Source: Bdellovibrionales bacterium RIFOXYD1_FULL_53_11 | GTDB lineage: Bacteria; Bdellovibrionota; UBA1018 | Direction of reading: 5' to 3' | DNA length: 48,807 nt | Assembly (NCBI GenBank): GCA_001770165.1 | Contig: MEQJ01000104.1 | Coordinates: 12,521 to 61,327, forward strand | Shown: positions 1 through 48,807 of the stretch, piece by piece | How the letters are laid out: each line of letters starts with the position of its first letter | Position numbering within the stretch: the first letter of the stretch is position 1 | Program-made: the position numbers and the translations under genes | The notes under the pieces: model-generated | Seen by the model: only the letters and a program-made list of their open reading frames with translations | Told to the model about the DNA's origin: nothing | Databases searched by the model: none

Positions 1-1
1 A

Positions 2-60
2 TTAAACTTTAAGGCTTATCCCCCGAAAGACAGGCCAGTAAGTTTAATTTTTCGAAACTT
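2..60. other. Inverted-repeat cluster at the left edge; possible terminator or leader structure
   Basis: Positions 2-9 (TTAAACTT) are an exact inverted match to 40-47 (AAGTTTAA), with a second short pairing inside (13-16 with 33-36). A run of five T follows at 48-52. The central AAGTTT (40-45) can instead pair with AAACTT at 55-60, so two mutually exclusive hairpins are possible. The hairpin plus T-run would suit a terminator for a gene lying outside the window to the left; alternating pairing would suit a leader. The rest of 61-236 shows nothing I can name. Function is inference only. Confidence 0.3.
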
Positions 61-236
61 TGCGGCTCGTTCTCGCGCAGGGACTGCTCCCTTCAACTTT
101 TCATGTAATTTTAGGCGCCACGTGTATATTCCTTGGACACCTCAAAATTAAATTAATCCATTATATCAGGTACATATATCGGATTTTCTGGCAAGCCCCT
201 TGCAACATTACATATATGAGAGAGGGTAGTTCGGTT

Positions 237-1586
237 ATGCGCAACAAATCATTTGCATCATTTTTGATAACAATGCTGCTTCTATCCGCGGTCCCGGCAA
301 ACGCGGTTTATGATCGCATTGTCACCTGGTCTGACATGAGTTCACTTGATCTGGCTCCGGTGTTTCATTCACAGTACGGTTCACCGGCCAACATGTATGA
401 ACCGCTTATTCCGCAATCCGCCTATGGACTTGCCCTCAGGGACGCCGACGGTCGCATCGGAAATGAATTCAAAATCCCCCCCGGAATGCGTGAATCGGTA
501 AACTTCTGGTTGCACATATATACGGAGTATTCGACACAGCAGGTGGTCCTTTTTGACGAACAGCATCCGGAAGTGGTTTATGAAATAATGGATTTTCGTG
601 AGCTTTCCAAAACTGCGCGCAACAGGATCGTGTACGAACTTCTTCAGGAGCGCCGGATCAAGAAAAACATCAAATCATACCGGGAGGCCTTCAGGAAGCT
701 CGCAAAAAATCCAAGGCCGAAAAATCCCGGTGAATTCGAGAAAAAAATCCTTGCTGCAACCGGCAAAACCAGGCACAAGCATAAATTTTCCGAATTTTCC
801 AAAAACCTCCGCACACAGACCGGACAGCGCGACAACATCATAAAGGGTCTTCTTGCCGCCGAGGTGTTCTTTCCTAAAATGGACCAGATTTTTTCTTCCT
901 ATGGAATACCCTCCGAACTGACGCGCCTTGCCCTGGTGGAGAGTTCTTTCAACCTCGGCGCCATTTCACGCGCCGGCGCTTCGGGTGTCTGGCAGTTTAT
1001 GCGAAAATCGGCGAAGGAATACATGCTTGTTGACGAAAACCGTGGAATTGACGAACGCCGTTCGCCGCTGAAGTCAACTGTTGCCGCCGCAAAACTGCTT
1101 CTCAGGAACAAGAAGATACTCGGCCACTGGGCGCTTGCAATCACGGCCTACAATCACGGCGCAAGCAATCTGAAAAAAGTGCCCGACAACATGAAAACCC
1201 ATGCCCGTATCGGCGAAGTTTTCTCCCCCTGCTCGAAAAAATCCCCGCTCGGCTGGGCCAGCCGCAACTACTACTCTGAATTTCTGGCCGTCCTCTATGC
1301 CGAAAGCTACCGGCATCTGTTTTATGGCGAGCCCCCGGCAAAAAGCATGCGTTCGATCGCGTTCCATACCGTTGATGCCCCCCGGTCAGCGTTTGAAATT
1401 GCGATGTCAAAGGGCATTCCACTCCATGAATTCCATTTTTTGAATCCGGACATCCTTGATGTCCGCAAAAAACTTCCGCGGAAATTTGTGATTGCCATCC
1501 CCGCGGAAGCGGACAACCTTGCGGCCCTGGTCAAGAAGGCGCCAAAACAAGCATCCTTGATGAAACCCAGGAATACCGGTGGATGA
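237..1586 (+). CDS. Secreted lytic murein transglycosylase, MltD/SLT type
   Basis: Predicted 449-residue periplasmic enzyme that cleaves the MurNAc-GlcNAc bond of peptidoglycan non-hydrolytically. An ATG at 237 follows an AGAGGG ribosome site and opens a clear signal peptide (MRNKSF, a hydrophobic core, then a likely cut after PANA); a longer frame from a TTG at 60 would hide that signal. The SLT domain spans about residues 220-330, with the family's catalytic glutamate at Glu235 in the ALVESSFN motif, followed by GVWQFM and AITAYNHG motifs. The last about 70 residues look like one degenerate LysM-type peptidoglycan-binding module. MltD proteins usually carry two or more clear LysM repeats, so the subfamily is uncertain. 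It stands alone and faces the next gene tail to tail, 12 bases apart. Confidence 0.85.
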   Translation: MRNKSFASFLITMLLLSAVPANAVYDRIVTWSDMSSLDLAPVFHSQYGSPANMYEPLIPQSAYGLALRDADGRIGNEFKIPPGMRESVNFWLHIYTEYSTQQVVLFDEQHPEVVYEIMDFRELSKTARNRIVYELLQERRIKKNIKSYREAFRKLAKNPRPKNPGEFEKKILAATGKTRHKHKFSEFSKNLRTQTGQRDNIIKGLLAAEVFFPKMDQIFSSYGIPSELTRLALVESSFNLGAISRAGASGVWQFMRKSAKEYMLVDENRGIDERRSPLKSTVAAAKLLLRNKKILGHWALAITAYNHGASNLKKVPDNMKTHARIGEVFSPCSKKSPLGWASRNYYSEFLAVLYAESYRHLFYGEPPAKSMRSIAFHTVDAPRSAFEIAMSKGIPLHEFHFLNPDILDVRKKLPRKFVIAIPAEADNLAALVKKAPKQASLMKPRNTGG

Positions 1587-1598
1587 TCTATTATTGCG

Positions 1599-4124
1599 TT
1601 ACCAGGGACCGATTACGTTGATAATCCTCGGTGACGATATGATGAGTTCAGACGCTAGTGATCTTCCGCGCTGGTCCTCGATACTGACAATATTGGCGCC
1701 TTCCGGCACCTGGACCGATACGAATCTTGTTCTCTCGGCATCAAGCGTTGTCTTGACCAGCAGTTTATCGTCTGGCGCAAGCGTGTAGGTTTCGGGCTCC
1801 AGCGTGGCGCTTTTGAGCGCCGGCATTGTCCTTGGCCACATCGTACCCGCATACTGGGAAACAAGCGTGGGAGTTGCCGCAACAACCAGTCCGCTTTCGG
1901 CGCTCACCCCGCCCTCCAGCTGTCCAACCCATCTGCGTACGGATTTTTCACTGAACCAAACAAGCGCCAGATCCGCTGCGGCGTCCGGATTGACCCTGTA
2001 ACGATGCGGAAAACCCTGTCTGGCGTCTGCCTCGACAAACATGGGCATGTCACCGATGGAATAAATATCAGGAATTCCAAAGGCCCCGCCCCTGCCGGAA
2101 ATCGCAAGCCTGCCGGCTTGACCCACAACTTTTATGTTAATGCCTTCAATCCCGCTCCATTTTTTGGATACGCCGCCGAAGATATGGCCGGAAAGTGTAT
2201 GTTTCTCCGGCACTGTGACATCCACGTAAGTTGCCATTCCTTCAAAGACCGGAACCGGCACCGCCGTTCTTACAAGGCCTCCAGCGGCACTTACGTACAG
2301 AAGATGCGCGCCAGGAACAATATTTATAAACGCAAAATATCCGCCCTGTGCCATTACGGATGGCGCCTGCTGGTTTTCGCCGTCAAGAAAAACGGGATGC
2401 CCCGTACGTCCGGAGAATTCGATGGCAAGTCCCGGCGAAAATCTTCCAAACACGATCCCCTCGCCATCATGCAATCTCGCATCACCGGCAAATTTTGCGA
2501 TCAATCTGGCCGTATTTGAAGTCATCAGGGCAACGTCCGGCTTGCACGATCCGCCCCTTCCGGTTTCCCAGGAAATAGTATCAATATGCCCGTCTGACGA
2601 AGATTTTATCCAACGTCCCTGATTTCCGCCGACAAGTCCTTCAACTGATACCGTCTGTTTGGTCCAATCCGCAATCTCAGATCCCCAGTCAAAAGCCTCA
2701 ACCGCCTTGCCACAAGAAGCCGGTGGCTCTGGTAGAGGAGTTGGCTCTGGAGATGGTACAGGGTCTGGCTCTGGCTCCGGTGATGGCTCCGGAGAAGGAG
2801 GAAGGGGCGGCGGCAGTGGTGGCCCAAAAGAAACACCCCATGCTTTGACTGGCAACTCATTCGGGCCAAAAGGGAGCTTCCAGTCCCGTCTTGGCAGTTG
2901 GCTGGGCCCTGAAGTGTTTACACTTTTTGGATATGGGCCGTACGCAAAACCCCATTCTTTTTTAGGCAGGGGCACCGGACCAAATGACTGTCCCCAATTC
3001 TGGATATTCAACAGTGCTGAATATCCATTTATATTTTCCACTTGAATATCCGCCGGCGTATCTTCTTTTGCCACCGGCTCAACAACCCTGTCATCAACTC
3101 TTGCCGGAACCGGGATTGTTTCTGCTTCTATCTTTTTGATCTCCGGCGGAGGATCCGCCGTCTCGGGTTGCGTATCCCACGGCGGTGGCTGGTGAGTATC
3201 CACCGTGGGTAGTCTCGCGGGCGCCGCCGATGCGGTGTTGATTGTGTCCTCTAGTAAATCCAGGACCTGCGGCGCATCGGGTCCCGCCTCATCACTATAA
3301 ATCTTTGCAACCGTTCTAACTTCGGCCAGCTCCGGTTTCGTTTCCAGCGCCACCTGCACTTGCGGCACCAGCTTGGCGGTTTCCTTCTTGTGCATTCTAA
3401 TCTTGGCGGGTTTTTTGACATTTTTGGATTCACTCGTCCGGCGCCGACGCTCTTCTGTTTTCTTTATCCTCTGTATAATCGTCCTGACCCGGTCCGATAT
3501 CCTGTATTTGTGGACTTTTGCCACCAGGACCTGCGGGGGCGCCGGCTCTGATACCGCAACTGCTTCCGTTGGTGGCGGCGGAATTTCTTCCGGAACATCC
3601 ATTATAATGTCGGCAACCTGAAAACTGTCGGTAACCGGCCTGCTTATCTCTGCAACAACAAGCTGGGTAGTCACATCTGTTGTGTTTTCATCGTGACTAT
3701 TCATCGCGGTAATGAGCCGCGCACGCAAAATCCGGTGCATATCACGCATGCGTCCGGTTTCTTCTTCCGTCGCACTTGCCTCAACCGGGGCGCTTTGAGC
3801 CGAATTAACAAAATCCTCCACGGGTTTTGTTATTTTAACTGCCTGCACGACCTTAACCGTTTTCGCGGCTTTTACGGTTTTTATTTTTACCGGTGGCGTG
3901 ACGATATTCAATTCCTCGGCCTGCGCGCCGGAAGCAAAGCCGAAATTTATTCCACCAAGCCAGTCAAAATCACCAAAGCCAATCTGGACAATGCCTCCGC
4001 GCGCATACCCCTGCATCGCTTTTCCCGCCGAAATTGCGGAAAATGCCGCGAAAATCGCAAACGCCGCTGCAAATGCCTTCAGCGCGTTTCCAGCCGTGGT
4101 AACGCTCCCATCCTTGGAGTGCAC
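1599..4124 (-). CDS. Large proline-rich exported or anchored protein of unknown function
   Basis: I do not recognise this 841-residue protein. The GTG start at 4124 has a good AAGGAAGGAA ribosome site. A hydrophobic stretch near residues 14-34, rich in Ala and Phe, looks like a signal sequence or membrane anchor. Residues about 60-370 are low-complexity, rich in Lys, Val, Glu and Pro. Residues about 375-440 hold four loose repeats of the form Trp-x3-(Phe/Tyr)-Gly-Pro followed by LP and basic residues. Residues about 435-471 are a Pro/Glu linker with many P-E-P steps. The C-terminal 370 residues look globular; near residues 645-720 the pattern resembles a carboxypeptidase-regulatory-like beta-sandwich (LSGHIFGG, then GINIKVVG). 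The build suggests an envelope-spanning or surface protein. It lies downstream of the ATP synthase genes on the same strand, 77 bases away. Confidence 0.75.
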   Translation of the reverse strand: MHSKDGSVTTAGNALKAFAAAFAIFAAFSAISAGKAMQGYARGGIVQIGFGDFDWLGGINFGFASGAQAEELNIVTPPVKIKTVKAAKTVKVVQAVKITKPVEDFVNSAQSAPVEASATEEETGRMRDMHRILRARLITAMNSHDENTTDVTTQLVVAEISRPVTDSFQVADIIMDVPEEIPPPPTEAVAVSEPAPPQVLVAKVHKYRISDRVRTIIQRIKKTEERRRRTSESKNVKKPAKIRMHKKETAKLVPQVQVALETKPELAEVRTVAKIYSDEAGPDAPQVLDLLEDTINTASAAPARLPTVDTHQPPPWDTQPETADPPPEIKKIEAETIPVPARVDDRVVEPVAKEDTPADIQVENINGYSALLNIQNWGQSFGPVPLPKKEWGFAYGPYPKSVNTSGPSQLPRRDWKLPFGPNELPVKAWGVSFGPPLPPPLPPSPEPSPEPEPDPVPSPEPTPLPEPPASCGKAVEAFDWGSEIADWTKQTVSVEGLVGGNQGRWIKSSSDGHIDTISWETGRGGSCKPDVALMTSNTARLIAKFAGDARLHDGEGIVFGRFSPGLAIEFSGRTGHPVFLDGENQQAPSVMAQGGYFAFINIVPGAHLLYVSAAGGLVRTAVPVPVFEGMATYVDVTVPEKHTLSGHIFGGVSKKWSGIEGINIKVVGQAGRLAISGRGGAFGIPDIYSIGDMPMFVEADARQGFPHRYRVNPDAAADLALVWFSEKSVRRWVGQLEGGVSAESGLVVAATPTLVSQYAGTMWPRTMPALKSATLEPETYTLAPDDKLLVKTTLDAERTRFVSVQVPEGANIVSIEDQRGRSLASELIISSPRIINVIGPW

Positions 4125-4201
4125 GGATTCCTTCCTTGCTATATTTTATTTTACACTTGGTTTTGATTAGCGCAAGGCGGGTGGCTTTTTTTATGAGGCA
4201 G

Positions 4202-4615
4202 CTATTTTTTTGACGCCGCCTGCTGCCTGACAAGCGATCTCTGGAGCTTAAGCTGGAACTTCCTGAACACCGCCTCATCAAATGCCGAATCGCGAAGAGT
4301 CTTCTCGGCCCTTTCCTGGGCCGCCTTTGCCCGCGAAACGTCTATTTCACCGCTAAGCTCGAGCGTTTCGGCCATAACGGTGACCACATCGTCACGCACC
4401 TCAAAAAAACCGCTGGAAATCACGCCGGTGGCGGGGTCGCCCGAGATGGCTTCATAAGAAAACAGCCCGGCCTCAAGCGTCCCTATCATTGGCGCATGCC
4501 CGGGCAGAATCTGTATCTGCCCCTCACTGCCATTTAGTGTAACTATCCTGGCTTGAACTTCCTTGAGCAAACACCTTTCGGGCGTAATTATTGAAAGAAT
4601 TATGGCGTCAGACAC
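4202..4615 (-). CDS. atpC: F-type ATP synthase epsilon subunit
   Basis: A 137-residue epsilon subunit of the central stalk, which couples gamma rotation to the ring and can inhibit ATP hydrolysis. The N-terminal beta-sandwich carries the family pattern (LSIITPER, GQIQILPGHAPMIGTLEAG), followed by the two C-terminal helices (residues about 92-137). Start is a GTG at 4615, six bases past the atpD stop, consistent with translational coupling. It is the last gene of the atp block. No a or c subunit gene follows. Confidence 0.95.
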   Translation of the reverse strand: MSDAIILSIITPERCLLKEVQARIVTLNGSEGQIQILPGHAPMIGTLEAGLFSYEAISGDPATGVISSGFFEVRDDVVTVMAETLELSGEIDVSRAKAAQERAEKTLRDSAFDEAVFRKFQLKLQRSLVRQQAASKK

Positions 4616-4621
4616 GTCCCG

Positions 4622-6999
<2,378 letters not shown>

Positions 7000-7016
7000 T
7001 TGGCTCCCTTCGCGGC

Positions 7017-8525
7017 TTACGCCACGAACACTCCGTCAAATTCCTTCAGGGCCGCATCGAGCTTGCCCTTAAGCTCGTCGTCCAGGGTCTTCTTGGCCAC
7101 AATGTCCCTGAAGATATCGGGATGTTTCTTGTCGATAAAATCATTAAGCTGCTGCTCATACTCCTTGAGCCGGTCCACCGGGTGTTTGTCGATAAAACCC
7201 TTTGTGCCCGCATAAATGATTATGATCTGCCTTTCAACCGGCATCGGCACATACTGGCCCTGCTTGAGAATCTCAACCAGGCGCTGTCCGCGCGAAAGCT
7301 GTTTTTGCGTTGCGGGATCAAGATCGCTGCCAAATTGGGCGAACACGGCTTTTTCGCGGTATTGCGCCAGCTCAAGGCGGAGCGATCCCGCAATCTGCCG
7401 CATTGCCTTGATCTGTGCGCTGCCGCCAACGCGGGAAACCGATATGCCGACATTAACGGCCGGCCGGACGCCCGAGTAGAAAAGATCCGTCTCCAGAAAG
7501 ATCTGGCCATCGGTGATCGAAATGACGTTTGTCGGAATATACGCCGACACGTCGCCGGCCTGCGTCTCGATGATCGGAAGCGCGGTAAGAGATCCGCCGC
7601 CAAGCTTGTCCGAAAGTTTTGCGGCACGCTCAAGCAGCCTTGAATGCAGATAAAATACGTCGCCAGGATATGCTTCGCGACCGGGCGGACGACGAAGAAG
7701 CAGTGAAAGCTGCCTGTACGCCTGCGCCTGCTTGGTAAGATCGTCGTAAATAATAAGAGCATGCTTGCCGCTATCGCGGAACCACTCCCCCATGGTGACG
7801 CCGGTGTAGGGCGACAGAAACTGGAGCGGCGCCGCCTCAGATGCCGTGGCCACAACAATGATGGTGTGTTCAAGCGCGCCAAACGCCTTGAGCCTTTCAA
7901 CCACTTGCGCCACGGTTGATTGTTTTTGCCCGATTGCCACATAAATACAATAAACGCCCTTGCCCTTTTGATTGATGATTGTGTCGAGGGCAAGCGCGGT
8001 TTTTCCGGTCTGCCTGTCTCCGATAATGAGTTCACGCTGTCCCCGGCCGATCGGAATCATTGAGTCAACGGCCTTAAGACCGGTTTCGAGCGGTTCTTTT
8101 ACGGATTGCCTTCCAACAATTCCGGGGGCTTTGATCTCGACCTTGCGGAAATCCTTTGTCTTGATGTCGCCCTTTCCGTCGACCGGAATGCCAAGCGCGT
8201 TGACTACGCGGCCAAGCATGGCGTCACCGCATGGAACCTGTACGATCTTGCCGGTGCGCTTGACGACAGAGCCTTCTTTGACCTGTGTATCATCGCCAAA
8301 GATCGCGACACCGACGCTTTCTTCTTCAAGATTGAGCACCATGCCGGACACGTTGCCGCCAAAATCGACAAGCTCTCCGGCCATCGCCTTTTCGAGGCCA
8401 TAGATGGTTGCAACACCATCGCCCACCGAAACGACCGTGCCGGTCTCTGCCACGTCGAGTTTCTTCTCAAAATCGGCGAGCTGGGTTTTCAGTATCTGGG
8501 TGATTTCTTCCGGACGTATGAGCAT
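7017..8525 (-). CDS. atpA: F-type ATP synthase alpha subunit
   Basis: The non-catalytic nucleotide-binding alpha subunit of F1, 502 residues, normal length. The P-loop GDRQTGKTA sits near residue 170, and the N-terminal [21 protein letters not shown] and C-terminal regions match the family. ATG start at 8525, 18 bases after the delta stop, in the order delta-alpha-gamma-beta-epsilon. Confidence 0.98.
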
Positions 8526-8543
8526 GCGATTCCCTGCCTTTTC

Positions 8544-9104
8544 CTATTTAGCGATATCAATATCGTGAACAATGCGATCGCGCAGTTTCTGCAGATGCAC
8601 CCTGAGCGATCCGTCATAGCTGATGTTTCCGACCGTAACCTTGATCCCCGCAAGAAGTCGCGGCTCGACTACCGGCCTTAGCGATACCCGCTTATTGATC
8701 CTCTTGCCAAGAAGAGCCGCAATTTTATTCACCAGCTCGGTATCGGGCCGCTCGGTGGCATATATCTGGCCCACAATGCCTCCCTCGGCCACCAGCCTCA
8801 GCTCATGAAACGCATGGGAAATGTCCTCCATATGGGACATACGCCCCTTGCGCGCGACAATTATCATGAATCTTCTCATGAGTTCGTCAAAGCCGGCTTT
8901 TTTTGCAACTTCTTCGGCAAGAGCTACCTTTTCTTTTGAAGAAGTCGCGGGGCCCACAAGCGCGACGTGAAGCTGCTTTGAGTCGGCAAGCATTTGTGCC
9001 GCCTCTACGAGTTCTTTTTCCAGCCGGTCAAGCCTGTCCATGGGGCTGCTCAGATCGCAAGCAACACCATAAAGGGCTTTGGCATAGGTAAGATCAAGAC
9101 TCAT
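8544..9104 (-). CDS. atpH: F-type ATP synthase delta subunit
   Basis: A 186-residue delta subunit, which joins the top of the alpha-beta hexamer to the peripheral stalk. It has the family's helical N-terminal domain (LTYAKALYGVA) and the C-terminal VEPRLLAGIKVTVGNISYDGS pattern seen in nearly all delta subunits. Its ATG overlaps the stop of the b subunit gene by four bases (ATGA), indicating coupled translation. Confidence 0.93.
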   Translation of the reverse strand: MSLDLTYAKALYGVACDLSSPMDRLDRLEKELVEAAQMLADSKQLHVALVGPATSSKEKVALAEEVAKKAGFDELMRRFMIIVARKGRMSHMEDISHAFHELRLVAEGGIVGQIYATERPDTELVNKIAALLGKRINKRVSLRPVVEPRLLAGIKVTVGNISYDGSLRVHLQKLRDRIVHDIDIAK

Positions 9105-9577
9105 TGTGCGAGCGCCTCCAGGTCGTGGACAAAGTCTCCGCGGATCCGGACACGGTCTTCACTTGTCAGACGCGATCTGATCATTGTTTCCGCGCGCGAC
9201 ACAACCCTGAGGGCAAGTTCACGCCTGAGATCAAGCCTTACCTCTTCCTGAAGGGCCACGGCGGCCTCTTTTGCGTCCGCAACCACGGTGGCGGATACCC
9301 TTCGCCCGTCGGCAACCAGCTTCAGACGGATCGCTTCACCGTCCTGCCTGGCCTGCTCTCTCAGAATTCCTATCTCCGCCTGCATGGCCTTGAGTTTGGC
9401 CGAAAATTCGTCATATTTTTCCTGGGCGCTTTTGAGCTGGTCGGCAACCCTGGAAAGCTCGTCCCGCGTTGTTTCGTGGCGCGATCTGACAAAATCCGCA
9501 AGCGGCTGGCGGAGAAAATAAACCAGAAGACCGATCAATATGAAAAAATTAATCGCCGGCGCAATGAGAGTATGCAT
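9101..9577 (-). CDS. atpF: F-type ATP synthase b subunit
   Basis: Peripheral-stalk subunit of 158 residues: one N-terminal membrane helix (about residues 5-23) with a short hydrophilic start, then a long charged helix expected to form a coiled coil with the b' partner. ATG start at 9577 shares one base with the upstream stop codon (TGATG). Having two different b-type genes (b and b') is the pattern of photosynthetic bacteria, deltaproteobacteria and some other phyla, where the stalk is a heterodimer. Confidence 0.85.
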   Translation of the reverse strand: MHTLIAPAINFFILIGLLVYFLRQPLADFVRSRHETTRDELSRVADQLKSAQEKYDEFSAKLKAMQAEIGILREQARQDGEAIRLKLVADGRRVSATVVADAKEAAVALQEEVRLDLRRELALRVVSRAETMIRSRLTSEDRVRIRGDFVHDLEALAQ

Positions 9578-10020
9578 CAGCCCCGCCTCGCAAGCAGCTT
9601 GTCGGCAACCACCCTGGCAAAGGAATCAATGTCCCCGGCAAGTTCCTGCCTGATCTTTTCGCGCTGCGTGGCCGCTTTTTCGGCGGCTTCCTGCGTGATT
9701 TTTCTGGCCTCTGCCCACGCCTGTCCCAGCATGGCCTCCTCCTCCCGCTTGCCCTGCCCGAGCAAAGCTTCGTATTCCTTTCTTGAGGCAGCACGTTCTT
9801 CCGCCATTCTGATTTTAAACTCATCAAACTTTGATTCAGCCTGTTCCATGAGCTTTTCAGCCGCTTCGCGGTCACGCACGGTTCTTTTGTGCCTGTCGTC
9901 AAACAACTTGAGAAACGGTTTGAAATAAACATTTGATAGTATAAAAAAAAGCGCGGCAAACAGCCCAAGCTGAACAAAAAACGTATTATCCAATCCAAGC
10001 TGCTCAATGATCTCCGTCAC
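9577..10020 (-). CDS. atpX: F-type ATP synthase b' (second b-type) subunit
   Basis: Second peripheral-stalk subunit, about 147 residues: a membrane helix at about residues 11-30 (VQLGLFAALFFILSNVYF), then a long Glu/Lys/Arg/Ala-rich helix. The reading frame can be extended to a TTG at 10032, but that codon has no ribosome site. A GTG at 10020 lies seven bases after GGAG, so I start there. It is the first atp gene; the 72 bases to the bactofilin stop carry only an AT-rich inverted repeat (10032-10037 with 10043-10048). Confidence 0.8.
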   Translation of the reverse strand: MTEIIEQLGLDNTFFVQLGLFAALFFILSNVYFKPFLKLFDDRHKRTVRDREAAEKLMEQAESKFDEFKIRMAEERAASRKEYEALLGQGKREEEAMLGQAWAEARKITQEAAEKAATQREKIRQELAGDIDSFARVVADKLLARRG

Positions 10021-10092
10021 CCGGGTCTCCAAATAAAAAAGGTTTATTAATTTTTGCTACACGCAAATGGTGGCCGGGTCAAGAAAATGAAT

Positions 10093-10503
10093 TCACGCGG
10101 GCGGCGTTTTATCTGGAAGAAAAAATGATTGTGTGGGCTGGGCGGTTTGCCCAACCATCTTGCTGCTGCCTTCAAAAATCACGCCTTCATCAACCTTCAG
10201 GCTTGGCGTCAATATGTCGCCCCGGAATACCGCTGGCGCGTGTATCTCAACCCTGAGTTTCGCAACCACGCTGCCAGACACTTCTCCGCTGATGATTACG
10301 GTTCCGGCATCAATCTGGCCGTTTATCCGGGCCCCTTCGCCGATAATCAGGGTGTCTGGAGTATATATCTCACCCTTGAAAACACCATTTATGCGCACGG
10401 TCCCCCTGAAGCTGAGTTTTCCTTCGAATTCACAACCGCGGTCGATTACCCCGGTAACATCAAAATTTGTAACCGGAGGACTGAGATTCAGTGTACGGGC
10501 CAT
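10093..10503 (-). CDS. Bactofilin
   Basis: A 136-residue bactofilin (DUF583), a polymer-forming cytoskeletal protein built as a right-handed beta-helix. The repeating pattern of short strands with Gly and Ile/Val (for example GVIDRGCEFEGKLSFRG, GVFKGEIYTPDTLIIGEGA, GQIDAGTVIISGEVSG) fills residues 15-115, with a short disordered tail. Its start lies inside the end of parB (16-base overlap), so the two are co-translated. In Myxococcus bactofilins are known to position ParA/ParB; the same genetic link here suggests, but does not show, a similar role in placing the chromosome segregation machinery. Confidence 0.92.
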   Translation of the reverse strand: MARTLNLSPPVTNFDVTGVIDRGCEFEGKLSFRGTVRINGVFKGEIYTPDTLIIGEGARINGQIDAGTVIISGEVSGSVVAKLRVEIHAPAVFRGDILTPSLKVDEGVIFEGSSKMVGQTAQPTQSFFLPDKTPPA

Positions 10504-11474
10504 ATATTGTCATTCTGCATCGCCGAAAGAATTCTATCAAGGTCTTGTCGCGTGGCATAATGAAATACGATCTTGCCGCGTCTTTCGCCGCCCCTAAGCT
10601 CGACTTTCGTTGACCATTTTCGAGTCAACTCCTGCGAAATATTATCAAGCCTCATTTTCAGCGGAGAAAGCGGCAGCGCAACGCTTTCTTTCCCGCTCGT
10701 GCCGTTTTCAGCTTTGCCCGCCTTTAGCATCTCTACGAGATTTTCGGTGTCCCGGACACTCATTGCCTTTTCAACAACAAGGGTCCGCGCCTGCATCACA
10801 AGCCCGCTGTCTTCAAGAGAGAGCAGCGCCTTGCCATGCCCGTATGAAATAACGCCGCGCCGGAGATCATCAATAACGGGTTCGGGAAGCTTGAGAAGCC
10901 TCATTGAATTGGAAACCGTGGCCCTGTCCTTTCCGACGCGTTTTGCAATATCCTCCTGGGTAAGGCTGAACTCCCGGGACAACCGAAGATATGCGAGGGC
11001 CTCATCGATGCAATTCAGATTTTCACGCTGCACGTTTTCTATGATGGCAACTTCAAGGGATTCCCGGTCGGTTGACTTCCTGATAACTATCGGAACGTGC
11101 TTCAGTCCCGCAATTTTTGCCGCACGAAGTCTTCGCTCACCGGCAATAAGCTGGTATCCGCTGGCACACTTCCGGACCACCAGCGGCTGGATCAATCCGT
11201 TTTCACGTATTGACTGGGCAAGCTCTTCCATTTTTTCATCATCAAAATCCCTGCGCGGCTGATACGCGTTCGGCACGATTTCTTCGAGAGTAACAAGACT
11301 GATCCCCATGTGCCGCGGTCCGCCCGCATTTGCGCTAGCGGGCTGCTCCTGACTCCGCTGCAACACCTCCTGTTGCGATACCGGTGACGGCATTGCCGCC
11401 CCCGAAAGAAGAGATGCCAAACCCTTTCCTAATACAGGCCTGCTGCTCACCGATACCCCCTCTTGTGTGCTCAT
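10488..11474 (-). CDS. parB: Chromosome partitioning protein ParB
   Basis: A 328-residue ParB, the CTP-dependent clamp that loads at parS and spreads along DNA. After an about 60-residue N-terminal region that would contact ParA, the ParB/Srx domain shows NAYQPRRDF, ENGLIQPLVV, and the nucleotide-binding GERRLRA motif, then ENVQRENLN and a helix-turn-helix (SLTQEDIAKRVGKDRATVSNSMRLL). The C-terminal dimerisation region ends at about residue 325. The ATG overlaps the parA stop by four bases. Two parS-like sites lie just upstream of parA. Confidence 0.97.
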   Translation of the reverse strand: MSTQEGVSVSSRPVLGKGLASLLSGAAMPSPVSQQEVLQRSQEQPASANAGGPRHMGISLVTLEEIVPNAYQPRRDFDDEKMEELAQSIRENGLIQPLVVRKCASGYQLIAGERRLRAAKIAGLKHVPIVIRKSTDRESLEVAIIENVQRENLNCIDEALAYLRLSREFSLTQEDIAKRVGKDRATVSNSMRLLKLPEPVIDDLRRGVISYGHGKALLSLEDSGLVMQARTLVVEKAMSVRDTENLVEMLKAGKAENGTSGKESVALPLSPLKMRLDNISQELTRKWSTKVELRGGERRGKIVFHYATRQDLDRILSAMQNDNIWPVH

Positions 11475-12307
11475 ATCACCATCTGATTTGTTTTGTTGAA
11501 TGGCGGCGGCACCGCCCTGGTAAGCTGCTCCGCCTTTGGCTGGTTCCGTGCAAGAACCTCTTTTGCAAGATTCAAGTATGCAAGACAGCCCTTTGATTCG
11601 ATATCATATAGCAGTATGGGCTTCCCGAAGCTGGAACATTCGCTGAGTCGCACATTTCTCGGCACTATTGTTTCAAATACCTTTTCTCCGAAATGCGCGC
11701 GCACCTCTTTGACCACTTCATGTGACAAGTTCATGCGTGTATCAAACATGGTCAGAACAATGCCCTCTTCTTCAAGTGCGGGGTTGAGGTTCTGTTTGAT
11801 AAGCGAAACCGTATACAGGAGCTGCGAAAGCCCCTCGAGTGCGAAGTATTCACACTGCAAAGGAACCAGAAAGCTGTCTGCCGCAGTCAGGGCGTTAACG
11901 GTTAAAAGCCCGAGCGACGGCGGGCAATCAATCAAAATATAATCAAACCTGCTTTTGATTTCCGAGACAACCGCCTTCAGTTTGGCCTCTCTCGCAAAAG
12001 CAGAAACAAGCTCTATTTCGGCGCCTGCAAGATCATTTGTCGCTGGCGCAACAAACAGGCAATCCATTTCGGTGGGTTTGATGATATCTTCAATCCTGGT
12101 CTGACCGATCAGGGCATGATAAATTGTTCCGCCCGCGGCAACACTGCTTTTATCAACGCCCAAAGCACTTGAGGCATTTGCCTGGGGATCAAAATCAATT
12201 ACGAGCGTTTTTCGTTCGGCTACGGCAAGAGATGCCGCCAGATTTATCGTAGTCGTTGTCTTGCCAACTCCACCTTTTTGATTTGCAAGGGCGATTACTT
12301 TACCCAT
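11471..12307 (-). CDS. parA: Chromosome partitioning ATPase ParA (Soj)
   Basis: A 278-residue ParA-type ATPase of the chromosomal Soj group, lacking the N-terminal DNA-binding extension of plasmid ParA proteins. The deviant Walker A (KGGVGKTTT) starts at about residue 11, followed by DFDPQANASSALG and the switch region DCPPSLGLLT. ATG start at 12307 with GGAGGG ten bases upstream. It drives origin segregation together with ParB and parS. The 223 bases before it hold a strong hairpin and one parS-like site and no gene. Confidence 0.97.
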   Translation of the reverse strand: MGKVIALANQKGGVGKTTTTINLAASLAVAERKTLVIDFDPQANASSALGVDKSSVAAGGTIYHALIGQTRIEDIIKPTEMDCLFVAPATNDLAGAEIELVSAFAREAKLKAVVSEIKSRFDYILIDCPPSLGLLTVNALTAADSFLVPLQCEYFALEGLSQLLYTVSLIKQNLNPALEEEGIVLTMFDTRMNLSHEVVKEVRAHFGEKVFETIVPRNVRLSECSSFGKPILLYDIESKGCLAYLNLAKEVLARNQPKAEQLTRAVPPPFNKTNQMVI

Positions 12308-12341
12308 TTACTGATGTCCCTCCAAATTTTCCATCCGCAAC

Positions 12342-12366
12342 CGGGAGCGCCTTTGCGGCGCTCCCG
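12342..12366. promoter_or_regulatory. Strong perfect hairpin in the parA leader
   Basis: CGGGAGCGCC (12342-12351), a five-base loop TTTGC, then GGCGCTCCCG (12357-12366): ten perfect G/C-rich pairs. It sits about 35 bases before the parA start on the minus strand. No T-run follows on either strand, so it is not a standard intrinsic terminator. It could partially stop or stabilise transcripts running from rsmG into parA. Confidence 0.5.
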
Positions 12367-12500
12367 CGAACTTGCGGTTGTGGTTGTGTGGGTAATCTCA
12401 AGCCTACTCAAAACTTTTTGTCGTTTGGAGCGACTACTCTTTGAGGATAGGCGTGAATATTTTTCACAGCAAGAAAAATCTTTGCTTAAATAACAAAAAA

Positions 12501-12516
12501 AGTTTCACGTGGAACA
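12501..12516. promoter_or_regulatory. parS: parS-like site 1
   Basis: AGTTTCACGTGGAACA matches the bacterial parS consensus TGTTTCACGTGAAACA at 14 of 16 positions, including the CACGTG core. It lies between rsmG and parA, where ParB of this lineage would be expected to load. Confidence 0.8.
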
Positions 12517-12530
12517 CGATCTTTGGATAT

Positions 12531-13166
12531 TCATTCGGTCAAGCGGCCCGGATCTCTAACCAGTTTAATAAAAACCCTTTCTCTGTCGCGGCGCGCCCCT
12601 ACATTATACTTGTGGGTATTTGAAATTTTTATTCCGCTGCATTTTTGTGTTTCGAGCAATTTTTTTTCTTCTTTTTCCCATTTTGGCCCCTTCAGCAAAA
12701 TTAAATTGTTCCACGTGGAACATTTCCGAATCCATCCGAAGATCCTGTCAAGCGGTCCAACCGCCTTTGCTACAATGGTGTTTACGCGATTTTCTCTCAA
12801 ATACTCTTCGCCTCTGCCATAAAACACGCAAACATTATCAAGCGAGAGCTCTATGACCGCGCGCTTTAAAAATTCTGCCTTGTTTTTTTCTGACTCCGCC
12901 AAAATCCATTGCTTCGAATCAATTATGGCGCAAAGTATTCCGGGCAGACCCGCGCCGGAGCCGAGGTCCATTGCCGGATAATCAACGAGCCCGCTCTTTG
13001 TGAGGAAAACGGCCTCATACACGCAATCGAAATAAAATTCCTCTTCGTTTCTTATTCGTGTCAAATTCTGTTTCATGTTTTCGGCCTGAATAAGAGAATA
13101 GAAAATATTGATCCGTTCGAATTTCTTTCTGTCTCCATCCAGCATATTCAACAGATCATTACTCAT
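12531..13166 (-). CDS. rsmG: 16S rRNA (guanine-N7) methyltransferase RsmG
   Basis: A 211-residue S-adenosylmethionine-dependent methyltransferase that modifies a guanine of the 530 loop of 16S rRNA (G527 in E. coli). The SAM-binding loop [10 protein letters not shown] is at about residue 67, followed by [11 protein letters not shown] and the [14 protein letters not shown]-terminal pattern (gidB family). The ATG overlaps the mnmG stop by four bases. A perfect parS-like palindrome is embedded in its coding sequence near the 3' end. Confidence 0.93.
12707..12722. promoter_or_regulatory. parS: parS-like site 2, perfect palindrome inside rsmG
   Basis: TGTTCCACGTGGAACA is a perfect 16-base palindrome. 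It differs from the consensus parS at two symmetric positions and keeps the CACGTG core. It lies 206 bases from site 1, in the same orientation-free arrangement, inside rsmG. Two such sites this close to parAB are very unlikely by chance. Confidence 0.85.
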
Positions 13167-15001
13167 TGCCTATCCCTTTTTCTCCGCTCTTCTGAAATTT
13201 TGATAAATATGACCAAATTTGCAACTGCGGCCGGGGTAATCCCGGGCATTCGGTTCATCTGTCCCAACGTCTCCGGCCTTGTTGCCTTGAGCCTGTTTTT
13301 AATCTCATTCGAAAGCCCCGGCACTTTGTCATACTCCACCCATGCCGGGATTTTCATTCGCTCCTGTCTTTTGACCCCATCCAACAACTCCAAATCCCTC
13401 TTGATGTATCCTTCATATTTTATCTGCGTTTCAATCTGTTCGTAGACTTCGCGTCTGGCATCAAGCCCGGGAAGTCCAAGCTCACAAAGTGTCCGCCAGT
13501 TAATCTCGGGCCGCTTTAATAGCTCTGCGGCCGAAACACCCTGTTTCATCCGATGATTTTCTGCAATATTCTTGTACTTTTTGATTGAATTGAGTTTTTC
13601 GGAGGTAATATCAACCTCTTTCTGACCAATAAGCCCCGCTCCCGCCGCCAGCTCAAAGAGTCTGATGTCGGCATTGTCTTCTCGTAAGGAAAGCCTGTGT
13701 TCGGCGCGCGAAGTAAACATCCTGTATGGCTCATCCGCCCCCCTTGTGGTCAGGTCATCAATCATAACCCCTATATATGCCATTTCCCTGGAAATAATCA
13801 GTGAATCTTTGTTCTGCGCCAACAGGGCGGCATTGGCGCCAGCAACAAGACCCTGTGCGGCGGCCTCTTCGTAGCCCGAGGTGCCGTTTATCTGACCGGC
13901 AAAAAATAATCCCGCAACATCTTTTGATTCAAGTGTCGACCTTAATATTCGTGGATCAATACAATCGTATTCAACAGCATATCCAAATCTTGTAAAAACA
14001 GCATTTTCAAGCCCGGCAATGGCGCGAATAAACTCTTCCTGCACATCGCTTGGCAGGCTTGTCGAAATCCCATTGGGATAATATTCATCCCCATCCAACC
14101 CCTCGGGCTCCAAAAAAACCTGGTGCTGATTCCGGTTAAAAAATCTTTTGACCTTGTCTTCAATAGAAGGACAATATCTTGGACCAACCCCCTTGATCTC
14201 TCCTGCAAATAAAGGAGAGCGGTTAATGTTTTTATTAATTATTTCATGGACTTGCGGGTTTGTATATGTAATATGACAGCTGATCTGTCTTAGTGCGGGA
14301 AATACAGGGGATTTTACATAAAAAGAAAATGGTCTTGGCTCGTTGTCGCCGCGTTGCTCCTGCAGTTTTGAAAAATCAATACTCCTTTTCAAAATTCTGG
14401 CCGGGGTTCCTGTCTTAAGTCGAAATAATTCAAAACCACAGCTCTCCAGTGATTGGCTCAGGATGTTTGAGGCGCGGTCGCCATGGCGACCGCCGATTGT
14501 TTTGTTTTTGCCAGTATGCATGAGCCCGCGCAAAAAGGTCCCTGCAGCAACGACAACGGCCCGGGCCTCAATCCGCCCGGCATCAGCCAAAACAACGCCA
14601 TCCACACGATCGCAAGGATTTATTGAAATCGAGCAAGCCTCATCTGCAATAATTTTCAAATTCCTTGCGTTCGCAAGGATTTCTCCTGCCTCCCGGGAAT
14701 ATACATACTTGTCGCACTGCGCCCGCGTGGCTCTAACCGCAGGACCCTTGCTCGCATTCAAAATTCTATACTGAATGGCGCTCCGGTCGGCCACTATGCC
14801 CATTATCCCGCCTAGCGCATCAACCTCTTTAACTAGCTGCCCCTTGCCCAGCCCGCCTATCGAAGGGTTACAAGACATCGCCGCAATTTTTCCGGCGTCA
14901 AAAGTCACAAGCGCAGTTTTACAACCAAGCCTTGACGCAGCATATGCAGCTTCGGCGCCCGCATGCCCGGCGCCAATCACTACGACATCAAACCTTTCCA
15001 C
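13163..15001 (-). CDS. mnmG: tRNA uridine-5-carboxymethylaminomethyl modification enzyme MnmG
   Basis: A 612-residue FAD protein (GidA) that, with MnmE, modifies U34 of tRNAs. The FAD-binding motif [18 protein letters not shown] starts at residue 9; this family usually has Cys where the second Ala of HAGA occurs here. Other family segments are visible: [39 protein letters not shown] and [19 protein letters not shown]. The C-terminal helical domain is complete. Start is GTG at 15001, four bases after the sodB stop, with no obvious ribosome site, suggesting reinitiation after sodB. Confidence 0.96.
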
Positions 15002-15005
15002 AAAA

Positions 15006-15581
15006 TCACAAATTTTTTGTTACAAAATCCCAGTTAACAAGATCCCAAAAGGTCTCAACAAACTTTGCGCGGTTGTTACGGTAGTCAATGTAATAAGCGT
15101 GCTCCCAGACATCACACGTCATCACCGGCACCTTCCCCGAAGTCATGGGATTTCCGGCATTCGAGGTGGCATCAACAACAAGCCTTCCTTCGGCACTTTT
15201 GACAAGCCACGCCCAGCCAGAGCCGAATTGACCGACCGCCGCCTGGATGAACTTGTCCTTGAACAGCTCGAAAGAACCGAAATCCTTTTCAATTGCTGAT
15301 TTTAATGCGCCGGAAGGCTGCCCGCCGCCATCCGGCTTCATGCAGTTCCAAAAAAATGTATGATTCCATACCTGGGCAGCATTGTTGAAAACCGGCCCCT
15401 GTGCCGTTTTGATGATCTCTTCAAGTGTCGCGTTTTCCAGCGCCGTGCCGGAAATCAGCTTGTTTAGATTTGTCACATAGGTCGCGTGATGCTTCCCGTA
15501 GTGGAATTCAAGTGTCTCCTTTGAAATTTTTGGCGCAAGAGCCCCTATCTGATAAGGCAATTCGGGTAGTTTGTGAATCAT
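15006..15581 (-). CDS. sodB: Iron-type superoxide dismutase
   Basis: A 191-residue cytoplasmic Fe/Mn superoxide dismutase. The four metal ligands are present: His27 (EFHYGKHH), His74 (WNHTFFW), Asp157 and His161 (DVWEHAYY). Gln70 in AAQVWNH is the iron-type position for the active-site glutamine. The ATG has a strong AGGAAGGAA ribosome site. It opens a minus-strand block with mnmG directly downstream. It protects an otherwise anaerobic-looking metabolism from superoxide. Confidence 0.96.
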
Positions 15582-15611
15582 ATTAATGTTCCTTCCTTTT
15601 GTTTATGACCC

Positions 15612-15639
15612 AATATGTCACTCATTTGCCGCAAGTCAA
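15612..15639 (-). promoter_or_regulatory. Candidate sigma-70 promoter for sodB
   Basis: On the minus strand TTGACT (complement of 15634-15639) is followed after 16 bases by CATATT (complement of 15612-15617), and the sodB ATG comes 30 bases later. Both boxes are close to the -35/-10 consensus. It would drive the sodB-mnmG-rsmG block. Confidence 0.45.
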
Positions 15640-15666
15640 TTTTTCCTAAATTGAAAATAGTGTTTT

Positions 15667-15679
15667 GGCGTGTTACGCC
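15667..15679. promoter_or_regulatory. Small dyad in the sodB/ferredoxin divergent region
   Basis: GGCGT, a three-base spacer, then ACGCC: a perfect five-base-arm inverted repeat 44 bases before the ferredoxin start in the 141-base divergent gap. It could be a regulator-binding site for either operon. Short, so possibly chance. Confidence 0.25.
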
Positions 15680-15722
15680 CGAAATAACCGGCTATTTGTA
15701 TATCAGCCCACAGGAGGCCCGC

Positions 15723-15962
15723 ATGAATAAAAAACTTCCAACCGTTGATATCAAGGTTGACCAGTGCAAGGGATGCATGCTGTGTATCGACAGCTGCCCG
15801 CAAAAAGTGCTTACCATGTCCACTACGTTCAATATCCTCGGATATCAATTTGCACAGCTTTCGGCCGAAGGATGCACGGGTTGCGATTCTTGTTATTATG
15901 CATGTCCGGAACCCGGCGCCATAACAATAATCAAAGAAAGAAAGAAGAGGGCAACGCCATGA
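15723..15962 (+). CDS. 2[4Fe-4S] ferredoxin subunit of 2-oxoacid:ferredoxin oxidoreductase
   Basis: A 79-residue delta-type ferredoxin subunit that passes electrons from the oxidoreductase to external ferredoxin. Two cluster motifs are visible: [12 protein letters not shown] (residues about 15-26) and [15 protein letters not shown] (about 51-65). I start at the ATG at 15723, which follows AGGAGG by five bases; a longer open frame upstream has no such site. Its stop overlaps the alpha-subunit start (ATGA). Confidence 0.92.
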
Positions 15963-17017
15963 AGCGGGAACTTATCAAGGGCAATGAGGCCGTTATCAAG
16001 GGCGCCGTTCTTGCCGGTTGTACGCACTATTTCGGCTATCCAATCACGCCGGCCAGCGAAATCGCACAGGCCGCCTCATATTATCTGCCCCTTTTTGGCG
16101 GCACCTTTATTCAGGCAGAAAGCGAGGTCGCCGCAATCAACATGGTATACGGCGCATCGTCCGCCGGCGTGCGAACCATGACCGCCTCAAGCGGTCCCGG
16201 AATGAGCCTGAAGCAGGAGGGCATCAGCTATCTCGCGGGCTCCGAGCTGCCGGCAGTAATTGTGGACATCATGCGCGCCGGCCCCGGTCTCGGCAACATC
16301 TGGCCCGAGCAGTCCGACTACCATCAGGTGGTAAAGGGCGGGGGGCACGGAAACTACAAGACCATAGTGCTTGCTCCAAACTCGGCGCAAGAGATGTGCG
16401 ATCTCACAATACTCGCGTTTGATCTCTCCGATAAATACCGATGCACCGCAGTCGTGCTCACGGATGGATATACCGGCCAGATGATGGAACCGGTTGAATT
16501 TCCGGAAGAGCTCAAAAAAGCTCCATACAAGGAGTGGGCCCTCTATGCGGATCAGAAACATCGCAAAAACCTTGTGACCTCCATCTTCATGAGCCCGCAA
16601 ACGCTCTTCGAGGTCAACACCCGCCTCAACCAGCGCTACAAAACCATCGAAAACAACGAAGTGCTGTTTGAAGACCTGCACGCATCTGATGCCAAGCTCG
16701 TGATTGTCGCCTATGGAATCATGAGTCGCGTGGCACATAACGCGATTGAAGAGCTTCGCGCTTCCGGCCTAAAAGTCGGCTTGATGCGCCCGAAAACCCT
16801 CTGGCCGTTCCCTGTCAAAAAATTAAAGGAGCTGTGCACGTCCGCGCAGGCATTCCTTGTGGCCGAGATGTCAAACGGCCAGATGCTCGAAGACGTGAAA
16901 CTTGCCATCGAACATTCGCGCCCGATCGAGTTCTTCGGCACCTGGGGCGGCACCGTCCCGTCTGTTGACGAACTCAAGAGCGCAATCAAAACCACCTACG
17001 AAAAAACAACCAGATAA
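15959..17017 (+). CDS. vorB: 2-oxoacid:ferredoxin oxidoreductase alpha subunit (VorB/KorA type)
   Basis: A 352-residue alpha subunit with the pyrimidine-binding and transketolase C-terminal domains. The [29 protein letters not shown] start, [19 protein letters not shown], and the [20 protein letters not shown] motif are typical. The complex oxidises a 2-oxoacid with CoA, giving acyl-CoA, CO2 and reduced ferredoxin, or runs in reverse. The closest family I recall is VorB (2-oxoisovalerate), but KorA (2-oxoglutarate) enzymes of deltaproteobacteria look very similar, so the substrate is open. ATG at 15959 overlaps the ferredoxin stop. Confidence 0.93.
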
Positions 17018-17035
17018 AGCTGGAGGCCCCACGAT

Positions 17036-18460
17036 ATGGAAGAAAAAGAAATTGTTACCAAAGGCAAACCCGAGGCTCTGTACGAAACGTTCTTTCGCAA
17101 GGACGGCAAAGACAAGTCAACCACCCATTACTGCCCCGGCTGCGGCCACGGCCGCGTGCACAAGCTGATTGCCGAGTCCCTTAACGAGCTGGGCGTTGCG
17201 GACCGGGCGGTATTTGTCTCTCCGGTCGGCTGTTCGGTGTTTGCATATTATTATATGAATATGGGCAACGTACAGGCCGCGCACGGCCGCGCACCCGCAG
17301 TTGGCACCGGAGTTGCCCGCGCACGGCCGGACAGCATTGTCATCAGCTATCAGGGCGACGGGGATCTGGCGGCCATCGGCACGGCTGAAATACTTCATGC
17401 CGCGAACCGCGGCGAAAACATGACCGTAATTTTCATTAACAATGCAATTTACGGAATGACCGGCGGCCAGATGGCCCCCACCACCATGATCGGCCAGAAA
17501 ACCCTTACCTCTCCGCGCGGCAGGTCGTCGGACAATGAGGGTTTTCCGATCCGCATGTGCGAAATCATCTCGACACTTGAGGCTCCGGTTTATGTTGAAC
17601 GCACCAGCTGTACTGACGTCAAAAATATTTTAAAAACAAAGCGCGCGATCAAAAAGGCGTTCAAGCTCCAAACAGAGCGCAAGGGGTTTTCGTTCATTGA
17701 AATACTTTGCGCCTGCCCGACCGGCTGGAAAAAAACCCCCAGGGATTCGATCAAATGGATCCAGGAAACGCTTGAGCCGTATTTCAAACCGGGCGTCTAC
17801 AAGGACGCGTCAGAAACCGCCCAGCCCAAACCGCGCATTGAGCCGTCAACCGATCCTGAACAGATCTTCACCGCACTCAACCTGCAAAAAGGCAAGTCCC
17901 CGCGCGCCACCGGCCGCAACATCGGCGAAAAGCGCATCAAGCTCGCCGGCTTTGGCGGACAGGGCGCTCTCACCGCCGGAGTTGCGATTGCCACCGCCGG
18001 CATGCATGACGGCTTTGACGTATCATGGCTTCCGTCCTATGGACCCGAGATGCGCGGAGGCACGGCAAATTGTTCGGTAATTATTTCGGACAAGCGCATC
18101 GGCATGCCGGTTGTGCTGAATCCCAATATCCTGGTGGCCCTGAACGGCCCGTCCCTTGATTCCTTCGAAGACGACGTCACTCCCGGCGGCCTTGTAATTG
18201 TCAACAGCTCCCTCATTGAGCGCAAGCTGAAGCGAGCAGACGTCAAATCCGTCTATGTCCCGCTCACGGAAATCGCAACCAATCTGGGGCTCAAGGCGGC
18301 GGCCAATATGGTCGCGCTTGGCGTTGTTCTTGGCTGCGAAAAACTTTTTGACAAGGAGCGCCTGCATGAGGTTTTTAAAACCTCGCTAAAACGCAAAGAC
18401 ACGCTCGAAATGAACATCAAAGCCGTTAATGCCGGTTTTGAGTTCGTACAAAAACACTAG
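17036..18460 (+). CDS. 2-oxoacid:ferredoxin oxidoreductase, fused beta and gamma subunits
   Basis: A 474-residue fusion. Residues 1 to about 285 are the thiamine-diphosphate beta subunit: YCPGCGHG at 32-38, the GDGDLAAIGTAEILHAANRG magnesium/TPP motif and NNAIYGMTGGQMAPTT. A linker of about 20 residues rich in Pro, Ser and Thr leads to the gamma subunit from about residue 300 (KLAGFGGQGALTAG, then SYGPEMRGGTANCSVIIS). The classical complexes have separate beta and gamma chains; here one chain fixes them 1:1. It completes the operon after the ferredoxin and alpha genes, 18 bases after alpha. Its TAG stop lies within a CTAG shared with the stop of the opposite-strand regulator. Confidence 0.95.
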   Translation: MEEKEIVTKGKPEALYETFFRKDGKDKSTTHYCPGCGHGRVHKLIAESLNELGVADRAVFVSPVGCSVFAYYYMNMGNVQAAHGRAPAVGTGVARARPDSIVISYQGDGDLAAIGTAEILHAANRGENMTVIFINNAIYGMTGGQMAPTTMIGQKTLTSPRGRSSDNEGFPIRMCEIISTLEAPVYVERTSCTDVKNILKTKRAIKKAFKLQTERKGFSFIEILCACPTGWKKTPRDSIKWIQETLEPYFKPGVYKDASETAQPKPRIEPSTDPEQIFTALNLQKGKSPRATGRNIGEKRIKLAGFGGQGALTAGVAIATAGMHDGFDVSWLPSYGPEMRGGTANCSVIISDKRIGMPVVLNPNILVALNGPSLDSFEDDVTPGGLVIVNSSLIERKLKRADVKSVYVPLTEIATNLGLKAAANMVALGVVLGCEKLFDKERLHEVFKTSLKRKDTLEMNIKAVNAGFEFVQKH

Positions 18461-18783
18461 TCCAGAAAATCTTCCGGCGGGCCCTTGGGGCTTTGACGCA
18501 TGCGCGGGCGGACGCTGCCCTGGCTGCCGGTTTGGATTCCGCCACTTCCCCGCTCAAGCCTGAACTGAAGATCGAGCGCGGTCATGACATCAAGCAGCTT
18601 GTCAAGCCGAAGCGTGGATTTGCCGTTTTCAAGCATATAAATAAACACTACGCCACACCCCGCCAGGGCGCCCAATTGCTCTTGAGTCAGCCTCAGCAGC
18701 TTGCGTTGTTGTCGTATTTTAAGCGCCAAACCACCGACAGTCTTAGCCCTGTCCATCTTCTGACAATTATCCGGTTCACTCAT
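18457..18783 (-). CDS. XRE-family regulator, HipB-like, no toxin partner
   Basis: About 108 residues from the ATG at 18783; a nearer ATG at 18756 is possible, and neither has a strong ribosome site. The helix-turn-helix spans about residues 17-70: LALKIRQQRKLLRLTQEQLGALAG, then IYMLENGKSTLRLDKLLDVMTALDLQF, the pattern of HipB/Y4mF-type DNA-binding proteins. The tail is Gly/Ser/Pro-rich and looks disordered. No HipA-type kinase lies next to it, so a toxin-antitoxin role is not supported. It is divergent from the Qmo-like/hydrogenase operon and shares an 79-base gap with it that contains a clean inverted repeat, so it is a candidate local regulator of that operon and of itself. Confidence 0.75.
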   Translation of the reverse strand: MSEPDNCQKMDRAKTVGGLALKIRQQRKLLRLTQEQLGALAGCGVVFIYMLENGKSTLRLDKLLDVMTALDLQFRLERGSGGIQTGSQGSVRPRMRQSPKGPPEDFLD

Positions 18784-18790
18784 TAAGATT

Positions 18791-18806
18791 GCAATATGTT
18801 TATTGC
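18791..18806. promoter_or_regulatory. Candidate operator between the XRE regulator and the hydrogenase operon
   Basis: GCAATA, spacer TGTT, then TATTGC: a perfect 6-4-6 inverted repeat, the size XRE/HipB dimers usually bind. It lies eight bases before the regulator start and 57 bases before the hdrA start. TTGCTT (18803-18808) overlaps it and is followed after 18 bases by TACAAA (18827-18832), a possible plus-strand promoter, so a bound protein could block both genes. Confidence 0.45.
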
Positions 18807-18862
18807 TTGCATTAAAAGCCTTTTTGTACAAAATATAACTAAATTTTTCGGAGGCAAGATTA

Positions 18863-20293
18863 ATGACTGGAAATAACAATCGCGGGGTTTTGTTCAAGGA
18901 ACATTCAGACTATCAATTCATTGATGCCAAGGTAAATTCCAACACTCTCGTAATAGGCGGAGGAATTGCCGGCATCCAGGCCTCCCTGGAGGTCGCCAAT
19001 GCCGGTTATCAAGTTTATCTTGTTGAAAAAAGCGGCACCATCGGCGGGCACATGGCCATGTTCGACAAAACCTTTCCTACGCTCGACTGTGCCGCCTGTA
19101 TTCTTACGCCGAAAATGGTGGAAGTCGGGCAGAATCCCAATATCAAACTGATGACGCTCTCCGAGGTCAAGGAAGTCCGGGGCGCTCCCGGAAATTTTAA
19201 AGTGAAAATCGAGATGAAAACACGGAGAGTTGACATCGCGACATGCATCGGTTGCGGAATATGCACCGAAAAATGCCCCGCCAGGGCGCCAAGCGAATTT
19301 GATGCCGGCATCTCACAAAGAAAAGCGATTTATATCCCGTTTCCGCAGGCGGTTCCCAATAAATATCTTGTCGACAAGGATTCCTGCACCTATTTCAAAA
19401 CAGGAAAATGCAGGGTTTGTGAAAAAGTCTGCCCCGCAGGCTCGGTCAAGCTTGATGACAAGGATTCGGAAATCGAGATCGAGGTGGGAAACATTATTGT
19501 TGCCACCGGCTTCAAACCCTTTGATCCGGCTCGCGCGGAACAATTCGGTTACGGCAGATATAAAAACGTGCTGGCCCCGCTTCAATTCGAGCGGCTTATC
19601 AACGCCTCGGGGCCGACCGCCGGACAGATCAAAATGCAGACCCAGGACAAAAAGGGCAAGTGGGTTTACTCTACGGACGGAAATGAGCCGGAGTCGGTCG
19701 CGATCATCCACTGCGTAGGCAGCCGCGACCACAATTACAACAAGCACTGTTCGCGGGTTTGCTGCATGTACTCTCTCAAGTTTGCGCATCTGATCAAGGA
19801 AAAACTTCCGAACGCCGAGGTCTTTGAATACTACATCGACATGCGCGCCTTCGGTAAGGGTTATGAAGAATTCTATCAGAGAATCAAGGAAGAGGGCGTT
19901 CATATCATAAGGGGCCGCACCGCCAAGGTCGAAGAGGCCGGCAACCGGCTCAAGATCCGGAGCGAGGACATTCTAGCTGGAAAGCTGATCGAACAGAATG
20001 TTGACATGGTTATTCTTTCTGCGGGCCTGGAGCCGCGTGAAAACGCAAAAAACATTGCGGGCATGCTGGACGTTTCTTCTGATGAGACCGGCTGGTTGAC
20101 CGAGGTCAATGACAAATCCGCACCGTTTGTTTCGAACAGACCCGGCATTTATCTCGCCGGCACCTGTCAGGGCCCCAAGGACATCCCGGACTCGGTGGCC
20201 CAGGCCTCCGCCGCCGCGGCAGTTGTCCTTCAAAGCATAGGCAGCGGAAAAATCAAGAAGTACGTAGCTGACACGACTGCAACATCGCTTTAA
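18863..20293 (+). CDS. hdrA: QmoA/HdrA-like FAD iron-sulfur flavoprotein
   Basis: A 476-residue HdrA-family flavoprotein. The FAD Rossmann motif GGGIAG is at residues 32-37, followed by the family's TFPTLDCAACILTPKM segment. Two [4Fe-4S] motifs are inserted in the flavin domain: CIGCGICTEKCP, and Cys-x7-Cys-x2-Cys-x3-CysPro (starting in CTYFKTGK). CVGSRDHNYNKHCSRVCCMYSLKFA and GPKDIPDSVAQASAAAA are family hallmarks. It lacks the N-terminal Cys domain and the C-terminal ferredoxin of full HdrA, as does QmoA of sulfate reducers. ATG at 18863 follows GGAGG. First gene of the operon; it should relay or split electrons between the hydrogenase side and the membrane subunit next door. Confidence 0.9.
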   Translation: MTGNNNRGVLFKEHSDYQFIDAKVNSNTLVIGGGIAGIQASLEVANAGYQVYLVEKSGTIGGHMAMFDKTFPTLDCAACILTPKMVEVGQNPNIKLMTLSEVKEVRGAPGNFKVKIEMKTRRVDIATCIGCGICTEKCPARAPSEFDAGISQRKAIYIPFPQAVPNKYLVDKDSCTYFKTGKCRVCEKVCPAGSVKLDDKDSEIEIEVGNIIVATGFKPFDPARAEQFGYGRYKNVLAPLQFERLINASGPTAGQIKMQTQDKKGKWVYSTDGNEPESVAIIHCVGSRDHNYNKHCSRVCCMYSLKFAHLIKEKLPNAEVFEYYIDMRAFGKGYEEFYQRIKEEGVHIIRGRTAKVEEAGNRLKIRSEDILAGKLIEQNVDMVILSAGLEPRENAKNIAGMLDVSSDETGWLTEVNDKSAPFVSNRPGIYLAGTCQGPKDIPDSVAQASAAAAVVLQSIGSGKIKKYVADTTATSL

Positions 20294-20313
20294 AAACCAT
20301 TTGAGGTTGAAAA

Positions 20314-21447
20314 ATGAATGACATCAGAATTGAACCCAAGCTAAAAGAAAAACTGGAAGCCTTCGGCCTTGCGGACAACAATCTGTGCTTCAATTGCGGA
20401 AACTGCACCGCCGTCTGCGGACTTACGGAACGGGATCTCACCTTTCCAAGAAAGGGCATCCGCCATCTTCAACTGGGAATGTCGGAAAAGGTGAATCAAA
20501 GCGTTGAACCCTGGCTCTGTTATTACTGCGGAGACTGCTCCAAAACCTGCCCCAGGGAGGCAAATCCGGCCGAACAGATGATGTCTCTGCGGCGTTATCT
20601 GACATCCGTTTACGACTGGACCGGACTGTCGTTCAAATTCTATACTTCCAAGCTCTGGGAACTCGGAGCGCTTCTTTTTGTTGGCGCGATAGTCCTCGGC
20701 CTCTTCGGCCTGTATCATGCAACCAGCGCCGAACCCATCATCTGGGATCTGCGTGACGGCTATGTTCACCTTAACAGCTTCGCCCCCGTCATGTACGTTC
20801 ACTATGCCGACTGGGTAATGGCTGGCATTCTGTCTTTTTTCCTGCTTTCAAACCTGTTCAACATGTATTTGACCATAATGAGATCCGACAAGAGTCTGAA
20901 AATTCCGCTCCACCTTTATTTTACCAAGATCTTTTCCATCCCGCTTCATTTTGCGACACAGATGCGATTTAAAAAGTGTGATAATAAAATCGGATTCTGG
21001 TTCATGCATCTTTTTCTCATGTCAGGATACGGCTTTATGTTCATCCTCGTGTTAGTGCTTCTTCCCTGGTTTCAGATTGATCAGGGCATCAACTGGACAA
21101 CCTATCCGGGATATTATGCAACATTTGCGCTTTTGTATGGCAGTATTTACTGCATAATCGGCCGCTTGAGAAAAAAGGATGAAGTCCACAGATACACGCA
21201 TCCCAGCGACTGGATATTCCTGATCATGCTGTTTCTCACAACCCTGACCGGCATTATGGTGCATGTTTTCAGATATTATCTGCTCATGCCGGCGGCCACC
21301 TATTACACATATGCGATACATCTGGCCATTGCGGTTCCCATGCTGGTTGTTGAAGTCCCTTTTTCAAAGTGGGCACATCTCGCATTCAGGCCCTTTGCGA
21401 TGTATTTTGCTGACATTAAAAAAGCCGCGCTTGCTATAAAAAAATAG
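20314..21447 (+). CDS. qmoC: QmoC-like subunit: HdrC iron-sulfur domain fused to membrane cytochrome b
   Basis: A 377-residue two-part protein. Residues about 20-95 form an HdrC-type domain with two cluster motifs, CFNCGNCTAVC and CYYCGDCSKTCPREANP. From about residue 110 there are five or six membrane helices of the NarI/DsrM cytochrome b kind, with candidate haem ligands in FWFMHLF, GIMVHVFRY, YAIHLAI and KWAHLAFRP. HPSDWIFLIMLFLTTLTGI and VEVPFSKWAHLAFRP match the DsrM/QmoC signature. In QmoABC this subunit gives electrons to, or takes them from, menaquinone. Placed between two HdrA genes and followed by a hydrogenase, it suggests a membrane-bound complex. Confidence 0.9.
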   Translation: MNDIRIEPKLKEKLEAFGLADNNLCFNCGNCTAVCGLTERDLTFPRKGIRHLQLGMSEKVNQSVEPWLCYYCGDCSKTCPREANPAEQMMSLRRYLTSVYDWTGLSFKFYTSKLWELGALLFVGAIVLGLFGLYHATSAEPIIWDLRDGYVHLNSFAPVMYVHYADWVMAGILSFFLLSNLFNMYLTIMRSDKSLKIPLHLYFTKIFSIPLHFATQMRFKKCDNKIGFWFMHLFLMSGYGFMFILVLVLLPWFQIDQGINWTTYPGYYATFALLYGSIYCIIGRLRKKDEVHRYTHPSDWIFLIMLFLTTLTGIMVHVFRYYLLMPAATYYTYAIHLAIAVPMLVVEVPFSKWAHLAFRPFAMYFADIKKAALAIKK

Positions 21448-21505
21448 GGGATAATCAAATGTTAAAAAACACCAGAATTAATCATTTTATGCGGAGGCAA
21501 CCACT

Positions 21506-23251
21506 GTGGAACCTATAAGGATTGGCGTTTATATCTGCTGGTGCGGTTCAAATATCGCAAAAATGGTCGATGTTGAGCGGCTATCGAAGGAATTTTCAAA
21601 TTTTCCGAACGTTGTGGTCGCAAAAGACTATAAATACATGTGTTCGGATCCGGGACAGGATCTTATTGTTAAGGACATACAAGAACACAAGCTGAACCGG
21701 GTCGTGGTAGCGGCATGCTCGCCGAGAATGCACGAGATAACTTTTCAGAACGCCCTCAAAAAGGCCGGCCTGAACGCTTTTCTTTTTGAAATGTCAAACA
21801 TCAGGGAACAGTGCTCCTGGGTACATACCGACAAGGAACTTGCCACCGACAAGGCCAGGGCTCTCATCAAGGCGGCAATAAGCAGGGTGATACACCATGA
21901 GCCCCTGGAAAAAAGAACGGTCGAAATCAATCCGGCCACGCTGATTATTGGTGGCGGAGTCGCCGGAATCACGGCGGCCCTTCAACTTGCCGAAGCCGGT
22001 AAAAAAGTATTTCTCGTGGAAAAAACCGGCATGCTCGGCGGCAATGTCGCCCGGCTGCACACAACCTATCCGCACCAGTATCCCGCGGCAATCCTGTTGA
22101 ACACGCTGGTCAACAAGGTTGAGGCCAATAAAAACATCCAGGTCTTCAAGGATTCCATGGTTGTTGAAAACTCCGGCTATATAGGCAATTTCAAGTCCAA
22201 GATCTCTACAAAAGGGAAAACAACGGAAATCGAAGTCGGCAATGTCATTGTTGCAACAGGGCTTACCGCCTTCAATCCTTCGAAGCTCTCGCGCTTTGGT
22301 TATGGCAGAAATCCGGACGTCATCACGTCTGTTGAATTCGAGACAATGGCTAAATCCGGAAAAATCACAACAAAAGCCGGGGCGGTGCCCAAAACCGTTG
22401 CAATCGTGAACTGCGTGGGCAGCCGCGACCAGGACTCTCACGAATACTGTTCGCGCTGCTGTTGTCAAAACTCCCTTAAATACGCGAACCAGATAACCGC
22501 CAGCCATCCTGACGCGTCCGTTTATCTCATCCATTCAGACATGCGGTCGTTCGGCAAGGGCTGTGAAGAATTCTACGAACTGGCATCAAAAAACGGAACC
22601 ATCTTCGCGCTTTTTGACATCAAAACCCCGCCTGTCGTCAAAGCGACCGGCGCCCGGCCCGTTGTGGAGCTTAAAGAAAAAATGTCAGGTGAAAATCTTG
22701 AGATTGCCGCCGATCTGGTCGTCCTCTCAGTCGGAATGGAGGCAAACACCGATTCGCACGATATTGCCAAACTTGTCAGCATCAGCGTCGACAAGAACGG
22801 TTTTTTCATCGAAAAGCATCCGAAGCTTGATCCTGTGGCCACAACAACCGACGGAATCTACATCGCCGGATGCTGCCATGGTCCCAAAGACATAACTGAC
22901 TCCGTAATTCAGGCAAGCGCCGCCAGCGCGAGAATCCTGGCAACTGTCGCAAAAGGAAAGGTCGAGATTGCGGCTATCACGTCTTCGGTCACCGAGGAGC
23001 TTTGTGCCGGCTGTCAGACCTGCATCAAGGTTTGCCCCTATCTTGCGATATCTTTTGATGAAGTAAAAAAGGTGTCTGTTGTCAATGAGGCCCTTTGCAA
23101 GGGTTGTGGAACCTGCACTTCCGCCTGCCCCTCCGGCGCTATCGGCAGCAAGCATTTCATGCGGGTGCAGATCATATCGCAGATCGAGGGTCTTCTTGCT
23201 TTCGAAAAGCAAAGCAAACTCGACGGTAACAACAAAAGAGAGGTCATATAA
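21506..23251 (+). CDS. hdrA: HdrA-family flavoprotein with N-terminal Fe-S domain and C-terminal 2[4Fe-4S]
   Basis: A 581-residue full-length-type HdrA. The N-terminal domain has cysteines 11 and 13 (ICWCGSNI), 46 and 71, the set that holds an extra cluster in HdrA. The FAD domain has GGGVAGITAALQLAEAG, CVGSRDQDSHEYCSRCCCQNSLK and the GPKDITDSVIQASAASA hallmark. Two ferredoxin motifs close the protein: CAGCQTCIKVCP and CKGCGTCTSACP. Start is GTG at 21506 after GGAGG. With the adjoining MvhD it equals the domain content of QmoB, which in sulfate reducers is one chain of about 750 residues; here the two parts are separate genes with no base between them. Confidence 0.93.
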   Translation: MEPIRIGVYICWCGSNIAKMVDVERLSKEFSNFPNVVVAKDYKYMCSDPGQDLIVKDIQEHKLNRVVVAACSPRMHEITFQNALKKAGLNAFLFEMSNIREQCSWVHTDKELATDKARALIKAAISRVIHHEPLEKRTVEINPATLIIGGGVAGITAALQLAEAGKKVFLVEKTGMLGGNVARLHTTYPHQYPAAILLNTLVNKVEANKNIQVFKDSMVVENSGYIGNFKSKISTKGKTTEIEVGNVIVATGLTAFNPSKLSRFGYGRNPDVITSVEFETMAKSGKITTKAGAVPKTVAIVNCVGSRDQDSHEYCSRCCCQNSLKYANQITASHPDASVYLIHSDMRSFGKGCEEFYELASKNGTIFALFDIKTPPVVKATGARPVVELKEKMSGENLEIAADLVVLSVGMEANTDSHDIAKLVSISVDKNGFFIEKHPKLDPVATTTDGIYIAGCCHGPKDITDSVIQASAASARILATVAKGKVEIAAITSSVTEELCAGCQTCIKVCPYLAISFDEVKKVSVVNEALCKGCGTCTSACPSGAIGSKHFMRVQIISQIEGLLAFEKQSKLDGNNKREVI

Positions 23252-23680
23252 ATGAGTAACTTTGAACCAACCATTGTTGCTTTTTTGTGCAACTGGTGTT
23301 CCTACACCGGAGCGGATCTTGCCGGGACATCGCGCCTCAAATACAGACCCAATGTCCGGGTTATAAGGATAATGTGTTCCGGCCGCATTGAGCCGGCCTT
23401 TGTGTTGAAGGCCTTTCAAGAGGGGGCGGACGGAGTCATCATCTGCGGCTGTCACCCGGGCGATTGTCACTATCATTCCGGAAACTACAAGGCGCTAAGA
23501 CGGTACTATCTCATGAAAGAATACCTGAAACAGATGGGAATTGAAGAGGACAGGTTCAAGCTTGACTGGGTCAGCGCAAGCGAAGGTCATCGGTTTGCCG
23601 AGCTGGTCAACGAGGTTACCGGGAAAGTTGCGGCCCTGGGACCGTGCAAAATCAGCTCCAATATCGCGCGCTTCACCTGA
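23252..23680 (+). CDS. mvhD: MvhD, [2Fe-2S] electron-transfer subunit
   Basis: A 142-residue MvhD (F420-non-reducing hydrogenase delta-type subunit) that links the hydrogenase to HdrA. The expected cysteines are present: FLCNWCSYTGADLAG, RIMCSGRIEP and ICGCHPGDCHYHSGNYKA. Its ATG follows the hdrA TAA directly. Length is typical. It is the physical bridge expected between the MvhAG hydrogenase encoded next and the HdrA encoded before. Confidence 0.96.
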   Translation: MSNFEPTIVAFLCNWCSYTGADLAGTSRLKYRPNVRVIRIMCSGRIEPAFVLKAFQEGADGVIICGCHPGDCHYHSGNYKALRRYYLMKEYLKQMGIEEDRFKLDWVSASEGHRFAELVNEVTGKVAALGPCKISSNIARFT

Positions 23681-23696
23681 ATAAAGGATAAATATA

Positions 23697-24674
23697 ATGA
23701 ACACACAAAATAAACCAAAACTCAAAGTGGCCATTTACTGGGGCGCCGCCTGTGGTGGTTGCTGTGTTTCCGTGCTTGATGTACACGAGAAGGTTCTTGA
23801 CATCGTAAAAGCCGTGGATTTTGTATTCTGGCCGATCGCACTCGACATTAAATACAAGGATGTCGACGCCATGCCCGACAAATCCATTGATGTCTGTCTA
23901 TATAATGGAGCAATCAGAAACAGCGAAAATGAACATATCGCCAAGGTTTTGAGAAAAAAATCAAAAGTGCTGGTCGCGTACGGTTCATGCGCGCATTTGG
24001 GCGGCATCCCCGGTCTTGCAAATCTTACGACCAAGGAAGAAATCTTCCGGCGCGCCTATGAAGAAAGCGAATCAACCGTCAATCCGGACAAGATCCGCCC
24101 CACGACGGAAACAAAAATGCCGGAGGGAACCCTTACCCTCCCGCATATGTACAACGACGTTAAAACGCTGGCACAGACAGTACAGGTGGATTATTTCATC
24201 CCCGGCTGTCCTCCCCAGACAGAGCGTCTGGTTGAAGTCCTGATGCTCATTATTGAAGGCAAGCCGCTCCCGCCCGCCGGGTCTGTCGTGGGTGCGCTTG
24301 AAAAAACGCTGTGTGACACCTGCCCGCGCACAAAATCGGACAAAAAACTGGTAAAAGAATTCAAACGCCCCTGGCAGGTGCTTGATGACGGCATAACCTG
24401 TCTGCTTGAACAGGGGATCATCTGCATGGGACCGTCAACCCGCGGTGGCTGTGGTGCGAGATGCATCAGCGGCAACTACCCCTGCCGTGGCTGTTATGGC
24501 CCTCCGACCGATTCTCCGGATCCGGGCGCCGCCATGATGTCGGCAATTGGATCCATGATGGACGTCGAAAAGGACGAGGATATCAAAAAAATTGTTGAAC
24601 AGGTCGTGGATCCCGCCGGAACCTTCTACCGGTTCAGCGTTCCCGGCTCAATTCTGCGGAGGGCCTTAAAATGA
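23697..24674 (+). CDS. mvhG: [NiFe]-hydrogenase small subunit, Mvh (group 3c) type
   Basis: A 325-residue small subunit carrying the electron chain of Fe-S clusters. Cluster ligands are visible in ACGGCCVSVLD, YGSCAHLGG and PGCPPQ (proximal), and in the C-terminal part CDTCPRTKSDK, GIICMGPSTRGGCGARC and YPCRGCYGPP. No twin-arginine signal, so it is cytoplasmic. ATG at 23697 after AAAGGA; its stop overlaps mvhA by four bases. Confidence 0.95.
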   Translation: MNTQNKPKLKVAIYWGAACGGCCVSVLDVHEKVLDIVKAVDFVFWPIALDIKYKDVDAMPDKSIDVCLYNGAIRNSENEHIAKVLRKKSKVLVAYGSCAHLGGIPGLANLTTKEEIFRRAYEESESTVNPDKIRPTTETKMPEGTLTLPHMYNDVKTLAQTVQVDYFIPGCPPQTERLVEVLMLIIEGKPLPPAGSVVGALEKTLCDTCPRTKSDKKLVKEFKRPWQVLDDGITCLLEQGIICMGPSTRGGCGARCISGNYPCRGCYGPPTDSPDPGAAMMSAIGSMMDVEKDEDIKKIVEQVVDPAGTFYRFSVPGSILRRALK

Positions 24675-26134
24675 AACGATATACAATTGATCCGATCACG
24701 CGTCTTGAAGGCCACGGAAAAATTGAAATCTTCTGTAACGACGACGGAAGCGTTCAAAATGTGTACTTCCAGGTTCCGGAACTCCGCGGGTTTGAAAAAT
24801 TCTGCGAAGGCCGGCCTGTGGAAGAACTTCCGATGATTGTGTGCAAAATCTGCGGTGTTTGCCCCGAAGCGCACCATCTTGCGTCGGCAAAAGCCGTTGA
24901 TGCCGTTTTTGGCGTTGAAATCCCCTCTGCCGCAAAAAAACTCAGGGAACTCATCTATGCCGCACATTATATTCACAGCCACATCGCGCATTTTTACGCG
25001 CTTGCAGCCCCGGATTTCGTTGTAGGCCCGACGGCCAGCCCGGCCGAGCGCAATGTTCTTGGGGTTATCGGAAAGGTGGGGGTGCAGATCGGCTCCGAAG
25101 TGCTGAAGCACCGGCGACTGGCCCAGGAAATCCAGAAGGAACTTTGCGGCCACCAGACCTACTGCGTTTGCGCAATTCCGGGCGGAAACAACAAGGCGCT
25201 TTCCGAAGAGAAGCGGAAGGAATTCGAAATAATCGCAAAGAGCTGCGTTGATTTTTCAAAGTTCTCCTTGAAAATTTTCAATGACGTTGTTCTGGCAAAC
25301 AAGCAATATGTCGATATCATTTTAAACGGCCCGTATGCCCTCAACATCCACTCGATGGGCACCGTTGATGCCAATAACAAGGTCAATTTCTACGACGGAA
25401 AAATCCGGGTGGTCGATACAAAAGGGGTGGAAATCTGCAAATACGACAGCAAGGACTACAGGGATCATATTGCCGAACGTGTAGAATCCTGGAGTTATCT
25501 GAAATTTCCATATCTCAAGGCCAAGGGCTGGACGGGTTTTGTCGAAGGACAGGATTCGGGCGTATATCACGCTACTCCGTTATCACGGCTTAATGCCGCT
25601 GACGGCATGGCAACGCCGGTGGCCCACGAAGAATATCAAAAAATGTACTCAACGCTGGGCGGAAAGCCGGTGCACGCAACTCTTGCGATGCACTGGGCGA
25701 GACTTGTTGAGCTCGTCTATGCGTCCGAAAGACTGCATGAACTTTGCCGAGACAAAGAAATCACGGAACCCAAAGTACGGGTTCTCCCGACCAATACCCC
25801 GTCCGAGGGCGTAGGAAGTGTTGAGGCCCCGCGCGGCACGCTGACTCATCACTACTGGACTGACTCGCGCGGGATTGTCAAAAAAGTGAATATCGTCGTC
25901 GGCACCACGAACAATAACGCTCCGATCACGATGTCGATTAAAAAAGCCGCAATGGGGCTTATTAAAAAGGGCACCGTGGTAAACGAGGGAATTCTCAACA
26001 TGATTGAGATGGCCTTCAGGGCTTATGACCCCTGCTTTTCGTGTGCAACCCACAGTCTTCCCGGCAACATGCCGATGATTGTGAATATCCGCGATGCAAA
26101 GGGTGAAATCGTTCAGACCATCAAGCGCGGCTAG
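24671..26134 (+). CDS. mvhA: [NiFe]-hydrogenase large subunit, Mvh (group 3c) type
   Basis: The 487-residue catalytic subunit that splits or makes H2. The nickel-iron ligands are Cys61 and Cys64 in CKICGVCPEAHH near the N terminus and the DPCFSCATH motif near the C terminus. The residue before ICG is Lys where many hydrogenases have Arg; I recall bacterial 3c enzymes with this form. A 26-residue tail follows CATH and would be cut off by the maturation protease, encoded next. N-terminal DPITRLEGHGKIEI is classical. Confidence 0.96.
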   Translation: MKRYTIDPITRLEGHGKIEIFCNDDGSVQNVYFQVPELRGFEKFCEGRPVEELPMIVCKICGVCPEAHHLASAKAVDAVFGVEIPSAAKKLRELIYAAHYIHSHIAHFYALAAPDFVVGPTASPAERNVLGVIGKVGVQIGSEVLKHRRLAQEIQKELCGHQTYCVCAIPGGNNKALSEEKRKEFEIIAKSCVDFSKFSLKIFNDVVLANKQYVDIILNGPYALNIHSMGTVDANNKVNFYDGKIRVVDTKGVEICKYDSKDYRDHIAERVESWSYLKFPYLKAKGWTGFVEGQDSGVYHATPLSRLNAADGMATPVAHEEYQKMYSTLGGKPVHATLAMHWARLVELVYASERLHELCRDKEITEPKVRVLPTNTPSEGVGSVEAPRGTLTHHYWTDSRGIVKKVNIVVGTTNNNAPITMSIKKAAMGLIKKGTVVNEGILNMIEMAFRAYDPCFSCATHSLPGNMPMIVNIRDAKGEIVQTIKRG

Positions 26135-26148
26135 GAAGCGGGCAACAG

Positions 26149-26628
26149 GTGGGACAACGGGCGCTCGTATACGGAATAGGAAATCCTATTTTAACCGACG
26201 ACGCCATCGGTCCTAAAATTTGCGATCACCTTAAAATAAATCGCCCGATACCCGGAGTGGAATATAGAACCGGTGCCGTCGGGGGATTGTGCGCTCTGGA
26301 GCAGATTCTGGGTTATGAGCGTGTTGTTTTCATTGATGCAATCAGGACAAAAGACGGTATTCCGGGTGATGTGTATGAATTCGGCCTCAGCAACTTCAAG
26401 GAAACGCTCCATTTGTCGAGCTTCCATGATCTCTCCTTTCTTTCCGCAATCGAGATGGGCAAGAACATGGCCTTCAAGGTTCCCGGCGACATCAGGATAA
26501 TAGCGATAGAAATCGTTGAGGACCTTGTTTTTTCAAACAGCTTCTCGCCTGAAATTGAAAAAAAATATCCACTGATTCTAAAGGAGGTTACGGAGTGGTT
26601 TGATAGATGCTTCGTAGCCACCCCATGA
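26149..26628 (+). CDS. Hydrogenase maturation protease
   Basis: A 159-residue endopeptidase of the HyaD/HycI/FrhD family, which removes the C-terminal tail of the large subunit after nickel insertion. YGIGNPILTDDAIGPKICDHL at the start and FIDAIRTKDGIPGDVYEF in the middle carry the nickel-binding acidic residues; a His in the SSFHDLSF segment is the usual third ligand. GTG start at 26149, 14 bases after mvhA. It probably serves MvhA; it is the only such protease in the window, although a second hydrogenase is encoded at 41500-42843. Confidence 0.93.
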   Translation: MGQRALVYGIGNPILTDDAIGPKICDHLKINRPIPGVEYRTGAVGGLCALEQILGYERVVFIDAIRTKDGIPGDVYEFGLSNFKETLHLSSFHDLSFLSAIEMGKNMAFKVPGDIRIIAIEIVEDLVFSNSFSPEIEKKYPLILKEVTEWFDRCFVATP

Positions 26629-27977
26629 CCACGCACCTGACCGTCCTTACATTGCGAAACGCCAGCTGGTTCTGCCATCTCCGGTGGTTTGTTGTGTTGT
26701 TTCTGCTGGTTTCCGCATTATTGCTTTACGGCGGTCTCGGGGTGCATATAGGCATACAAGAGCCGCCTCACTGGCTGCTGGCCCTTTCCGCCATCCTGAC
26801 CGCAACAAATCTTCTATACCGATGGCACCTTAGAAAAAACATTCACAATCCGCGGCTGTCTGTTATTTCTTACAACCTCTGGATACAGATCATTATCGAC
26901 CTTGTGCTCCTAACCGTCACCATCCATTTCATCGGAAGCTCCGGCACTCTTGTCCCCTGCGCATATCTTTTTCATATCGTGCTGGCCTGCATATTTTTTG
27001 ACAAAATTAAATCATTTCTTGTCGCGGCGCTTTCCTTTGTTCTCTATTTTTCCTGTCTGGCCCTGGAATATTCCGGCAGCCTCCAGCCAAAATCACTTTT
27101 TTTGGCCTCCGGCAGACCGCATTTTGATCTTGCCGGTTCTGCGATCGACCTTGTCTCAATTTCCGGACTGCTTTTTTTCATCTGGTTTCTGACGTCACGC
27201 CTCTCCGAAAATCTCCGCCAGCGCGAACATGATCTCCGCGAGACAAATGCCCAGCTCATCAAAACGCAAAAAGAAAAAAGCAGGCACATGCTTCGTACAA
27301 CGCACGAGCTGAAGGCCCCATTTGCAGCAATTCATGCAAATCTGCAGCTTTTGTTGAACGGATACTGCGGCGTCCTTGCCGACGACGCCAAAGACGTCGT
27401 TACCAGGGTCAGCGCCCGCTGCGGCCTCCTCTCCCGGGCCATTCAAAGCATGCTGCAACTGAACAACATAACAACCGTCAGCCGGGATGCGCTCAACTGG
27501 CAGCGCCTGGATCTGAAGGATGTTCTGCAATACTGTATAGAGCAAATAACGCCGCTGGCCGGACAAAAGTCCATTATTATTGAAAGCCATCTTGAATCGG
27601 CATTAATCATCGGCGTTGAAGATCACATGAAAATCTGCTTTGACAACATTCTTTCAAACGCGATTGTCTATTCCAGGGCCGGTGGCCTCGTCCGCGTGTT
27701 GTGCCACGGATCCGACAGCGGCACGGCCGTTGTTTCGGTTGAAGACAACGGCATCGGGATTGATCCCGCTAAAATCCCTTTCATTTTTGATGAATATTAC
27801 AGGACAAAAGAGGCGGTTGCACATAACAACTATTCGACCGGGCTTGGACTTGCAATTGTCAATAATATTGCAAGAATCCACTCCATAACAATTGACGTTC
27901 AAAGTATTCCCGGTAGTGGCTCAAAATTCACTTTACGCGTTCCGACGGTCGGTATAGTCGGTATAGAAGGAGACTGA
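26625..27977 (+). CDS. Membrane sensor histidine kinase
   Basis: About 450 residues. The first about 195 hold five or six membrane helices with only short loops, so it probably senses something in or near the membrane. A short coiled coil leads to the HisKA domain with the phospho-acceptor His227 in TTHELKAPFAAIHANLQ, then a HATPase domain with FDNILSNAIVYSR, VEDNGIGIDPAKIPFIFDEYYR and STGLGLAIVNN. ATG at 26625 overlaps the protease stop (ATGA); an ATG at 26607 is an alternative. Co-transcription with the hydrogenase suggests it monitors redox or energy state; this is inference. Confidence 0.9.
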   Translation: MTTHLTVLTLRNASWFCHLRWFVVLFLLVSALLLYGGLGVHIGIQEPPHWLLALSAILTATNLLYRWHLRKNIHNPRLSVISYNLWIQIIIDLVLLTVTIHFIGSSGTLVPCAYLFHIVLACIFFDKIKSFLVAALSFVLYFSCLALEYSGSLQPKSLFLASGRPHFDLAGSAIDLVSISGLLFFIWFLTSRLSENLRQREHDLRETNAQLIKTQKEKSRHMLRTTHELKAPFAAIHANLQLLLNGYCGVLADDAKDVVTRVSARCGLLSRAIQSMLQLNNITTVSRDALNWQRLDLKDVLQYCIEQITPLAGQKSIIIESHLESALIIGVEDHMKICFDNILSNAIVYSRAGGLVRVLCHGSDSGTAVVSVEDNGIGIDPAKIPFIFDEYYRTKEAVAHNNYSTGLGLAIVNNIARIHSITIDVQSIPGSGSKFTLRVPTVGIVGIEGD

Positions 27978-27979
27978 TT

Positions 27980-28369
27980 ATGGCACGAGTGTTGATAGTT
28001 GATGATGATGCTGACTTTGCAAATGCTATTGCAAAAACCGTGGCAAGCGACGGCCATTTGACCGAGATCCAGCTCGACACCGCCAGCGCCATGAAAAGCA
28101 TTGAAACCAGGCGGCCCGATCTTGTGATTCTTGATGTCATGTTCCCGGAAAACGATACCGCCGGTTTCGAATTCGCCCGCCAGCTTCGCAACAATGACGA
28201 GTGTAAAAACATGCCGATACTGATGCTTACCGCCATAAATGCAAAATCAAGCCTCGGCTTCGGCGCCAAGGACATCGATGAATCCTGGCTTCCGGTTGAT
28301 GATTTCCTCGAAAAGCCGGTGGATCTGAATATTCTCAAGCAGCGCGTGGCGCAGATGCTCCAAAGATAG
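27980..28369 (+). CDS. Single-domain response regulator
   Basis: A 129-residue receiver domain with no output domain. The acidic pocket Asp8-Asp10, the phospho-acceptor Asp52 (VILDVMFPEND), the switch Thr in MLTAIN and the Lys of FLEKPVD are all present. A loop of about ten extra residues between the switch Thr and the EKPVD motif (GFGAKDIDESWLPVDD) is longer than in CheY. Two bases after the kinase, so they form a pair. It must act by protein contact or through a further relay. Confidence 0.93.
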   Translation: MARVLIVDDDADFANAIAKTVASDGHLTEIQLDTASAMKSIETRRPDLVILDVMFPENDTAGFEFARQLRNNDECKNMPILMLTAINAKSSLGFGAKDIDESWLPVDDFLEKPVDLNILKQRVAQMLQR

Positions 28370-28386
28370 GGTTCCCGCTATTTGAA

Positions 28387-29859
28387 CTATTTGAAAATAT
28401 CTGTTGATCGTTCGGCAAACAAATACAATGGGGACCAGTACACCCCGAGCACCAGCACAGGAACAGCCAGAATCACCGCTATTGCCGCAAAAGCCGCAGG
28501 AGCCCGCTTCATTATATTGTTGCCGGAAACCGGCTCCTTAAGAAACATCGCCTTGATTATCCGGGCATAGTAATAAAGCGAGACCGCAGAATTAACAACG
28601 CCGGCAAGCGCAATCACATAATACCAGTACCCGGCCTTTTTAATCAGCGCGGCAAACAGATAGAATTTACCGATAAACCCGCCGAAAGGAGGGATGCCGA
28701 CAAGCGAAAAAAGAAATATCGTCATGAGCACCGCCAGAAGGGGCTGTGTTTTAGACAGTCCGTCATAGGTGCTTATTTCCTCGCTTCCACCCGCCGAAGC
28801 CCTTACCGACATTACCACGACAAAAGCCCCGAGGTTCATCAGCATGTAAACTGCCGCATAAAACATCACGGCACTGGTGCCATCCGGTGATCCGGCCGAA
28901 ACCGCCATCAACATGTAGCCCGCATGAGCAATGCTTGAATATGCCAAAAGCCTTTTGATGTTGTTTTGATGAATCGCCGCAATATTTCCGAGTGTCATCG
29001 TGGCGACGGAGATAATTCCGATAATGGCCGGCCACGGGATCGTACCGGCAGGAAGCGCCGAGATTAGAAACCGGATCAGAACGGCAAAGCCTGCTGCTTT
29101 CGGGCCGACAGACAGGATCGCGGCAACAGGCGTCGGAGCGCCCTCGTAAACGTCCGGGCACCACATATGGAATGGAACCGCCGCAATTTTATAAGCAAAT
29201 CCGGCAAAAACCATCATTACCGAAACAGATCCGATCAGCTTCGCGGAAGTTGTCGCACCACCCGCGAAAATCTGCTCCAGTCCACGTCCGATTTCCACAA
29301 TATCAAGAGAGCCGACAAGCCCGTAAAGATATGAAAAACCAAAAAGCATCAGCCCGCTGGCCAGCGCGCCATAAACCACGTATTTGAGCGCCGCCTCTGT
29401 TGAGCGCTTGTCGCGGCGCCGGAAGGCGACCAGCACATACGAGGCAACCGAAAGAAATTCGAGCGAAAGAAATATCATAAGCGCATTTGTGGCGCTTGAA
29501 AGCAGAAACATGGCAAGCGTCATGGCCAGAAGAATTGCGTAGTACTCCCCGTCCCGGTCACGCTCGACCTCATCAGAAAAATATGAAAAAACAACGGCAG
29601 CGCACACGGCCACGGCAAAAAGCGCCTTGAAATAAACAGAAAAAGCATCCGCATGAACCATTCCGCCGAACAAAAGACCGCTTGACGACGCGGGACAAAA
29701 CAGGCAAATGCCGGCGCCACACACCGTCACAAACGCTATTGCCGCAACAACAACTCTTTTTATGGGTTTTCGGGACAAGAACAAATCCGCCACAAAAGCG
29801 GCCAGAACGCCCGCGACCAGAACAATCTCGGGGCAGAAGGCCGTCAGATCCTGCTGCAT
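28387..29859 (-). CDS. nuoN: Complex I subunit N
   Basis: A 490-residue antiporter-like membrane subunit with about 14 helices; one of the three proton (or sodium) channels of complex I. Family segments include SLEFLSVASYVLVAF, KYVVYGALASGLMLFGFSYLYG, PFHMWCPDVYEGAPTPVAAILSVGPKAAGFA and NIKRLLAYSSIAHAGYMLM. ATG overlaps the nuoM end by 16 bases. Last gene of the operon; it faces the response regulator tail to tail, 17 bases apart. Confidence 0.96.
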   Translation of the reverse strand: MQQDLTAFCPEIVLVAGVLAAFVADLFLSRKPIKRVVVAAIAFVTVCGAGICLFCPASSSGLLFGGMVHADAFSVYFKALFAVAVCAAVVFSYFSDEVERDRDGEYYAILLAMTLAMFLLSSATNALMIFLSLEFLSVASYVLVAFRRRDKRSTEAALKYVVYGALASGLMLFGFSYLYGLVGSLDIVEIGRGLEQIFAGGATTSAKLIGSVSVMMVFAGFAYKIAAVPFHMWCPDVYEGAPTPVAAILSVGPKAAGFAVLIRFLISALPAGTIPWPAIIGIISVATMTLGNIAAIHQNNIKRLLAYSSIAHAGYMLMAVSAGSPDGTSAVMFYAAVYMLMNLGAFVVVMSVRASAGGSEEISTYDGLSKTQPLLAVLMTIFLFSLVGIPPFGGFIGKFYLFAALIKKAGYWYYVIALAGVVNSAVSLYYYARIIKAMFLKEPVSGNNIMKRAPAAFAAIAVILAVPVLVLGVYWSPLYLFAERSTDIFK

Positions 29860-31448
29860 ACCACATCCATAAGCGCGTGCAATGACTTGTTCATCAGATC
29901 AAACACCGGCAGCGGATAAAATCCGAATATTATGACCATGACACCAAGCGGATAAAGCGTGATGCGCTCGCGCCAGTTGAGATCCCAGAGAGTGCTCCAT
30001 TTGTCGTTGAGTTTGCCAAGAAACATCCTCTGTATGGTCCATAGATAATACGCCGCCGTGATAATCACCGCAGTTGCCGAAACCACAGTGAATAATCTGA
30101 ATTTTACAAAGGCCCCCGCAAAAACCAGAAATTCACCGATAAAACCCGCAAGTCCCGGAAGTCCGAGGCTTGCCATGAACGCAAGCCCCATGATGCCCGA
30201 ATATTCCGGCATCTTCTGCGCAAGACCGCCAAATCCTTCGATGTCCCTTGTATGCGCACGGTCGTATATCACCCCGGCTATCAAAAACAGCATGGGAGAT
30301 ATGAGCCCGTGACTAACCATCGTAAACACCGCCCCCGTGATCCCCTGCGGGGTCATGGCGGCCATTCCCAAAAGCACAAAGCCCATATGACTTACCGACG
30401 AGTATGCGATCATCTTCTTGAGATCTTTTTGTGCAAGGCAGACAAATGCGGCATAAACAATATTGATCATCCCGAACACCGCGATCGTATGCGCGGCCCA
30501 GTTGGCCGCATCTGGAAGCATCTGAAAATTGAACCGGAGCATTCCATAGGCACCCATCTTGAGAAGAATGCCGGCCAGGATCACCGAGATGGGCGTGGGC
30601 GCCTCAACGTGCGCATCCGGCAGCCATGTGTGAAACGGAAACATTGGAACTTTGATCGAAAAGCCGATGAAAAGCCCCACAAACACGATTTTTGAAAAAG
30701 CAAAACCCAGAACCGGCGCGGCGCCGGCAAAAAAACCCGCCTGGCCCATGGCCGAAAGCGCCATTATGTTGAAGGTGTGCTGCGCCGGAGTCCCGTCAAC
30801 AAGCGTTGACGGGCCGGACGCATAATAAAGACCAATCATGCATAAAAGCATGAGCACTGATCCCGCAAGCGTATAAAGAAAGAATTTAATCGCAGCGTAT
30901 TCTTTGCGCGGCCCCCCCCAGATACCAATCAAAAAATACATTGGAAGCAGCATGAGTTCCCAGAAAATATAGAACTGGAAGAAATCAAGAGCGCAAAACG
31001 TTCCAAGCATTCCGGTTTCAAGCAGTAAAAACATCACCATGTACCCCGGCACCTTCTTACCGGTAAAATGCTGCCCCTCGATTTTTCCCCACCAGGGAAC
31101 AGAGGCGATCATGGCTACAAAAGTTATGAGCGCGGTAAGCAGAACCATTGTAATGGATATCCCGTCAACGCCCATGAAATATTCGATGTTGAACTGTCTC
31201 ATCCAGACAAAGTGATGGACAAACTGCATGCCCGTGGAATTGCCGTCAAAGCCGGCCCACAGCCGCACAGCAAGCAAGAGCACTCCAAGCGTACTGACAA
31301 ACGCTATGGCACGCGACACATTGTCCAGGGCGGCCTTGGACAAGGAAAACACGTAATTCAGGATAACAAGCCCGATAATCAACCCCGCGCCAATCATGGG
31401 CAGGAAGGTCATCCAGGTAAGCAGTGTTGAAGTTGTTTGATATTCCAT
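29844..31448 (-). CDS. nuoM: Complex I subunit M
   Basis: A 534-residue antiporter-like membrane subunit. FFQFYIFWELMLLPMYFLIGIWGG carries the conserved membrane glutamate, and FHTWLPDAHVEAPTPISVILAG, KKMIAYSSVSHMGFVLLGM are standard NuoM motifs. The gene lies 16 bases after nuoL. Confidence 0.97.
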   Translation of the reverse strand: MEYQTTSTLLTWMTFLPMIGAGLIIGLVILNYVFSLSKAALDNVSRAIAFVSTLGVLLLAVRLWAGFDGNSTGMQFVHHFVWMRQFNIEYFMGVDGISITMVLLTALITFVAMIASVPWWGKIEGQHFTGKKVPGYMVMFLLLETGMLGTFCALDFFQFYIFWELMLLPMYFLIGIWGGPRKEYAAIKFFLYTLAGSVLMLLCMIGLYYASGPSTLVDGTPAQHTFNIMALSAMGQAGFFAGAAPVLGFAFSKIVFVGLFIGFSIKVPMFPFHTWLPDAHVEAPTPISVILAGILLKMGAYGMLRFNFQMLPDAANWAAHTIAVFGMINIVYAAFVCLAQKDLKKMIAYSSVSHMGFVLLGMAAMTPQGITGAVFTMVSHGLISPMLFLIAGVIYDRAHTRDIEGFGGLAQKMPEYSGIMGLAFMASLGLPGLAGFIGEFLVFAGAFVKFRLFTVVSATAVIITAAYYLWTIQRMFLGKLNDKWSTLWDLNWRERITLYPLGVMVIIFGFYPLPVFDLMNKSLHALMDVVCSRI

Positions 31449-31464
31449 GCGATCAGTCCCTCAC

Positions 31465-33579
31465 TCAGCCAAACAAGATAAAATTCATTATAACAAGCGC
31501 TATGGCCCCGCTTATTGCAATATAAAGATATGTGCGCAGATTGCCGGTCTGAACGAGCCTCAGCGCCGAGCCCATTGAGGCAATTGACCACGCCGTGCCA
31601 TTTACCGCGCCATCCACAACGTGTGTATCGGTCAACCCATGCACCCGTCCAACGAGCCTCCCGAAAAGGCCCGCAAAATTGACAAGCGCATCCACTATGT
31701 TGCGGTCTATCCAGTCACAGATCTTTCGAAACCACATGACAAAACCGACAAAAACCGCATCATAAATTTCATCAACATAATACTTGTTATAGACCAGCCT
31801 GTGTATGCCGCAAACCAGTGGATGTTTGCTTTCAATAAGCCGGGAAGGCGCTGCATTGCGGTTGTCACGATAAAGCCATCTGGCAAACGCCCAGCCGGTA
31901 AGGGCAAGCGCAACCGAAAATATCATGAGCGCCCATTCGTGTCCGCTGCCATGACCGGCACTGCGGATGATCTCCGCCGATCCGCTGAAAACAGGATCAA
32001 GCCAGTGATGCAGATATGATGGCAAATGCCAGAGATGTGGCAGCCCGATAAACCCCGCTACAAGTGAAAACGCCGCAAGAACCACAAGAACGTGCGTCAT
32101 ATTGCGGGGGGATTCGTGAGGCTGGTGCCCGCCATGTCCGTTATGCCCGTGAGCTCCGCGATATTCGCCGGTAAACGTCATATAATATGATCTGAACATG
32201 TAAAATGCCGTGCAAACCGCGCCAAGCGCCCCGAGCGCCCAGATCATGAGCCCGCCGCCAGGAAAAAGAAGATTTCCGGAGTCAAAAGCCTTCCACAGGA
32301 TTTCGTCTTTTGAAAAGAACCCGGAAGTGAAAGGAAATCCCGCAATGGCACAACAGGCGATAAAATATGTCCATGCCGTGACTGGCATGAATTTCTTCAG
32401 CCCGCCCATGCGTCGCATGTCCTGCTCGTGATGGCAGCCAAGAATAACGCTGCCGGAACCGAGAAAAAGACAGGCCTTGAAAAAGGCATGCGTCATTACA
32501 TGAAAAATCGCCACCCAGTATGCGCCCACGCCAACACCGATAAACATGTACCCAAGCTGGCTCACGGTGGAATATGCCAGGACCTTCTTGATATCGTGCT
32601 GAAAAAAACCGATCGTCGCCGCAAACACGGCAGTTACCGCGCCAACAAGCGCGACCCAGCTCATTACCAGCGGACTGAGCGCAAACACAAAATGCAGTCT
32701 GGCCACCAGATATACCCCGGCAGTAACCATGGTGGCGGCATGGATGAGCGCGCTAACCGGCGTAGGGCCTGCCATTGCATCGGGAAGCCAGACATACAGC
32801 GGTATCTGCGCAGATTTTCCCATGGCGCCGACAAAGAACAAAATCCCGATCATCGAAATCAAGCTTAAGCCAAGCACGGTTTGAGACGAAAGAGCCTCCC
32901 GCACCGCGGGTTGGGCAAGTATCTCCTCGATATTCCTGAAAACAACGCTTGAACCGCCCGTTACGCCATGAATGCTCCAAAAAAGAAGCAAAAGCCCGAG
33001 CAAGAATCCAAAATCCCCGATCCGGTTGACAATAAACGCTTTCATGCCGGCAACAGCATTTTTCTTCTCTTTATACCAGAAGCTGATGAGCAGATATGAA
33101 CAAAGGCCAACACCCTCCCAGCCAACGAACATCAGGATAAAGTTGTCGGCAAGAACCAGCACGAGCATGGTAAACATGAAAAGATTGAGATAGCTGAAAA
33201 ATCTCCAGTAACTCGGCTCTTCATGCATATAGCCGACGGAATAAATATGAATCAGGGTGCCAACAAAAGTTATGAATCCGCACATCACCAGCGCAAGCGG
33301 ATCCATTAAAAAGGCCACCCCGGCGTCCACTGAACCAACCGGCATCCAGCTCCAGAGCGTTGTCGTCAGCACCCGCTCGTGGTGCGGAAGTGAAACAAGC
33401 CTGGCAAACGCCAGCACCGTAATTACAAACGAAATGCCCGGCATCAGGATTGCCGGAACATGGACTGCGGCATAACCAAATCTCTTTTGCATCCTGGCCC
33501 CGACAAACGCGTTGTAGGCCGCGCCCAGAAGCGGCAAAAGCGGAATCAGCGCCAGAAGCGGGTACTGTGTCATTGTCAT
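31465..33579 (-). CDS. nuoL: Complex I subunit L
   Basis: A 704-residue antiporter-like subunit with the long C-terminal lateral helix. FVGWEGVGLCSYLLISFWY, IPLYVWLPDAMAGPTPVSALIHAATMVTAGVYL and KKVLAYSTVSQLGYMFIGVG are typical. A His/Gly-rich cytoplasmic loop (GAHGHNGHGGHQPH, about residue 485) is a local oddity that might bind metal. Length is above the E. coli form (613). ATG overlaps the nuoK stop by four bases. Confidence 0.97.
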   Translation of the reverse strand: MTMTQYPLLALIPLLPLLGAAYNAFVGARMQKRFGYAAVHVPAILMPGISFVITVLAFARLVSLPHHERVLTTTLWSWMPVGSVDAGVAFLMDPLALVMCGFITFVGTLIHIYSVGYMHEEPSYWRFFSYLNLFMFTMLVLVLADNFILMFVGWEGVGLCSYLLISFWYKEKKNAVAGMKAFIVNRIGDFGFLLGLLLLFWSIHGVTGGSSVVFRNIEEILAQPAVREALSSQTVLGLSLISMIGILFFVGAMGKSAQIPLYVWLPDAMAGPTPVSALIHAATMVTAGVYLVARLHFVFALSPLVMSWVALVGAVTAVFAATIGFFQHDIKKVLAYSTVSQLGYMFIGVGVGAYWVAIFHVMTHAFFKACLFLGSGSVILGCHHEQDMRRMGGLKKFMPVTAWTYFIACCAIAGFPFTSGFFSKDEILWKAFDSGNLLFPGGGLMIWALGALGAVCTAFYMFRSYYMTFTGEYRGAHGHNGHGGHQPHESPRNMTHVLVVLAAFSLVAGFIGLPHLWHLPSYLHHWLDPVFSGSAEIIRSAGHGSGHEWALMIFSVALALTGWAFARWLYRDNRNAAPSRLIESKHPLVCGIHRLVYNKYYVDEIYDAVFVGFVMWFRKICDWIDRNIVDALVNFAGLFGRLVGRVHGLTDTHVVDGAVNGTAWSIASMGSALRLVQTGNLRTYLYIAISGAIALVIMNFILFG

Positions 33580-33887
33580 CCCCTCAGCCTCGAAGCATCA
33601 TCAACGTCAATGCTTTTGTTGAAATTCCTGTAAAGCGCGAAAACAATCGCCAGCGCAACGGTGACGCCTACGGCGGCCAGCGCAATGCCGAACAACGCAA
33701 ACACCTGACCCGCACGGTCATTGCCAAGATGCCGCGAAAACGCGACAAAATTGATGTTGGCCGCATTTATGATGAGCTCAATACCCATCAAAAGACCGAT
33801 GGCATTGCGCCTTGTAACAAGACAAAGCAGCCCGCATGCAAACAGCGCCGCCGAAAGAACCAGAAAATGCTGAAGCCCCGGATTCAT
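33576..33887 (-). CDS. nuoK: Complex I subunit K
   Basis: A 103-residue subunit with three membrane helices. The two conserved membrane acids are seen in GIELIINAANINFVAF and in the preceding and following helices (IALAAVGVTVALAIVFALYRN). ATG overlaps the nuoJ stop by four bases. Length is normal. Confidence 0.95.
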   Translation of the reverse strand: MNPGLQHFLVLSAALFACGLLCLVTRRNAIGLLMGIELIINAANINFVAFSRHLGNDRAGQVFALFGIALAAVGVTVALAIVFALYRNFNKSIDVDDASRLRG

Positions 33888-34396
33888 CTGCCCTGCTCCT
33901 TTCTGGCAACAACCACCGCGCCGATCAGCCCCACCAAAAGCACAATCGACACTATTTCAAATGGAAGCAGATATGCCCCGAGCAGGCTCTCACCGATGCC
34001 CGCAGTGGTCGGCAAAAACGGCTGTTGTGCCGGCTCCGGGCTTTTCCATGGCGCCCTTGCCGCCGCGCCGGCAAGTCCACAAAAAACCGCAGCAAACATC
34101 AAAAGGCCCGACCACATTGAAACTGATGTGTTTGTCCCTTTTGTGTCCGCAATCCTGTCAGTAAGCATGACGGCAAAGAGAATAAGAACAAGAATGCCGC
34201 CGACGTACAGCAGGAGCTGCGCAACCGCCAGAAAATCAGCCGAAAGCAACGCGTAGACCCCGGCAACACCGATAAACGCCGTCAAAAGTGCGAACACGGA
34301 ATAAATTATGTTCCTGGAAAGCGCGACCACCAGTGCGCTGACAACAATAAATCCCCCGGCCAGATAAAAGGCTATCGTGTGCGCCATCTCATTCAA
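33884..34396 (-). CDS. nuoJ: Complex I subunit J
   Basis: A 170-residue subunit with five membrane helices. RNIIYSVFALLTAFIGVAGVYALLSADFLAVAQLLLYVGGILVLILFAVML, read in its two halves, is the NuoJ pattern, including the pi-bulge helix with Tyr and Gly. The start overlaps nuoI by eight bases. Confidence 0.95.
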   Translation of the reverse strand: MNEMAHTIAFYLAGGFIVVSALVVALSRNIIYSVFALLTAFIGVAGVYALLSADFLAVAQLLLYVGGILVLILFAVMLTDRIADTKGTNTSVSMWSGLLMFAAVFCGLAGAAARAPWKSPEPAQQPFLPTTAGIGESLLGAYLLPFEIVSIVLLVGLIGAVVVARKEQGR

Positions 34397-34910
34397 CTCC
34401 CCGTCGAGAATCCAGCAACGCCTGCGTTATGGCGCCGCGCTCAATCGCGGCCGGCGGCGCATCCTTTGGCTTGAAGGGCAGGGCCCTCTCGCCCGGTTTG
34501 ATGAACGTCAGCACGAGATCCCCGATGTCCGGCGTCGTGGCCGCAAATAATGTCGTGTGATGAATGGCGTCCGTCGGACACTGCTCGACACAAAGACCGC
34601 AATACATGCATTTGGCCGCATCAACATCAAACCGGACGATGTGCCGCTCCTTTGTTTCGGAGTTTCTGTCAACCTCGATTGCAATAACCTCAATCGGGCA
34701 TGCCTTTTCGCAGGCAAGACAGGCGGTACAGATCCGCGTATCCACCTCAAGCAATCCGCGATAAGTCGCGGGAAGCGTTTTTTCCAGCGGCTCCGGAATC
34801 TTGTCCGGCCATTGAACCGTATAGGGCCGCCTGAAAAGCCAGCTGAATGTCACCGCCATCCCCTCGAGGACTGACATCATGCTTCGTTTTATGTTCGTGA
34901 AATATTGCAT
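34389..34910 (-). CDS. nuoI: Complex I subunit I, 2[4Fe-4S]
   Basis: A 173-residue iron-sulfur subunit of the connecting arm. The N-terminal amphipathic helix leads to two cluster motifs, CTACLACEKACPIEVI and CMYCGLCVEQCPTDAIHH. The open frame extends upstream to 35072 inside nuoH, but the ATG at 34910 (MQYFTNIKRS) fits the family and lies 13 bases after the nuoH stop. In a complex without NuoEFG this subunit is a likely docking point for reduced ferredoxin. Confidence 0.95.
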   Translation of the reverse strand: MQYFTNIKRSMMSVLEGMAVTFSWLFRRPYTVQWPDKIPEPLEKTLPATYRGLLEVDTRICTACLACEKACPIEVIAIEVDRNSETKERHIVRFDVDAAKCMYCGLCVEQCPTDAIHHTTLFAATTPDIGDLVLTFIKPGERALPFKPKDAPPAAIERGAITQALLDSRRGVE

Positions 34911-34923
34911 CGTGTCCGCCCGC

Positions 34924-36159
34924 TTACGGCAGCCGCCAGGGCGGATACCACATTGATTGCCCGGTAAGTTTTTTATAGTTTGCACTGTCCGCCCTGTAAT
35001 TGGCGACAATGCGCCAGATATAATAAAGGACAACCAGCGCCCCGACAAGAAAAGTGCAAAACCTGATTGCAATGCCCGCCGGTGAATCCCATGAAAACAG
35101 CGCCATAACAGTCATCGTGCCCAGAAGCGCCGCAAAAGCGCCGGGAATGAGATATTTCCAGCAAAGGTTCATCATCTGGTCCAGACGGAAACGCGGCAGC
35201 GTCCAGCGCAACTGCATCACAACCGTTACAAGCGCAAGCGTCTTAACTGAAAAAATCACAAACCCGAGCAGTATCCAGAGCCACCCGGAATAGGCTTCCG
35301 GCGCATTGACAAACGGTATTTTCCAGCCACCAAGAAAACAAAGAACCGAAATGGCGCTCATTATCCAGAGATTGGCCCACTCGGCAAAAAAGAAGACTAC
35401 AAATCTGAAGCCGGAATATTCCGTACAATACCCGGCAACCAGCTCGCTTTCGGCCTCGGGCAGGTCAAAGGGCGTGCGATTTCCTTCGGCAAGTGCTGCG
35501 ATGAAATAAATGACGAATGCAACAAGCGAAAAGGGGCTGTGGAACGCAAACCAGTCCCACGGCAGCCCGCCCTGGGCGTTAATTATGCCCTGCGTGGACA
35601 GGGTGCCGGCAAAAATCGCCACGGAAAGAAGGGCAATGCCTGCCGGAATCTCGTATGAAATAATCTGGGCCGCAGATCTAAGACCGCCAAAAAGCGACCA
35701 CTTCGAATTTGAAGACCAGCCGCCAAGCATGATCCCGAGCACCACAAAAGACGTTATGGCCATCAGATAAAAAATCCCGACGTCAAGATCCGCCGCCACA
35801 AGATGCGCGCCGAAGGGAAGAACCACAAATGTCCCGAACATCCCGGCAAAAACAAAATAGGGGGCAATCCTGAATAGTATCGGATCGGCTCCGGCCGGAA
35901 CAAGATCCTCTTTCATAACGAGCTTGAGACCATCGGCCACGAACTGGAAAAGCCCCTGCGGCCCGACCCTGTTGGGCCCCACGCGGCTCATGATACGGCC
36001 GGCAATCCTGCGTTCGACATAACTTGCAAGTCCTGCAAAAAGTGAAGCAAAGGCAAGAAGCGCCAGCGCCGCGACAAGCGCGCCGGCGATATATGCCAAC
36101 CATGCGTGCTCAAACGCCGGAATGAACTTATGGATGAATTCCTGCGTTAGTTTCCACAT
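34924..36159 (-). CDS. nuoH: Complex I subunit H
   Basis: A 411-residue membrane subunit that forms the quinone channel with NuoB and NuoD. YVERRIAGRIMSRVGPNRVGPQGLFQFVADGLKLVMKED and EGNRTPFDLPEAESELVAGYCTEYSG, seen in parts, are near-universal NuoH motifs. It is longer than E. coli NuoH (325); the extra length is in the N-terminal helix and the last about 60 residues. Two bases after nuoD. Confidence 0.97.
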   Translation of the reverse strand: MWKLTQEFIHKFIPAFEHAWLAYIAGALVAALALLAFASLFAGLASYVERRIAGRIMSRVGPNRVGPQGLFQFVADGLKLVMKEDLVPAGADPILFRIAPYFVFAGMFGTFVVLPFGAHLVAADLDVGIFYLMAITSFVVLGIMLGGWSSNSKWSLFGGLRSAAQIISYEIPAGIALLSVAIFAGTLSTQGIINAQGGLPWDWFAFHSPFSLVAFVIYFIAALAEGNRTPFDLPEAESELVAGYCTEYSGFRFVVFFFAEWANLWIMSAISVLCFLGGWKIPFVNAPEAYSGWLWILLGFVIFSVKTLALVTVVMQLRWTLPRFRLDQMMNLCWKYLIPGAFAALLGTMTVMALFSWDSPAGIAIRFCTFLVGALVVLYYIWRIVANYRADSANYKKLTGQSMWYPPWRLP

Positions 36160-36161
36160 GA

Positions 36162-37325
36162 TCAGCGGTCAACCTCCGGAGCCACCACATCCAGGCTCCC
36201 GATTATCGCGACAAGATCCGCGATCATTACGCCCTTTGAAAGACTTTCAATTATTGACATCGCAGTGAAGGATCCTGTTCTGATCTTGACACGGTACGGC
36301 TTTGAAGAAACCCCGTCACTAACAACATAATATCCGAGCTCGCCGCGCGGAGCCTCAACCGCGGCATACGTCTCGCCGACTGGTGGTTTTATGACCCTTG
36401 GAACTTTTGAGCGGATTTCGCCCGCGGGCAGTGCCACCAGGGCCTGCCTCAGAATTTTGCATGATTCGCGCATCTCAAGCACCCGGACGACAAAACGGTC
36501 ATAACTGTCTCCGACCGCGCCGCGAAACCCCTTGCCAAGCACTATGTTGAAATCGAATCTGTCATAAACTGAGTACGGCTTGTCGCGCCTGAGGTCCCAG
36601 TCCACCCCGCTGGCGCGGAGATTGGGGCCGACAAGGCCGTATCCGGTCGCGTTTTGAGCACTGATCGCGCACACATCCGCCAACCGGTGGACAAATATTT
36701 CGTTGTGGGTGATCAGCCTGTCAAACTCATCAATAATCGGTTCGAAATGATCCAGCCAAAGCAATATTTTTCCGGCAAGCGTGGCCGGCAGGTCGTGCGA
36801 CACTCCGCCAATCCTGCAGTAGTTGTATGTCAGCCGGGACCCGCAAAGCTCCTCGGTGATCTCATTGATATATTCCCGCTCCCTGATCCAGTGGATAAAC
36901 GGCGTAACCGCACCAATGTCCATGGCCATCGATCCGGTGGCGACAAGATGGCTGGCAATCCTGTTGAGTTCGCATGCGATCACCCTCAGAAACTCCGCGC
37001 GCTCGGGAACCACATAGCCGGCAAGTTTTTCTACGGCCATTGCATATGCCTGGTTGGCCGCCATTGCGGCGAGATAATCGATCCTGTCCGTAAACGGCAT
37101 GAACCCGGCATATTCCGTCTGTTCCGCAAGCTTTTCGATCCCGCGATGCAAATATCCGATATGCGGAACCGCCCGATGCATGACTTCGCCATCTGTGACC
37201 AGCAGGAAGTTCAGCACTCCGTGGGTTGAAGGATGCTGTGGTCCCATGTTCACCAGCATCTCGCCCTCAACCGGCTCCCTGAGGATACGAAGCTCATCGA
37301 TATTTTTAAGCTCCTGCTTGATCAT
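36162..37325 (-). CDS. nuoD: Complex I subunit D
   Basis: A 387-residue subunit, the evolutionary relative of [NiFe]-hydrogenase large subunits, which shapes the quinone site. [36 protein letters not shown] and [10 protein letters not shown] are classical; the nickel-binding cysteines of hydrogenases are absent, as in all NuoD. It is separate from NuoC. ATG overlaps the nuoC stop by four bases. Confidence 0.97.
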
Positions 37326-37822
37326 GACGGCGGCGCCCCCCGCTTCTTTTCAACAGGATTGTGCCTGCTGTGACTAATGCCATGATATTCCGTTGGCGGA
37401 ACGTAGTCCTTGCGAAGCGGATATCCAAGCCAGTCGTCGGGAAGCAGCAGCTTCCGGGGGTCGCTGTGTCCTTTGAACAGCACGCCAAGCAGTTCGGCGC
37501 ACTCGCGCTCGTGCCAGTTGGCCGTTTTCCAGACGTTTTCTAATGTAGAAATTTCGGGCTTGTTCCTGTCTAGCGCCGTCTTGATGACCAGAAAATGTTT
37601 TTTTCCGTATGAAGCAAGGTGCAACACGATCTCAATCCTGCCCGGGTGGTCCACCCCCGAAAGGGCGATCAGCGCCTTGAAGTCCAGCAGGGGATTGTCG
37701 CGGCAGAAAAGAGCGATTTTTTCAATCTCGCCGGGATCAGCAACAACCGTGCCGGGGGCCGCCTCTTTTACGGTCTCCCCGAACTCCGCTTTCAACGTTT
37801 TCACGATGTCTTCAAAATTCAT
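37322..37822 (-). CDS. nuoC: Complex I subunit C
   Basis: A 166-residue 30-kDa-type subunit. The conserved segment [36 protein letters not shown] lies at residues about 103-140. It is a short form without extension. ATG overlaps the nuoB stop by four bases. Confidence 0.94.
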
Positions 37823-38286
37823 GCGGACGCCCCAACCGTGCGCAGATATTTTTCCTTCATCATGCGCTCCTGCAATTTGATCAGCGCATCGGCAAGCGCT
37901 TCGGGCCTGGGCGCGCAGCCGGGTATATAAAGATCAACCGGAATGATCTTGTCCACTCCCTTTACAACCGAATAACTTCCCTGAAAAAGTCCGCCGCAGT
38001 TTGCGCAGCTGCCCATTGCAATTACGTACCGGGGCTCGGCCATCTGCTCATATAACAGGCGCACGCGTTCGGCCATCTTGTAGGTGATTGTCCCTGCCAC
38101 GATCAGAAGATCCGACTGTCTCGGGGTTGCGCGGGGAACCGCGCCGAATCTGTCGACGTCGGTCCTTGGCCCGCCGGTCTGCATGAGTTCAATGCCGCAG
38201 CACGCGGAAGCAAAAAGCAGATACCAGATCGACGACTTGCGCCCCCAGTTCAAAAACCATTCGGTATTCGTGAAGATACATTCCAT
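37819..38286 (-). CDS. nuoB: Complex I subunit B
   Basis: A 155-residue subunit that holds the terminal cluster N2 next to the quinone site. Ligands are seen in ACCGIELMQ (adjacent cysteines), [17 protein letters not shown] and [12 protein letters not shown]. Eleven bases after nuoA. Length and motifs are normal. Confidence 0.96.
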
Positions 38287-38297
38287 TTCAAGGCTCC

Positions 38298-38699
38298 TCA
38301 GGCGTCGTGATCCAGTTTTTTAAGCCAATCGAGATCACCCTTGCGCCACACGTAGGCCAGCCCAACCAGAAGTATGCCGACGAAAAGCGCAAGCTCTGAA
38401 TAAACAAGCGCGGCTTTTCCCGCCTTGACCCAGGCCGAAAAAACCGTCGCAACCGGAAATGTAAAAGCGATTTCAACATCAAAAATCAAAAAAACAAGCG
38501 CGATTATGTAAAACCGCGGATTGAAATTGAACCAGGCCTTGCCGATCGGTCGCTCTCCACATTCATATACCGATGCCTTTTCCCTTGATGGCCTGCGGGG
38601 CCTCACAAACCGGCCCGCAACGAGCACGCCAAATACAAACAAAAAAGCGAGCGACAGGAAAACCAGAACCGAGACAAAACCAAACTCGAATTCAGACAT
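38298..38699 (-). CDS. nuoA: Complex I subunit A
   Basis: A 133-residue subunit with three membrane helices. [35 protein letters not shown], read in parts, is the NuoA hallmark with its conserved acid pair and Cys loop. First gene of the operon A-B-C-D-H-I-J-K-L-M-N. ATG at 38699; AAGGAT lies 13 bases before it. Confidence 0.95.
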
Positions 38700-38743
38700 T
38701 TTCTATGAATTATCCTTTTGATGCGCAAGCATATACGAGTGTC

Positions 38744-38757
38744 GTTTGATTTCAAAC
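38744..38757. promoter_or_regulatory. Dyad in the nuoA/hydB divergent gap
   Basis: GTTTGA, spacer TT, TCAAAC: a perfect 6-2-6 inverted repeat 45 bases upstream of nuoA and 139 upstream of hydB. It could bind a regulator common to complex I and the 3b hydrogenase. The same 196-base gap also holds a small hairpin with A and T runs (38771-38785) and a run of seven T at 38820-38826; I cannot assign a promoter with confidence. Confidence 0.35.
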
Positions 38758-38895
38758 CATAAAAAAACGGAAAGCCCCCCGCTTTTTACGCCAACGCGAA
38801 TTGCCGCGCTGCGCCGCGCTTTTTTTAAAGAATTTTCCAGATGGCAGCGATATTCTTATTCTTGTCATAAAATATTCATCAGAAGGGGCAATACC

Positions 38896-39924
38896 ATGAG
38901 TTATTTTTTTCTCAAGGAGAGTGATCTGAAAGATTTTGTCCGCAAGCTGATCTCCTCGGCTCCGGTGATTGCCCCGGTGGCAAGAAAAAACAAGTTTGTA
39001 TTTGCGGATCTTGAGTCTCCGGACGAACTCCGGCTTGATTATGACATAACCATCCTGCCCCCAAAAAAAGCGTTTTTTCCACCGAATCAGACCCTTCTTT
39101 CATTCAAAGAAAACAAGGCAACAAGCGCCATCCGCCCCCGCGAGCAAATTCTGTTTGGTGTTCACACCTACGATGTCAAAGCAATCGACATGCTCGATCT
39201 GTTGTTTGCCGAAAACAACGCTGACAACAACTATCTCGCCAATCGCAAAGCCACCACCATTGTTGCCATGACGCCACAGGCGGTCTCCGGCCGCGCATTC
39301 TGGGAAAGCGTCGGAAAGACCGTCCAGCCAAACGGGCATGATGCCCTGATGACCAAAATCAGGGAGGGCTATGTTTTCGAGCCACGCACCCCTCAGGGGA
39401 CCAGGCTCACCAAGTCGGGCATTTTTTCTCAAGCATCTTCCGGGCAGCTCGATGAGGCAAGCAAATGCCAGAGCGAGATTGCCGCCAAATGTCCCGAAAA
39501 ACTCTCGCACTCTACTCGCGAAATTTCAGACAAGATGCGCGCTTCGTTCAATAACGAAAAAATCTGGCACACGGCGTCCCTGGACTGTTTTTCGTGTGGC
39601 ACCTGCAACATCGTATGCCCGACCTGTTACTGCTTTGACGTGCAGGACCAATGGAACCTCGACCAGGTTTCGGGGGCGAGATACAGAACCTGGGATGCCT
39701 GTCTGACCGAGGATTTTGCAAAGATCTCCCTTGGCCCCGCGGGCGCCGAAAATTTCCGTGAAGAGCGGGCAGAGCGGTTCAGACACAGGATGATGCGCAA
39801 GGCAACATACCTCAACAGCCGTCTTGGGGGGCCCGCCTGCGTTGGCTGCGGCCGCTGCTCCGAGGGTTGTGTCCCGGACATCGCTGATCCGGTCAAAATC
39901 ATAAACAACGTGATGGAGTCATGA
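38896..39924 (+). CDS. hydB: Group 3b [NiFe]-hydrogenase beta subunit, Fe-S protein
   Basis: A 342-residue subunit of the sulfhydrogenase type, related to AsrA of anaerobic sulfite reductase. Two cluster motifs lie in the C-terminal half: CFSCGTCNIVCPTCYCFDV and CVGCGRCSEGCVPDIADP. I start at the ATG at 38896 after AGAAGGGG; the open frame runs 150 bases further back without a ribosome site. It should carry electrons between the flavin subunit and the hydrogenase core. First gene of a beta-gamma-delta-alpha operon, the order known from Pyrococcus furiosus. Confidence 0.93.
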   Translation: MSYFFLKESDLKDFVRKLISSAPVIAPVARKNKFVFADLESPDELRLDYDITILPPKKAFFPPNQTLLSFKENKATSAIRPREQILFGVHTYDVKAIDMLDLLFAENNADNNYLANRKATTIVAMTPQAVSGRAFWESVGKTVQPNGHDALMTKIREGYVFEPRTPQGTRLTKSGIFSQASSGQLDEASKCQSEIAAKCPEKLSHSTREISDKMRASFNNEKIWHTASLDCFSCGTCNIVCPTCYCFDVQDQWNLDQVSGARYRTWDACLTEDFAKISLGPAGAENFREERAERFRHRMMRKATYLNSRLGGPACVGCGRCSEGCVPDIADPVKIINNVMES

Positions 39925-40745
39925 TTATGAACAACTGCTTCGTGCCAATGGAGGCCGAAATACTTCGCGCAGACCAGGTAACCAAAAGCGAAAAACATTT
40001 CACCCTGCGGATGAAAAACGGGTGCCGGATGGACTTTGCCCCCGGACAGATTCTTGAGGCCTCGCTTTTCGGATTTGGCGAAATTCCGCTGGGTTTTGCC
40101 AGCTCACCAACGCGCAAAGACAGTTTTGACCTTGTCGTAAGGACTGTCGGCCGGGTCTCCGGCGCCATCAACAAACTTGAGAAGGGCCAGTCCGTATTCG
40201 TCCGCGGGCCCCTGGGGCACGGCTTTGATCTCGACAGGCTTCGCGGACATGACGTGCTGATAATCGCCGGTGGCATCGGCCTCTGTCCGACGCGAAGCCT
40301 GATCCAGTATATTCTGGACCGCAGAAGTGAATTCAAGGGATTCAAGCTGTTCTTTGGTTCAAAATCGCCGCAAGACCAGCTGTTTCTTGACGATCTTTCC
40401 GCGTGGCGCAATTCTCCGGATGTTGAATATCATGAGACCGTGGACAAGGGAGATCCGGGCTGGACCGGCAATGTCGGGGTAATCACCACGCTGTTTCAGA
40501 AAACCAAAATCACACCAGACACGAGAACCGTTATCTGCGGACCACCGATCATGTACAAATTTGTAATCAAGGAGCTGGAAAAATCCGGAGTTCCGCACAA
40601 TCACATTTTCGTGGATCTTGAGCGAAGAATGAAATGCGGAATAGGCAAATGCGGCCACTGCCAGATCAACGACAAATATGTCTGCATCGACGGCCCGGTA
40701 TTCAGCTTCGACCAGATCAAGCATCTTGAGGAGGTTTTCGGATGA
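39921..40745 (+). CDS. hydG: Group 3b [NiFe]-hydrogenase gamma subunit, FAD/NAD(P)-binding
   Basis: A 274-residue ferredoxin-NADP reductase-like subunit. The FAD-binding barrel comes first, then the nucleotide-binding domain (VLIIAGGIGLCPTRSLIQYIL) and a C-terminal [2Fe-2S] motif of the PyrK kind, CGIGKCGHCQINDKYVCIDGP. In characterised 3b enzymes this subunit reacts with NADPH or NADH. ATG overlaps the hydB stop (ATGA). Confidence 0.94.
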   Translation: MIMNNCFVPMEAEILRADQVTKSEKHFTLRMKNGCRMDFAPGQILEASLFGFGEIPLGFASSPTRKDSFDLVVRTVGRVSGAINKLEKGQSVFVRGPLGHGFDLDRLRGHDVLIIAGGIGLCPTRSLIQYILDRRSEFKGFKLFFGSKSPQDQLFLDDLSAWRNSPDVEYHETVDKGDPGWTGNVGVITTLFQKTKITPDTRTVICGPPIMYKFVIKELEKSGVPHNHIFVDLERRMKCGIGKCGHCQINDKYVCIDGPVFSFDQIKHLEEVFG

Positions 40746-41503
40746 GCGCCGTCAAGAAGGCCCGGGTGGCATTTTTTGATTTTACCTGTTGTGAAGGTTG
40801 CCAGATCGAACTGACCAATCTGGGCCAGGATGTTTTTCTGGGGCTGCTGGAGCATATTGAAATTGTCGAATTCCGCGAAGCAATGAGCGAACAAACGAAA
40901 GAGCGCATTGACATTGCCTTTGTCGAAGGCAGCTTCTCGCGCGAGGCGGACCGTGCCCGGCTGGAAGAAATCCGCGCCAGATCAAATCTGGTAATTGCCT
41001 ACGGCGCCTGCGCCGCAACGGGCGGCATCAATGCCCTGAAAAACCACACAACCGACTATAAAAAATTTGTATATTCAAAAGATGCAAACATGCCGCATCT
41101 GGACAGTCACAACGCCCTGCCCGTTTCTGCCGCCATCAAGGTGGATTTTGCGGTCAACGGCTGCCCGATGGACCGGAATGAGTTCGTCTACATCGTATCG
41201 CATCTGCTACATGGCAAAACGCCGGTGATCCCGAACCATCCTGTCTGTGTCGAATGCAAAAAACGCGAAACCGTATGCCGGTATCATCTCGGCGATCATT
41301 GCATGGGTGTGATCGCCCGGGCCGGCTGCAACGCCCCCTGCCCGGCTGACGGAATTCCCTGCGAAGCCTGCCGCGGATTCATCGACCAGCCCAATGAGGC
41401 CGCGCTCGTCAAGGTTCTTGTCGAAAAGGCCGGATTCAGCAATGACCGCGCAAAAAACAAATCACGTATGTTCACCGCCAATCTGAGGAGTGATGTAAAA
41501 TGA
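40742..41503 (+). CDS. hydD: Group 3b [NiFe]-hydrogenase delta (small) subunit
   Basis: A 253-residue small subunit with ligands for three Fe-S clusters: TCCEGCQIEL, YGACAATGG and NGCPMDRNE for the proximal one, then CVECKKRETVC, GDHCMGVIARAGCNAPCP and CEACRG. No signal sequence, so it is soluble. ATG overlaps the hydG stop (ATGA). Confidence 0.95.
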   Translation: MSAVKKARVAFFDFTCCEGCQIELTNLGQDVFLGLLEHIEIVEFREAMSEQTKERIDIAFVEGSFSREADRARLEEIRARSNLVIAYGACAATGGINALKNHTTDYKKFVYSKDANMPHLDSHNALPVSAAIKVDFAVNGCPMDRNEFVYIVSHLLHGKTPVIPNHPVCVECKKRETVCRYHLGDHCMGVIARAGCNAPCPADGIPCEACRGFIDQPNEAALVKVLVEKAGFSNDRAKNKSRMFTANLRSDVK

Positions 41504-42843
41504 GCAACGACATGCATATCCGCGTCCATCACGTCACCCGCGTCGAGGGACACGGCAATATAGAGGTGAATGTAAAAAGTGGAAAAGTGGAAAAAGTCCA
41601 ATGGTCCGTCCCGGAGGCCCCCAGGTTTTTCGAGGCCATGGTCAGGGACCGGCACTACACGGAGGTGGCGAGAATCACGAGCCGGATCTGCGGAATCTGC
41701 GCGATCGGACATACCCTTGCTTCGGTCAAGGCCACCGAGGATGCGCTGGGCATGGAAATCACGCCGCAGACCAGAAAACTCCGTTCTCTTTTGAAGCATG
41801 CTGAAAATTACGACTCGCACGTGCTCCACGTCCTTTTCCTTGTGGCGCCAGATCTTGTGGGGGCGCCCTCGGTGTTTCCCCTGGTGAATTCCCACCCCGA
41901 GATTGTCAAGAAGGCCCTCCGGCTGAAACGCTTCGGCCATGAGTGGGGCGCGGCCATCGGCGGTCGGACCACGCATCCAAACCGCGTGGTGCCGGGAGGA
42001 TTTTCCGAACTTCCGCAGCTGCGTCCGATAAGGGATTTGCGGGAAAAATTAATCAAGGAGGTGGTGCCGGATTTGAAAGACATCCTTGATCTGGTGCTGA
42101 GTCTTGCCGAAAAATTTCCGTCCTTCAACCGCCCGACTGAATTCATGGCCGTATCAAGCGCTGAAGAATATGGCCTGTATGATGGCGCGGTCCAGACCAT
42201 CCTGCCTGACGGCACCAAAGAGCAATACAGAACGGCAGATTATAAAAAATATACAAACGAGTATGTGGTTCCTGCTTCAACGGCAAAGTATACAAAAAAC
42301 AAGATGGGAAGCTATATGGCCGGCGCCCTTGCGCGGTTCAACAACAACTTCGAAATGCTGAGGCCCGAAGCCCGGGCTGTTGCCGGACAGCTGGGGCTCA
42401 AGCCTCTCTGCTTCAACACCTTTCTCAACAGCGCGGCGCAGGTTGTTGAAATAGTTCACAGCGCGCACGAGGGGCTGCGCTTGATGGAAGAGCTGATTGC
42501 AGGCGGATTCCGCGACGAAGCCCCCGTAAAACCAACTCGCCATGGCGCAGGCACAAGTGCGGTTGAAGTCCCCCGCGGCATCCTGTTCCATTGTTATTCA
42601 TATGATAAAAACTACATGTGCAAAGGCGGCGATTGCATTATTCCAACCAACCAGAACCACGCCAACATCCAGCTCGACCTGGAAAAACTCGTTCCGGAAC
42701 TGCTGGCCGCCGGCAAAAACGAACAGGAAATCACGCTTGCCTGTGAAATGCTTGTGCGCGCATACGACCCCTGCATTTCGTGTTCAACACATTATCTTGA
42801 CGTGAAATTCAAAAGGATCAAAAGGATCCCGGATACTTTTTGA
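41500..42843 (+). CDS. hydA: Group 3b [NiFe]-hydrogenase alpha (large) subunit
   Basis: The 447-residue catalytic subunit. Cys64 and Cys67 in RICGICAIGHTLAS and the C-terminal DPCISCSTH hold the nickel-iron site; a 16-residue tail after CSTH should be removed in maturation. TRVEGHGNIEV at the start is typical. In P. furiosus relatives this cytoplasmic enzyme couples NADPH and H2 and can also reduce sulfur to sulfide. ATG overlaps the hydD stop. The protease that would mature it may be the one at 26149-26628 or lie outside the window. Confidence 0.96.
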   Translation: MSNDMHIRVHHVTRVEGHGNIEVNVKSGKVEKVQWSVPEAPRFFEAMVRDRHYTEVARITSRICGICAIGHTLASVKATEDALGMEITPQTRKLRSLLKHAENYDSHVLHVLFLVAPDLVGAPSVFPLVNSHPEIVKKALRLKRFGHEWGAAIGGRTTHPNRVVPGGFSELPQLRPIRDLREKLIKEVVPDLKDILDLVLSLAEKFPSFNRPTEFMAVSSAEEYGLYDGAVQTILPDGTKEQYRTADYKKYTNEYVVPASTAKYTKNKMGSYMAGALARFNNNFEMLRPEARAVAGQLGLKPLCFNTFLNSAAQVVEIVHSAHEGLRLMEELIAGGFRDEAPVKPTRHGAGTSAVEVPRGILFHCYSYDKNYMCKGGDCIIPTNQNHANIQLDLEKLVPELLAAGKNEQEITLACEMLVRAYDPCISCSTHYLDVKFKRIKRIPDTF

Positions 42844-43034
42844 TGCCCGGCGCGTCAAGTCCGTGTTGCCATATGCTTTCTCTCTTTTTTGATGCGTAGT
42901 TGTTCTTAAAATGACGCATTTGCAGATTGTTGTATTTGCGGTCGGGTTTAATTTTCTGTTATTTTTCAAAAAAACCCTTAGCATGTTTGGTGGGACTGCA
43001 AAACATTAGTAATACCACTAATAGTGGGGGGATA
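42844..43034. other. Gap between hydA and the nuclease gene
   Basis: This 191-base AT-rich gap has no gene. An ATGCGT/ACGCAT inverted repeat is seen in the middle (near 42890-42920), without a following T-run, so no clear terminator for the hyd operon. At 43015-43027 CCACTA-A-TAGTGG forms a dyad running into the nuclease ribosome site. Confidence 0.5.
43015..43027. promoter_or_regulatory. Dyad overlapping the nuclease ribosome site
   Basis: CCACTA, one A, TAGTGG: perfect six-base arms. Its right arm merges with the GTGGGGGG that should serve as ribosome site for the ATG at 43035. A protein bound here could control transcription or translation. Confidence 0.35.
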
Positions 43035-43757
43035 ATGAAAAAACGCTACATCTTGTTGTGGGCGCTGGTGGCTGTGGCTGTGGGTGTGTCCTTTTCCGCA
43101 AATGTGCGCGCAAATGATGAAAAACCCGGCTCGAATCAAAACAAATGCAAATATAAAGACTGGGCAGATGTTGACGAGTTTTCAACCACGGTAAATCGCG
43201 TCGTTGACGGCGACACAATAAAAGTAAAAGCAAAAAAACAACTTCTCTCCGTAAGGTTTTTGCTGATCGATACGCCCGAGACCCACTACATGGGCAAAAC
43301 ACAGGGATACTGGGGCGACAAAGCGTCCGAACGGCTCGCCAAAATCCTTCCAGAAAGAACCAAAATCACCGTAAAACTTGGCGAAGAAAAATGCGACAAA
43401 TTCGGCCGCCTGCTCGGCTATGTTTTCAAGGGCGACGTCAACGTGAACATGCAGATGCTCGAAGAGGGCCTTGCGGTAAACTATTGCATATACCCAAATC
43501 TCGAACATTGCGAAGAAGCCGCCGAACTGGTGCAAAAAAATGTTGAAGAAGAAACCGGCATGTTTTCTGACCCGTCGCTTGAGCTTCCATACGAATGGCG
43601 CCGACGGGTGAGCGACCGCCCTTTTGACAAATATCTTGGCGACATCAAAACCAAAACGGTCTTCGCGCCTGGCGCATACGACAAGGTTGGGGTCGGCTAC
43701 CGCGTATTTTTCATGAAAAAATCGCACATCAATCCACCATTTCATCTGGAAGAATAG
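43035..43757 (+). CDS. Secreted thermonuclease-family (SNc) nuclease
   Basis: A 240-residue nuclease. The signal peptide (MKKRYILLWALVAVAVGVSFS, cut near VRA-ND) predicts export. The staphylococcal-nuclease fold spans residues about 45-180: VNRVVDGDTIKV, VRFLLIDTPETHY and CDKFGRLLGYVF contain the Asp, Arg and Glu residues used for calcium binding and catalysis. About 50 residues follow the domain (RRVSDRPFDKYLGDIKTK and on) that I do not recognise. ATG at 43035. Stand-alone gene. Confidence 0.88.
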   Translation: MKKRYILLWALVAVAVGVSFSANVRANDEKPGSNQNKCKYKDWADVDEFSTTVNRVVDGDTIKVKAKKQLLSVRFLLIDTPETHYMGKTQGYWGDKASERLAKILPERTKITVKLGEEKCDKFGRLLGYVFKGDVNVNMQMLEEGLAVNYCIYPNLEHCEEAAELVQKNVEEETGMFSDPSLELPYEWRRRVSDRPFDKYLGDIKTKTVFAPGAYDKVGVGYRVFFMKKSHINPPFHLEE

Positions 43758-43774
43758 TCCCCTCCTGCTGCCGG

Positions 43775-43791
43775 GACGGGGCTTGCCCGTC
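43775..43791. terminator. Weak terminator candidate after the nuclease gene
   Basis: GACGGG, five-base loop GCTTG, CCCGTC, with a further three-base GCC/GGC pairing outside. No T-run follows, so if it ends transcription it is a weak or factor-dependent site. Confidence 0.3.
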
Positions 43792-43830
43792 AGGCACAAG
43801 TAAGATAATACCTGTGTAACCATTGTAGAT

Positions 43831-43906
43831 GGGGCTGTAGCTCAACTGGTAGAGCGTCGCGTTCGCAATGCGAAGGTCGTCGGTTCGATTCCGATCAGCT
43901 CCACCA
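43831..43906 (+). tRNA. tRNA-Ala (anticodon CGC)
   Basis: A complete 76-base cloverleaf with encoded CCA. Acceptor GGGGCTG/CAGCTCC with the G3:U70 pair that marks alanine tRNAs; D stem GCTC/GAGC; anticodon stem TCGCG/TGCGA with loop TTCGCAA, anticodon CGC at 43864-43866 (reads GCG); T arm GTCGG-TTCGATT-CCGAT. GATAAT at 43804-43809 may be a -10 box. Confidence 0.97.
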
Positions 43907-43946
43907 CTCTTGCTCTCGCGAACTCCATAATATACCCTGAAAGCAC

Positions 43947-44777
43947 ATGACCGAGTCGTTTCTGGCAATTGTCCTCCGAACAGTAAGATATGAAGACCGG
44001 CATCTTGTCGTAACCGCGCTCACACAAGAAAAAGGCCTCATCACCGCCATCGCCCGCAACGCCATACACTCACGCCGGTTCGGCGGAGCACTTGATCTGT
44101 TTACGGGCGCAAACTGGATCTGCACCGAAAAACCCGGGGCCACAATGTATTGCCTCTCGGAAGCTTCCGTGCGGCGCGCATACGAGGGGGTGCGCCGTGA
44201 CCTCGCAAAACTTGCCGCCGCGGGCGTGTTCAGCGAACTGCTTGCAAAAATCACCACCGAACGGCAGCCCTGCCCCGATCTTTTCAGGTTGCACACAAAT
44301 GCTCTTGCCGCGCTTGAAGAGGCCCCGCTCGGGGATTCTGCCGCAGTACTTGCAATAATAAACGGCTATCTGGCAAAGCTGTTGCAGTGGTTTGGCGCAA
44401 GACCCCGCCTCGGCGTCTGCCTTGGCTGCTCCCTTGCGCTTGATTCCGTACCCGAAAACTCGCGCCTCTCCTGTGACGTCGCGGCTGCCGGCTGGCGGTG
44501 TAACGCCTGCTCCACATATTCCGAAGGAGCGCTCAGCCTTGATCCGGTCGCGCTTGTGGATTTTTTTGCGGCCCTGTCGCTCCCGATTCGAAAACTCCCG
44601 GCCGCATCACGCTCCGATATAAAAACACGAACAGAACTCCTGGAATTTTTAAAGGCTCTTCTGATTTATCATGTGCCGGGCTTTGACCGGTCCCCGCTCA
44701 AGGCCCTGCGTTTCATTTTCCGGGAGACGCACGATCCCGTATCCATCGCACCGCCGCCGCAAGATCGTCTCCAGTAA
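43947..44777 (+). CDS. recO: DNA repair protein RecO
   Basis: A 276-residue RecO, which loads RecA on SSB-coated DNA with RecR. The N-terminal OB fold (AIVLRTVRYEDRHLVVTALTQEKGLITAIARNA, in parts) is typical, and CLGC plus CNAC about 35 residues apart form the zinc site. Starts 40 bases after the tRNA. Its last 65 bases overlap the end of the opposite-strand galE-gmhB fusion. Confidence 0.92.
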   Translation: MTESFLAIVLRTVRYEDRHLVVTALTQEKGLITAIARNAIHSRRFGGALDLFTGANWICTEKPGATMYCLSEASVRRAYEGVRRDLAKLAAAGVFSELLAKITTERQPCPDLFRLHTNALAALEEAPLGDSAAVLAIINGYLAKLLQWFGARPRLGVCLGCSLALDSVPENSRLSCDVAAAGWRCNACSTYSEGALSLDPVALVDFFAALSLPIRKLPAASRSDIKTRTELLEFLKALLIYHVPGFDRSPLKALRFIFRETHDPVSIAPPPQDRLQ

Positions 44778-46272
44778 AATCAGGGCCCGCCGTCCGGCCC
44801 GCGCGCATCCGCTCAGCCATCTTTGCGCCCTCTCCTGTAAGCACATGCGCCACCGCGCCACAGCCCGCAGCGCGTCCGGCCTGGATATCGCTTTCCTTGT
44901 CGCCAATCATAAAAGACGCCCCCAAATCGATGTTCATCGCCCGCGCCGCGTCGAGAACAAGTTTTGGTTTCGGTTTGCGGCACTCGCATCCTTCATCGGG
45001 ACCGTGTCGGCAGATTTCATATCTGTCGATCTTCACTCCGAACGGCCTGAGCAGTTCGTCAAGACGGATGTTTACCCGTGCCAGATCCTCCGGCCCGATA
45101 AGACCCCTGGCAATCCCGGACTGGTTTGAAACCACGACCAGCGCGAACCCGGCCGTCTTAAGAGAAGCAAGCGCCTCTCCCACGCCCGGAAGAAGTTTCA
45201 GTTTTTCGGGATCACCGATATATCCGGGGTCCTCGTTAATTGTGCCATCCCGATCCAGAAAAACCGCCCTTCGCGGCTGCAGAAGCTTTTTTTCCCACTC
45301 AAACGCCGAAGTGATTATCCTCGAAAGAGAATCCTGCGCCGGGGCAAATGCCAGCTCACGCCTTGCCAGCCGTGAATCCGCCACAAGCCTTGACGGATCC
45401 CCGGGCCTGCGGGATTTTTCAATAATATTGATCTTTTTTCCGGAAACCCTCGAACACCCGTCGACTATCTGTCTGACCGAATAACCGTTCTCGCTGCCCA
45501 GATTGAACGCCTCGAACCGTCCGCCGGAATACGCCGGTGTCTTTGAATTATCCATCAGGCGCAACATCGCCGCCTCATGCGCTCCAGCAAGATCGCTTAC
45601 GTGAACATAATCCCGAATGCACGTTCCGTCCGGCGTGGGATAATCAGCCCCATAAATATCGACCGTTCCATCGGTCAGCGCCGCCCTTGCCACGCGCGGC
45701 ACAAGATGAGTCTCGGGGTCGTGCCACTCGCCAACACGCAGCTTCGGTTCAGCTCCCGCCGCATTGAAATACCTGAGCGCAACGGCCTGTAGTCCGCGAC
45801 TGCGCGCCTCTTCGGCAAGAATCTGCTCAACGGCAAGTTTTGTCTCTCCATATGGATTGATCGGCCGGGTTGGCAGGGCTTCGTTAATGGGCTTGTCGCC
45901 GGGATCGCCAAAAATCGAACAGGTTGAAGAAAAAATGATGCGCCTTATTCCGCAAGCAAGCATTGTTTTCACGAGAATCCGCGTTTGTTCGACATTGTTT
46001 TCAAAATATTCGTCACGCAGCGCGAAGCTTTCACTCACGAGACTAAGCGCCGCAAAATGCATGACGCAATCAAACCGCTCTGCCGACAAAAGACCCGTTA
46101 AAGCATCCGCATCCCCGGCATTACAGAACGTGGCCCCGCCCCCAAGCACCAGCTCCCTGTGCCCCGTCGAAAGATTGTCCACAACCCGGGTTTCATGGCC
46201 TTTGTCCAAAAGCCATGCATTGGTAGCGCTGCCAACATATCCTGCGCCACCCACAATCAAGACCTTTGCCAT
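44713..46272 (-). CDS. Fusion of UDP-glucose 4-epimerase and a GmhB/HisB-type HAD phosphatase
   Basis: A 519-residue fusion. Residues 1 to about 330 are GalE: GGAGYVGSATNAWLL (NAD), FSSTCSIFGDP and the catalytic NPYGETK, then LRYFNAAGA. Residues about 340-519 are a HAD phosphatase: FLDRDGTINEDPGYI (catalytic DxD), VVSNQSGIARG, the zinc motif Cys-x-His-x5-Cys-x-Cys (ICRHGPDEGCECRKPKP) and MIGDKESDIQAG, as in D-glycero-D-manno-heptose 1,7-bisphosphate phosphatase. Together they suggest a role in lipopolysaccharide sugar supply: UDP-galactose and ADP-heptose. The start could be the GTG at 46281; I prefer the ATG at 46272, though neither has a good ribosome site. msbA runs divergently next to it. 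Confidence 0.9.
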   Translation of the reverse strand: MAKVLIVGGAGYVGSATNAWLLDKGHETRVVDNLSTGHRELVLGGGATFCNAGDADALTGLLSAERFDCVMHFAALSLVSESFALRDEYFENNVEQTRILVKTMLACGIRRIIFSSTCSIFGDPGDKPINEALPTRPINPYGETKLAVEQILAEEARSRGLQAVALRYFNAAGAEPKLRVGEWHDPETHLVPRVARAALTDGTVDIYGADYPTPDGTCIRDYVHVSDLAGAHEAAMLRLMDNSKTPAYSGGRFEAFNLGSENGYSVRQIVDGCSRVSGKKINIIEKSRRPGDPSRLVADSRLARRELAFAPAQDSLSRIITSAFEWEKKLLQPRRAVFLDRDGTINEDPGYIGDPEKLKLLPGVGEALASLKTAGFALVVVSNQSGIARGLIGPEDLARVNIRLDELLRPFGVKIDRYEICRHGPDEGCECRKPKPKLVLDAARAMNIDLGASFMIGDKESDIQAGRAAGCGAVAHVLTGEGAKMAERMRAGRTAGPDFTGDDLAAAVRWIRDRASPGK

Positions 46273-46314
46273 GGAAGCCACGATAGCATAAGATGGCCGC
46301 GCTTAGGGATAACC

Positions 46315-48042
46315 ATGAGAATTTTATTGAGGCTTGCAAAATACCTGAGACCATACGTATGGCTTATTGTTATAAGTGCGCTGCTCGCCATTCCGCTCTC
46401 GGCGCTCAGATTCAGCCCGGTTCCGCTGATAAAACATATTGTCGATGATCTTCTTGTCAATCGCGACAAATCCAAACTTTTATTTTTCCCGCTGCTGTTC
46501 ATCGGTCTTTTTGCCCTTAATTTTGTGGTCCGCTTTTTCCATTATTATCTGCTGCGGATTGTCGTGGGCCGCATCAACCAGCGCATTAAAAACGATTTAT
46601 ACGAACACATCGTGGGCTTGTCGGCGGATTATTTCACCGCCCAGAGCACGGGCACCCTTATTTCGCGTGTAGGACTTGATCCGCAATACATTGATGGCGG
46701 CCTGTCCTGCATCAACGTTCTGATCCGGGAACCCGTGACGTTCATCTTCCTGCTGGGATACGCCTTTCTACAGAACTGGAAACTCACTCTCGTCACCCTC
46801 ATAATTTTTCCGCCGCTTGCCTGGGTCTTCACCGTTACCGGCAAAAATCTCAAACGCTATATCTCCCGCATGACCGAAGAAAATGCGCATCTTTATTCCG
46901 CCCTGCAAGAAAGCTTCACGGGCATCCGGGTCATAAAAACCTTCGGTCTCGAGCGGTATGCCCGGAATAAATTCGAACAGCGGAATGAAAATCTTGTCCG
47001 GTTTTATCTGAAAACCGCCGCACTTGAAGAGGCCGCCCATCCGATGGTCGAACTGATCACCGCTTTTGCGATAGCGGCCGTGATTTATTTCGGCGGCGCG
47101 CAGGTTCTGGCGGGCAAGATGTCCTCTGGCGACCTGATCGCCTTTTTCACCGCCTTCGGCCTGATGCTCAACCCGCTGCGCATGCTGAACGACATGAACA
47201 TGAAACTCAACGCCGCCGCAGCCGCGTGCAAGCGCGTATTCGAGGTTTTTGACTGGAAATCCAACCTGCGCGAAGCGGTCTCGCCCAGCCCCTTGAGGGA
47301 ATTTGTTGACAAAATATCCTTTGACTCCGTCTTTTTTGCATACCCGGACACCCCACAAAGAATTGTCCTAAAAGGTGTTTCCTTTGACGTTCCGAAGGGC
47401 GGTGTCGTCGCTCTTGTCGGCGCAAGCGGAGCCGGAAAAAGCTCTCTTGTCACCCTGCTTCCGCGCATCTTCGATGTCACCGGCGGCGCGGTCAGAATTG
47501 ACGGAACCGATATCCGCGATTTTGCCATTTCAGATCTCCGGCGGATGATCGCTGTCGTGAGCCAGGACGTCTTTCTTTTCAATGATTCTGTTGCCGAAAA
47601 CATCCGCTGCGGCCGGCTTGGAGCCTCGGACGCTGATATACACGAAGCCGCGCGGCGCGCCCACGCACTGGACTTCATTGAATCCATGCCGGACGGGTTC
47701 AATTCTGTAATCGGCGAACGGGGTCAAAAGCTTTCCGGCGGCGAACGCCAGCGGCTTTCGATTGCGCGCGCGTTCCTGCGGGAAGCGCCCATCCTCATTC
47801 TTGACGAGGCCACCTCAAGCCTGGATACAGCATCAGAGCGCGCCGTACAGAGCGCCCTTGAAGAACTCATGATCAACCGCACAACGCTGGTTGTGGCCCA
47901 CCGGCTCTCGACCATCAAGCATGCCAGCAGGATCATCGTCATGCGCGAAGGCGTTATTGTTGAATCCGGCGTCCATGACGAGCTTATCCGCCGCGGGGGT
48001 GAATACTCCCGGTTTCATTGTGCCGCGGAATACTCTGGATAA
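46315..48042 (+). CDS. msbA: Lipid A/lipid export ABC transporter MsbA
   Basis: A 575-residue half-transporter: six membrane helices (residues 1 to about 310) fused to an ATPase domain with GASGAGKSS (Walker A), the LSGGERQR signature, ILILDEATSSLD (Walker B) and the VAHRLST switch. It flips lipid A-core or other lipids across the inner membrane. ATG at 46315 after TAGGGA; the open frame upstream runs into galE and is discarded. The neighbouring sugar-enzyme fusion fits an envelope role. Some drug exporters look alike, so the substrate is inferred. Confidence 0.9.
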   Translation: MRILLRLAKYLRPYVWLIVISALLAIPLSALRFSPVPLIKHIVDDLLVNRDKSKLLFFPLLFIGLFALNFVVRFFHYYLLRIVVGRINQRIKNDLYEHIVGLSADYFTAQSTGTLISRVGLDPQYIDGGLSCINVLIREPVTFIFLLGYAFLQNWKLTLVTLIIFPPLAWVFTVTGKNLKRYISRMTEENAHLYSALQESFTGIRVIKTFGLERYARNKFEQRNENLVRFYLKTAALEEAAHPMVELITAFAIAAVIYFGGAQVLAGKMSSGDLIAFFTAFGLMLNPLRMLNDMNMKLNAAAAACKRVFEVFDWKSNLREAVSPSPLREFVDKISFDSVFFAYPDTPQRIVLKGVSFDVPKGGVVALVGASGAGKSSLVTLLPRIFDVTGGAVRIDGTDIRDFAISDLRRMIAVVSQDVFLFNDSVAENIRCGRLGASDADIHEAARRAHALDFIESMPDGFNSVIGERGQKLSGGERQRLSIARAFLREAPILILDEATSSLDTASERAVQSALEELMINRTTLVVAHRLSTIKHASRIIVMREGVIVESGVHDELIRRGGEYSRFHCAAEYSG

Positions 48043-48055
48043 ACCCTATAAACCC

Positions 48056-48098
48056 TTGACATTGGATTTTAAAAAAACGTAGCATGCCATACATGCTA
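48056..48098 (+). promoter_or_regulatory. Candidate mraY promoter with a dyad over the start codon
   Basis: TTGACA (48056-48061), 18 bases, TAGCAT (48080-48085). The expected transcript start is at about 48092, just before the ATG at 48093, which would leave almost no leader. TAGCATG (48080-48086) and CATGCTA (48092-48098) form a perfect seven-base inverted repeat with a five-base spacer covering the -10 box and the start codon. A TAAACCC direct repeat lies upstream at 48040-48055. Confidence 0.45.
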
Positions 48099-48807
48099 TT
48101 CCACCTTTTATACCCCTTGCACTTCAAAATTGCCGCCCTGAACGTTTTCAAATACATCAGCTTCCGCACTTTTGGTGCCGCAATAACAGCCGTCCTTGTC
48201 TGTCTGCTCGTCGGCCCGGCATTCATCAAATACCTGCAAAAAAAACAGATGGGACAGGCGGTCCGCGATGACGGCCCGCAATCCCACCTCGTAAAAAAGG
48301 GGACGCCCACAATGGGTGGCGGCCTCATTCTTCTTTCTATTACGGTTTCAACACTTCTTTGGGCGGATCTTACCAACAAGAACATCTGGATCGCCCTTGT
48401 AACAACAATTCTTTTTGCGGCAATAGGATATGTGGACGACTACAAAAAAGTCGTTCAAAAAAATCCCAAGGGTCTCTCCGGAAGGCAAAAACTCTTTTTC
48501 CAGTTTATTTTCGCCCTTGCCGCGGCCTATGTGATCTATTCCTTGAGGGATACGCCGCCCGTCTTGAAGTTCCCTTTCTTCAAGGGCTGGGCGCTTGATC
48601 TCGGCTGGCTTTTTGCCCCCTTCGCCGCATTTGTGATTGTCGGCGCCTCAAACGCGGTAAACCTGACTGATGGCCTTGACGGCCTTGCGGTCGGACCAAC
48701 CATAACCACCTCTGTCACCTTTCTTATTCTGGCATACTGCGCCGGACACGCAAAATTCGCCGAATATCTGCAAATTCCCCATATCGCCGGCGCGGGAGAA
48801 TTATCGA
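48093..48807 (+). CDS. mraY: Phospho-N-acetylmuramoyl-pentapeptide transferase, 3' end cut off
   Basis: The first 238 residues of MraY (usual length about 360), the integral membrane enzyme that makes lipid I from UDP-MurNAc-pentapeptide and undecaprenyl phosphate. KKGTPTMGGGLIL, the catalytic aspartates in GYVDDYKK and the NLTDGLDGLAVGP motif are present. Starts at ATG 48093 or, in frame, at 48084; neither has a ribosome site. The gene runs off the right edge. It follows msbA instead of murE-murF, so the division/wall cluster is arranged differently here or begins at this gene. Confidence 0.94.
   Translation, partial: MLFHLLYPLHFKIAALNVFKYISFRTFGAAITAVLVCLLVGPAFIKYLQKKQMGQAVRDDGPQSHLVKKGTPTMGGGLILLSITVSTLLWADLTNKNIWIALVTTILFAAIGYVDDYKKVVQKNPKGLSGRQKLFFQFIFALAAAYVIYSLRDTPPVLKFPFFKGWALDLGWLFAPFAAFVIVGASNAVNLTDGLDGLAVGPTITTSVTFLILAYCAGHAKFAEYLQIPHIAGAGELS

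Follow-up and report, generated by a model that had tools for sequence, protein, structure and literature searches.

A QmoC-like membrane subunit in an Mvh-type hydrogenase operon of a Bdellovibrionales bacterium points to a bacterial H2:quinone oxidoreductase

Introduction

Cytoplasmic hydrogenases of the Mvh type are as a rule soluble enzymes that serve disulfide reduction. A membrane-linked form has been put forward for the Archaeoglobi, with a highly transcribed cluster of Candidatus Methanoglobus hypatiae reported to encode MvhAGD, two HdrA proteins, and a QmoC-HdrC fusion, with HdrB described as absent, and proposed to couple the oxidation of H2 to the reduction of both menaquinone and ferredoxin (PMC10945360). 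An earlier suggestion, made for Archaeoglobus sulfaticallidus, is that Mvh might also join QmoB (PMC3949148), and a QmoC/HdrA/Mvh complex is mentioned in the discussion of a methanogen whose own operon, as described there, is without Mvh (PMC12008871). In Thermodesulfovibrio sp. N1, QmoABC is described beside the apr genes, with Mvh placed with HdrACB in a separate operon (PMC5165239). Two b haems are reported in the membrane subunit QmoC (PMC3779200), and in EtfD of Mycobacterium smegmatis a single b haem, held by His78 and His241 and lying 4–5 Å from a putative menaquinone (PMC13083937). No bacterial description of the operon presented here was recognised in the literature searched, in which subscription journals are thinly covered.

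Here we describe a qmoC-like gene in a 48,807-nucleotide stretch of DNA (the window, to which all coordinates refer unless another stretch is named) from Bdellovibrionales bacterium RIFOXYD1_FULL_53_11 (contig MEQJ01000104.1, positions 12,521 to 61,327), the genome of which (G000) is 86.5% complete. The original prediction was a cytochrome b subunit with four candidate haem-ligand histidines, encoded in a hydrogenase operon.

Results

The operon and its neighbours

The gene under study (20314..21447, + strand) opens with an ATG and forms an open frame of 377 amino acids, comprising an HdrC-like Fe-S half and six predicted membrane helices, and it lies in the order qmoA-qmoC-qmoB-mvhD-mvhG-mvhA-protease. 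The preceding qmoA-like gene (18863..20293, +) encodes a short HdrA with an FAD domain and an inserted two-cluster ferredoxin domain, without the HdrA N- and C-terminal domains; its product aligns to residues 138–564 of the HdrA chain 8rvv_A (E 1e-140), and scores 529 bits against NCBIfam HdrA2 over positions 131–567 of 777, under the cut-off of 1100. The qmoB-like gene (21506..23251, +) encodes a longer HdrA with an N-terminal domain, an FAD domain, and a C-terminal two-cluster ferredoxin, without the inserted ferredoxin domain, and aligns to HdrA 5odc_A over 1–239 and 317–650 (E 4e-149). Judged from these alignments, the QmoA and QmoB chains are complementary, with the HdrA domains divided between two proteins.

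Downstream lie mvhD, encoding the [2Fe-2S] link subunit (23252..23680, +; Pfam FlpD 186.8 bits, over cut-off), mvhG, encoding the hydrogenase small subunit (23697..24674, +; Pfam Oxidored_q6 88 bits, over cut-off, and NCBIfam VhuG 223 bits, under the cut-off of 450), and mvhA, encoding the [NiFe] large subunit (24671..26134, +). The best PDB match of the latter is MvhA 5odc_F (E 8e-112), in an alignment spanning both CxxC motifs, KICGVC and DPCFSC, with a score of 372 bits against NCBIfam VhuA, under the cut-off of 800. The hydrogenase maturation protease follows (26149..26628, +; TIGR00072 80.7 bits, over cut-off). As in group 3c (Mvh), MvhA has a CxxC motif towards each terminus, and MvhG and MvhD are adjacent; the HdrABC partner of that group, which includes HdrB, was not found, the operon contig being without a match to the HdrB-type CCG domain. 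The domain and family matches of the operon genes thus bear out the predicted placement of a haem-type membrane subunit inside a group 3c-like hydrogenase operon, and gene content agrees with the original prediction that this subunit supplies a membrane route absent from Mvh/HdrABC.

A 2-oxoacid:ferredoxin oxidoreductase cluster, identified by family searches, lies directly 5' of qmoA (15615–18460). A small frame divergent from qmoA (18457–18897, −) appears by eye to be helix-turn-helix-like, and is a possible local regulator. Directly after the maturation protease (26607–28369, +) are a histidine kinase, identified by domain match, and a frame resembling a response regulator by eye. A complex I cluster occupies 28387–38699 (−), with subunits A–D, H, I, J, and L recognised by family search and M and N by eye, and no NADH-module gene was found among the window frames examined. 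Divergent from nuoA is a second, group 3b-like [NiFe] hydrogenase cassette (38746–42843, +) of HydB-type, FAD/NAD-type, small, and large subunits, all under NCBIfam cut-offs where tested. The possibility of a foreign or contaminant contig was considered by GC content, a weak test which gives no sign of recent foreign origin (window 0.519, operon 0.502, three other stretches of the same genome 0.522–0.566, and the stretch of the relative in G290, described below, 0.607).

Recurrence in other genomes

A scan by exact peptide patterns, which has only near relatives within its reach, returned one relative (stretch L002 of genome G290), from a MAG named 'uncultured proteobacterium', with the gene order of the window from qmoA to the protease and 47–73% identity (QmoC 57%, MvhA 73%). 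Directly 5' of its qmoA is a similar-looking group 3b cassette, seen by eye and with weak matches. Of 377 genomes sampled from the phylum of this relative, 97 gave a match in an HMM search. The window protein and all 12 rows spanning nearly the whole profile make up the set of 13 full-length sequences compared below, in which identity to the window protein falls as low as 21%. Contig G324:C166 carries the complete operon in the window's order, and G488:C69 all operon genes in shuffled order together with a second mvhGA pair, this divergent mvhG/mvhA pair (6132–8219 of stretch L089) lying next to the Mvh-Qmo cluster. No mvhG or mvhA was found in the contig stretches of the other nine QmoC homologues, several of which are on short contigs.

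Within the window's own phylum, a QmoC match occurs in 11 of 290 genomes and is strong and full-length in the window's genome alone; in its class, 1 of 58 genomes has a match. The classes of G324 (71 genomes) and G290 (52 genomes) yielded no Mvh-linked or clade case beyond G324, G488, and G290, with their other QmoC matches being type-I QmoC and the protein of G373. No genome is common to the two phylum draws, which suggests that the window and L002 genomes belong to two phyla. Viral contigs, when scanned, yielded no relative.

At two further loci, G291:C115 (L091 2654–5500; a member of the clade described below) and the more distant G373 (L056 12446–15211), qmoC lies beside mvhD and a gene for an HdrA fusion of 921–948 amino acids with a GltD/NfnB-like domain (Fer4_20 plus Pyr_redox_2). 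This arrangement suggests that the same membrane exit is here fed from a nucleotide.

The QmoC-like protein and its histidines

The first ~95 residues of the product match the HdrC chains of solved heterodisulfide reductases and contain two complete CxxCxxCxxxC motifs for [4Fe-4S] clusters (C25, C28, C31, C35 and C69, C72, C75, C79; 20386..20550, +), with all eight cysteines invariant in the 13 sequences. The protein scores 162.6 bits against NCBIfam qmoC (NF038018) over positions 8–360 of 360, under the cut-off of 300, and 21.8 bits against Pfam Nitrate_red_gam (the NarI family), just under the gathering cut-off of 22.9. The architecture of QmoC, an HdrC-like half and a membrane half with three family-wide histidines, is found in the window protein, which is, on these matches, a QmoC relative with an HdrC-like two-[4Fe-4S] half joined to a membrane half.

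The window protein contains 12 histidines. All four motifs named in the original prediction lie in the open frame, with FWFMHLF holding H232, GIMVHVFRY H317, YAIHLAI H336, and KWAHLAFRP H355. H232 (codon 21007..21009, +; helix 3), H336 (21319..21321, +; helix 6, on the distal haem side), and H355 (21376..21378, +; end of helix 6) are His in all 13 full-length sequences. H232 and H355 are the predicted proximal haem ligands, corresponding to His78 and His241 of EtfD in hhalign alignments made via the EtfD-like protein encoded in the genome of the window; H355 also corresponds to NarI H205, and H336 is aligned with NarI H187. In contrast, H317 (21262..21264, +; helix 5) is confined to one clade. 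Five sequences have His here (both G324 proteins and those of the window, G290, and G488), G291:C115 has Asn, and each of the remaining seven, among them all five QmoC proteins over the family cut-off, has Glu or Gln. H317 was also considered as a mark of hydrogenase-linked QmoC, and was rejected as such on its occurrence in G324:C59, an 11 kb contig without a match to mvhG or mvhA.

Two further histidines lie outside the four originally named. H163 (20800..20802, +; start of helix 2), the proposed partner of H336, is His in 6 of the 13 sequences, those of the window, G290, G488, G324 (both proteins), and G373. The five over-cut-off QmoC proteins have their His a helical turn before this, at position 159, a placement common to four alignment modes. 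H212 (20947..20949, +; short helix ahead of helix 3) is His in five, whereas the over-cut-off proteins, again five, carry a His at position 216. All three of H163, H212, and H317 are lost in G291:C115, which belongs to the clade and has no mvhGA neighbours.

In NarI the haem ligands are H56, H66, H187, and H205, two on each of two facing helices, and all four residues were checked as His. We infer from its position that H232 corresponds to NarI H56. Ten residues past H232 in helix 3, where NarI has H66, stands M242 (21037..21039, +), at a position that is Met in all six clade members and Leu in six and Ala in one of the other sequences, and the NarI set of four histidines is therefore not reproduced. 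Comparison of QmoC with a single NarI sequence by hhalign is weak, with a probability of 26% at best and only the region with H187 and H205 covered; the best probabilities were 66% against the EtfD-like protein and 96% against L008, which was labelled DsrM-like by eye. Because of this weakness, the match to NarI rests mainly on spacing, on EtfD, and on a PFS(K/R) motif that precedes the final His.

The expectation of enough histidines for two b haems, as in NarI, is thus upheld for the pair H232/H355, which has its equivalent in EtfD His78/His241, and not for H317 as the fourth ligand. When the four histidines are aligned with QmoC, H232, H336, and H355 are common to all, and H317 is replaced by Glu or Gln in the five over-cut-off proteins. 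As QmoC is reported with two b haems (PMC3779200) yet has Glu or Gln at this position, H317 is unnecessary for two haems. A second haem, if present, is best assigned, from residue conservation, to H336 with H163, or with M242 as a His/Met pair, with H317 the weaker candidate.

A distinct clade and its predicted structure

Six of the 13 sequences, the window protein among them, group as one clade (support 100/99), with 21–28% identity to the five over-cut-off QmoC proteins, or 21–23% for the window protein itself. The spacing from H336 to H355 is 19 in all six members compared with 18 in the other seven sequences, and P342, D166, and E347 are present in all six and absent from those seven, with D166 and E347 in predicted helices. 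Taken together, the clade differences look like a remodelled haem or quinone region.

AlphaFold2, run with two usable sequences (the window protein and that of L002), gave a first model with a mean pLDDT of 47.5 and a pTM of 0.45, and a second, for residues 105–377, with 56.9 and 0.46. The helices of the first, low-confidence model span residues 113–137, 156–189, 224–249, 264–286, 297–322, and 326–350, and those of the second, likewise poor, fall in almost the same places. Foldseek returned no match with an E value of 0.001 or lower, and alignment of the model with pLDDT 56.9 by VIA-align gave Z scores of 7.3 for both NarI and EtfD, level with unrelated helical bundles.

Haem, quinone, and partner genes

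Ferrochelatase is encoded in the genome of the window and in G290 and G488, and was not found in G324. UbiE is over cut-off in G324 and G488, and not in G290 or the window's genome (86.5% complete), and MqnC, which reached its cut-off in no genome of the four, had no match at all in the window's genome. AprA has no match in the window's genome, at the same completeness, or in G290 and G488, and two matches far under cut-off in G324. The operon contigs of the four genomes gave no CCG match. Other contigs carry eight such matches in G290, six in G324, and seven in G488, and these genomes may have separate HdrB-type partners; in the window's genome the only two CCG matches fall in one EtfD-like frame. 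That frame (L017 211–3083; E 2e-130 to 9ojn) lies beside one that looks by eye like EtfA, and so a second quinone-type route appears to be encoded. F-type ATP synthase genes and a frame reading by eye as MnmG mark this genome as bacterial.

Discussion

The operon probably encodes a membrane-anchored Mvh-Qmo complex acting as an H2:quinone oxidoreductase, in which complex formation, the number of haems, quinone as the partner, the direction of flow, and coupling to ferredoxin are features that we infer. H2 would be split at MvhA, with electrons relayed by the MvhG and MvhD Fe-S clusters to the flavin heterodimer of QmoB and QmoA, and from these flavins through the HdrC-like clusters of QmoC to a b haem on H232/H355 and on to quinone. 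A second haem on H336, for which H163 or M242 is a likelier partner than H317, may lie en route to the quinone, and one flavin may also trade electrons with ferredoxin.

The same complex could also run in reverse, with electrons from quinol and reduced ferredoxin merged to form H2 as an outlet in fermentation or fatty acid oxidation. The 2-oxoacid:ferredoxin oxidoreductase cluster directly upstream, together with the EtfD-like protein beside an apparent EtfA, makes both donors plausible, and the group 3b-like hydrogenase in the window also fits such a role. However, the passage of electrons from quinol to H2 is steeply uphill except at very low H2 with highly reduced ferredoxin, and we consider reverse flow somewhat unlikely. 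A little more weight is due to the possibility, doubtful as it is, that QmoC holds only the proximal haem on H232/H355, as EtfD does, with H336, H163, and H317 lining a quinone site. EtfD has an equivalent of H336 (His223 by alignment) yet only one haem, the loss of H163, H212, and H317 together in G291:C115 is in keeping with a single haem, and a protonated quinone site would be served by D166 and E347, which are specific to the clade and lie in predicted helices. Against this stand the two b haems reported for canonical QmoC (PMC3779200) and the His found one turn from H163 in the five over-cut-off sequences.

It is quite improbable that the acceptor is a soluble disulfide or other partner rather than quinone, with the membrane half no more than an anchor. 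HdrABC is the usual partner of Mvh, the window's genome has neither UbiE nor MqnC over cut-off, and CCG matches do occur on other contigs of G290, G324, and G488; however, the four operon contigs are without one, the window's genome has none outside the EtfD-like frame, and the haem-type histidines are invariant. If the genes were those of an ordinary QmoABC that serves APS reductase, and the hydrogenase merely lay beside it, the match to the QmoC profile over nearly its full length would be accounted for, and a closer relation to HdrA is reported for Qmo genes of type II (PMC10504309). That reading is extremely hard to reconcile with the lack of an AprA match in the genome of the window, G290, and G488, with the 21–23% identity between the over-cut-off QmoC proteins and the window protein, and with the hydrogenase genes holding their position in G290 and G324.

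Returning to the H2:quinone oxidoreductase, a more specific proposal, which we hold to be decidedly unlikely in its entirety, is that the distal haem or quinone site has been rebuilt in this clade, making it a QmoC subfamily of its own. In it, the TM2 His would have moved one turn inward (159 to 163), the H336–H355 spacing grown from 18 to 19 with an added proline, and Met come to occupy the place of NarI H66, alongside H317, D166, and E347. A His/Met or re-ligated second haem of altered potential could then open a two-way flow of electrons between a cytoplasmic [NiFe] hydrogenase and both quinone and ferredoxin jointly, in bacteria that show no match to APS reductase.

A quinone-linked Mvh, if true, would make H2 respiration possible in bacteria without methanogenesis or sulfate respiration, or would alternatively allow quinol electrons to be vented as H2 with the assistance of ferredoxin. 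The kind described in Archaeoglobi had been an untested proposal, and the Mvh-Qmo arrangement is supported as a working unit because the bacterial operons keep their gene order. These operons also provide sequences for choosing mutants.

Comparison with known systems

Among the described systems, the Mvh-HdrABC complex of methanogens (5odc) has the same MvhA, MvhG, MvhD, HdrA, and HdrC modules, whereas here HdrB is missing from the operon, HdrA is present as two complementary chains, and HdrC is fused to a membrane half. NarI and DsrM share H336 and H355, which match NarI H187 and H205, and the placement of H232 like NarI H56, and differ in that Met, Leu, or Ala stands at the place of NarI H66, with the Nitrate_red_gam score short of its threshold (21.8 compared with 22.9 bits). 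EtfD, the ETF:menaquinone oxidoreductase (9ojn), has the same three histidines, two of which hold its b haem; however, its electrons are reported to come from ETF via HdrB-type clusters, and one haem only is described (PMC13083937).

The QmoABC complex of sulfate reducers (NF038018) is similar in its HdrC-membrane fusion, its H232, H336, and H355 equivalents, its eight cysteines, and its QmoA- and QmoB-type partners. It differs in sequence (21–23% identity) and setting, with MvhD, MvhG, and MvhA as neighbours here and no AprA match, and in the distal region, where the window protein has the TM2 His shifted by one turn, a spacing of 19 compared with 18, and H317, M242, D166, and E347. By description, the Qmo genes of type II are closer to HdrA and occur also in organisms without Dsr and Apr, in a report the main text of which never mentions 'hydrogenase' or 'Mvh' (PMC10504309).

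The closest likeness in gene content is to the Mvh-Qmo-Hdr cluster of the Archaeoglobi Ca. Methanoglobus hypatiae and Ca. M. nevadensis, the described features of which, namely MvhAGD, two HdrA-type proteins (one named QmoB), a QmoC-HdrC fusion, and no HdrB alongside, are all found in the window, and a group 3b hydrogenase is likewise reported in the same genome (PMC10945360). Those organisms are archaeal methanogens, whereas ours are bacterial MAGs, and the comparison is one of gene content. The window operon is thus a bacterial member of the Mvh-Qmo kind known in Archaeoglobi, with a distinct QmoC subfamily.
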